Source: Haliclystus octoradiatus
Taxonomy: Eukaryota; Cnidaria; Staurozoa; Stauromedusae; Haliclystidae
Direction: 5' to 3'
Assembly: GCA_916610825.1 (NCBI GenBank)
Contig: OU744453.1
Span: 4,295,845 to 4,359,844, forward strand
DNA: 64,000 nucleotides
Position numbers and translations under genes: made by a program
The notes under the pieces: model-generated
Told to the model about the DNA's origin: nothing
What the model saw: the letters and a program-made list of their open reading frames with translations, nothing else
Database searches by the model: none
Shown here: positions 1-64,000 of the stretch, in pieces
Numbering within the stretch: the stretch's first letter is position 1
How the letters are laid out: each line of letters starts with the position of its first letter

Positions 1-75
1 TTTTAAATCATGTGAAAATGTTTTATGGTCGTCATTCTGCCAAAGTTCCATTTGAACAACCCCGTCGAAACGTAA
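1..75. repeat. Fragment of a dispersed repeat, second copy at about 22553-22620
   Basis: The stretch around 'cattctgccaaagttccatt' is shared almost exactly with 22575-22605, including the flanking text about a 'catgtg-aaaat' start and a 'ccc(g/a)tcgaa(a/g)cg' end. It is a truncated copy of a repeat, cut by the window edge. No coding potential is visible. The rest of 76-387 is AT-rich sequence in which I see nothing. Confidence 0.6.
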
Positions 76-387
76 TGGAAATCAGCTCCCAGGCCTTGCA
101 GCTGTTCTAGATGCTAAGAATGGCCTTCTATTTCTGGAAGATTTGTCAAACAAGATCAAGCTATGATAATGAAGAGTATTTAGTAATTATAGTATTAGTA
201 TGAAAAAAGCCAAAGCAATTAAATTCCAGAAAGGTGGTATACATACAATACTTTCACTTTGAACGAGGACAATTTGTAAAAATTTTGCTAATGTCACATC
301 ATGAAATTTTACGATGAAGTTTATCATCACAAAAATGAAGTTTTGAAGAAGACTACGGCTGCGAGTAACGGTTTACACAAAATCAAT

Positions 388-615
388 TAACGTCTGCGTG
401 AGCAAAATTGACCGGCGACCGCTGCGAGCATAAGTTGAATTTATGCTTAGCGTAATTCAACCGTCTCGCTTTGAAACAATTGTTATACGCAGGCCTAACT
501 TGTAATAAAATTCATGTCAACAATGAACATTGTGTTATAACAATAAGCGTGCACGTGATCCTAAGTGCGTAGCGCCTGCCGGTCATTTTTGCTCCTTTAA
601 CGTCTGCGTGAGCAA
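388..615. mobile_element. MITE-like element with a 19-bp flanking direct repeat
   Basis: The 19-bp sequence TTAACGTCTGCGTGAGCAA occurs at 388-406 and again at 597-615. Between them lies about 190 bp whose ends are inverted: AAAATTGACCGGCG near the left and CCGGTCATTTTTGC near the right. Related copies lie at about 30626-30826 and 58181-58375, sharing the terminal GGTC-A-T-T-T-T motif and an internal 'tcaacttgaattaa'-like core. The flanking direct repeat may be a target-site duplication or a tandem remnant. A non-autonomous DNA transposon is the best reading. Confidence 0.6.
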
Positions 616-1112
616 TGCTCTTGCTCCGGTTTTGTATTTTTTTCCTATAAAGGGATAAAAGGGTTGCTACACGATTGCCATGTATGAGTTGATACTTTCT
701 AGATGAGGGATGCTTGCGTGGAGACATAACTAGCGAAGACTATGATGTGCTCCAACAGAGTGATCCTTAGCTTCATGAGTGTATCATTTATCTAAATTAA
801 GTATATATCACCCTAAACACAGCGTTATAGGGTAATATTTAATATATTTGATATAAACAACATGATTACATGCTAATCTCAATGATAGATGATCATTTAA
901 CTTTAAATTTTATTGCCAGGAACTTCATTATCAAAAGTTGAATGGCTAAGATGAACTGAGAATTTCAACATGAAAATAATGTTCCAAATTCGAGAAAATA
1001 TATAAATAGTTAAGAATACATATCAGCCATTAATATTTCCTGCTTTTTTATCCTGAAATGCGCGAGCCCTACCTCATGCTTATATACACACATTTTATTT
1101 TCATTTCATTAG
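616..1112. other. AT-rich non-coding stretch upstream of the PAN exon
   Basis: No exon, RNA gene or recognisable repeat is seen. The stretch ends with a pyrimidine-rich tract and the acceptor AG at 1111-1112. Confidence 0.5.
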
Positions 1113-1376
1113 AAATCTAATTCTGCCGAAGCATCAAACAATTACAAAGGAAGATACTTTGCGAATTCAGCGATTGACAGTAATACTTCAAATTCCACAT
1201 CTCATCAGACTTCAATTCAAAACGAATACATCTGCAATGCTCTATGCAAGACAAATTCAAGTTGTAAAGCAATTGTCTATGAATTTCAAACACAGAACTG
1301 CAGTTTTTACCATCAACCAAGAATCCAGGAAGCAATTGTTTTCAAGAGTGGATCTACTGTTATTCTTAATTTACCA
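1113..1376 (+). CDS. PAN/apple-type domain exon (orphan, or upstream exon of the TSP1 gene)
   Basis: The exon is bounded by an acceptor 'ttcattag' and a donor GTAAGG at 1377, is open for 88 codons in phase 0 at both ends, and reads KSNSAEASNNYKGRYFANSA at its start. Residues 48-73 carry a cysteine pattern typical of PAN/apple domains: C-x3-C-x5-C, then an aromatic/aliphatic strand (KAIVYEFQ) and C-x-FY. PAN modules bind proteins or glycans in secreted proteins. I see no start codon or signal peptide for it, so its 5' exon would lie off the left edge or be unrecognised. Its phase-0 exit does not fit the phase-1 entry of the TSP1 exon directly, but a possible 25-bp exon at 2084-2108 would join them in frame. 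A shorter antisense-overlapping ORF in another frame is a shadow. Confidence 0.6.
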
Positions 1377-2083
1377 GTAAGGATTTTTATAGGAATCAAT
1401 TAAATGTTTTATATGATATGAATCAATGATGATTTGAAGAAAAATTTGAGAAATCTTGAGAAGTCATGTTATAAATTTGTCTATTTATGAATGCATGGCA
1501 GTGCTGAAACTTCTAGATTAGAACTAACACCCACCTCCCTCTGTCTGCTAGGGCAGGTAGTTACGACTGCGTATGGATGAATAATTCCTGTTTATCTACT
1601 TTATAAACAGAATACAATAGACCACTTGAGAAAAACGTGTGTAATTTACATGTGAAATGATGTGCCCCGCGATGTTCGAATCATTTGCAACGCCTCTTCA
1701 ATTCACAAGTTCACGAATTATTTCATATAGTTAGAAAATAGACCAATCATTACCTAAGGTTAACTAAGGTATAAAGTAATTTTTTGTTATGAGCGCATCA
1801 CTTCATTCGCTGAAAAATTACATTTCCCCTAAATCAAACGACCGTTGGTAATGTGGACTACAGGGTTATGTGGCACAATTCTGCCAGATCACAGTTCTGG
1901 AGAAAATGGAATGAGTTATAGGTCGCATTTTAGGAGGTTTAATGTGACTATACTATACTACCACTATAAGCATCACATCTTATACTCGTTTTAATGATGG
2001 ATTGGTCAGAAATACCATCAAATGTCCCTGTATGTTGATTACTGTACTAACAATTATTATATGCTTGTATTTTGAATATATAG

Positions 2084-2108
2084 ATCGAGTGCAGGAAGGA
2101 AAGTACAG
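2084..2108 (+). CDS. Possible 25-bp microexon linking the PAN and TSP1 exons
   Basis: It lies between an acceptor (ttttgaatatatag) and a donor (GTGATT). In phase 0 it reads IECRKEST and exits in phase 1, the phase needed to join the PAN exon (1113-1376) to the TSP1 exon (2908-3078). The cysteine could be the closing cysteine of the PAN fold. The exon is very short and unsupported by transcript data, so this is speculative. Confidence 0.25.
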
Positions 2109-2852
2109 GTGATTATATTTTCGAATTGATGAACTAATAAATATACAGTCAACGTTATACTTGTTGTGAAAGATACCTTTCGTGACTTGACACTTTTTCC
2201 CAGCAGGGCAGTCAATATTTGTAAATGTTCCACTTCCTAGTTAGCGTGGTCTCCATTTTTGAGCTCATTTTTATTCGTCGGATAATATTTTGTTCGATTA
2301 CTCTAACAACCAATCACTTTTTGATTTCGGTTTTGCACTGAAAGCAATTTCTAAGAAAATGGCAGTGAATTTCCTCGAAATTGCACTTATCATAATCAAT
2401 CAGAATCGAGGAGTGTTTGCTGCTATGTGATTATCAGAGAAATTCAAAATTGAGTTGACCGAGAGATATGCGTGACATACTATTTGATTTGGAGCCCCGC
2501 AAAATGTTCTCGTGAATGACTTCCAAGCATTACAATATTGTATTTGTTTGCTGTCCCGGATGGCACTTCGATATTGTTTAGACGTGGATGTGTCGTTTTC
2601 AAGATCATTCGCATTTTCATAATTTTAAAGGTCAAATAGCATGAAAACTTTCTTCCTTGATATATTACAGGAGTGCTCCAAATTTGGGAAACATCGAGAA
2701 TATAATAAAGATGTGCGTTTACATTTTGAGAACACTCGTTATGAACATCAATTGCCAAACTAGTATGATTAAGAACGCTTGCGTGTAGAAATTGAATCTA
2801 TCTATAATCCAATAATCATACCATTTTTTTCTTTGGAATATTTGTTTTGAAT
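2109..2852. other. Intronic or intergenic AT-rich sequence
   Basis: No open frame with domain content and no clear repeat family is seen. It contains T-rich runs and ends just upstream of the ATG at 2853. Confidence 0.5.
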
Positions 2853-12429
<9,577 letters not shown>

Positions 12430-12818
12430 AAAGACTGTTACTTAGCCAAGCAACAAGAACTCATCAATCATATTTCCAAATTATACCTGCTATATTATCA
12501 TCAACGCAATATTGTATATATTATTCACACACTATTATCTAAACACTTCAGATATAATTCATTTTCAAAACATGATTTCACTGGGAATGCCTTACTTCAA
12601 TTCTTAATTCACGGAATATTTACAACCTTATCGAAACACAGTAGTTAGATATAATGTTATAATATGTATTTTCAAACATACATCGCAGTAATTGTTAAAT
12701 ACAACAATGGCCTTGTATAAGATGGCCTTGAAATACATCTGAACCCACATTAGAACTATCACGCTGTATGTAATCATTGCTATTTACTGTATCTATTAGA
12801 GCCTTTCAATTTTCTGGG

Positions 12819-12824
12819 AATAAA
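12819..12824 (+). promoter_or_regulatory. Candidate polyadenylation signal of the TSP1 gene
   Basis: AATAAA, about 390 bp after the stop codon on the same strand. Weak on its own in an AT-rich sequence. Confidence 0.35.
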
Positions 12825-12829
12825 CAAAT

Positions 12830-13847
12830 ACAACCAAGGTTCTTGTCATGACGTTTCGATACAAATTTGTAAGAATGACCAGTTAAATTATAATCACAGC
12901 CAGAGCCATCGATATACAAGAGTTGGGACACACTTTCATGTTGCCGCTTAGCTTCTCATTGGTCAACAAGATTATCACGTGACACATGGGTGCCATTTTT
13001 GTTCGTGATGTCTGAAAGTGTTCAACTTCGAGATAAGATACTTCACTTGTTTTGCATTCAAAGGCTGTAGACATTGCAAACTATGTCGTTATAAGATTGT
13101 TATATTGAGGTTATTTTTGCAATCATGGGTATGATATTATAAACTTACCTGTTCTGATGATAGTTAACGTACATTTCAATTTGAAATAAAACAAACTATT
13201 TGATAGCATAAATATGAAACTCGGAGTTGGATGTTAAATGGAGTTCTGACGTAATGCACACAGGCTAACGGCGTTTGACTATTTTGGGCGCATGTGTCTA
13301 CCATTTTGGCTGCCCATGTCACTTGTCACGTGACCCCATCAGCGGTCTATATATCTATTATGTATATGGCAAAATATGAGAAAGACGTGAAGATTCCTAG
13401 GAACAAATCGATCTAATCAGTCAAATGTTTTAAGTTAAGTTTTTGAAAATTGTAAAAGATATATTTTATTTCACAAAAGGGTTACTTCATTGCAGCCTTG
13501 TGTTGAGGTTCTCTGATACCAACATGCCGGATGTTGGAAGACACTCGAAAGCTGAAAACACTCGCTCTACGGGCTATTGTTTTTCTGATGTATTCTATAA
13601 CATCCCGCATGTTGGTATCAGGCAACCAAAACACTCCTGCCATCCAATAACCCTTTAATGCAAACGTTTCGGATTTGCATTCGAAAAATTATGATGGGAT
13701 GGCTACCCAGGGGGAAACGAAAGCTCTGCATTGACGGGAAGGTGCCACTTTGGAAAAAAATGAAAGTTCATAAAAGTTTCAAAAGTCCTTTAAATCCTAA
13801 AGTTTTGAAAACTTGAACAAATTATGTCAGTGTAACTGTGCGTGAAT
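12830..13847. other. Intergenic sequence with repeat fragments
   Basis: 13280-13375 matches the right end of the inserted element at 43187-44106 ('gcgcatgtgtctaccatttt', then the terminal 'cagcggtctatat' and 'tctattatgt'), so a truncated relative is present. At 13500-13625 is a small inverted repeat with arms built on 'gataccaacatgc'. At about 13690-13760 is a fragment of the G-run MITE family. I find no exon. Confidence 0.55.
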
Positions 13848-14038
13848 AAAGGGTTACCACATACTTTCCATGTTTGTATTCATATTTACTAAACGAGAAA
13901 ATGTTGGGAGACACGAGTGAAGCGCTAAAAAATTCACGAGCTCCGAGCGAGTGTTTTTTAGCTTCCCGAGTGTCTCCCAACTTTTTCGAGTTTAGTAAAT
14001 ATGAATGCAAACATTTGCAAGCATGTGGTAAACCTTTT
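13848..14038. mobile_element. Foldback (hairpin) MITE
   Basis: About 190 bp forming an almost complete hairpin. The left arm 'aagggttaccacat' through 'tatttactaaacgagaaaat' and 'ggagacacgag' pairs with the right arm 'cgagtgtctcccaac', 'gagtttagtaaatatga' and 'atgtggtaaacctttt'. There is no coding content. Confidence 0.7.
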
Positions 14039-15023
14039 CTAAAATAAATCAAATAACAGAATCTCATTCGACGGCGAATTTTCAATTCATGAATTCACAA
14101 TTTAAAATTCAATTTCAATTCATAAACCAAGCAAAGAGAATCCCACAACAAGATAGATATTGTCGAATAAAAAAAGACATATATAAGAACCTCTGTAATA
14201 TAAGTGGTAAAATAGTTCTTTAGCAAATTAATGCAGAAATTGTTATTTAATTTTTAGGTTTACCTTGAAACGGCGAAGCCTATAGTTGTCTTTCATTCCA
14301 TGTTTTTATTTTGCATGTTACACGACCAATAACTAATTTACCACGCTTTTCAATAAATATAAACATCTTGAGCTAGATGTCGTTTTGTAAATCGTAGCCA
14401 TTATTGAGATATTTATTGGAAGTTATCAAAAAGTTATAAATTCTGTATTTTATCACAGATCAAACTTTTTGAAGCTTGCGGTTTTCCCGGTTTTCGGAGC
14501 CATGTTTTACCCTAGGATTTCATGCACGCTCTTTCGACCAATCAGATCGCAGAAAACCTTCGTGATATTTTAGAATGATTTTTATCACCAAGCTCTTACA
14601 TGTCTTGAATATGTGAACTTCTAATCCTATGTGTGTTAACGTCATCACCCTATGTAATTCCTGTACTCTATCGATGTGTGTAAGTTAAATAATAAATCAG
14701 TTCCAGTTTGGCTGTCATTGTGTCTGCTGGTTCTCAATGTCGTGATAGCAAGCCTGTTATACGACAGTAAATGTATGACTCTGTCCACTTCTCCCTGACT
14801 GAGAATCTTTAGGACGGCCATGCCTCTCGCTCTGTATAGACTCATATCACAAACATTACAAATTTCTTTACAAATACAGAATAAAGAAATATATCAATTA
14901 GGTCAATTAATTTAATTATAACATAAAGTAATTTGAACATTATCAGTTTAAAATTGTTGATCAGAATATATTAACAAATAATGATATATAATCTTAATGT
15001 AAAATGGTTAAATATTTTTAGTC
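14039..15023. other. Region downstream of the ILEI gene
   Basis: AT-rich intergenic sequence. No exon or repeat family is recognised. It should include the 3' UTR of the minus-strand ILEI gene. Confidence 0.5.
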
Positions 15024-15343
15024 TTAATATAAGGAAATATAAGCATCATCGATTACTGATGGGCCAAACGCTGGTGGATGGCGAACCTCAGTTATCCATG
15101 ATACACTTTCTACACCTTTGTAACCAATCATTACAAATGATTCTCTATATGCAATACTACCACGGGATGCACCGAGTATTTCTAATGCTTCAACACTTCT
15201 GCTTGACTGAGCTTTTCCCCCTTCATCTTGAAGTGCAACAATGACGATACAATTATCAGGGATTATACCAACATAGCCTTTCATTGCACCTGCTGCAGAA
15301 ATATCTCCATGGGTATCAAAAGCCACACTTTGTATATATTCGC
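15024..15343 (-). CDS. ILEI gene exon 4 (C-terminal ILEI domain and stop)
   Basis: Acceptor gattttgtag on the minus strand. Phase 1 in, ends in TAA. It carries VAFDTHGDISAAGAM, CIVIVALQDEGGKA, ALEILGASRGSIAYRES and VSWITEVRHPPAFGPS, the core and end of the ILEI fold. An upstream in-frame ATG in the intron makes the exon look like a free-standing 115-residue ORF; the acceptor rules that out. Confidence 0.85.
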
Positions 15344-18300
15344 CTACAAAATCATTCAAAATTTCCTTCATGAATTATTTTGAATATAGTCATCGACTAA
15401 CTATAGCCTGCCTGTAGTCCTACAGTTATTCTTCAAGAGGAGTAGGGTCTGCGCAGCAGATTTTTATTAACAAACCTATGAAGCACATCCCTGGCCATCA
15501 AGCGCATCCCTGTCTCGTTTGCATTTGGTCTATTTGGGTGAACATGAGGCGTGATCCATCCGATCACGTGATCCACCCGTTTAGGGTTAGGGTTAGGGTC
15601 AAGTCACGTGATAACGCTGACAAAATCTCAGTTCACGCTCCATGTGGCTTCTCAAAAAGTTGGTAAGACAAATCTGCATCAATCGAATCAAATTCAATTT
15701 CTTCATTGCTTTTTCATTCGTAATTCGTGCCAATAGGCAGGTCCACTAAAAATTTCAAAGTTGATTTTATTCGTGTTTCGGATATATCATACCCGCAGAA
15801 TTCCATAAATTGATAAAAATTCCAAAAAAATTTCCAAAAACCCTTCATTTTTGAGTTTTAAATCCATAAATTTCGTAGAACGTCAAAACGATTTGTGATT
15901 GGCTTGCTATATTATGACGTCATTTCCCGGACAGAACAAAATCACACTCCGCTAAACAATGGAGACTTTGGCATTTTTGTAATTATTGGTATCGTCAAAT
16001 TTAAATGTAATCATTTCCATTAGCACTGCTGTTCCTGTTCAAAATATTGAAGGCTGACTTCAAAAAACTTATTACGGTGACCTGAAATATTCATCAATGG
16101 AAATCGCTCTGAAATATTTATATCAATTTATGTTGTTTTTGTCTACGTTCGAGCATGGTTCGAGTGTCGAAGCGAGAAGGAACAAGGATGGTAGACTAGC
16201 TTAGCAAATTATTTGAATTTCAAATAACACACATAAAGTTTCAAACAAGTTGGAAAATAAGTGGATGGAGTTGTATGATCTACCATTTATTAGCAAATTA
16301 TCCACGTTATTTTCTCGCGAATCATATGGCCTATTATAGGATCAAATTTATTGTAGCTATGATTCTACCATGATTCTACAAAAGCTACATTCACTGTCTT
16401 CGCTGATCAATGGGATAAAATATATAGCTAAATATAGCTACTACATCAATATCGTCCATTGCCTTCACACAAACTGCATGATTAATCATTTGTCCAAGTA
16501 AGTATTTGTTAATCAATGCAAAATGAAACATAAATTGCTTTTCGGTTTTCAGAAAATTATACGCCTCGACGTAAACTGTCGTAACATGCGTGATCGATGC
16601 GTAAAATATTTCATTTAAACGGCAACTTTATTGAATTTGAATTCTGATTTACTAGAATAAATCCAAATCTAGAATTGGTAAAGCGTTAATAGGTCCATTT
16701 AAAGTGTTTGTTAATTCAAATAAATGCACACTGAATGCGATTTCACCGTCTTATATCTGGTGATAATAACACAAGCAACAGTTGATGATGCATGACAGAC
16801 GAAGTAAAAGAACGAAGATTTGATAAATAAAAATAACACTACTTTGATGCTCGAGTGATGATCTAAGCCGTTTATATATGAATGAGGTTTCTTCTCTAAA
16901 TATCAAATATATATATATACATTTCCAAGTGAATGCTGCCTACTTTTTGGTGAGACTTTGGTAAAGACGAGTGAACCTTTTCGTTTTGATGTGAACGAGC
17001 ACTTTGAAAGTCTTTGACAAAAACAGTGTGCACGTGTAGCCTGCGTGCAGACTCAAAACAAAACTTCTCTAAAGTGTAGATCGGCCTGGCTGAGAACTTT
17101 TGTTCGTTTGCGGTCGGGAACCGCGAGAGAAAGATATGGAAAAGATTTGTTTTGTTTCGCTACAAAAAGGACAAACCGAAAAAAGAAACAAAACTTTACC
17201 CTTAGTCTCGTTTAAAAATCAGCGGTTCTGATTATACTATTCACAAAAAATTTGGATAAAAAATGACGAATTGATGGATGAACGGTTTTGGATATCAAGT
17301 CATGATAAGTAGTAGATTTCTCACTTTGTCCGGATTATGACGTCACATTCCTTCATCCACCAAAACTTGCCGTTTCGTAACCATGGTTACGCAATGTCAT
17401 TTGAAGTCAGATATCTCGATGGTTTGTCGATGTTTTTGGAAAAAAAAATCGGGGATATTAAACTTATCCTTTGATCTTCGTATGGATATGTTTAAAGTAC
17501 ATACTTAAATTTTAGTGGACCTGCCTATTCGTACAATACATTTATTCTTGTTTCGTTGTGACTTGTGATTTTCAATGTAAATTAAATTTAAACATGGAGA
17601 TTCAAATTTTTGACTAGACGAATGTGACTCTTGTATAAAATGATTTCAATAGCGAGCATAACTTTGACGAAAATAATTTATTTGAATTTATTAAAATAGA
17701 TGTAAATATGAATGAATTTCAGCGGAGGTCCGATGTCCAAACAAAGAAAGTATGTCCAATAACGTTCACAGTACTTTTAATATCATGAGTAACACAATTG
17801 TAAAATGATCTCTCTTATTAATGGAAAGATTATTACACCGAACAGCGGAAGGCGCTAAATAAAGTCAATGAAATGATCAAGATAAAATTGCTCCAAATCA
17901 ACGGCATTTCAAGTTCAACAATTGACTCTAAATCTTGATCTACGAATCTAAACTTTCGTAAGCTTTTTCTGCTTTTCTTCTCTTCTAGACATCTTATGTG
18001 CCTGGCTAACACAATGTAATGTTTGTAAGCTCAAACCACTGCTTGCTCTAGTTTAAAGATGGATAATGTTGTTATCAATTTTTAAATAATGTAAACCTCT
18101 ACCAACATTTTATTGAAAAACATTATCGCTGCTAGGTACCATTTTGAAACAATTTGGTCACGAAAGACGGTGTCTTGGCTACGTTGGAAACTGCTATATC
18201 ATCCTGAACTGAGATTTTGTCAGTGTTGCGCAAACTCTACTCCTAATGAAGGAAGACAGTAGGTCTGCGCGCAGGCTATCGACTAACAGGTCAATACGAA

Positions 18301-21300
18301 AATCGAAAAAATTCGATTGGTCAAACATCGGTCAATTCGAAAGCTGTATTGATCACTCCGTGCTTTTTCACCGTTATGAAGCAAAGACACAACGGATAAT
18401 TTCATTTTGATGCTTTGCAATACATTTATGAATATATATTACAAAATTGACATTTGTTTTGCAATCAAATTTGGAATTCGGATTTTTTGAATAATTTTTA
18501 TCGATTTTTCCAAACAAATGAATCAACGAATCAACTTGCAGGAGTTTAAACCGTCATTAGAGAGGGTTAGATTCAATACCGGTACCGATTCAACTTCACT
18601 TTGATTCGATAAGAAGACTGCGTTCTTTCGGTAAATGTACTGTCAAAACAAGATGTTTAGATTCAATAAAATAGAACCTCGTGTTCTGTTTTTCAGGTAA
18701 ATGGAAAATTCTTATATTTGTTCAGGATTCCTTTTTGTTTTTATGCAGAACATTTATAGCAACAATATAATTTTATTCAAATAAACCAAATTGAAAGCAA
18801 ATCAAACGCTGAAAAATGAATCAAAACATGTACTACGTGACCCGTGGTCCATGTTTTGAGCCGAAAAATGTTCCAAAACTAGTTGGTCAGTATAGGTTTC
18901 AGAGCAAAGGGGCTCCCCCCCCCCGATGTGCAGTAGTGATGCGCAAAGAGAAAGCTGCACTAGAACCGGTACAGGTTCTGAGTCTAAACGTCCCTATTAT
19001 TTAATCCACCTTACCAGTACGATAATCAAGAATGACAATGTTATGACCCCTCTGTTTCAAAGATCTTTCAGTCCCATCTACAACGATACTTGCTGTACCA
19101 CAAGGACGAATAGATCGATCAATTCCAGGATCAGAACACGCTTCTGATCTCACACTGATTTTCACTGTAAAAAGAATCAACAAATAATTTTATATTAGCA
19201 TTTCTCTTACCCTGTATGTGCTTTCATTCAATGGTTATACGAGAAATTGCCATTATAGGGATTATATGTTTCCTAGAATATCTTGAAATTAGGCTACAGT
19301 AACAAATCAAATAAGAAATTGTGATAAAAAAATGTCAAAATATTACAAACAATCAAAGGGACTAAGTACCACAGGATCTAACAACGTAATCTGTCCAGGT
19401 AATGAAATTTGATCCTATTGCATCCTCCAAGTTTTCTTTCCTTGTTAACTGAATCAAAAATAAGGTAGGCAGAGCTTAGAATGTAGAGAATCACCCCTCT
19501 ATAAGTCCACGTTTTAATAATCGTGGAACGACAAAGGAAGGAAAATCCCCATATCTGCTCATTGAGTAGCTAACTCGGATGGCAGAGCAACCAAGCTTCG
19601 GATCTGATCATAAGTCTGATATCGACTGTGATTTAAATCTCCTTAAAGTCAACTCAGCCTTGATATATCTAAAACATCAATTGAGTACCATCTTCTGATG
19701 ACGGAGGGAATGTCCAGAGGGAATTGCATTACCAGTAGCTACGGGGCGCAATCGTTGCGCGTTGACAATCGAGGCTCGATCTGCATGCCATGAAATCTGT
19801 CGGAATTGATCTGTAGTGTCGCGGTTGAGATCAGTAAAGAGTATTTACAATAACTGCTTTTCGTGAAAAGAGACACTTCTCTAGAAATAGAAGTGTAGTA
19901 CAGGTGCCTTTGGTAGGGCGATACCGTCTCAATTATTACAGTTTCCGGTATCTGCTTATACCTACTATTTCTAGACAAGTGACTCTTTTCACTAAGAGCA
20001 ATGACTTTAAAGTCTTCAAATGCTCCTTATAATGATCTCCTTTGCAATCTTTACTAACATATTTTATGGCAGATAGGCCTTGGTGGTCAATGCACATCGA
20101 TACGCCACAGCTACTTATAAGGCGATTCCTTCTGGAGTCTGGACAATCCATTTCATTTGCCATCAGGAGATGGTATTCATTTGATGTTATAGTCTTTAGA
20201 TAAAGTCAAGGCTGAGTTGACCTTCGGGAGATTTGGATCACGTGAGTTTTTCTGGGTTCTTTATTGAGAACTAAATTCTCTTTTTCAAAATTAACATTTT
20301 ATTTCATATAACTTGAACAGCTTATGTACTTCATAAAACTGGAACAGTGAGTATAGAATTAGAAACAAAAAAAAATTATTAAAACCAAGTTAAAAAAATT
20401 AAATAAAATTGAATCACATGAGTCTATCATAGATATGATTACATCTCTATCATCGGACAGCTAATCCTATATCGTTACCTCGCCAATAACAAACTTTCCC
20501 TTCTCCTTCATATGGTAAGCCAGGCAAACATGGTAAAACACGAACATTATTTGGTGTCTCACAATCAATAAAATGTTTTCTACAAATTGGTTCCGTACAC
20601 GTTAATGCATAATGTCTAACAGCCTTTGCAGGTGCAGAAGCACAGAAGTTGTTATCTGGAATAAAACAAAGTAATTTTCATTTTCTCTTGTTACAACTAT
20701 GACCAATTATGCTAATGTCCATAATTGCGCTATACGTAACCTTTATGTATGCTATATATATCCTGCTATATATTTAACTTTATTGATGGCAAACATCAAT
20801 AGAGTGCTCGATGCGAATATGCAGAGCAGTATAGAAATAAAGTTAAAGACTATATTAGACGCTGTCTGCGTTACTCAGAGTTTCATGCGATAGCGCTCAT
20901 CAGAGGGTCATATGAATAAAACTGTCTGATGAGCACTATCGCACGAAACTGTGAGTAACGGAGACAAAGTACGTCTAGTCATTGACTTTATTTCTTGTTG
21001 CTAATTGTAATATGTAAATAAAATGTTACATCCCCTGCTAAGTCCTTGTATGACCCAGTGGTGAGGATGCCGGGCTATCATTTGACTAGTGCATAATGTT
21101 AACTTCATTTTGATACAGTAAAATATCGGGCAATATATACTATTAACTAATACCCTATAGCATTATAACAACAGAACGTCTTCGCATAATGGCTTGAAAA
21201 TAGACACATTCCCATGGGGTTGCACCTACATATGGGAGTAGTTCCGGGTTAATTATTGAAAAAGTCATTCTCTCATTCAGAGGAAAAGCCCTTACTATGT

Positions 21301-23569
21301 ATTTCTGTTCCTTGGCAATGCTTGTTGGTTATCTACTACGTAAGATCTGCACACAGGTATATAAATAGCAGTTTAGAAAGGCTGACTTAAAGACTACTAG
21401 TTTATCTGTTGCTTTGAGTTTCGCGTAAGAACGTATTCCGGGAACCGTACGAAGATAAGAAGAGCGTTTTTACGTGGAATTCAGAGTAAACGGACCAAAC
21501 TCGTAATATTTGAGTCAACCTTGTTTACATCGCTCCACATTCATCATTGAGCACTTTTATGGGACTTTTACTGATATTCTATCTCATACATTTATAATTA
21601 CTTATTATTTACACTCACCCATCGTAGCAATGTAAACGAGCAGTATTTCTTATGTTGAAAAACAATGTTAAATAAAATTGCACACACACGCACACATACT
21701 AAGTTATACAAGAAAGTAATTTATAAGAAGGTGGTATATGCTTCAAAAATTGCTAAGAATCCTCAATACTCGGATTCATAAGGCCTGAGAAATTTATTTA
21801 CAATGTATTTACTTTTAGTAATATCCAAGATTCGCTTAATACCAATAAAGTTTGAAAACCAATTTCTATCCCGGGGGTATCATAATAAATTCCAGGGGGG
21901 GAGTGCCAATTTTAATTCAGAAACTTGCTCTCCAACATTTTTTTTTTTACAAAATTGATACCATAAATATTTTGTTCAGGCCAAAATGTGTAATATATAC
22001 CCCATATATAGTTTGGGAGAGGGATCATTTTAATCAAATATTATATAGAAATCGAATGTCTATGCTTATTTAATTATTTGAATTATAAATAATGTTCAAA
22101 AAGTTTGGATAACTGAAATTAAAATTTTCTTAATTAAGAAAGTTTCAAATCCCCTATCAGATTCTAAGCTTCCTAATAAAAACAACAAATTATGTATCAA
22201 ACTAATTATGACTAGTTGTTACAGATTGTAAATAGTGCTGCAAGTATTGGGAAATGATGGTTAAATATTTGAAAAAATCACATAGAAATATATGTGTATT
22301 TGGTATCCGGGGGGAGGGGTAACTTCTATACTTTTGGTATATGGGGACGTTCAAATATTAAAGGGTACCTTTTTCAAAATCCAGAAAACAATTTTTATAG
22401 GGTATGCTTAGTCATGAACATTTTTTGAGGTATCCTTTTGAAGCTTTTGCAATTTTTTCATTTTGAAAAACAAATTCTGCCTATGAATTTTGTAGTTTTC
22501 ATATACTTCGGTTGAATCTGTCATTCATAAAAATATATTTGGGGTATCTTTTTCATCATGTGGAAAATTTTTATGGTCATTCTGCCAAAGTTCCATTTGA
22601 ACAACCCCATCGAAGCGCACCGGGATTTTGTATGATATTTATAAAGTTTAATCATGTCCAAGAAATATAAACATGTTTGATGATTTTCAGTAATGGGAAT
22701 AACTTTTTTTTGAAAAAACTCAGTAGAGATTTACTTCTACAGGTTTGAATATAGTTTACGAACTATAAATACACTTTGAACGATTGGGTGGAAACAAAAA
22801 TGATTTATTTGTTTGGGATTTTTTCATGAGCAGCGCTTTCTTATATATGCAATGTTAAGTATATATATTTGTGTTACTATAGAAATATAAGCCACATATT
22901 GGACAAGTGATTTACGACGTAATCAATCAGTTAATTGATAGCCATTGTGCTACCCCAAAAGTCCAGGGAGGGTACTTTATTAGACCCTATATGGGGATGT
23001 GCCGTTTTCATGGGTACCATTTTGGCATCTAGCTGGCAATTTTGGAGAGCGACTGCGTGAAGCAATCGAAACGTTGTTAATATGAATAAAACTTCAAAAC
23101 TATATTCGTTGACTTTTCTTATCAAATCCGATAAAATAATTGATTTGAGGCTTTTGAAAATTAAATTAAATTGAATTTAAAGTGTATGGTACCGAATGTT
23201 AGGATGTTGCCTTTGTAACGTATGTAATTTATATAATTTATTCCATTAATCTAACGATCACATATAGACTTACAAGTACCTATTTTCAAATCATGTGACC
23301 TGTCAATCATAGTCAATATATAAGTCAATGTCCCCGTTCATTTTATCGGTACAGCAGTTATCATTGTAGTACACAGTAGTTTTCATTTTCAGCCAATGCA
23401 CTCCGACGTATCTAAAACTGTTCAATAAAATGAATCATTTAGTCCCAAAATTATTTCATAATGTATATATGTTACTGTACTTACAATTGTCGATATTCAA
23501 TTGCAGAATTGGGCATCCCAAAACGGTTGTGATTGTCAAAGCAAATGCTAAACAAATAAGCTTGGCCAT
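15024..23569 (-). CDS. Secreted ILEI/FAM3-domain protein, complete, 4 exons
   Basis: Minus-strand exons: 23569-23485, 20655-20479, 19164-15 of 19 kb (19164-19015) and 15343-15024, with 732 coding bases and 243 residues. Every junction is phase 1, so all exons are in frame. Exon 1 starts MAKLICLAFALTITTVLGCP, a clear signal peptide. Residues about 28-87 form a six-cysteine segment I do not recognise (NNFCASAPAKAVRHYALTC, then KVCYWR). The rest is an ILEI domain, the lectin-like fold of FAM3/PANDER and of the POMGNT1 stem: ASIVVDG, RGHNIVILDYRTG, VAFDTHGD, IPDNCIVIVALQDEGG, ALEILGA, IAYRESFVMIGYKG and a final GPSVIDDA. The protein is expected to be secreted and to bind carbohydrate or a receptor; which is not shown here. 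The stop is TAA at 15024-15026. Introns carry two nested DNA transposons and SINE copies. The start lies 1.3 kb from that of NPHP4, on the opposite strand. Confidence 0.85.
15405..18277. mobile_element. 2.9-kb TIR element in the last intron of the ILEI gene
   Basis: Left end AGCCTGCCTGTAGTCCTACA and right end (inverse) AGCCTGCGCGCAGACCTACT, followed by GAGGAGTAGGGTCTGCGC and its counterpart. ATCGACTAAC lies at 15392-15401 and again at 18278-18287, likely a target duplication of about 10 bp with a few extra bases at the left. A second element (15732-17529) is nested in it. I see no transposase; the (TTAGGG)-like run at 15581-15598 is too short to be telomeric. Confidence 0.65.
15732..17529. 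mobile_element. 1.8-kb hAT-like TIR element nested in the 15405-18277 element
   Basis: Ends AATAGGCAGGTCCACTAAAA and, inverted, TTTTAGTGGACCTGCCTATT. Flanks TTCGTGCCAA (left) and TTCGTACAAT (right) are similar enough to be an 8-9 bp duplication, if the true ends are TAGGCAGG..CCTGCCTA. No transposase frame is visible, so it is non-autonomous. Confidence 0.6.
19015..19164 (-). CDS. ILEI gene exon 3
   Basis: Phase 1 in and out, 150 bp, minus-strand donor GTAAGG. It reads KISVRSEACSDPG at the start and RGHNIVILDYRTG at the end, the N-terminal strands of the ILEI domain. Two cysteines may pair within this part. Confidence 0.83.
19557..19930 (+). mobile_element. tRNA-derived SINE, family A
   Basis: The head resembles a tRNA promoter: A-box-like TAGCTAACTCGGATGGCAG and a B-box-like GTGATTTAAATCTCC. 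A shared body follows ('caactcagccttgat', 'gagtaccat', 'tgcgcgttgacaatc', 'tctagaaatagaag') and ends in 'tagggcgataccg'. Better preserved copies are at 31447-31795 (minus strand) and 52410-52774. RNA polymerase III would transcribe intact copies and LINE enzymes would move them. Confidence 0.8.
19961..20244 (-). mobile_element. SINE family A, truncated at the tRNA-like head
   Basis: Minus-strand copy. It shares 'tatttctagacaagtgactc', 'taagagcaatga', 'ttggtggtcaatgc', 'ttcatttgatgt' and 'aaggctgagttgaccttcgg' with the other copies, but the A-box part is missing. Confidence 0.75.
20479..20655 (-). CDS. ILEI gene exon 2 (cysteine-rich segment)
   Basis: Minus-strand acceptor tttattccag, donor GTAACG, phase 1 at both ends. 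It reads NNFCASAPAKAVRHYALTC, then EPICRKHFIDCETPN, VRVLPCLPGLPYEGEGK and VCYWR. Six cysteines in 59 residues; domain unrecognised. Confidence 0.8.
20831..20997. repeat. Foldback inverted repeat in intron 1 of the ILEI gene
   Basis: Left arm 20831-20903 ('agaaataaagttaaagacta', then 'gtctgcgttactcag', 'gcgctcatcaga') is mirrored by right arm 20924-20997 ('tctgatgagcactatcgcac', 'gagtaacggagac', 'gtctagtcattgactttatt'). The loop is about 20 bp. It is MITE-like, without coding content. Confidence 0.65.
20998..23484. other. Intron 1 of the ILEI gene
   Basis: About 21868-22350 holds a diverged pair of G-run MITE ends ('ccgggggtatcat' and 'tatccggggggaggggtaac'), and 22553-22620 holds the second copy of the repeat at the window start. 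A partial G-run copy is at 22955-23035. The rest is unremarkable AT-rich sequence. Confidence 0.55.
23485..23569 (-). CDS. ILEI gene exon 1 (signal peptide)
   Basis: Minus-strand ATG at 23569. It reads MAKLICLAFALTITTVLGCP then ILQLNIDN, a signal peptide with a hydrophobic core and likely cleavage near VLG. Donor GTAAGT, phase 1. Confidence 0.83.
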
Positions 23570-24861
23570 TTCCAATAAGCAATCATTAATTACTTTGTAC
23601 GAAACATTAAGCTGCTTCAACTGAATTTACCTCAGTTTTATTTTAATTTAAATCAAAAAAATTCAGATGTTTTGTTGCGTATCTAAGCGACAATCGAACG
23701 AATCGAAATTGTCACGTTGAATCGAAATTAGAGTTATAGCGAGTTTATGGTGTATCCTAAAGGTGTATTCCAACAATCGGCCCGTTATAATTTTTAATCT
23801 GATGGCACGATACCTACCCAGTACGATATCTATCTGGTATAGTGAAATCCCCATCTTGGTCTACACGACTACCAATCTATAACACAAGTTAAGTTTTGCA
23901 AGCCTTTGAATGAGTAATGGTCATCAAACTCCTCATAGACTTTAAAATTACGCCTGTTCCAACATACAGGACACATACCAAAGAGCCAATATCGGCTATA
24001 TTGATCTGAATCGTGATCTTGTCTGAATCAGCCCAAAAACATCTCTTAAACAATCATACGATGCTATGTTTTGCCACGCCAATGGCTGTCACTGCCAAAT
24101 AAATTGGTCACATATTCTACAGAGCTATTATTCCATCAGCCACTGGCCACCGCAGTGAAACACAAAATAATGAAATTTATTGGACATAATATACGAGCCG
24201 AAGAGAGATGCTCCCGGGATGCACTCAGCCGCTACATGCTGTTCTGCGCAACCCTCTAACTTGCAGCAAAATAAGAGGACACTGCTCAACGATAACATTT
24301 TTCAACGTTTTATATAATGATTTTGTCAATTGTGATCTTAAACAAAGCATCCCGTAGCCATACTGAGGCTTTGATAGAGAGAGTTTAGCCAGAAGAATCC
24401 CGTTAACGTTGCTGAAGACCTACGGTTTTTCGTCTCAAAATTCATCTCAAATCTATTTCTGTCATATTAATCCGAGTTCCAGTAAACGATAATCCTGCTG
24501 TGATAAAAATGTGCTAGAAAGTGTTCAAATGAAAAGTTTGAAGGTATATGGTTCCATTTTCATTAAATCGGGAAAAATGTTAATATTTTACAGCAGGCAA
24601 GTATCAAGACCCTAAAATTTTATGCTTCTGCGATCATACCAAATATCACACCGCATCGTAATAGTAATCGTTATCAATCCATTCCGAATCTTGGAACAGA
24701 TTTCGGATTTCAGATCGATCAAAGACAAAATTATCGTCACCTCTCTTTCGCGACATTTTCTTTGCGAGGTTGGCAAGCGGGAGAAATTGTTGCCACCAAA
24801 CAAAATGGTTTGAAAAACTAACAGAAAAAGTCCAAAATATATATTTAATTATTTAAAATGC
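23570..24861. promoter_or_regulatory. Divergent intergenic region between the ILEI gene and NPHP4
   Basis: About 1.3 kb separates the two start codons, which point away from each other, so both promoters should lie here. I see no clear TATA box, X-box or other motif that I would trust. Short ORFs at 24612-24813 on both strands have no recognisable content. Confidence 0.5.
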
Positions 24862-25023
24862 ATGAAAATGAAAGACGAATACGAAGAAAATTGGCAAGAT
24901 TTTTATAAAAACAATCGTGTTATTCCGTGTCATGAATCAAGAGTTACCGAAGAACAACCAGAGAGCTTTCCCTTTCATCTACTTTTGGTTTCATTAGATG
25001 GCGTCCATATTTCTGAAAGATTG
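24862..25023 (+). CDS. NPHP4 exon 1
   Basis: ATG at 24862 (a second in-frame ATG is two codons on). It reads [16 protein letters not shown] and [17 protein letters not shown]; donor GTAGGC, phase 0. This corresponds to the family's first about 55 residues. Confidence 0.85.
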
Positions 25024-28000
25024 GTAGGCTATTATTACGACGAATGTTGATACTAACGGTTATTCTAATTTTTTTAATTTTCACGTATTCTGACTGAGGA
25101 TGTTGATTGCTCAATTCTATAAATTTACCCGTTTTATAGCATATAGGCTACAATTAATAAGGATCATATCATAAGTTATTATGATTTATAATGATGAATT
25201 TCTTGTATAGCCTAGGCCTATCATGTATTCAAATCTGCCCACTTAGCTTAGACCACTACCCTACACCACCTTAACCTAGGCCTACGCAAGTTGACTTGTT
25301 AAATCCAGATAAATTCAGTAGGAGTATGCATAGCTATCCTAAGCCAAAGCCAGGCCAGTAGGCCATACTGCAGAGTGTAGGCCTATTGTCTGCTACTAAT
25401 AAATATCTATAAATAGCTGGCAAAAACAAGAATACTTTGAATCTTCAACATCTAAAATTTCTATTCCAGCGTATGTTCGAATACCAAGAGACCGCCTAAT
25501 GCAAGCCCAATTCTCCCCTATATACCATATATTGACTGTTCGGTTTTGAGATAGATAGGCCTACGTCATTCATTCGCCAAACAAGTACATGACATTTAAT
25601 CTGAATGAAGCTCTCAAATCCTGACCATCTATCATTCCAAACTCAAATGACTAAGATGAACATTTTATTAAAGTCTGCAAATCGTTGAAGCAAGGCTGTG
25701 TTCAAGGCGTAAGCATGGTAGGCATATGAATTCTTTTTTTGAAAAAAAATCAACATTTTCTGTTATTGTGGCCATTTTTAAAGGGCCATTTACACTGCAG
25801 CAAAATAGGCACGGTACTCGTCAATTAACACATCAAAGGTGTGAAGGTGTCAAGTGGTTTTGAGCACGGGCCAAGCAAAAACACTGTCTAAACGGCTTTT
25901 TCAGACTTTAAAAAGCGGCACCGTGCCTACCATTTTGATCTTGCCGAGAACATTTCTCGAGGTAGTCTCGGCCCGCTCAAAAAGTGGGCACCGTGCCGTT
26001 TTGCAGTAATTATGACGTCATCATAGAAGTTGCGTCTCTTTACAGTGGAATTCTGAGGTTTCTAATAAAATCAATAACAGACTAAAGATTAGCAAGTTAG
26101 ATAAGCATATTAAGCACATTTTGTTTCGTATTTCTGTAGAAAATTGATGAAGTTTCTGTAGTATAAAGGTTTAATTATGCAAATTGTAACTGCGAGTGCG
26201 GAGCGTAAATTTAGATGTGTATTTTGTTACAGAAATACTGCTCTAGCGTGGTAGCATGTCCAGGAAGTGAAAGACTAACTCAAATGTATATGAATTTTGC
26301 TCAATTGAGATAAGAATGTCACACAAATAAAAATATTATAATTGATGAAAAACATAGTGATTTTCAGTTCAACGGAATCCTGACAAGTTAATTAACTTGA
26401 TTGAATCTCAATTTATCGAATTTCACCGATAAAACCATTAAATAATGAGAAACCTATAATTCAGTTTGTAAGTTTTCAATCTCGGCCCGCGTAAAAATAG
26501 GCACGGGCGATCTTGAAAACAGCTTTTAATAAGCTGTGTAAACCCTGAAAAAAGTCAGCACGGGCCGCATTCTTGTTAACACCTCGGGTGTTAATGGACG
26601 AGTACCGTGCCTGTTTTGCTGCAGTGTAAATGGCCCTTAAATTTATGTTTTAGAAAAATGGAAAATGTTCAACTTAACTCGATATTAATGTTTTATTTCA
26701 AAGGCAGAAATTTCAAAAATCAGAGATCTAAAAGTACATTGAGCAGCGAATTAACCCACATATTCCATTTGGATAGAAATTATATGTATTGTAGCATTAT
26801 TCCAGAAATTTAACCCTTCAGTTGATTTAATTCATAAAATACTGCACATAGTCTGAGTGCTACATCGGTAGCTTAATAGATAAACTAAAACTACATGTTC
26901 ACAATGCATCAAACACTGACTAGATTGAACATTTTGTGATATGCAGAACCGATTCAATATAATGATTTGAATCCCAATTCAACCGTGTAAAGCGCTTAAG
27001 TGCAAGTCAAAATTGCCAACGGTTTTCATTGCATTTATCGGAATTTGCAGTTATCCGAAATTGTTCACCAAGGACTTGACCATAAAATTGTTTAACGGGT
27101 TTCAAAGCCAGGTTGCAGATACGCGGGAATTTCACTTATCCGAATTGCTCATAAGCGGGTTACACTGTATATATATATATGTTGATTTTGTATAAATTCA
27201 ATCTTGAGATATCCTCTGTATCATCAGACAAACCTGTAACAATCTCTCATGATCTCAACTTCCAACTTGTTATGATTGACAGGCATCTTTTGTCCTATTG
27301 TTATTATGCAAAGCATGCGCACCAAGTAGGTTTCTACCGCGTGCTTGGTGAACTTTCTTGTTATTGTAGTTTTTTATATGTTATATTTAATCTAGTTGAA
27401 TCAGATTGTATGTATGTATTTTGTCAAATATGACGCAAGGACACAGGGATGTAGGCCTACATCCACTTATGTGTGCCGCTGAATAATTAATAGCTAAATA
27501 CAAGTAGTTTAAATCTATTTGTAATTATTTGTATAACAAGTAATATGGTAATTTTTATTGCATTGTATTGTATTTATTTTTATAGTGTTTATTTATTAAT
27601 TTATTTATTTATTTTTAATGATATTTTGAGAAGCAGTTTTAAATTAATATTTAATTAAATTGAATAAAATTGAAGATTTTACAGTTACATAAGTTACATT
27701 ATTAAAAGTATGAACCAACTAATGTTGACTGTTTATTGAGTTACGGTGATAATATTATTACCTACCGTTCTAATGTATAAAAATCAGTTCTTTGAAAAAA
27801 GTTTGTATAACTTAAAGGTTCTGAATAAATGATGACGATGATGATGATGATGATGATGATGATAAGGAGCTAAATCTAACACAACTGACTTTCTTTAACA
27901 TAAACAATCTACTTACGTGGTGTAGTGCAGCCTTGGTGTAGTGGCTAGGGCGTTGGACCACGGCCCACAGGGTCTCGGGTTCAATGCCTGGCCGGAGCAC

Positions 28001-31000
28001 TATCGATTGGCTTTAGGAAGGGCATCCGGCTATTAAACGCACACAACCTTCAAAATACTAACCAATTTAACCAACCACCCCAGTGAAAAAAAGCTGCAAG
28101 CTTACCCGGTTTGTGGATAAATGATAAATTCCAAAAAAAAAAAATGTTATGTTATTAGAAAACCCTAATTACTGTTGAGTAAAATGAATAAATGATCTTT
28201 CTTTCATTTGTAGAATAAACAAACAGCAGAATTCCAAGCAAGATTGACATTCTATGATTCATCTAATAAATGTCTGTTTGGTAGTACTTGGATTGGACCA
28301 TTGCTGCGTCCCACATCATCAGATAGTATCTCAGTTTCAATTCCTTGCAATGAGGTAATTTTCTGTTTTGTAACTTTGTTTATTCAAACACCTATATAGT
28401 AGGCTACTACTTATCCTCACAACTTTTTAACAGACAATTGGGGCCTTAGTGCTGTAGGGTCTTGGGTTCAATCCCCGGCAGAAGCACTATTTGTTGGCAT
28501 CATGAAGGACATTTGACCATTAAACTCACACGCGGCCCAAAAAAACTAACTAAAAAACCGACCACCTGGATGAAAAAGGCAGAAAGCAAAAAAGCACCCA
28601 CTTTGTGTTCAAATGATAAATTCAAAATCCGAAAAAAAATCTAATTAATTATTGGCTGAATTAGGAGATAAAATTATCTAATAAATAATATAAAATTATT
28701 TATTATATACTTGTAATCATCAGTGATAGCCTATACAGGGTTTTCTACCAGGCCAGCTATATTTGAAAAAGCTCATATTTCACACGTAAAATAACGTGTT
28801 ATTTTTATTTGTGAAAATAACACTTTTAAGCCAATCAGTTAACTCTATTAATTTCAGTGACAACAACTTTCTTTTAATAGAAAGGAGAATTTAGTAGATC
28901 AATGACTTGCCAGAACCAATTGGTTTATGCAAATTACAATAACGTATTTGTAATTAGATTAGCTTCGATTAGCTTTAACTGATGATTACAATGTGCCACA
29001 AAGCAGAATTTTCGATAGCATCTTTCATCTTAGACGATTATAGACAGGTTGCCTTTATATACTGGTTTGATTCAATAGAAAATACTATTTTAGACATTGC
29101 AAGAGTGACCGTTATAGACAGGTGGCCGCTTTATAGAGGTGACTGGTATAACAGGTTTGACTGTATATGTTTTGTTTTCTAGCCATTATACTTTCATTCA
29201 TCATTGAATGATTATACTGTGGCCCTTATTATTGAGATATCCGTTTCAGGTAAGATAAAATAATTATTATTATTAACGAACAGGGATTAGTAACAATTAT
29301 AAACGTAACAGCGTTACTTGTAATATGTTAAATATTTTTAAAAAATTATCCTTGTAAAACGTTCCCCCTATAAGTAGCTTCTACTTGTAACTACTTACAA
29401 TTTAGAATCAAGGGACGATAAAGTCCTGGAACAGAAAACTAGTTACTTTTGAATTGAAACTGAAAAATCTTGTGTATTACGAAAAGTAACTCCTAAAAGT
29501 TACTAGATAAAATATCCATCTATCTATAGTAATAATGAGAAGGTCAAGAAAAGCACATTGGACGGTCATTGGTTGTAACTCCAATAAGTTTCACATCGAA
29601 CGATCTTCACACAACAAATTTTATTTTCAAATTCAGAATTGCTCCATCTTAACCTTCTTGTTATTACTATATTTGCTCTGCTATTCAGTAGCATTGCGAA
29701 TTATTCAATTGCCAATATAAAATTTTATTATTTCTTATATTATTATTATTAAATTTTCATATCTCTCCTCTATCTATCTAGATGGCAAAACGTATGAGAG
29801 TTGTGGTTGGTCACTGTTAAGAGTTTTCTCCAATGTTTTGTCATTACAAGATACTGAAGATGAAAGGGCGACAATACAGAATAGGTAAGTCAGTTATCCA
29901 TGGTAATACCTAGGAGGATTGGAGGATTATCATTTTGTGTATTAATTTAAAAGGGCATCGAATGCTCATTTCGAACTTATGATATTCTACCCATTACAAT
30001 AATAAAATCAAGAATGCAATCAACTTTCAAACTTTCCTATTTTTTGACTAATCTAAGGAACACTCATATACATACATCTAAGATTACATTTTAGAACACA
30101 ACAAGGTTTTGCTACGAATAATTAGTGCAATATGATTGGTTAACGCCTGTGAAGCTATCTCACATCATCAAAGCAGTAAAAACAAACCTATGAAACCATA
30201 TTTTCAAAATGGCTGACCGCAACTTTGAAAATTGAAATTCAACATGCCAAGCAACTCTCGCCTTACGCGGCCTTAGCAATCTTCTGGTGACAATATAAAT
30301 ATAGGAGAAGTACATAGTTGATCAGAGTTTGTAAGATCAACAAATGCTCTTGAAAAATGTACCAAACAGTCACAAATAGGGGCTGGTTATGTTCTAAACC
30401 AAATAGTTCAGGAAAAGTGTGAACTATCTGTTTAATAACATCTGTTTTATTCTGTTACAGGCTACAAGTATTTCATGGTTCACCATCTGCGTTACTTCTC
30501 ATTCCAGAACCCATTGAAGGTAAACTAATCCTCATACAACTGAATACTAGATATAGATGTGTGAGTTACAAGGAATTTTACATGTAATGTTTGGATTTAA
30601 ATGCAGAAAAATCCTTCCAGCTTTAAAGGAGCAACATCGACAGGCGATTGCTACGAGCTCAACTTGAATTAAGCTTATCTTAAATTCAACGATCAATGTC
30701 AGCCACAGGTTAGGCATGGCTTCAAATTTCAAGTTTCAGCATATTTTCAAGCACAGAAACAATGCGAACGACATATAACAACATGACTCTAAGAGCATAA
30801 AGACCACCGGTCATTTTCCCCCTTTAACGGTATTCTGTCAATAACAGTAGGCCCTAATCCAAGAAAGTTTGATACTGATTAATATACGGTCAAACTTCGC
30901 TAAATATTTCACATAATAACGAATTCTTCCAAAACCAGCAAAATAGTGCGTCTCCCTAGGATACCATTACTGACGGATTCAACTGTAGGCTATACCAATT

Positions 31001-34000
31001 TTTTTTATGTAAGCCTACAATGTCGATAATTGATTACTGGTGGGTCCGATTCTCTGATTAGGCATAAAGTGTAGGCTAACCCTGAACATTAATATCACTG
31101 TCTTCAGGGTCTGACAAAACATCAACAAAAAAATTGAGAAGAAAATGATGAATTTCCTCTAGGATTCCAGACTGCTGAACCTTTTTTCAACCAAATTTTA
31201 TTTTTATTTTTATGAGTCGACCCTATTATAGATATGTGTTTTTTTTTTAATCTAGAATGTCCTTTACTGAAGAAAATTGATGGTTGTTTTATTACTTATA
31301 CGATACAAAGTCATCAGGCACTCAGTGAAGCATTTCATTTAATCCCTGAAAATGTTATCATAAGTGGAGATGATATCGTACCTGGAATATCTGAAACAAA
31401 TGCTGACACAAGTAGGTTATAGAACAAATGAAAAAGTAATGTAGATGGTGTCGCCCTACCAAAGGCACCCGTACCACTCCTCTATTTCTAGATGAGTGGC
31501 TTTTTTCGCTGAGAGCAATGATTTTAAACGCTCTTTGTTGATCTCAGCCGCGACACTGCAGATCAATTTCAACAGATTTCATGGCAGATAGGTCTTGATT
31601 GTCAATGCGCAACGATGCGCCGCAGCTACTCACAATGCAATTCCTTCTGATCTTTCCATCCGCCATCCTCAGATGGTACTCATTTGATGTTTCAGATAAA
31701 ATCAAGGCTGAGTTGACCTTCGGGGGATTTGAACCACAGTCGATCAGATATGATTGATCTGAAGTTCGGTTGTTTGCCATCTGAGCTAATCCTCCTATAA
31801 CAAATGAAACTCTGTAAAAAGCTGTATAAGTGTAGCAAATCTAGCCAAATATCTCTTTGCTAATATAAATAATGAAAATTTTATTAGTCTGATCAATTAT
31901 ATTTCGGATCGGATTGATCTATTGTGGCATTAAGTACCGTAAACCAAAATGTGCGAAGCAGCGTTCTTGGGACATCGGTTTTATCAGAAGCAATCTAGCT
32001 AATTTTCAAAAAATTGCTTTTTGAACACAAAATGTAAAAAAAGCAAGGTTGATCGCAATTTTCCATCAAAAAGACCTAAACAGAGATGATCAACTATACA
32101 CAGAATACAATTATTTATTTATGTTTCATTGTCTGGAATGACTTTGTTTTAGATCTATTCTTCCAAAGTTTTGTTTTACTTTTTAGGCAATTAAGTTAGA
32201 AACCAATTAATTTAAATTACGATATTTGATAAGATACATTATTTAAGTATTGCAGGTTTGTTAAATCGTTAATTTATAGTAAGAAATGGCGAAGATATCA
32301 GCGTTTAAATGTAAAGGTAAAAATGCAGTTTTTACACCTTTATCGAAGTGTTATAAAATCGACACTGTTGCGAATTCGGGAGTAAAAGCTACATATCTGA
32401 ACTCTAGTGAGCTCCTCAAGGTTTTTGTGAATTTCACGAAAGGGTGACGAGAAATGCAGATTTCATATGGAATGACCAAGTACTCAAAGTTTTTTTCGCT
32501 TAGATGGCGTATTAGGTGTTATATTGTTTGTGTTATAATGCTTGTGTTATAATGCTTGTTAGGTGATATAAAGTTAGGTTAGTTGTGGCTATGTTATGTT
32601 ATGCATGTTTTCATCATCTTGACACTGTAAATATATCAGTTCATGATAGTATAGTATTACAGTTGTCATTAAACAAATCATGCTAAATTAAAATGGAAGC
32701 AAATTGGGCCCTAGAACTTATGGTTAGCTCATAGGGTAGTTTTGAATCCAACATTTTGGCATTTTAAGGATCAAAATGAAATACAATTTATGCTTTAAGT
32801 TCGCAAATGGCGTTTATACCGAAAATTTTAATACCGAAAAGTTTTATACCGAAAAAAAAGCCGCGCAAGGAAAATGTTTAATACCGAAAAGTTTAATACC
32901 GAAAAAAGCGGCAAAATAAAAAAGTTTAACAGCAAAAATCATTGAAAGATCGCAACTCCGCGTTTTATTTTGAAATTGCGGATAAAAGTTGAAAACGAAC
33001 AAGCGTACAAGTTTTTGATGTGTTAAATCGAGTTACCCAAACATATTATATTGATAGAAAGTACATTTATCAATTTATTATAACGTCTTTATCGTATGCG
33101 ATCCATTATATAAGATGCTGTGCTCGTTTTCTATGTTTTCCTTATAAACGCCATCTACTTTTAAATTTACGTTATTTCTATTTGTATGTCTGTAGTATGT
33201 AAGGATTCACGATGCCGTTTTACATGCAATATACTTGAAACACATATCAATGGATTCGTCATTAACCAGAGGCGTACATGGCCGGCTTCATTTTTTAAAT
33301 AAAATACACCTCAGTTGAGAAAAACCAATGAAAACTGTTTCGTTTTTCAACAACAATCATTTCTCAGACTGAAGCGCTAATCGAACAGTTTCGCGCTTCA
33401 ATGAATTTCTATTGTCTCGCAAATACAAAACAGGACGATCTGTGTATTTTCATCGTCGTAATTCTCAGAATGAAATTCAAACGTAAACAAACAAAAACAC
33501 ATATAAATATATGAAAGTGAAAAAAATGTGTTATCAGCTTATCTTTATCAGAAATTATATCGGAGAAAGATTTGGAATGGAACGTTTTCAAATTTGTAAA
33601 CAAACCCGCATTATGGAAACTAAATTACAATGTTATAAAATATGTTCTGATAAGAATTTAATTCAGACAACCCCCGAAAACCTTTACAACTTTATGACAC
33701 TTGGGTTGGTTTTGTTGCTTAGATATTTTTTTGGGGTATGGCTACAACTTACACGTGCTTTGGGATCAACCAAATATAGTACCTAGTTTAGTAAATAAAT
33801 GCTGTGCGTTCTACTTTCCACTTCGACAGCAAAAAATGAAATAGAATATGTTCTCAATCAAATTAAGGCTTCGATCAGATTATCTAGGCTACATAGATTT
33901 CTTCATGAATTTATTTTGAACAGTTAAGCCAGACGATTCATATCTCAATATAAGCATGAATTTGCATCAAACTCGAAAACCAGTTTTAAGAATAACAATA

Positions 34001-37000
34001 TCGGACTAAGAAAGCCGATATATATATGTACCAGTTTTTGATGTTTTATATCAAGCTATCTAAACATCATAAAATTATCGAAAGTACATTTATCAGTTTA
34101 GATTAATGTCATTTCTCAAACGCCATTTGAAGAATAGCTATATCGGACTAAGTAAGCCAAAATATATATACCACTTTTTGATGTTATATATATCAACTAC
34201 CTAAACATCTCAAATTCATCGAAAGTACATTTACCAGTTTATTTTAATGTCATCTATCATATGCGACTCTTTATATTGGATACTGTGCTTGTTTTCTATG
34301 TTTTCCTTATAAACGCCATTTGAAGAATAGCTATATAGGACTAAGTAAGCCGAAATATATATACCACTTTTTGATGTTTTATATCAAGCTACCTAAACGT
34401 CTCAAATTTATCAAAAGTACATTTACCAGTTTATTTTAATGTCATCTATCCTATGGGACTCTTTATATTGGATACTGTGCTTGTTTTCTATGTTTTCCTT
34501 ATAAACGCCATTTCAGGAATAGCTATATAGGACTAAGTAAGCCGATATATATGTACCGGTATTTGATATGTTATATCGAGCTACCTAAACATCTTATTTT
34601 GATAGAAAGTACATTTTATTTAGATAGAAAACGAGATAGGATAGATGACATTAAAATAAACTGGAAAATGTCATTTCGATAATTTTAAGATGTTTAGATA
34701 ACTCGATATAACACCTCAAAAAGTGTTATATATATATCGGCTTACTTAATCCGATATGGCTATTGTTCAAATGGCGTTTATAAGGAAAACATAGAAATCG
34801 AGCACAGTATCCAATATAAAGAGTCGCATATGATAGATGACATTCAAAGAAATTGGTAAATGTACTTTCGATAAATTTGAGATGTTTAGGTAGCTTGATA
34901 TAAAACATCAAAAACCGGTGCATATATATCGGCTTTCTTAGTTCGATATAGCTATTCTTCAAGTGGCGTTTATAAGGAAAACATAGAAAATGAGCACAGT
35001 ATCCAATATAAAGAGTCGCATAGGATAGATGACATTAAAATAAACTGGAAAATGTCATTTCGATAATTTTAAGATGTTTAGATAACTTGATATAACACCT
35101 CAAAAAGTGTTATATATATATCGGCTTACTTAATCCGATATGGCTATTGTTCAAATGGCGTTTATAAGGAAAACATAGAAAACGAGCACAGTATCCAATA
35201 TAAAGAGTCGCATATGATAGATGACATTCAAAGAAATTGGTAAATGTACTTTCCATAAATTTGAGATGTTTAGGTAGCTTGATATAAAACATCAAAAACC
35301 GGTGCATATATATCGGCTTTCTTAGTTCGATATAGCTATTCTTCAAGTGGCGTTTATAAGGAAAACATAGAAAATGAGCACAGTATCCAATATAAAGAGT
35401 CGCATAGGATAGATGACATTAAAATACACTGACAAATGTACTTTCGATCATTATAAGATGATTAGGTAAATCGATGTAACACATCAAAAACTGGCACACA
35501 TGTATCGGCGTTCTTAGCCCGATATAGCCATGCTTAAAATTTTTCAGCTACTTTTTCAATTTCACTTTAATTCATGTCTGAGTATATGACATCTAAAGAT
35601 AAACAGTGAATTGTATATTTTAGTGTACTAGACATTTAAAGTCGAGAAAGATAAAAACCGGCTTTTTGAAAATCTGAAAAGCCGTGAAATAACACTTAGT
35701 TCAACATTGATAGCCTTTACTAATTATATACCCCATATTTTTTTATCAAGTTTTTTTAATTCACTTCGATACATATCTAAGTATGACGTACTAAGATAAA
35801 CAGTGATACTGCCCGTTGAACGGGCAGTGGTACTATATGGTACTGCCCGTTCTATTGTGAGAGACATTTAAAGTCTAGAAACATTTAAAACCGCACTGTA
35901 TTGAAGTCACGGGTGCCAAATCCCGCTTTTCTTCACTAACGCCATTTAAAAATCACTCGCGGCATAATATATTACCGCGCAGTTGAAAAAAATGTTTAAT
36001 GCCGAAAAATTTTCAAAATGGCGGTTTTCAGAAAAAGTTTAATACCGAAAATACATTTCGGTATTAAACTTTTCGGTATAAACACATACAACCTTAAAAT
36101 TCAATAATTTTCAGTAGTATTATGAACATTGAATTTTGAGAGATTAAATTTGATCTATAATTTAGATGCAGCCATTATTTTCAGTCTTAATTTTACTGTT
36201 AATTGGTTAATAATTATGAAGCATGTGTAAGTTGAATGTCTGGATTCCCTTCCAAGCGTCAATCCCCCTGCGAAAAACAGTTCAGGAGTTCATAAACAGT
36301 TTATGAACAATCCATGAACGTTGAATTGCTCCAATTTTCCTGAACTGTTCATGAATTGTTAATGAACAGTTCATGAACCCTCAGAGGCAGTTCATGAACA
36401 GTTCATAAAAATTTGGTTCCATATACCGTTTATGAATTGTTCATCAACTGTTAATGAACTTCTGAACTGTTTTGCAGGGGTCAATAGTTCTTCTGCCAGC
36501 AATTAAACCCAAGACCCTGCAGGCAAAAGTTCAATGCCCTAACCGCACACTCAGGCCAGTATTGATTTAAGAAAAATGTTTGACGTTCTATAGACATGCT
36601 CTCTTGAAAGTTGTATCCAATTTGAACAGATTGGTGGTAAGTTGTCATCTATCCACAGACATGCTAAGCTGATAGCTTTCTTGCCAGAGTGGCTAGTTAA
36701 TTGATAAATATTTGAAGTGTGTGTTCATTTCCTGGCCAGATCCTTTCCAGAGCCAATCAGATTAGATTCCTAACAGAAGTTAGGATCCTAAGGCTACGTT
36801 TACAAGAGAGCAAAAACCCGGGTTTTCAAAAGTCTTTCAAAAGTCCACTTTCAGAAAATTCAGATAGGGTATCAGTTTACACAAGAGTAGATTCATCTAT
36901 TTTGTCTAAATAAAGCGCTGTAACTTCATCATTTCTTATCCGTTTTTCGTTGAAATTGGATTTTTATAATTCTTCGTTTCTGTAGCTTCAGATAGATATG

Positions 37001-40000
37001 TTCTTTTTATTTAAACCATTCGAAATAAGTTTTGTTATTCATATCTAATTAAATTCCATTGGAATTGACACCGCTTTTGTAAATAAGACATGTTAAATAC
37101 ATGTTATTCACGATTTTATCTTATATAAACGGATTCATTGAATAGTTTCACTAAACTATAGTATTTTATCCTAAAACAGAGCCAAGTGGTTGCCAATATT
37201 TACATGCCGTATCGCCGCAAAATGAAAGTGGACTTTTGTAAACCTGGGTTTTACATAAATCTCTGTTTAGACGACAGAAAGACCCGGGTTTTGCAAAGTC
37301 TGGCTTGAGAAATCCGGGTTTCCTATCCTTACTTTCAAAAGTCCTGATAGACTCGCTAAGCGGACTAATTTCCTCTTGGGTTTCCTGTTTATGTCTAGAC
37401 GCGAGGGCGATCCAGACTAAAATTCACCCGGGTTTCGTAAATCCACTTGTCGTGTAAACGCAGCCTAAATACCGGAATGCTAGAGCAAATTCAGAAGAAA
37501 GTTGATAATTTTCTGATTTACAGGCCAAACCTCAACAAAAAGTTCACAAGAAAATGTTAATTTTTTTTTTTTCAAGATTTCCGAATTCCGAATCTTTAGT
37601 CGGACCAGGTAACCAATTATGCTACTGCCATTTACTCAATTGAATATACCGCAGGTTCATGTCTAAATTCCTACGTCAAGACTACATGTAATAAATATGT
37701 CAATAATGTAAGATTCAACTGTCTTTTCTTTTATCAGCATTGGGAGTTGTTAATATTCTACAGCAGCCTTCATTGCTTGAGAAATGTCATTGTTATATCG
37801 AGAAGGTAAGATATGCTACAATGTCAGCAAGGTTTGTTTGTACCCTGAAACCTGTATATAACAGCCAGCTACGAGAAAAAGATAGATTGAATGTTGTATA
37901 CACAGGGTTGATTCAATAGAAAATAATATGTTAGACATACTTAGAATGACCATTATAGACAGGTGGCCGCTGTATAGAGGTGACTGTTATAACAGGTTTG
38001 ACTGACTTTAAACATCCATTGAGGTTCTTGAAGCCTACCTTGTATACATACTACTCCTATAAACCTTCTCAAATTTTAATTTTGGTACTCTTCTTGCCAT
38101 AATTTAAAGGTATAGCGCAATATATTTGCAGATGAGAACCAAATTTATTCTCAGCCAAAACATCAAATGAAACATGAAAAATGTAATGTTTCGTCTGTGA
38201 GAATTTACTTTAATTTGTAATTGGAATTGTATCACAAACAATGCTGTTCAGCATAATCCTCATCACTTAACATCAAAATAAGTTTGCATTTAGTTTTTGT
38301 GTGTTTATCAATGAGGGTAATGCTTGCGTCTGAAATTTTATCTTAATAGTTTCATTTTCGAATCACATTGGTTGCCTTCATTACTCTCCCTGTGAAACAG
38401 TTTGTTGAGCTCCTGAACTGTTTATGGACTGTTCAAAAACTTTACAAACTTTCATGAACTGTTCATAACCACCTTATAAGCAGTTCATGAACTAGTTCAT
38501 GAGTTCATGAACTAGTTCATGAACGTTATAGTTCATGAGTTAATGAACTAGTTCGTGAACGTTAAATGACACCATTTTCATGAACGTTTGTCTCCGTGAA
38601 TGCTCATAAACTGTTAAGGGGATTTATGTGAGGAGTTATTGTAGTGTTTAGGGCATTGGATCTTTGGTCTCAGGGTCTTGGGTTCAATCCCTGGCAGAAG
38701 CACTATTTGTTGGCTTCAGGAAGAGCATCCGGTCATTAAATGCAAAAACACTTCAAAAATACTAATCAATTAACCAATCACCGCGGTAAGACAAGGCTAC
38801 TGACTTACCCGATTTGTTGTGTCGATCAATCAATCAATAAACTCAATTAAAAAATTGCATGGCTGTCTTGATTCTCTGCTTTATTCACTTTCAAATGTTG
38901 TATTCTTTCGTAGGTTGCAATAGAGTTTTCACCTTCAGTTGATGCTGTTGAGACATATCTTTGTCAGTTATTGAATAAAGATAGAATTGCAAAAGTATGA
39001 CACATTATAAACTTACAGAAATGATTAAGAAGATTGGTGTTAGATCCATGGTTTACCAGATAATAATCATTAGCGCTCCTGTCAATTACAAAATGTGGAA
39101 TAATCTACCCAAACTATACATATTCCCCGCAAAAAAACGTGTTGAGTTCATGAACAATTCATAAACATGTTATAAACAGTTCAGGAAGTTCATGAACACA
39201 TTATAAACTGTACTTAAACTGTTCACGATTTGTCCATAAGCTGCCCGTGAAGGTTCATGAACTGTCCATGAACTGCCCGTGTAGGCTCATGAAATGTCCA
39301 TGAACTGCCCACGAAGGTTCATAAACTGTCCATAAACTGCCTGTGAAGGTTCATGAACCGTCCATGAACTGTTCATGAATTGCTGAACTGTTTTCCACAG
39401 GGGATGACCTGTTTTTCTGTGAAATTAGGTTATTCAGTTACATCACAAAGGATTTACAGGTTTATTAGCTCGATTTAGTTAATTATATTTGGAAAGTTAT
39501 GTATTAGGCAAGTCATTTTATTTCCAAAGGATTGGTTTAATTTCTCTATTGTTGGCATCCTACCGGTAACAAGAAATTTTCTTTTTCTCCTCAACAATTT
39601 GAATTTAAAGTCAATTTGCAACAGCTTACTATTTTTATTCCAAATAACATTTCAATCAATTTGAAATAAAAATTTTAAACTGCTTCAATTTACTTTTTAT
39701 TTTTCATGTGCTTTTCATGTGTTTTTCATGGGTTTTTCATATAGGCCTACAATTACATTTGTGGAGCTTATTGTTGTGTTTTGTATACATTAATAAGTTC
39801 ACGGAAAGATAAGTTCACTGTACTATGAACAAATTGATATGTTAATATTTTGTCTATTCAATTTCCAGTGTGAACTTGACCCTGATGGAGCAATTGTGTC
39901 TGTCATTGAAAGAAAGTTATTGGTTAGTTCTGTTAATCAAAACTCTTATAACGGTCACCTCTATACAGTAGCCACCTGTATACAGTGGTCACTCTTGCAA

Positions 40001-43000
40001 TATCTTAAATAGTATTTTCTATTGAATTTAAACTTTATATAAAGGCCATCTACATATAGTGGTCTACATCTCATAGCTAACTGCTATGTGCGTTGCCCTC
40101 ATTTCCATGTGTCGCTTCGGTGATGCTACATGCTTAGCTGTACCTTGACAAATTGAAAATGCGATGCAGCATTTGATAAGTAATTGAGACGAAATTGCAC
40201 TACCGAAGACGCACAAACTGCTCTTCGTTCTTTTCGGTAAGAGCAATGATTGTCCCTGCGAAAAACTGTGCAGGAGTTCATCAACAGCTCATGAACGTTA
40301 AATGGCTCCATTTTCTATGAACTGTTCATGAACTTTCACGCACAGTTCATGAAGATTTGGAGCCAGTTAACGTTCATGACCTGTTTGTGAACTCCTGGAT
40401 TGTTTTTCGCAGGCTTTTAAATGCACTTTGGGCGTATTGACGCTGTAGACCGATATCAATACATGACAGATTGCCTTGATTGTCAAACCGCTATGCAATG
40501 ACACTACATGAACTGTTTGTCAACTAATAAATAATTCTGTTCTCTATAAATTCTGGAGTCTGGAAGAAAGTGAATGATAGCAAATGACTTAGTTTCTAAT
40601 TTAGTTTTATATGCTTATATGCGTTTAAATTTAAAAATCATTTTCATCATTTTTTCTCATATAACATCAGCTATCCAAATACGTGTGAAAATGTTTTGAT
40701 GGCATGTTTACTTTAAATAGACATTTATTGTTTATTTTAGGTTGGTGTTCATAATGGTTGGTGCTTTATATCGGTTCCTCATGTTGTTTATCTTGAAAAA
40801 GACTTTGATGGACAAAGACCTAGATTGGGGTCATTGGACACATCAAGAACATCACCAACAAAAACACAAACAAGTATGGATACAGATTTTGATGTGCCTC
40901 GTGCAGTAGCTACATGATGCTTATGTCTTAAACTTTTCAATTGTTAGAAGCCCTGGACTTATTGACGATGGGAGAATTTACATATTTTATTTTTTATTAA
41001 TGAAGTATGTCATATTTTTGAACTGTATTTGCGCAATTTTTAAGACAGATAATTTTGTGATCCTAAAACACATGTTGCGATAAGCTGGATCAAATTGATC
41101 CGATTTAGAATTTAAGAGTACCTCGTTGTGATTCATATAATATGATGGATTCTATTCTGTGTTTGAACAAGTCTTTTTTCTGAACCTCTACGTCTAGATC
41201 GTCTAAAAAGGAACCGAGGAGTTCTATTTCTAGAGGAGTGGCTCTTTCTGTTAAGAGCAATGATGTTAAACGCTCCTAGGCCTTGATTGTCAAAGGCCAA
41301 GGATGCGCCACAACTACTCACAATGTAATTCCCTCTGGACCATTCCATCCACCATCCTTAGATGGTACTCATTTGATGTTTAGATAAAGTCAAGGCTGAG
41401 TTGACCTCAGGGGGATTTGAACCACAGTCAATCAGATATGATTTGATCTGAAGTTCGATTGCTCTGCCAACTGAGCTAATCACTCCTTATATCGCCTGAA
41501 GATGAGAAAAATGTACTTGACTTGGGTACTTAGAGGAATCTACACTATTCAATGTGACAATACTACCACGCACTACTAGCGTATGTAGGCGTACAGTGTA
41601 GCATCGTTCATATGCGTATCCTGATGATAATAAGCGGCTTGTGACATCAACTGAAGTAAAATACAGAGAAACCGGTATATAACAGCCAGCTACGAGAGTT
41701 GATAAATTGACCATTATAGACAGGTGGCTTTTATATACAGGTTTGATTCAATAAAAAATACAATTTTAGACATTGCAAGAGTGACCACTATATTCAGGTG
41801 GCCGCTTTATAGAGGTGACATTATAACAGGTTTGACTGTAGTTGAGTTTGAAAGAGACTGGTTCTGAAAATTGAACAATAATAAGCGGTTTGTGATATTA
41901 ACCGGAGTGAAATAATTGAGTTTGATAGAACCTGGTTCTGAAAAATTAATGATATTGTAACGTATAATAATAATAATTAATAACTCACTGTTGAATCATC
42001 CTTTTATTTTAATGTTATAACGTTTGAGGTTGGCCACTGTCAGGGAGAAGATGACTGTAATGATTATGTAGATAACATTGGTTTCAGAGCCTCTATAACA
42101 GGACCAACCTTACTTGTTGATGGTCGATAGTTAACAGGAGATTTACAATAGGTATTCAACCAAAACTCGCTCTTTTGCTCACAATAACATATACAACGAC
42201 AAATGCCACAGCCACTCATTTAAATCAGCTGGTATTCACAAATGGAATCAACAAGTTCCCTGGATAAAAGAAATAGCTAACAGAACAACATATATAGATA
42301 ATTTGAAGAAAACATTAATAAAATAATATATATCTTATGTAAATTTGTATACTTTATATAAATTTAAAATTTGCTAATATGGTACTAACATGGTATTCTT
42401 AAATACTATATTATATGCATTTTGTAATCAGCCCTGTGAAAACAAGCCTAGTATGGCTTACCAGGCCCTGAATAAATATATGATGATGATGATGATGATG
42501 TAACATGGTTTAATGCTGTATTTGTAACATTTTCTACGTTTAGAACCTTCAACACAGTTGGTTGTCAAAAGTAGAATTGATTTAGATGAAGTGTTTCAGC
42601 ATCCATTATGCACCTTGGTATTTCAATTGGATCTATTAGTTAGTTTACCGATTGTTAAACCAGAATTTCCTGCTGGAAAGAAGGCTCAAACAAAGGTAAG
42701 ACAAATTAGATATGTAAACTCAATTTATCCTTTTTGGCTATCCCTATTTGAAGCCTTAGTGTAGGCAAATCTACAATCTGTGTAGTAGTATAGTCCCATA
42801 GAAGAAATCAATCAATCATATGGACACTTTGACTAAAAGATAGTTATTGGAAATAGTCTAGAATTATTCAACATGATATTCTGAACAAATTAAAGTCAAA
42901 AAGTATCTTAAAACGTGCACCGGAAGTAGTTCCAGGCTCTTGTCGTTAAAACTCAGATACAAATAAAAAGAGCCTGGAACTAGTTCCAGTGCACATTTTA

Positions 43001-46000
43001 AGATAATTTTTGAATCTACTTTGTTCAGAATATCATGTTGAATAATTCTAGACTATTTCCAATAACTATCTTCTTGTCAAAATGTCCATATATGATTGAT
43101 TGATATTTTCTATGGGACTACACTACTCTACTACACAGATTGTAGATTTGCCTTAGTGTAGCGGTTAGGGCGTTGGACTGTTGGACCATAGACATAATAG
43201 ATATAGACTGCTGATGACGTTCGAAATTGGGCTTAAAACGTAGCACCTATAGGGATCCATAATGGCTAACACATGCGCCCAAAGTGGCGGGAAAAGCAGT
43301 GTTTTGACCCAATATTGTTGTTAGAAAATAAAAGAATAGATGAGCCAGATTATTTCGAGCTACTTTTAAAGCAACTAAATATGATTGAATTTAACAGTTT
43401 TTTATGTATTACTGGATTTCGAATCAAATCCGCTAAATTATTTTATCAAATTTCACTGAAATATTCCAATTTTGTAAGTAGGAATGTCGCTGTTTTTGTA
43501 ACAATAAGACATCAAAATTTCAGAATTTGCTCAGATTTAACATTTATTAATCATCCAAGCTGTATTTACCGGACAAGATGCATGTTTACTGCTGGTTACA
43601 GCAACGCACAGGGCGCAAAATGAATGTAGAAAAGTTGATATCGAAACAATAACAAACAAATTATAGTAATGGTACGAAAAATAATCAAGTTTGATCCACC
43701 AAATATCCAAATATTTTACACACTAGTGATAATAGTTATAAAGTCTAAGATTGATGAAGATAGCCACAAATTAAGCCTCATAACCAGCAGTACCATCGCA
43801 AAACAAGCGTAGCCGATACCAATGAATATCAAAATATGCTAATTTTTATTATAATCAATGTTTCCGTATCATTAAATCCATATCAAACATGCTCAAAAGC
43901 AAGACAAATAGACATATGCAGCGATTTAAATCAATTCAAGCACTTTGTGTCTACTTCAAATACCAAATTGTATTGGAATTTAGACTTATGCGGTCAGTTT
44001 ACAACATACAACTGCAACTAGTGGGCGCATGTGTCTACCATTTTGGCTGCCCATGAATGCCACGCGTCACGTGATCCATCAGCGGTCTATATCTATTATG
44101 TCTATGCGTTGGACCTTGGGTCACAGGGTCTTGGGTTCAATCTCTGGCAGAAGCACTATTGGTTGGTGTTAGGAAGGGCATCCAACCATTAAACTCACAC
44201 GCTCCATAAATACTAACCAATTAACCAACCACCCTCGTGAAAAAAAGCTACTAGCTTCATAATAAAATGATAAATCTAAAGGAAATAATTAACGGAGCCA
44301 ATTTCTATGATCAGCTCTTGCACTATTCATGAACTGTTCATGAATGTTGAGTTATTTATGCTTTAAATGTTCAATAATTTCAGTAGTGTCATCAGCATTC
44401 AATGTTGAGAGGTTAAATTTGACCTATAATTTGTATTAAGCCATTACAGCGTAAGCCGCATAAGTGCAATCCGGATAAGTGAAATTCCCGCTTATATGCA
44501 ACCATGCTTTAAAATTCTATTGACTATTTTGTAGTCATGTCTTTGTTAAGCAGTTTCGGTTAAGTGCAAAGTTGAATAGATGCAATGAAAATCGTTGACA
44601 ATTTTGACTTGCGCTTAATCGGGTTACACTGTATTTTCATTTTTTCCCGCCATAGTGTACAGTAAATATCGCATAATACAAAAATAATTTAACATATTAC
44701 TCGATAAAACATATTGTACGATAACGTAATTACTGTATGCAATATTGACTGTATCTGTATGTTTCACAGAATAAAATAGTTTTAATATTTTTGTATTATA
44801 GCTCAACTCATCATTGTATGGTAGTATGCCATTGAATCAAAAAGAAACAGTTTCATTGCGATGGTCTGCATGGTCCCCGTTTAGTCCAAATACTAAAAAC
44901 CATAATGATGTTGTATTAAATCTGAATGATGGACCACCCGATGGAATTAATCCGTTTAACGTACCTATTGTCACTGGAAGATTGGGCAAAGATCTAGCTA
45001 AAACAGTACGTCGAAACTTTTTGTGGCTTTTAATTTATTTTTTATCCTCAATTTAACCCCTGGTAAAATCAGTTCAGGAGTTCATGAACAGTTCATGCCA
45101 ATTCATGAACATTAAATGGCCCCAAAATGTCATGAACTGTTCATGAACTGTCCGTGAAGGTTCAACAGTTCATGAAATTTGGGGCCATTGGAACTGTTCA
45201 ACTTTTGCAGGAGCAATTCAAGTTCATGTTCTCGAAGTTCTCTCAATAAATGATGATGATGATGATGGCTGTGATGAAGTGAATCCCTGCGAAAAGCTCT
45301 CTGGGTTTATAAACTGTTGATAAATTTTACTAATATTTGTTCATTTTGATACGTTAAAAACAGTACATGAACAAGTTAAATTGCCTATTTTTCTTTCATG
45401 AATTGTTCATGAATTGTTCATGGAAATTGGACCATTTAACATTCCTGAACTGTCACTAGGTAAATAATGCCTCCTCATGTGAAAATCAATTCATGAGCGT
45501 TAAATGGCCTCAATTTTCATAAACTGTTCATGAACAGTTGGTGTGACAGAAGAGGTTATGAATTGGTATATAAGCACAACCAGACTGTAGCATGTGATTC
45601 ATCCTAATTAGTTTCTAATTTCCGGGTTCCTAACAGTCGAGGCAACAAGTGAAACACATGACTCTTGACTCTCAGAGGGTCTGGTAACCAAATTTACTTA
45701 AAGCGATTTGAATTTTTATTTTTCTGTGGGTATGTATGTTATTGCGGATTTTATATGGAATGACCAAGTTGCGTTTTTCACTTAGATGACTTGGTTAAGT
45801 GTTATAAGGTGTGTTGTGTTATAATGCTTGTTAGGTGGTATAAAGTTATGCTAGGTGTTGGTATGTTATGTTATGCATGTTTTCATCATCTTGATACTGT
45901 AAATATATCAGTTCATGATAGTATAGTATTACAGTTGTCATTGAACAAATCATGCTAAATTAAAATGGAAGCAAATTGGGCCCTCGAACTTATGGTTAGC

Positions 46001-49000
46001 TCATAGGGTAGTTTTGAATCCAACATTTTGGCGTTTTAAAATCTACAATAAGCTATAAACAGCTCTCCTGAATCAACACAGAAACATCTTTTCAATCTTA
46101 AAAATTATTTTCAGGCAAAATTACCTTTGTGCTCTTTCTTTCTTTATGTTTTTAGCTACAAACTGATATAAAATGTCAACGTCTGAGGTTTTCCTTTCAC
46201 TCAAGTAAACCGTTAATTAATCAATCTGTTATCAACACAAAAGAAGATTCTTCTATAAATAGAAAACTTATTGACGACAACAGAATAAGTGATGATATGG
46301 TTGAAGATAATTCAAGCCAATTGTCTCGTGGTAATATTTCAACAAAGCCACCATTGCCTGGAACAAGGTATTATTACAGTCAAACCTATTATAACGGTCA
46401 CCTCTATCCAGCGGCCACCTGTCTATAGGGGTCACTGTTGCAATGTCTAAAATAGTATTTTCTATTGAATCAAACCTGTGTATAAAGGTCACCTGTCTAT
46501 AATGGTCAATTTATCTACCTCTCGTAGCTGGCTGTTATATACAGGTTTCACTGTATTGTTTATTTTTTCATCCTATTATTTTATTTATTGTATTTCTCCA
46601 GATAATCATATAGTTTTTATCATTTTACCACAAACTGTGTAAGCAAAGGTCTACAAAATATATATGTGCCTGCATCCTGCAACCAAATTTTCCCCTTTCA
46701 AATTGCCTGCAAGTTGTTTAGGTTTTGATTTTATTTTAGTGAGAATAACAGTTACTAGCTCAGAAAAGACTGCAATTTAGTCTCTCCACATGTAGAAATT
46801 TGTGGAATATTGATAGCTGTACCTGCAGTAATTATATTGTTCCCAAAATGTGCCTGTGACTGGCAATCCCGATGGTCCCCATTTCATTGAGCCCTATGTG
46901 TAAGCTAATGGTTTTTCACTGGGCTGGTTGATTTAAGTGTTTATTTAAGAGTGTGTGATTTTAATAGGCAGTTACCTTTCCCCAAATAGTGATTCTGCCA
47001 GAGATTGGACCCATGACCCTGTGGGCTGTCTATTCAACATCCTAACCACTACACGGTTGAAACAGTCTTGAAACACGGTTGAAATGGGGGTTTCTGGGAG
47101 TGAGAGTCCCGGGAGGTTAGCAAAAATTTAGAAGAAACTGGAAGAAATAGTTGTAATCAAGTTTTAATAATCAGAAGAAAAATCAAATGCTTCTTTTTCT
47201 TTGAGAGATAAGTAAAAAAATGCAGTTTTTATAATATTTTAATGATAATCGACCCCTAAAATAAAAATCATTTACATGATGTGATCACCCAAAAAATCTG
47301 GAAGCAAAAATTAGAATCCTGGAAGCAAAAATATTTTATTGGACGCTGAATGAAATAGTTCCCAATTTTGTCTTAAAAGGTTTTTCCTACAAAATCTTCT
47401 TTGCTACAGTTATGATTAATTGATTATTTATGTTTTTGAATTTTAGGAGTGTTATTCAACCACCAAATCATCAACTGAAGGTAGACATCGTGATCAAAAA
47501 TAATATAAATAATGATGTTTTATATTTCACCATACTATCAAATTTTGGAATGTCGATTTGCAGATCATTGCTAGCAACAGTGTCGCTCATAGCAACGTAC
47601 AAGAAATAGTACTTCATTGTGGAGCCTTATTAAATGGCCTATGTGCTCCCTTGTAATTTGTGAACATTTCAGGAAAAACAGGCATCGATAAATGTTGATG
47701 AACAGATAAGGAATTCTGGGAATTTTTTTTGTTTAGCGGTTCTTCATGGTAAAATTCCTTTTGCTGGGAGACACAAGCGGACAGTATTAAATATAAATGT
47801 TGTACGCTTCGTCTATTTTTGCTTTCCTAACATTTCTCAACATTCTGGAAGTAGGAATTTTTATCTGAGGACATGCCTCAACCATTTCCAAAACAAAAGA
47901 TAAGACTTTGAACATTCATCAACAGATTTTGTAAACTAGGCAATCTCTTCTGTCTTGGCATCTTTTTAGAAGTTTAAACCAATTATGTGCTACTTCATCT
48001 ACTCTCAAATTATGAGTTTTCAAATGCTTGCCAATTGCTGAATATCTATGGTCGTCTAGTCAGAGATTGTCTAGCTTACGAAATGTTGTATATTCAGGAA
48101 ATAAAACCCATTATAAATACACAGTCCGATTCAATGAAGCCTTATGTGTTTTAGAATATGTTCAAATTATAGATTAACTGTTAATGTTTGAAATATATGA
48201 TAGTTTTTTTTATATCATTCAACTTAAAATGGCAGTTAGAAACACGGACCGAACGTTGTTCCGAATAAAAACATCAAACTGTTTCAATCGACTTTTTGTT
48301 TAAAGATATTAAATAGAAGACTTCTTTTATGAATATATATAATAAGCTACTACAATTGTGCTAATCCAGTTTAACCCGCTTATGTGCAAGTCGGATAAGT
48401 GAAATTCCCGCTTATCTGCAACCCGGCTTTAAAACATGTTACGCAATTTTCTGGTCAAGTTCTTGGTAAGCAATTTCGGATAACTGCAAATTCAGATAAA
48501 TGCAATGAAAATCGTTGGCAATTTTGACTTACACTTAAGCACTCAGCTACTACAAGATGTTAAACGTTGAGGTATTAGTAATAAAATGAATTCGAAAATG
48601 CTGTTACCATTGGTTTTTATAAAAATATTTAAAACTCTATGGGCCTGTGTAAAATTTGATAAATATAGGATACCGACTGATATGATCAGCGTTTTGTGTA
48701 GTATTTTTCCATAAAGATCTTGGGCCTGTGCAAGCGTATAAAAGCTACTGCAATTTTGCTATATTGCTAAGGTTTCGCACAGACAACGTCACTCATCTAA
48801 TACATATTTGTTGTAGAATGTTTCCTCACATATCCAAAGAGCACATGATGAAATTGCTCCTTTACTTGAAATACCAACAAATCAGTCTTATACATCAATT
48901 ATTGCTGATTCACCTCTGGAATTACATCAGTAAGTCTATTTTGTTTGCGTATTGCTTCTGATTATCTGTTAACATCTTAACGACATTGTCCACAGAATTT

Positions 49001-52000
49001 GAACAAATTGCCAGGGTTCAACAAAAGTATGAATTCTGGTACCCTAGATTAGTAGCTTTTTCACCGGGGTGATTGGTTACCCCTGCGAAAAAGTTCATGA
49101 ACGTTCATGAACTTTCATGAACTGAGTTCATGAACGTTCATGAACTAGTTCATCAACGTTAAATGGCACAGAGTTCATGAACGTTCATGAACTCAAGTTC
49201 ATGAAAGTTCACCAAAGTTAATGAACTAGTTCATCAAAGTTCATGAACTAGTTCAGCAAAGTTCATGAATTAGTTCATCAAAGTTCATAAACTAGTTCAT
49301 CAAAGTTCATGAACGTTCATGAAAAAGTTCATCAAAGTTCATGAACAAGTTCATCAAAGTTCATGAACAAGTTCATCAAAGTTCATGAAGCAGTTCATCA
49401 AAGTTCATGAAATCAGTCCATCAAAGTTCATCAAAGTTCATGAACGTTCATGAACTGTATAGTAAATAACAGATTAAAACAAGAATAGGAAAAAGCAACT
49501 TTGAATGTTTGAACATTTAATTCACAAAAAATTGTAAAATGTGATATAGTAAGAGGAAATGAATACATTCAAACAAATAAAATACATGATATAGAAATGT
49601 AGGAATTAGTATAGCTTGTTAAAATATCAAAGATTGTTTGAAGCCGATTGATACTTTAAATATGTCTAAAGTCAAATCAATTCTGCTCATTGAAGCCTAA
49701 AGCATATCAACTTCTGAAAGTGTGCTGTCCTTGAATGTCTTTTGCTTTGAACGGATTTTTCCAGTTATGGAGCATGATTTAACTTTCTATTCTGTGTACA
49801 TATCTCTCTAAGTCTTCAAATCATAATGTGAAGTCTTACCTTTTAAATGTATATTTGTATGAGTATCTTACTATATTAAGGGTAAATTGGTTCTCTGTTG
49901 GGATATTCTTTTCTTGCCATGATTCATTTCAAAACTTATTATATCATGTAATGATATTTGCACCTACTTTAAGAAGTGTTTTTAATAATAATGATAATTA
50001 ATATTAATATCAACCTTTGGATTGTATATGTTCAAGAGCTTAAAGTTGTGACATGTCCAGTGTTTGAATTGAAAATAGCAAGCAACACAAATAATTATAC
50101 ATTGAACTTCTTTATGTAGTTTTGTTTTGGGGGTAAATAAAAGTCTTGCAAAGCTTTGCATCTCTGATTTATCTTTTTGTGAATAATTAAAAGGAATTAT
50201 AAAATCTGGCCTCACATTCTTTGCATGGTATTCAATGTATACACCAACACCAGATATGAGCAACCAAACAACCATGTGGGGAGTAGGTCTACTGTAGTAA
50301 ATTCTGTTTGAGTTTTGAAAACCACAGTTTCATCTAATTAGTATTCCAAAATCAAGCTTTAGTTTCACTTGGAAATCATCTTTTCAATCCTGTTGAAGCC
50401 ATATATTTTTATGTAAAACTTTGTAGAATATCTATCCATCAGCTAAATTTTTCATATTACTGAATTAAACTCATTTTTCAAGTTTGCTATCTTTCTCTGG
50501 CTCAAGTAAACAAGCAGCAAAAGTAAGGAATGATATAATTACTAACTGACTTCATAAGCCAGTTTTCTTTTGAATAACAATAGCTAGTACCCAGATCCAA
50601 GCACCTAGTCTACATATAGACAGCTTATCACCTTACTTATAAGCATGAGATGACAGCATGAGCTCAGCATGAATTTATTAGCTTCTCACTTAGACACCCA
50701 CTTAGCACTTCCTGTTTGTGAGATTTGTCATCAAAAACTTACTTCTTCACACATTGGCTATTGATGCTTCAGTTTGTTTGTTTTGATATTTTAGCTCGGG
50801 TTATCAATTTATTTAAATATACAGGATAATCAACACACAAGAAGGGCCTGCTCTCTATTGTGTGTATAATTAAAAATAAATTGAATTTTAATCAATTAAA
50901 CTATTTATTCCATTAAAATTTAGATAGCCTAGTCACAGCACAGGATGTTTTAGGATATATTCAACACAATGTTAACATTATAATAAAAGTACAATCAAAC
51001 TAACACATTAATGCATCAGACATGAAACAACAAACTTGAACAAGAACATTATCATTTCTGATGGATAAAACTCAGAAAAAAGTTAGCTGTAGATTTTACA
51101 ACTAACTAACTTATAGACATTGTAATTAATTAACTTAAGTACATACATTGTCTTGACAAATGAAGACACATGTGTGTCTTCTGTCTTCTCCTAAACAATC
51201 TATCAGAAGGAGGGGATCCTGGGAACCTGGTTCATTGAAGGCCAGCACAAATCAGTAGGTTTTCAAATATAAGATTTACTTTTCAACATTATTATTCATG
51301 GGCTTCACATTCATTTTGTATAAATATTTTGAAAACCCTAAAAGTGGAAAGTTTCCTATCTTATCTGGAATTTCTGATTCCAGTAATGCAAACATTTTGT
51401 GACACCCTGCCCCTAAGGCATTGTCTATTTGTCATTAGTTGAGATCAATAATTTGCTGCTAGATTTTATTGGCATTACTTATATACTGCCCTGATCACTA
51501 GGCAATAAGCTCCAAAATTGTTGACATGGTACCAGAAGTGCTGCCAATTAGACCTGCATTGATTTATGTTTTCCTGCTAAAATAGCCCTTACAATTATGT
51601 GTTAATACAGTTTCACATTTACTGTATCTAGTTGAGCTTTATTATGTATTCTGATCAGAATGTTTTTTTATCATGAAGTTTCATAAGCTAGGATTTCTGA
51701 TTCATTAATTCAGAATTAATGTCCATGAACTTCTACTACTGGTAGGGTTTACGAGAAATGACTGCAAAGAATGAACATTGATTGAAGTTTATGAACGTTC
51801 ATGAACTTGGAATATAGTTCATGGACTTTGAATACTGGTTAATAAACTTGGAATGTGGTTGTTGAATGATGACTTTTAGTTCATCAAAGCTCATGAACCT
51901 TCATGAACTTTGTGGGTCCATGAACTATTTGTTTACAAACTGCTATGATTAGTTCATGAACATTCATGAACTTGAATAAAAGTTCAAGAACGTATATGAA

Positions 52001-55000
52001 CTTTCATGAACTTTGATGAATTTGGAAAACTAGTTCATGAACGTTCATGAACTTTTATGAACTTGGACAACTAGTTCATAAACTTTGAGTGTAGTTCATG
52101 AATGGGGACTTTGAGTTCATCAAAGTTCATGAACGTTCATGAACTGTAAGAGTTAGTGAACCATTTTTTTATGAACTATTCCTTACACTTCATGAACTGT
52201 TCATCAAAGTTCATGAACTGTTCATCAAAGTTCATGAACGTTCATAAAAGTTCATGAATGTTCATGAACTTTTATGAACTTTCATGAACTTGTTTCGCAG
52301 GGGTAGTTTGCTAGTATTTTTGAGGCGTTTGTGCATTTTTATGGTCAGATGCCCTTTCTGACGCCAACAAATAGTGCTTCTGCCTGGGATTGGACCAAAG
52401 ACCCTGAGGTATTAGCTCAGATGGCAGAGCAACCGAACTTCAGATCGGATCATATCTGGTCGCCTGTGGTTCAAATCCTCCAAAGGTCAACTCAGCCTTT
52501 ATTTTTTCTAAAACATCAAATGAGTACCATCTGAAGATGCGAATGGAATGGTCGAGAAGGAATTGCATTGTGAGTAGCTGCGGCGCATTGTTGCGCATTG
52601 ACAATCGGGACTTATCTGCCATGAAATCTGTTGAAATTGATCTGCAGTGTCGTAGTTGAGATTGACAAAGAGCGCTTAAAATCTTTGATCTCGGCAAAAA
52701 AGCCACTCTTCTAGAAATAGAAGAGATGTACAGGTGCCTTCAGTAGGGCGACACCGTTTATATTACTTTTATTTACCCTGAGGGCCGACGTCCAAAGCTC
52801 TCTAACCACTCCACCAAGGCTGCCCTTGAATGGCCCAATTTTCACGAACGGTTCACAGGATTGTACTTCTACTAATTTTTTCAATTTGTTCCTTAAATCT
52901 TCACATCCCTGTGTCAGATCTTATGTTTTATCCAATCCAAATATTTGCTAGACGATTCTTTTAACATTATGGTATGGTGGATTCTTTGAGGTTTATAAGC
53001 TGTTTCGGCATGAGTGATCGAAACATTGCTGTTAGCCAATCAACTTACTAGAATTATATCTAACATATTTCGCATTTTATGTATAAAAAATATCGAAATA
53101 TATTTTTCATGTTACGTATAAAAATATGTTGAAACATATAACGTACAGTGAAACCTGTATATAACGGCCAGCAACGAGAGGTAGATAAATTGACCACTAT
53201 AGACAGGTGGCCTTTATATACAGACTCAATTCAATAGAAAATACTATTTTAGACATTACAAAAGTGAACACTATAGACAGGTGGCCGTTGTATAGTGGTG
53301 ACCGCTATAACAGGTTTGACTGTAAACATTTTACATATAGGAAATGTCACTACCAATGTGTCAAAAAGAATATTCAGATATCAAAAATTCTTAACAAATA
53401 TACATTACATAAATGCACAGGTAGCCGGTCTACATCATTTTGTTGGTTGAGGGATGTAGATAATTGTAACAACAAAGGATACAGTGAAACCTGTATATAA
53501 CGGCCAGCTAAGAGAGGTAGATAAATTGACCCCTATAGACAGGTGGCCTTTATATACAGGTATGATTCAATAGAAAATTCTATTTTAGACATTGAAAGAG
53601 TGACCGCTATAGACAGATGGCCGCTATATAGAGGTGACCGTTATAACAGGTTTGACTGTAATTATTTATTGCATGTGGCTTCCTTAAAGACCATAAAATG
53701 ACCAGCAGCCTTTGCATATTTTTGTCTTTGAAATCTGGACCCAGATTTCAATCACTCGTTTTCATGATATACGGCTCGCCTTTGTGTCTCCTTTGCACAC
53801 ACGCTCGATTTTGCAAAACATTTCGTAAAACGAACATGGAAGCATTCTGTGATTCTGCCAAGTTATTTATCAACGAACTGGTTTGGAAAGTTACAAGAGC
53901 AATAGAGGTGAACGTCGTAAGAGCTTTCGACGCTTGAATAAATGTGTACCACGAAAATCAATTCACTTGATATGCTACTAGCGTCATGCGAATTGAGGAA
54001 GGAAGACAGAGTTGAAAGCTAGAACTGAACTCGACTGATTCAAAATTTCATGTTGGTGTTTACTTTATACAAGAATATTAGGGAATGAAAGAACGGGAAG
54101 AGATTTGTTAGCATTCAAAATCGAAATTTATCGCCGAAACAAAATGAAATTATAACACCAGGTGAATTCGAATTTTAATGCGGATACTTTGATCATTGAC
54201 TCCAAATTATGTTTGTAAACACGTAGGCTCCGTCTAAAAATAGTTAGTAACATACCTATGTGTGTTTTATATTGCATTGTTTTTCTGCAGTATATATGCA
54301 CGTAAATTGTAAAATTTAGAATCATATGAATTTATTTAGTGTTGATTTGAAAGTACATTTTATCCAAGTTGTTTTGATTTGCGTCAAACTTCTCAGACAG
54401 ATAATTGGACTGTGACTCCCATTCCGCTATTTATTTTTGAGCCGTATACATTTGTTGGCTATCTATAGCCATAGACTTTGCGTTTCGACAAGTAATAATT
54501 GAGATTTATTCAAAACTGAAATTGATAAACCAGACTATTTTCTCGAGCTTTCTGTAGCAACAACCACGAGGACAATCCTCTGACGTGGGCGCTGACGTCA
54601 CTTTCCAGAGGATTAGCCTCGTTTCTTGTGATCAAGACAACAAAACAAAGCAAAGGCTGCTGGTCATTCGAAACTCTTTAATTCAGCTATCGATCATACA
54701 ACAAAGATTTTCTATGCTTCATTCCCCTGTTTAGAATATCCAGTTCACGGAAGAGAAAATTACCAATTTTCCATAAACTTTTCATGAACAGCTCATAAGC
54801 GTTAAAATTTTCATGAAAATGTGTTCAATTTCACCTTGATGAACTGGCTTATTCGCCCTAAGCGAATATATATGAACAGCTCATATCAAAATTCCACTTG
54901 ATCTATTTGGTCAGTTCTTTGAAGCTGTCATTAATCTGTGACACTAAACTGATGTATGATTTGTTTTTATTATAGATTATCAACATCAACAACAAGAGCT

Positions 55001-58000
55001 AGCCAAGCGAAACTTCACAGTGCAGGTTATCCCCCGTTAACTGACAAAGAAGGGAATCCTCCTTTTATGATTAATCCATCGGATGAGTTTTGTTCTAATT
55101 TTGAATTGGAAGAAGAAGATATATTAAACTGCAACGAAATAACATTTCAATTTCTGGCATTGTCATGGTACGTCCATGACTGCTTTGGACCTATTTTGTT
55201 ACCTGTAGCCCACACTATCAGAGACCCTATTTCAGTAACCAAATGGGAATAAAATAATAGATTATACGGTAATTTCCACAGCATTTAACCGAATTTACAC
55301 TTAATTTTGGTTATCAGAATTGTTTTTAAGCTGGTTACACTGTATGTAGTACAGCTATTGACTTAGGGTTTTTGGCGAAATGAATTCAAATTGAATCAAT
55401 CGAATACATTTGGAGAAGCAACTGTTGCCAACAAGCCTTTATGTATCTTATAACATCTTTGTAAATTGATGCGTTGACTAATCAAAGCGGGATAAGTTCC
55501 TTCTCAGAGAAGTACCTACGGCTCAGAATTTTCAATAATTATTATGATCTCATAATGTTTTTTTTGTTTCTTCTTCATCAGGTGTAACCATGCAAGAGTC
55601 TTTTTCACCTTTCAATTCTATCGATTTCCTCAAGTGACAACCGATCGGTATGGTAAAATCATTAAATCATTAAATCCATCATGATTGCCCCTGCGAAAAA
55701 CAGTTCAGGAGTTTATGAACAGTTCATGAAGATTGGGGCTATTTAACGTTCATGAACAGTTCATGAAAATTGAAGCCATTTAACGCTCATGAACAGTTCA
55801 TGAAAATTGGAACCATTTAATGTTCATGAACAGTTCATGAAAATTGGGGCCATTTTTCAAATAATCATTTGACATTAAATGAATCCAAAACACGATACAT
55901 ACTTTTTAATCATAGAAATCCTGTCTCCATTAACATCACATTAAATAGTATACCAATCCAACAGTGTGGACGAAACTGCCAGGAGAAGTCTATGAAATTT
56001 TTAGGCATTTTTCTTGATGACAGATTGAACTGGAATGTTCACATTGACTTTGTTTGTAAAAAAATCAGAAAACTTTTGTATACAATTATTCGACTTAAAA
56101 AATTTCTCCCATTAGCTCATAAAGTAAAAATATATTCTGCAATAATAAAACCACATATTGAATATGGCTTAACTGTCTGGGGTAATTCTGCTCATCGCAA
56201 TAAAGTTAACGTTTTACAAAAAAATGCATCCGCATTATCACTCTTTCTAAGCCTCTCACGCATTCGTTACCTCTTTTAAAATCTGTATCAATTTTGACTT
56301 TCGATGATCTTTACAAATGCAATGTTCTCGCCCTAATTTGGAGTTTTTTCAACAAAAAATGTCCAGCAATTTTAGTAAACAATTTTCACTTCCTTGGAAG
56401 TAGTTCCAACAGACGACAACGATATGTAATGTATGTCCCCTTTAGGAAATCAAACTTTCACCAAAAACTTCCTAATTACCATTACCCCACAATGTGGAAT
56501 CACTCATTAAATATTATAAGTAAGTTATATGACCAAAAAAAGTTAAAGATACAGCTCAAGCTCGCTCTACTGAACAAGTATTCTGATATCTGCTCCATTG
56601 GCTTACCAGACTGCTATGTTTGTTCACAATCAGACTAATAACCTGCCTATTAACACCACTCAAACTCCTTATGAATTTTCTTCTTTCTTTGCAATCAACT
56701 TATTAACATTATCTCACTCAATCTCTGCAATCTGAAAATAAATTTTTTTATCCTATTCAATCTTTGCATTCTGCAATTTATTTTCTATGTAGTAATATTC
56801 ATTATTTTTGCTTTCCTTCTTTTATCCTTATCTGAAACTTAATTGACTTATCCTGGCATTATAATATGCTAATTGTAAATCATACAGTGTCCCCCGATAA
56901 ACAAGCATTGCTTAAGGGGTGACCCCAATCATTTTATAAATGTGAATCAATATAATTGTAATTAAATATTTTCATTAAGTAACTTTTATTCACAAAAGTG
57001 ATTGAAATATATATCTATCTATTAATATATATCTATCTATTTAACGTTCATGAACAGTTTGTGAAAATTGGGGCCATTTAACGTTCATGATCAGTTCATG
57101 AAAATTGGGGCCATTTAACGTTCATGAACAGTTCATGAAAATTGGGGCCATTTAACTTTCATGAACAGTTCATGAAATTTGGGGCCATTTAACCTTCATG
57201 AACAGTTCATGAAAATTGGGGCCATTTAACGTTCATGAACTGTTCATGACCTCCTTAATTGTTTTTTGCAGGGGGTAGCTTAGGTTGAATGGTTTCCAGT
57301 TACTAGCTACAGTCATACCTGTTGTAGCAGTCAACTATATATACATCGACATGTCTATAGTGGTCACTCTAGCAATGTCTGAAATAGTATGTTGAAATAT
57401 CCCTGTATATAAAGATCACCTTCGTATGATGGTCAATTTTACAGATTTCACTGTATGTTCTTAGTTAAGGGTCACATTATGGAATCTGTATTTATGTTTT
57501 TTACGGGCTTGTGTTTACTGATGCTCCCTAGTGTCTACCATTATCCCTTGTGTTGGTAGCAGAGAACCCAAACATAAACTCTATTTGAATTCTGAATTTA
57601 ATTTTGAAGTATCAACGAAATCAACATTGTTTGATTATTATTATTTGGAAATGTTTTGTGTTTTGTCTCTTGAACATGGTTTCAAAGCTATTTCAGCTTA
57701 TGTAATCCAAACGCGGGAGTAAGTTAATCAAGAAGTAAAACAGCGTTTCAATAATTTCTCCCATTTCACAGTCATATATACAGTGTCCTACAAAAGATTC
57801 AGCCTTCCCGAATCTTAAAACATTTTCTGAATTTTTTGTTGGGGTTTGGGCCTATAAATCAGAATATTATAAATGTCCTTCTTAATTTTATCTAGGTTTC
57901 CGGGATCTAGGATTCCTGGATTCCCACTTTTGTCTGACCCTGCATAGATATATGTATAAGAGGATTACGGGTTCCCCTAGTAAAACATGCCGTCTGAATT

Positions 58001-59843
58001 ACTTCGCATACTTAACTACTGTATAATAATGATTTGTAATTGTTTAGGCTTGCGTTGAAAGATTTTCAAACAAATGGTAACGACACATCATCAGTGCCAT
58101 CAATTTTACATCCCTGTGGAAGAAATGGTGAATTGTTGGCAGGACAGCCTGGATTAGAGGTAAATGCAAATGAGCTTATAAGGAAAAATATTGACCAGCG
58201 GTCGCTAGGATCTCAACTTGAATTAAACTTAGCGTAAATTCAACGATCAATACCAGTCGTTGCTTCAACATGGCTTCAAATTTCACGTTTCAGCATTGGT
58301 TTAGGCATGGAAACCATACAAATGACAAACACATGTGACTCTAGGCGGGTAGAGCCACTGGTCTTTTTTGCCCCTTCAAATGGTCTTAATTATTTAACTA
58401 AACCCAAATCATTGACCAACAGAACAATCTAAGCAGGGTTATCAAATATTTAACACCAAAACAATATGTGAGTATTTTCAATTCGCACATTGCTATAAGT
58501 TTGTAAATTAATAAGGGTTGATCAGTAAGCCAAACGCAAGCCACTAAAGCATTGGTGCATTGGAGGTAACTTTTATCGAGTTTTGTGGATAATGTTAGAA
58601 TAGCAGCAGACAAGTATTTTTTCTGGCCATTAGCTGTCATCAGTACTGCTCAGTGATCAAAGGACTGACTTCCTTATCTACCTAGGTCAGACTTGGTTAG
58701 CCAATATGGTTAACATAACTTAAAATGTCGAGATTATTTCTAACTTTTAAACAATTATACATGTATAGTCTGTTCCAACTGAGTTGCTAGTTATATTTTC
58801 GTTCTTTTGACGGCCAAATGACTTTTTTTCGAAATAAAATAAAATACAATACAACTTTTGTGTGTTGGCGAAATAAAATGAGACATGGCCAAATAATTTT
58901 TCATTTTTGGCCAACACTCACCGATTCATGCCAACTCAACTTTGGGCTGGCCAAATTACTTTTTATTTTCACCAACATCAACATATTGAAGCACGATTTC
59001 AGTTGATAAAATGGCGACATTAAAATATACAAATTAAGAAGTGGTAGTGTTGTTTTACATGCATATCGACTTCATATACAAGTTGTAGAGTCTAAATTTA
59101 TCCAAGGATATAGAACCATGATGTGTTTTGATAAACAACAGTAAAATATAGACATAAATAACTCCAATATAACAGAATTTCACACTTGAATTAAATTGAA
59201 GCAAAGTCTAGATATACATCACTGTCCGCGTCAAATTAGTATGTCATTTTCAACCAATTACTGAAGCCTTGTATTTTGTTGATCAAAGCTGTGTCTGCCT
59301 GAGTTGGCCAAAGAGACCAAATGACTTTTTGATTTGGCCAACAGCCTCGAAAAACGTTGAGAACAATAGGTTGTTGGGCTCCGTTGGCCAAATTTTGATT
59401 ATCTTCAAACTGCCTTTTTCATAACCCAACACACGCCCACTGATCCCGATTCAGTCCAACTCAATTTTGGGGTGGCCCAATGACTTTTTATTTTGACCAA
59501 CATTAAAGAAAATCTGAGTTGGTGTGTGTTGAGCTACGAAAAGGAAGTCATTTGGCCGTAGCTAACGCCTACTAAATTTCCTGAATACTCAATGTGATTT
59601 TGTTAGCCTGGATGCTGAAGGGGATATGGTCTGTTGGAAATTGCTTTATTTCTATTTTTTATTTTATAATTTGCATAGAATGTCAATTTATGTTTTTAGA
59701 TGACATATCTAATTGATCCATCTTTCATGAAGTTTGGTGAGCGTAAATCATTTTTACGATATTTATTAAATCAAAAGCTATTTATAGACGTTTGGGATGG
59801 CGATTCGTTGCTTCTGATTGGCTCTGCTGTTGTAGAACTTAAG
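24862..59843 (+). CDS. Nephrocystin-4, first 19 exons (3' part beyond the window)
   Basis: NPHP4 is a ciliary transition-zone protein that, with NPHP1 and RPGRIP1L, gates traffic into the cilium; loss causes nephronophthisis in humans. Exons: 24862-25023, 28214-28354, 29183-29249, 29782-29884, 30461-30519, 31256-31411, 37738-37805, 38914-38994, 39869-39922, 40741-40873, 42544-42695, 44802-45005, 46156-46367, 47447-47480, 48817-48929, 54976-55167, 55582-55647, 58048-58159 and 59700-59843. They sum to 2253 bases (751 codons) with all splice phases compatible. Diagnostic matches include [53 protein letters not shown] and [15 protein letters not shown]. This is a little over half of the roughly 1,400-residue vertebrate protein. 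The start [20 protein letters not shown] matches the family's N-terminal W..F..N..IP pattern. Introns are swollen by transposons. The gene should continue right of the window, past the LTR element. Confidence 0.95.
25024..25782. other. NPHP4 intron 1, first part
   Basis: Contains several 'taggcctac'-type palindromic hexamers, common as background in some marine invertebrate genomes. No other feature is seen. Confidence 0.4.
25783..26636. mobile_element. 854-bp TIR element flanked by TTAAA
   Basis: Left end GGGCCATTTACACTGCAGCA and right end (inverse) GGGCCATTTACACTGCAGCA, continuing through AAATAGGCACGGTACTCGTC and its counterpart. TTAAA is present at both sides (25778-25782 and 26637-26641). 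Inner inverted words such as 'ggcacggtgcc' also occur. Non-autonomous. Confidence 0.8.
26981..27167 (-). mobile_element. Tigger/pogo-like MITE (family 2)
   Basis: The right end reads AAGCGGGTTACACTG followed by TA, and the left end CGTGTAAAGCGCTTAAG is its approximate inverse. Other copies are at 44448-44631, 48367-48546 and, partially, 55290-55342. The words 'ttttcattgcattta' and 'gggaatttcacttatcc' are shared. Confidence 0.8.
27700..27866 (+). repeat. LINE 3' tail with (GAT)n
   Basis: 'aaaggttctgaataaatgat' followed by a (GAT)n run, like the tail of the LINE remnant at 42147-42500. The rest of 27170-27700 is AT-rich and unrecognised. Confidence 0.5.
27927..28143 (+). mobile_element. tRNA-derived SINE, family B
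   Basis: Head GCCTTGGTGTAGTGGCTAGG resembles an A box and GGGTTCAATGCC a B box. The body includes 'ggaagggcatccggc', 'aaaatactaaccaattt' and 'accaccccagtgaaaaaaag', and it ends in an A-run just before NPHP4 exon 2. It is the best preserved B copy in the window. Confidence 0.85.
28214..28354 (+). CDS. NPHP4 exon 2
   Basis: Phase 0/0. It reads [20 protein letters not shown], matching the family's 'VSFFD..Y..FFG.TW' segment. Confidence 0.92.
28442..28641 (+). mobile_element. SINE family B, internally deleted
   Basis: Retains 'gggtcttgggttcaatcccc' (B box), 'ggcagaagcactatt', 'catttgaccattaaactcac' and an A-rich end. The part between the two promoter boxes is shortened. Confidence 0.75.
29034..29163 (+). 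mobile_element. Tigger-like MITE family 1, 5' truncated
   Basis: Shares 'ggtttgattcaatagaaaat' and 'gccgctttatagaggtgac', and ends GGTTTGACTG-TA. It ends 19 bp before NPHP4 exon 3. Confidence 0.85.
29183..29249 (+). CDS. NPHP4 exon 3
   Basis: Phase 0 in, 1 out. It reads [20 protein letters not shown], matching the family's 'PLYFHTSLNHP..VAVVEVV'. Confidence 0.9.
29782..29884 (+). CDS. NPHP4 exon 4
   Basis: Phase 1 in, 2 out. It reads [20 protein letters not shown], the family's 'CGFGILRIFSN' motif. Confidence 0.93.
30461..30519 (+). CDS. NPHP4 exon 5
   Basis: Phase 2 in, 1 out. It reads [20 protein letters not shown], matching 'RLRLYHGTPRALL'. Confidence 0.92.
30626..30826. mobile_element. 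MITE related to 388-615 and 58181-58375
   Basis: Ends TTAAAGGAGCAACATCGACA and (inverse of the right end) TTAAAGGGGGAAAATGACCG. The interior shares 'ctcaacttgaatta' and 'ggcttcaaatttca' with the copy at 58181. Confidence 0.65.
31256..31411 (+). CDS. NPHP4 exon 6
   Basis: Phase 1/1. It contains [20 protein letters not shown] and IVPGISE, the strongest single family match. Confidence 0.95.
31447..31795 (-). mobile_element. tRNA-derived SINE, family A
   Basis: Full-length minus-strand copy. Read on its own strand it starts GAGGATTAGCTCAGATGGCA (A box) and has GTGGTTCAAATCCCC (B box), and it ends '..gtagggcgacacc'. It lies about 35 bp after the exon 6 donor. Confidence 0.88.
32457..32802. repeat. 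Dispersed repeat, left part; copy at 45743-46036
   Basis: About 300 bp nearly identical to 45743-46036 over 'atggaatgaccaag', 'ttatgcatgttttcatcatc' and 'gcaaattgggccct'. The right part of the same unit, 36095-36190, matches 44345-44446. The unit is therefore interrupted by the palindromic element at 32812-36083. Confidence 0.8.
32812..36083. mobile_element. 3.3-kb TIR transposon with an inverted satellite core
   Basis: Both ends are GTTTATACCGAAAA in inverted orientation, and 'taataccgaaaagt'-type words recur inside each end. Between them, units of about 190 bp ('cctaaacatctcaaattta', 'gaaagtacatttaccagttt', 'ctttatattggatactgtgc', 'tataaacgccattt') run forward from about 33004 and 34010 to 34620, then inverted from 34621 to about 35540. 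It sits within the repeat unit described at 32457. The uninterrupted counterpart at 44345-44370 reads 'tttatgctttaaatgttcaa', which fixes the insertion point. No transposase is recognised. Confidence 0.8.
34010..35540. repeat. Inverted satellite array, about 190-bp monomers
   Basis: Forward monomers start near 34012, 34150, 34340 and 34540. The orientation flips at about 34621. On the right arm two dimers (34700-35084 and 35085-35470) are nearly identical with a 384-bp period. The two matching 78-residue ORFs in it are by-products of that period. Confidence 0.85.
36264..36480. mobile_element. GTTCATGAAC foldback element
   Basis: Begins CCCCCTGCGAAAAACAGTTC and ends in the inverse, GAACTGTTTTGCAGGGG. 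The interior is made of variants of the palindrome GTTCATGAAC ('gttcatgaattgttaatg', 'cagttcatgaacagttc'). TCAAT flanks both sides. The flanks are the two halves of a SINE family B copy. Confidence 0.85.
36482..36560 (-). mobile_element. SINE family B fragment
   Basis: Reads 'ttctgccagcaattaaaccc' and 'gccctaaccgcacactcagg', the inverse of the B and A box region. Together with about 36235-36263 on the other side of the foldback element it forms one interrupted copy. Confidence 0.75.
36791..37466. mobile_element. TIR element with CCCGGG-containing interior
   Basis: Left end AGGCTACGTTTACAAGAGAG and right end (inverse) AGGCTGCGTTTACACGACAA. Repeated words 'aacccgggttt' and 'aaaagtc' occur throughout. 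Similar end design to 25783-26636 (a GTTTACAC-type motif). Non-coding. Confidence 0.65.
37738..37805 (+). CDS. NPHP4 exon 7
   Basis: Phase 1 in, 0 out. It reads [20 protein letters not shown], aligned with the family's 'LRKPRLQKP' stretch. Weakly conserved, but the phases and position fit. Confidence 0.8.
37843..38004 (+). mobile_element. Tigger-like MITE family 1
   Basis: Starts CCTGAAACCTGTATATAACA and ends AACAGGTTTGACTG. It lies 37 bp after the exon 7 donor. Confidence 0.82.
38388..38621. mobile_element. Diverged GTTCATGAAC foldback element
   Basis: Starts 'ccctgtgaaacag', ends 'aaactgttaagggg', with many 'gttcatgaactagttcatga' variants between. Ends are less well preserved than at 36264. 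Confidence 0.7.
38632..38850 (+). mobile_element. SINE family B
   Basis: Contains 'gggtcttgggttcaatccct', 'aagagcatccggtcattaaa', 'atactaatcaattaaccaat' and an A-rich end, directly right of the foldback element and about 65 bp before NPHP4 exon 8. Confidence 0.8.
38914..38994 (+). CDS. NPHP4 exon 8
   Basis: Phase 0/0. It reads [20 protein letters not shown], matching 'LFFTLYPSLEKFEEELL'. Confidence 0.9.
39125..39403. mobile_element. GTTCATGAAC foldback element
   Basis: Starts CCCCGCAAAAAAACGTG and ends CTGAACTGTTTTCCACAGGG. The interior is an array of 'ctgcccgtgaaggttcatga' and 'gttcatgaactgtccatgaa' units of about 30-40 bp. Confidence 0.78.
39869..39922 (+). CDS. NPHP4 exon 9
   Basis: Phase 0/0. 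It reads [18 protein letters not shown], matching 'CGPLDGGALEILERRLR'. Confidence 0.92.
39937..40085 (-). mobile_element. Tigger-like MITE family 1, diverged
   Basis: Inverted copy starting 'tcaaaactcttataacggtc'. It starts about 14 bp after the exon 9 donor; its far end is eroded. Confidence 0.7.
40205..40500 (-). mobile_element. Diverged SINE family A copy split by a foldback element
   Basis: Left of 40253 it reads 'ttcggtaagagcaatgatt', and right of 40413 'cttttaaatgc' and 'gccttgattgtcaa', which adjoin in other family A copies (for example 31515-31600). The foldback element 40254-40413 lies between them. Confidence 0.55.
40254..40413. mobile_element. GTTCATGAAC foldback element
   Basis: Starts CCCTGCGAAAAACTGTGCAG and ends (inverse) CCTGCGAAAAACAATCCAGG. 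The interior is of 'gttcatgaactttcacg' type and includes 'gttaacgttcatga'. Confidence 0.82.
40741..40873 (+). CDS. NPHP4 exon 10
   Basis: Phase 0 in, 1 out. It begins [20 protein letters not shown], the family's 'VGVHNGLGF' motif, then a Ser/Thr-rich stretch. If the donor at 40874 (GTATGG) is not used, the frame stops at TGA 40915-40917. Confidence 0.9.
41217..41486 (-). mobile_element. SINE family A
   Basis: Minus-strand copy with the head inverse 'ctgccaactgagctaatc' and B-box inverse 'gggggatttgaaccac'. The far end is cut at 'ttctatttctagagg'. Confidence 0.85.
41665..41838 (+). mobile_element. Tigger-like MITE family 1
   Basis: Starts CAGAGAAACCGGTATATAAC, ends AACAGGTTTGACTG, TA on both sides. 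Confidence 0.85.
42147..42500 (+). pseudogene. LINE 3' remnant with (ATG)n tail
   Basis: A short frame reads [20 protein letters not shown], then [20 protein letters not shown] and a stop: the 'WN.LP....F...L' ending of non-LTR reverse transcriptase ORFs. The 3' UTR ends 'ccaggccctgaataaatata' and (ATG)n. Severely 5' truncated, in NPHP4 intron 10. Confidence 0.7.
42544..42695 (+). CDS. NPHP4 exon 11
   Basis: Phase 1 in, 0 out. It reads [20 protein letters not shown] and [16 protein letters not shown], matching '[28 protein letters not shown]'. Confidence 0.94.
42764..43152. mobile_element. hAT-like foldback MITE with 8-bp target duplication
   Basis: 389 bp forming a near-perfect hairpin. 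Ends GGCAAATCTACAATCTGTGT and its inverse. TTAGTGTA is at 42756-42763 and 43153-43160. The centre is 'actcagatacaaataaaaag'. No coding content. Confidence 0.9.
43187..44106. mobile_element. 920-bp TIR element in SINE B
   Basis: Ends CATAGACATAATAGATATAG in inverted orientation, then CTGCTGATG and CATCAGCG. Flanks TGTTGGAC and CGTTGGAC suggest an 8-bp duplication with one mismatch. It contains a 116-codon ORF (43273-43623) with no recognisable domain. A truncated relative is at about 13280-13375. Confidence 0.75.
44345..44446. repeat. Uninterrupted counterpart of the insertion site of the palindromic element
   Basis: Reads 'tttatgctttaaatgttcaa', 'tttcagtagtgtcatc' and 'gaggttaaatttgacctata', matching the sequence left of 32803 joined to that right of 36094. 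Confidence 0.7.
44448..44631 (+). mobile_element. Tigger-like MITE family 2
   Basis: TA-flanked. Starts CAGCGTAAGCCGCATAAGTG and ends CGGGTTACACTG. Confidence 0.85.
44802..45005 (+). CDS. NPHP4 exon 12
   Basis: Phase 0/0. It reads [20 protein letters not shown] and [14 protein letters not shown], matching 'MVRWAVWNPLLEAD...QGGIQPNPSHCLVYKVP'. Confidence 0.92.
45057..45212. mobile_element. GTTCATGAAC foldback element
   Basis: Starts CCCCTGGTAAAATCAGTTCA and ends CTGTTCAACTTTTGCAGGAG, 51 bp after the exon 12 donor. Confidence 0.75.
45285..45545. mobile_element. Diverged GTTCATGAAC foldback element
   Basis: Starts CCCTGCGAAAAGCTCT. The interior has 'tcatgaattgttcatgaatt' and 'cataaactgttcatgaacag'; the right end is eroded. 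A short (GAT)n run (45252-45267) precedes it. Confidence 0.6.
45743..46036. repeat. Dispersed repeat, copy of 32457-32767
   Basis: Very similar to the intron 6 copy, including 'ttatgcatgttttcatcatc', 'gaacaaatcatgctaaatta' and 'gggtagttttgaatccaaca'. No TIRs or coding content are seen. Confidence 0.82.
46156..46367 (+). CDS. NPHP4 exon 13
   Basis: Phase 0 in, 2 out. It reads [20 protein letters not shown], matching '..ESGTLRFQFSLGS', then a polar, poorly conserved linker. Confidence 0.9.
46377..46553 (-). mobile_element. Tigger-like MITE family 1
   Basis: TA-flanked inverted copy; CAGTCAAACCTATTATAACG at the left and ACAGGTTTCACTG at the right. It begins 9 bp after the exon 13 donor (GTATTATTA). 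Confidence 0.9.
46554..47446. other. NPHP4 intron 13
   Basis: About 46970-47065 is a minus-strand SINE family B fragment ('gattctgccagagattggac', 'ccctgtgggc', 'catcctaaccactaca'). Otherwise unremarkable. Confidence 0.6.
47447..47480 (+). CDS. NPHP4 exon 14 (34 bp)
   Basis: Phase 2 in, 0 out. It reads [12 protein letters not shown] across the junction. It lies in the family's variable proline-rich linker, so support is from splice sites and phase alone. Confidence 0.65.
48367..48546 (+). mobile_element. Tigger-like MITE family 2
   Basis: Starts CAGTTTAACCCGCTTATGTG; shares 'gtgaaattcccgcttatctg'. Right end eroded. Confidence 0.75.
48817..48929 (+). CDS. NPHP4 exon 15
   Basis: Phase 0 in, 2 out. 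It reads [20 protein letters not shown] and [10 protein letters not shown], resembling the family's 'ISHLEADLSQTSLVLE...LPFTPLHAP'. Confidence 0.8.
49080..52303. mobile_element. Long (3.2 kb) GTTCATGAAC foldback transposon
   Basis: Starts CCCCTGCGAAAAAGTTCATG and ends, inverted, CCCCTGCGAAACAAGTTCAT. The left array (49080-49460) and right array (about 51720-52303) consist of GTTCATGAAC palindromes and 'gttcatcaaa' variants. Between them is about 2.2 kb of non-repeat sequence. The flanks are adjacent parts of one SINE B, showing that the whole interval came in as a unit; TA is doubled at the junction. The only interior ORF of note is 49982-50275 on the minus strand (97 codons, no recognised domain). 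Confidence 0.8.
52410..52774 (+). mobile_element. SINE family A with 9-bp target duplication
   Basis: ACCCTGAGG is at 52401-52409 and 52775-52783. Starts TATTAGCTCAGATGGCAGAG (A box), B box GTGGTTCAAATCC, and ends with a T-rich tail. It is the cleanest A insertion in the window. Confidence 0.93.
53146..53322 (+). mobile_element. Tigger-like MITE family 1
   Basis: TA-flanked; CAGTGAAACCTGTATATAAC to AACAGGTTTGACTG. Confidence 0.9.
53482..53658 (+). mobile_element. Tigger-like MITE family 1
   Basis: TA-flanked second copy in the same orientation, 160 bp after the previous one. Confidence 0.9.
53698..54667. mobile_element. About 970-bp TIR element
   Basis: Ends ATGACCAGCAGCCTTTGC and inverse GCAAAGGCTGCTGGTCAT. 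No clear flanking duplication. A 79-codon ORF from the left end has no recognisable domain. Confidence 0.7.
54723..54910. repeat. Eroded GTTCATGAAC element fragment
   Basis: 'cccctg' start, then 'tttcatgaacagctcataag' and a weakly mirrored 'atatgaacagctcata'. Poorly preserved, just before exon 16. Confidence 0.45.
54976..55167 (+). CDS. NPHP4 exon 16
   Basis: Phase 2/2. It reads [20 protein letters not shown] and [17 protein letters not shown], matching 'SRASMVLLQSSGFPEILD' and 'SDCLQSNEMVLQFLAFSR'. The donor GTACGT is strong, but the frame stays open past it and could use a later GT (see findings). Confidence 0.92.
55290..55342. repeat. Tigger-like MITE family 2 fragment
   Basis: Ends 'taagctggttacactg' then TA. 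Confidence 0.5.
55582..55647 (+). CDS. NPHP4 exon 17
   Basis: Phase 2/2. It reads [20 protein letters not shown], the family's '[15 protein letters not shown]' motif. Confidence 0.95.
55688..57274. mobile_element. GTTCATGAAC foldback element split by a LINE
   Basis: Left part 55688-55855 starts CCCCTGCGAAAAACAGTTCA. Right part 57043-57274 ends TTGTTTTTTGCAGGGG. The interior is a tandem array of about 40 bp ('aaaattggggccatttaacg' plus 'ttcatgaacagttcatg'). The LINE at 55856-57042 sits in one unit. Confidence 0.88.
55856..57042 (+). pseudogene. 5'-truncated LINE in the foldback element
   Basis: Two broken frames (55869-56279, 56294-56638) encode the C-terminal part of a non-LTR reverse transcriptase: [37 protein letters not shown], later [11 protein letters not shown] 3' UTR and a (ATCT)n tail follow. 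The element is flanked by ATTT on each side, but this is short. It differs in sequence from the LINE at 5.8-9.0 kb. Confidence 0.88.
57310..57453 (-). mobile_element. Tigger-like MITE family 1, diverged
   Basis: Starts CAGTCATACCTGTTGTAGCA and ends ACAGATTTCACTG-TA; internal part shortened. Confidence 0.72.
57456..58047. other. NPHP4 intron 17, last part
   Basis: AT-rich. A short ORF at 57531-57722 has no recognisable content. Confidence 0.45.
58048..58159 (+). CDS. NPHP4 exon 18
   Basis: Phase 2 in, 0 out. It reads [20 protein letters not shown], matching '[20 protein letters not shown]'. Confidence 0.92.
58181..58375. mobile_element. MITE related to 388-615 and 30626-30826
   Basis: Starts AGGAAAAATATTGACCAGCG and ends ACTGGTCTTTTTTGCCCCTT. 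It begins 22 bp after the exon 18 donor. Confidence 0.68.
58603..58690. repeat. Dispersed repeat shared with 12029-12110
   Basis: 'agcagcagacaagtat', 'tctggccattagc', 'ctgctcagtga', 'gactgacttcc'. Confidence 0.65.
58807..59562. mobile_element. TIR element with iterated TTGGCCAAA words
   Basis: Ends TTGACGGCCAAATGACTTTT and inverse AAGTCATTTGGCCGTAG. Inside, 'ggccaaatga/tactttttat' recurs at least four times in both orientations (near 58950, 59330, 59390, 59475). Non-coding. Confidence 0.65.
59700..59843 (+). CDS. NPHP4 exon 19 (last in the window)
   Basis: Phase 0/0. It reads [20 protein letters not shown] and [20 protein letters not shown], matching '[20 protein letters not shown]' and '[17 protein letters not shown]'. 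The next expected segment is not found up to 64000. Confidence 0.96.
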
Positions 59844-59881
59844 GTATGTATTTGGCTGTTTTAAAAGTAAATAATTGAGAC

Positions 59882-61480
59882 TGTAACGCCCAACCAAAGG
59901 CACCCGTACCACTCCTCTATTTCTAGGAGAGTGGCTCTTTTTGCTAAGAGCAATGATGCTGAATACTCTTTATTGATCTTACCCGCAACACTGCAGATAA
60001 CTTTCAACACATTTCATGGTAGATAGGGGAGAGCGGGGTGAAATGGAACGGGGGTGAATCGGAATACACAACTTCTAGAGACTCAAAAATTACAAAATTG
60101 CAGCAGAATATTGTTCTTATATGGTCTAAACATTGTGTAAAGTTTCATTTCGATACATAAAGTAAATAAAATATAATAAGCCTTTGAAAATTTGTACGCG
60201 TGATGCAAGTCATTCGCTTCTCACATCGCGTTTGATTTTATTTTCATTTCTTCACGCATCAGGTGTTATTGCATACCATTGTGTAGAGAATTTCCGTGTT
60301 ATGACGTAGGCAGTTGTTATTTTCGTATTTTCCAGCAAACTTTCTAGTAAATAGTGTTTATGTTGCAAGATTCACGATGGGGTTGAATGGAACACGGCGG
60401 GAAACATTTCAATCACAGTCTGGCTTCACACTGCTTTGCTTTGTTGTTGCTCCGCCTTTGATTTCACACCAAGAAGAAATCATTCAAATTAATCCATTAA
60501 ATTGGTTCAATTGCCTCTTTTCAATAGTACATAGCCTTGTATTATTTCTATGAAGCATTGACCTTTTTGTTGTTTTATTTTCAACGTAAAATTAATGAGT
60601 TTGTATTGTCTTGTTTTGACTTATTATTTCCCTCGTGAATCAATGTGAATTATAATGTAAACAAAACATTTGCATGAGCGGTTTCTTTGAATTTGACACC
60701 TTCGGAAGGAATGCGACTTTTTCGAAGGACTGCATGAACTTAAATGTTGTTTTATTCATATTATATTGGTTAAATCTAATTAAAACCCATTTGAATGATT
60801 AACCTTACTCATATTCTCTCAATTATAACTGAAATTTGAAAAATTATACTGGTACGGGAAAATGTTATCGTGTTTTACGGAGACGCATTTTTTCGAATGG
60901 AAAATAATAATCTTATAAATTTATATTTGGAAGTAAGTTTCTTTATCTATCTAATTTATTATTGTTGATGTCAATTTTTAAAGGCTCAATAGCTATGATA
61001 CTCAATTTATTTGAACAAATTCGATGAAATAATGGTAAATTTGCGATCATTCCGTTTCACCCCACATTTTCGCAAAATCGCGGTTTTGAAAAAATGTCAT
61101 TCTTCCTTTAAACATTGTTTCAACTTTGATTTGACAATATTCAGGTATTTTGCATTATAAACTTCAGACAATTTCCTACAAATTGATACCAAAATTGTGA
61201 GTTTTGCGTGAGCCGTTTTGGAGCAATAATTTTTTTAAGAAAATTTGTTCCAATTCACCTCGCTCTCCCCTAGGCCTCAATTGTCAATGTGCAACGATGC
61301 GCCACAGCTACACGCAATGCAATTCTCTCTGAACCATTCCACCTGGCATCCTTAGAAGGTACTCATTTGATGTTTTAGATTAAGTCGAGGCTGAGTTTAC
61401 TGCCAGGGGATTTAAATCTCAGTCAATCAGAAATGATCCGATGTGGATTTCGGTTGCTCTGCCATCTGAACTAATCCTCC
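59882..61480 (-). mobile_element. SINE family A split by a TIR element
   Basis: Pieces 59882-60025 and 61273-61480 join as a normal minus-strand A copy ('cacatttcatggtagata' with 'ggcctcaattgtcaatgtgc'). The head inverse 'ctgccatctgaactaatcct' is at the right. Confidence 0.88.
60026..61270. mobile_element. 1.25-kb TIR element with TA duplication
   Basis: Ends GGGGAGAGCGGGGTGAAATG and (inverse) GGGGAGAGCGAGGTGAATTG, TA at 60024-60025 and 61271-61272. Interior ORF 60314-60553 has no recognisable transposase motif. Confidence 0.88.
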
Positions 61481-62891
61481 CTGGAACACACACAAACGCA
61501 GAGGCACAGTCGGAACGTGCCTGCAGGTGAAGCTATGATAGACCTTTTTCCAGCAAAAAACAAATTGGTATATACAGTAGCCAGGGTCCAGCAAAAAATC
61601 CTGATTAATTTCAACAGTTTCTTCTGAATAGTTTTGTTGAAGATTATTGACCTATATGTCATAAAATATCTATTTTCTTCGAATTTATTTTTGTAGTTTT
61701 CTCAAATTTATTCAATCCAGCGTAGTGCCAATAATCGAGCCATCGCGTATTTGCGGGCGCGTCAAAATCACACAAATCACGCAAAAATACTAACATTTTG
61801 AAGCAAAATAGACTATTTATAATAAATAAGCATTATCAATCATCACAACCCAGCCAATTCTATTATCTTGACATGAAACGAAACATAGAAATGGTGTTAG
61901 ATTTTAGTTACCTTCTAAGAAATTCCCCTCCAAGCTTGTCAAACATCGTCAATTTTTAAACTCATCAACAAGGGTTTGTATGGCCAAGTAAAATATCGCG
62001 TGTTGAATCGCGAGCAAAATATCAAGATAACGTTGAGTATAGTGAAAGGAAGTCATCAACCCAGTTAGTTCCTGGTAGGGAAATCTATGATTGGCCAGTT
62101 TTTATTTATTTTTAGATCTAAATGTGAGTAAAATTCCCCTCCGAGGCATTTTCCTACAGTGAACTGGCATTATCCTTCGTACTCGCCATTGTTTTAGCCA
62201 TGTCGTCACGGCAATTCACACATCTCCGCGATGCAAGAAATGATATTCACACTCGGTGTTGTTTGTTGTTGTTTTTGAGATTACCTTTTCCATGTTAAAG
62301 ATCATAATAAATTTACAGAATTTATACTTTTCAGTATAGAGACTCAATATGAAATATTTTAATAATAAGCCGTTTTGATATTTTACATAAAATCTACCCG
62401 TCCATGCTTTTGTAAATAGTTTAACTTAAATTCTGTATAGCATGCTATGGACAATGTTTATGTAGAATAATAAAACATTTGAATATTTTATAACTGTATA
62501 TCAAAGTTTTCAAGCTGACATATCAAACCTAGAACGAAAAATAAGCTGGGTAATTGACCATTTCTTTAACAACGCCACAATGACCTACGCTTTTAAAGTA
62601 AACAGTCAATAATATGTAACCACTCGGAATAAACCCAACACGAGTGTATAATTATGTTAAATGATTTATTTCTTTTGAATTGCGATACTTTCCTAACTCT
62701 TTCAAATAATCTAAGCATGCATATAAATTTAAAACAAATATTTCCACCTTCTTGTTCATAACAATAACAGATGACGCCATTTTGTATTACCAACATGTGA
62801 GAGACTTAGAGCAATCGCACGCGTTATTTTTCAAGACATGCGCAATGTAAAGTGGCCCCATTATAGGCACTACGGGCAGGATTCCCAGTGT
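61481..62891. other. NPHP4 intron 19 before the LTR element
   Basis: AT-rich. I looked for the next NPHP4 exon and a further repeat and recognised neither. Confidence 0.5.
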
Positions 62892-63131
62892 TGTTGGAGA
62901 TGCCTGAGGAGGTGTAGTATTCATAATAATTAGCATAATTAGTTATTAGTCTCTTTTGTATGTAACCTCGTAATCGTGTAGTATAAATAGCTTTGTAATC
63001 ATTTAGTTTAGATAGAGTGTTATTCAAGCAGTGTTATATGCTGTATGTTATTAATTATATCTTTGACTTTATACAATTGACTACTTATTGTTGTTACCAT
63101 TCTCTGGCTAGAGTTAATACAGAACTCTACA
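62892..63131 (+). mobile_element. 5' LTR of a Ty3/gypsy-type retrotransposon
   Basis: About 240 bp from TGTTGGAGATGCC to CTCTACA. A TATA box (agtataaatagc) is at about 62979-62990, with the expected transcription start downstream. A tRNA-like primer site, TGGCGCAGTGGATAGGAT, follows at once (63133). The 3' LTR would lie beyond the window, so the left boundary is inferred. Confidence 0.75.
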
Positions 63132-63132
63132 T

Positions 63133-63150
63133 TGGCGCAGTGGATAGGAT
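63133..63150 (+). other. Primer-binding site of the LTR element
   Basis: TGGCGCAGTGGATAGGAT directly follows the LTR. It starts TGG, complementary to a tRNA CCA end. Confidence 0.7.
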
Positions 63151-63170
63151 TTTTTTTCATATTTGTGAGA

Positions 63171-64000
63171 ATGGCTACTTTTCGTGGTCGATTGCCACCC
63201 GAATTTGACCCTGGACAACGTAACGCTTATGACCGCTTTACAAAATGGAAGGCAACATTTTCAAATTATATGCTTGCAACAGACCTTGATGAAAAGTCAG
63301 AAGAAAAGAAACTGGCTATATTATACAACGTGGCTGGAGATGATTTCAGAAGATTTGCTAAAAAAAATTGTCAATTTGGATTTCAACTGGTTGAAAACTC
63401 GACAAACGTGCTTGCCGAAATTGAACGAATATTGAAACCTCAAAGACGGAACCTGGAATATCGGTGTCGATTGTTAGATTTGAAACAAACACATGATGAA
63501 ACAATACATGAATTTCTACAGCAATTACGAGCATTGTATCAGGAATCTGGTTATATTGACAGAAATCTCACAGGTGAACTATTAATTCGGGATCTACTGA
63601 TTAGAGGCATTAAAAACGACGACGCGAAACGCCTCGTTTTACAACAAGATATTGATAATTTAGAAATTGATCAATGTATGCGTTTAATATCTACTTTCGA
63701 AACAGTAAGCGATACCGTTTTAACGCCATCTACATCCGATACAAACGCAGTCATAGATGATTGTAAATATTGCGGTAAAAATCATGTAAGAGGTAAATGT
63801 CCTGCATATCGTAAAACGTGTTCAAAATGTGGTCGATTAAATCATTTCAGTTCTGTTTGTCTATCAAAATCAAAAGTGTCGTCACACTCGCGTGATAGAT
63901 TTGATAACCGTGATGCATCTACATCAAGTAAAAATAAATATGATAATAAGAAATCTGATAAACGTAATAGCAAGTCGAAATCTAAATCCCGCTCAGAAAG
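63171..64000 (+). CDS. Gag of a Ty3/gypsy-type LTR retrotransposon, cut by the window edge
   Basis: ATG at 63171, 40 bp after the LTR. The frame is open to the last base (276 codons) with no stop. Residues about 1-190 are an alpha-helical capsid-like region typical of gypsy-type gag. Around residues 199-226 are two zinc knuckles: a first with the spacing C-x2-C-x3-H-x4-C and a second with C-x2-C-x4-H-x4-C. A Lys/Ser/Arg-rich tail follows. Gag packages the element RNA into particles. The clean frame and LTR suggest a young copy. Protease, reverse transcriptase and integrase would be downstream, outside the window. It lies in intron 19 of NPHP4, same strand. Confidence 0.88.
   Translation, partial: MATFRGRLPPEFDPGQRNAYDRFTKWKATFSNYMLATDLDEKSEEKKLAILYNVAGDDFRRFAKKNCQFGFQLVENSTNVLAEIERILKPQRRNLEYRCRLLDLKQTHDETIHEFLQQLRALYQESGYIDRNLTGELLIRDLLIRGIKNDDAKRLVLQQDIDNLEIDQCMRLISTFETVSDTVLTPSTSDTNAVIDDCKYCGKNHVRGKCPAYRKTCSKCGRLNHFSSVCLSKSKVSSHSRDRFDNRDASTSSKNKYDNKKSDKRNSKSKSKSRSE

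Follow-up and report, generated by a model that had tools for sequence, protein, structure and literature searches.

A 3.2-kb element inserted in a SINE copy

The window, a 64,000-nucleotide stretch of Haliclystus octoradiatus contig OU744453.1 (positions 4,295,845 to 4,359,844), contains a 3224-bp element at 49080–52303, present as one insertion. Its exact ends are CCCCTGCGAAAAAG, starting at 49080, and TTGTTTCGCAGGGG, finishing at 52303, and the dinucleotide TA stands on both sides, at 49078–49079 and 52304–52305. At each end, a short terminal inverted repeat (TIR; CCCCTGCGAAA) is bordered on its inner side by an array of GTTCATGAAC-type palindromes. The features are as follows:

49078–49079, no strand: left copy of the 2-bp target duplication (TA), from copy-end comparison and empty-site alignment
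49080–52303, + strand: whole element, 3224 bp, from its ends, copies and empty sites
49080–49090, + strand: left TIR, CCCCTGCGAAA
49092–49456, + strand: left subterminal array, made of GTTCATGAAC-type palindromes, many of them spaced by 10 or 22 bp; its length differs among copies
49461–51689, + strand: interior, 2215–2241 bp in 35 copies
51789–52292, + strand: right subterminal array of GTTCATGAAC-type palindromes
52293–52303, + strand: right TIR, TTTCGCAGGGG
52304–52305, no strand: right copy of the target duplication (TA)

The sequence-only reading had proposed that the whole interval was inserted as one unit with these ends, and that its flanks are adjoining parts of one SINE B copy. When the element and one TA were deleted in silico, the joined flanks were spanned by five of 16 BLAST matches to the masked window and the retrieved loci. 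All five were located in the window, where five SINE copies run across the joined flanks, and they extended 22–29 bases to the left of the junction. In three of the five spanning copies (at 38801, 44253 and 28090), the aligned empty site reads GGTTA once. Both proposals were borne out by the exact ends, the SINE copies crossing the joined flanks and these in-window empty sites, and the alternative of two separate SINE copies was not found. Thus, 49080–52303 is confirmed as a single inserted unit.

The window has 39 occurrences of GTTCATGAAC, compared to 0.07 expected from base composition, and 21 of the 39 sites fall in the two arrays of the element. Similarly, TTCATGAA was found 79 times (2.4 expected); the 5′ array holds 18 of these, the 3′ array 16 and the interior none. 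Many of the 10-bp palindrome sites are spaced 10 or 22 bp apart. Both arrays fold far more strongly than their dinucleotide shuffles, with z-scores of −15.8 (100 shuffles) and −14.0 (20 shuffles), and each is self-complementary, so that each end is able to fold alone. Inverted arrays of short repeats around an unrelated middle are also seen in the Foldback (FB) elements of Drosophila, which carry long inverted repeats of short tandem units. The short-unit arrays at both ends and their strong single-strand folding resemble FB elements; however, FB elements make 9-bp duplications, compared to 2 bp here, and the ends of the present element can fold separately, making an FB-type origin exceedingly unlikely.

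An earlier suggestion that no recognized transposase is encoded within the element held up in the frames examined. When 11 of the 12 interior stop-to-stop frames of at least 40 amino acids were scanned against Pfam, none scored above the curated cut-off, and the best E-value, 0.72, was at chance level. The three longest frames showed no sign of coding selection, with synonymous shares of 9/39, 4/27 and 8/34 compared to 0.19–0.20 expected, and were interrupted by stops or frameshifts in 2, 33 and 34 of 35 copies, respectively. It is possible that the element is a deleted derivative of a coding transposon; no coding remnant was found in the interior by the scan of 11 frames or the selection test of the three longest.

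Genome copies and target duplications

The expected dispersal of the element through the genome was evident from 41 copies bounded at both ends, found via the ends CCCCTGCGAAA and TTTCGCAGGGG with at most two mismatches allowed. Exact end searches yielded 49 end pairs, 40 of them at 3052–3250 bp, and included 19 pairs beyond the bounded copies. When the interior was searched alone, with 40 of 359 first-look candidates scored, all 41 matches fell in copies or pieces of the element; this genome search did not find the interior as single-copy sequence without the arrays.

Identical 2-bp flanks of variable sequence were present in 38 of the 41 bounded copies, while three lacked equal flanks, and no copy (0/41) had a 3-bp flank repeat. 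Between different copies, the flanks agreed in just 0.13 of pairings. The 38 duplications comprised TA (10), AT (7), TG (7), CA (4), AA (4), TT (3), GG (1), AG (1) and CC (1). Three of these assignments are soft: L013 and L026 are located in G or C runs, and the right end of L029 is damaged. The target was biased, with G following the duplication in 23 of the 38 copies and C preceding it in 17, at a base frequency of 0.167. One might argue that the copies arose by segmental or satellite-type spread, with arrays expanded locally around ordinary sequence, as the array lengths differ among copies (268–414 and 533–719 bp). Against the precise ends, the equal 2-bp flanks at different sites (38/41) and the in-window empty sites, however, such an explanation is barely credible.

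For the 35 copies that were aligned, the mean divergence from the consensus was 0.74% (range 0.35–1.27%). They carried 396 singleton and 104 shared variants, and the shared variants formed nested groups. The family is young and was recently amplified to dozens of places in the genome. With its TIRs, target duplication, dispersed copies, lack of a transposase and empty sites, the element has the general properties of a non-autonomous TIR DNA transposon, and we consider it very probable that it is a young one that moves by cut and paste.

A related family of short foldback elements

The window also contains five related elements, belonging to a short GTTCATGAAC foldback (MITE-like) family:

36265–36480, + strand: related short foldback element of the older, larger family; equal flanks TC
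39124–39403, + strand: related short foldback element with diverged ends; equal flanks AT
40253–40415, + strand: related short foldback element; its 2-bp flanks differ
45057–45213, + strand: related short foldback element that has diverged; its 2-bp flanks differ
55688–57274, + strand: related foldback ends, flanking a motif-free middle of about 1.1 kb; the 2-bp flanks differ

Four of these copies and one in another locus (L021) measure about 160–280 bp, and the fifth window copy is 1.6 kb. Like the 3.2-kb element, the short elements carry the GTTCATGAAC vocabulary, and two of the five have equal 2-bp flanks. The sequence-only reading held that they share the ends of the 3.2-kb element. This was correct for the first 11–13 bp, and a 13-base string, AACGTTAAATGGC, is common to the 3.2-kb element and several short copies, but the ends at 39124–39403 have diverged. 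In contrast, the suggestion that the 3.2-kb element was the parent of the short copies was unsupported. No significant match between its interior and the short copies was found among the BLAST matches listed, where the best interior match elsewhere in the window (E = 0.008, at 10606) was outside the short copies. The short family is more diverged and far more numerous, with no shared interior seen: the 39 other genome copies of 36265–36480, found when 40 of 2870 candidates were scored, were 83–90% alike, compared to 0.35–1.27% divergence from the consensus for the 3.2-kb copies, which makes the short family look older, and an exact 24-base end of the short family occurs 848 times in the genome. 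The two families look like cousins, likely descended from an older common ancestor. By eye, a few convergent short-family ends, 4.7–7.1 kb apart on contig C1, were seen among the first 100 of the 848 ends.

Classification and the source of the transposase

Several well-known groups could be set aside on the basis of the target duplications. Tc1/mariner elements duplicate TA only and piggyBac elements TTAA; here, TA made up just 10 of 38 duplications, and the duplications were 2 bp and variable. PIF/Harbinger, with a 3-bp TWA duplication (PMC4482050), was ruled out by the absence of a 3-bp repeat in all 41 copies. The duplication pattern likewise contradicts ISL2EU, just as it does Drosophila Foldback. 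ISL2EU (PHIS) elements also duplicate 2 bp, but the duplication is AT, in the target A|AT|T (PMC4482050), which accounts for just 7 of the 38 cases here, and their THAP/YqaJ genes are absent from the element. YqaJ (PF09588) was matched 96 times across the genome, and several of these matches lie in long open frames, so that a derivative moved by such elements might be envisaged. Three YqaJ loci were read at 7–8.6 kb: flanking the genes, L059 had inverted repeats CTATAGAGCGTTTTCC and L061 ATACAGTGTTTTCAC, the two resolved among the 96 matches and both different from those of the element, and L060 had no convincing pair. The element ends, with up to one mismatch allowed, were also absent from all ten of the YqaJ loci read at about 3.4 kb. 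Taken together, an ISL2EU-type derivative is very unlikely.

The closest resemblance is to non-autonomous derivatives of the CACTA/EnSpm (CMC) group, which share short TIRs, subterminal arrays and a short non-specific duplication with the element. In CACTA elements, the subterminal repeats are described as units of 10–20 bp that lie in both direct and inverted orientations (PMC8978399), an arrangement also found here. The CACTA duplication is given as 3 bp in the same source, while 2-bp duplications are reported for CACTA-type elements of a tunicate and wasp-associated viruses (PMC6004678); that of the present element is 2 bp and variable (38/41). However, CACTA/EnSpm elements end in CAC..GTG, whereas this element ends in CCCC..GGGG without a terminal CACTA, and we therefore do not claim membership. 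For CMCT (CMC plus Transib), duplications of 2–5 bp and 5′-CA..TG-3′ termini “in most cases” are described (PMC12730594).

CMC transposases are present in the genome, with 36 PF02992 matches; each of these was more than 13.5 kb from the nearest of the 137 exact element ends, and no CMC-type DDE transposase was recognized in the element itself or linked to its ends. Two PF02992 loci were read. L062, the only CACTA element read in the genome, is unlike the 3.2-kb element: it ends in CACTACC, its equal flanks are 3 bp long, and its subterminal arrays are built from a different motif. L063, a 2.4-kb stretch on the 3′ side of one PF02992 match, looks by eye like further exons and contains no element end. 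PF03004 had no matches in this genome, an uninformative result since 14 control genomes also lacked any.

Copies with the same ends and a longer open reading frame, which the sequence-only reading had recommended seeking, did not turn up. The longest exact end pair, in L043, spanned 5696 bp, and two bounded copies were longer, at 6361 bp (L046) and 7164 bp (L047); these, together with L045 and L048, were rejected as autonomous elements because they are copies with other sequence inserted. Exact end pairing, with pairs of 3880 and 3948 bp left aside, gave no long element beyond such nested copies. Thus, longer copies, YqaJ loci, PF02992 genes and exact end pairing yielded no autonomous partner. 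Our best guess, with a probability somewhat short of even, is that the helper would be a CMC-group (CACTA-Mirage-Chapaev) transposase.

Alternatively, the element could represent an undescribed DNA-transposon superfamily or deep lineage with its own transposase, marked by CCCC termini, a variable 2-bp duplication and palindromic arrays. The combination of CCCC..GGGG ends and variable 2-bp duplication fits none of the families checked, and a long-lived transposase is implied by the tens of young copies together with the older family, whose exact end occurs 848 times. On the other hand, no transposase was seen for such a superfamily, and known superfamilies themselves show variation in both ends and duplications. 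We regard this as possible but unlikely. No description of the 3.2-kb family was seen among the papers listed by literature searches, and those listed for the end and motif strings were unrelated by title. Slightly less doubtful is a broader proposal, in which the 3.2-kb family and the older short foldback family would both be non-autonomous branches of one undescribed lineage, either a new superfamily or a deep CMC branch, distinguished by its CCCCTGCGAAA termini, 2-bp duplications of variable sequence in a weakly palindromic C-NN-G target, and helix-phased arrays of 10-bp palindromes that might serve as a transposase loading platform.

For the non-autonomous cut-and-paste transposon that we favor, the transposase would be encoded elsewhere in the genome. 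A dimeric transposase or partner protein may bind the 10-bp palindromes, many of which are spaced by a single helical turn (10 bp) or by two turns (22 bp), as CACTA/EnSpm subterminal repeats bind such a protein. The protein could load onto both subterminal arrays and pair the ends. The transposase would then cut at CCCC and join across a 2-bp stagger, presumably slightly favoring sites where C precedes and G follows the duplicated pair.

Since the family is young, a working transposase may still exist. In the chaetognath Paraspadella gotoi, about 80% of repeats are described as unclassified (PMC12460157). The element would help to name a repeat lineage, and would offer a clean natural case of palindromic subterminal arrays guiding transposition.

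Boundaries and insertion as a single unit

The window lies at G000:C10:4295845-4359844 in the assembly (262 Mb, 33 contigs), and the element within it is bounded as follows:

49080-52303, 3.2-kb element, starting CCCCTGCGAAAAAG and stopping TTGTTTCGCAGGGG, with TA at either side

The sequence-only reading had taken the flanks to be adjoining parts of one SINE B copy, split by the arrival of the whole interval. The flanks were joined, minus one TA, and compared by BLAST with the masked window and the fetched loci. This gave 16 matches, five of which, all inside the window, crossed the junction, extending 22-29 bases leftward and about 100 bases rightward of it:

near 28090, 28578, 38801, 44253 and 46912, junction-spanning BLAST matches to the joined flanks

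GGTTA was present once at the junction in three of the five alignments (38801, 44253 and 28090); in the remaining two, the junction had drifted. Because five window matches span the joined flanks, three of them with a single GGTTA, the argument from one SINE copy is right, and 49080-52303 was inserted as one unit.

Genome copies, target duplication and arrays

A first genome search with the 3.2-kb element returned at least 164 matches; only 40 of 1681 candidates were scored, so copy counts are lower bounds. Forty copies were fetched which, together with the window copy, gave 41 copies bounded at both ends (end motif with no more than two mismatches). The 2-bp flanks were equal in 38 of the 41, the exceptions being L023, L033 and L045, and flanks paired across different copies agreed in 0.13 of cases. 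Three of the 38 are soft cases, two lying within G or C runs (L013, L026) and one with a damaged right end (L029). No 3-bp flank repeat was seen in any of the 41 bounded copies. The duplicated pair was TA in 10 copies, AT in 7, TG in 7, CA in 4, AA in 4, TT in 3, and GG, AG and CC in one each. It was followed by G in 23/38 and preceded by C in 17/38 (base frequency 0.167 for each), and both occurred together in 9/38, vs about one expected.

Exact 23-base searches found 65 left and 72 right ends (137 in total), forming 49 pairs within 12 kb, 40 of which span 3052-3250 bp. Nineteen of these pairs were new, lying outside the 44 copies already located, as did 11 left and 14 right unpaired ends.

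The window contains 39 occurrences of GTTCATGAAC, vs 0.07 expected from base composition, and 21 of them fall within the two arrays of the element (12 left, 9 right). No TTCATGAA was found in its interior. The left array has units such as AGTTCATCAAAGTTCATGAACT, frequently at 22-bp spacing, and back-to-back palindromes at 10-bp spacing; the right array is a looser arrangement of these words. Both are self-complementary and fold strongly.

Divergence was measured on 35 copies of 3.0-3.3 kb, six of the 41 being omitted for large insertions or a deletion. The arrays varied in length (268-414 and 533-719 bp), as expected from slippage or recombination among short repeats, and the interior was near-constant (2215-2241 bp). 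Distance to the consensus averaged 0.74% (range 0.35-1.27%). Columns holding 30 or more letters gave 500 variants, of which 396 were singletons and 104 were shared; 52 were common to at least three copies and formed nested groups, a pattern consistent with several rounds of copying in which different members served as source. The window copy clustered with L009-L013 by shared variants.

The interior and the short foldback family

The interior has 12 stop-to-stop frames that are 40 codons or longer. Of the 11 scanned against Pfam, none reached the cut-off, and the one match shown had an E-value of 0.72; the twelfth frame runs out of the right end. Synonymous changes in the three longest frames made up 9/39, 4/27 and 8/34 among the 35 copies, close to the share expected without selection (0.19-0.20), and, when compared with the frame in the window copy, 2, 33 and 34 of the 35 copies, respectively, carried stops or frameshifts. 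Searching the genome with the interior by itself gave at least 41 matches (40 of 359 candidates scored), the lowest at 95% identity. All 41 lay in copies of the element or pieces thereof.

The 3.2-kb element had also been proposed as a possible parent of the short foldback copies in the window. The first 11-13 bases are identical between them, and a AACGTTAAATGGC string is common to both; after the shared start, a typical short copy continues into CAGTTCAGGAGTTC and the long element into GTTCATGAAC. A genome search with a 216-bp short copy found 39 others, 83-90% alike and most of them full length (40 of 2870 candidates scored), and the exact 24-base end of the short family occurs 848 times (reversed control, 0). 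The proposed parentage is not supported. In our reading the two families are cousins with ends of one type, and the short family is the older. Equal 2-bp flanks were found at two of the five short copies named earlier, 36265 (TC) and 39124 (AT), and were absent at 40253, 45057 and 55688. A sixth copy, L021:106-270, has GG flanks, in a search that itself demanded equal flanks. At 55688-57274, short-type foldback ends surround about 1.1 kb free of the motif.

Candidate helpers and classification

L043, L045, L046, L047 and L048 were rejected as autonomous partners, being element copies with other sequence inserted. Insertions read in L043, L046 and L047, and a window repeat that recurs in L048, are:

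L046:2015-5298 and L047 ~1960-5921 (reverse complement), paired insertions of 3-4 kb, partly alike
L043:2480-4963, nested insertion with a 632-codon frame and a 6-bp overlap at its flanks
window 52404-52600, 31600-31794, 41288-41485 and 61282-61479, another repeat, about 200 bp long

The paired insertions occupy sites about 10 bp apart in the element (positions 1471-1479 and 1480-1490), and their inverted ends, about 520 bp long, are alike; in L047, the frame at 4639-5103 weakly matches the Ig-like family Ig_2 (E 0.0017), short of the cut-off. By eye, the L043 frame resembles gag, including a zinc knuckle and a piece similar to a protease, and the 200-bp repeat, of which L048 also carries an insertion with a 13-bp overlap, looks tRNA-like.

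The genome was searched for YqaJ (96 matches) and for PF02992, the CACTA transposase family (36 matches). Three YqaJ loci (L059, L060, L061) were read over 7-8.6 kb, and one of the PF02992 loci, L062, reads as a CACTA element:

L059:2708-8182 and L061:1198-6366, ISL2EU-like elements, each with a YqaJ frame longer than 900 codons and another frame convergent to it
L062:657-6430, CACTA element with ends CACTACCAAC and GTTGGTAGTG, ATG either side and subterminal CCGTGAAAA arrays

The duplications made by ISL2EU are described as AT (PMC4482050). A 917-codon YqaJ frame recurs 11 times at identical score, which suggests recent activity. The L059 and L061 elements were rejected as helpers, as different terminal repeats surround their genes; at L060, no convincing pair of terminal repeats was found. 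L059:5736-5851 is a foldback stretch of the GTTCATGAAC type.

The ends of the L062 element are CACTACC, and numerous other PF02992 matches nearly equal it in score and frame length. No exact end, of the 137 located, is closer than 13.5 kb to any of the 36 PF02992 matches. The combination of arrays and terminal inverted repeats in the 3.2-kb element may work like the subterminal repeats of CACTA (PMC8978399). CACTA-type elements with 2-bp duplications are on record (PMC6004678), and the CMCT group is described as having duplications of 2-5 bp and termini that are mostly CA..TG (PMC12730594). The CAC terminus of CACTA was looked for in the 3.2-kb element and is lacking, and the element is therefore not filed in CACTA. 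That a helper of the CACTA-Mirage-Chapaev type moves it is a tentative proposal, to which we give slightly less than an even chance.

The 3.2-kb element is a precise unit with a target duplication, dispersed in the genome and devoid of coding signal. It would be mobilised in trans, with a dimeric protein binding the arrays and a 2-bp stagger at the target. The genome runs CACTA elements of similar architecture; the link between them and the 3.2-kb family is by analogy only. The family is real and well bounded, and the element is very probably a young non-autonomous cut-and-paste transposon.
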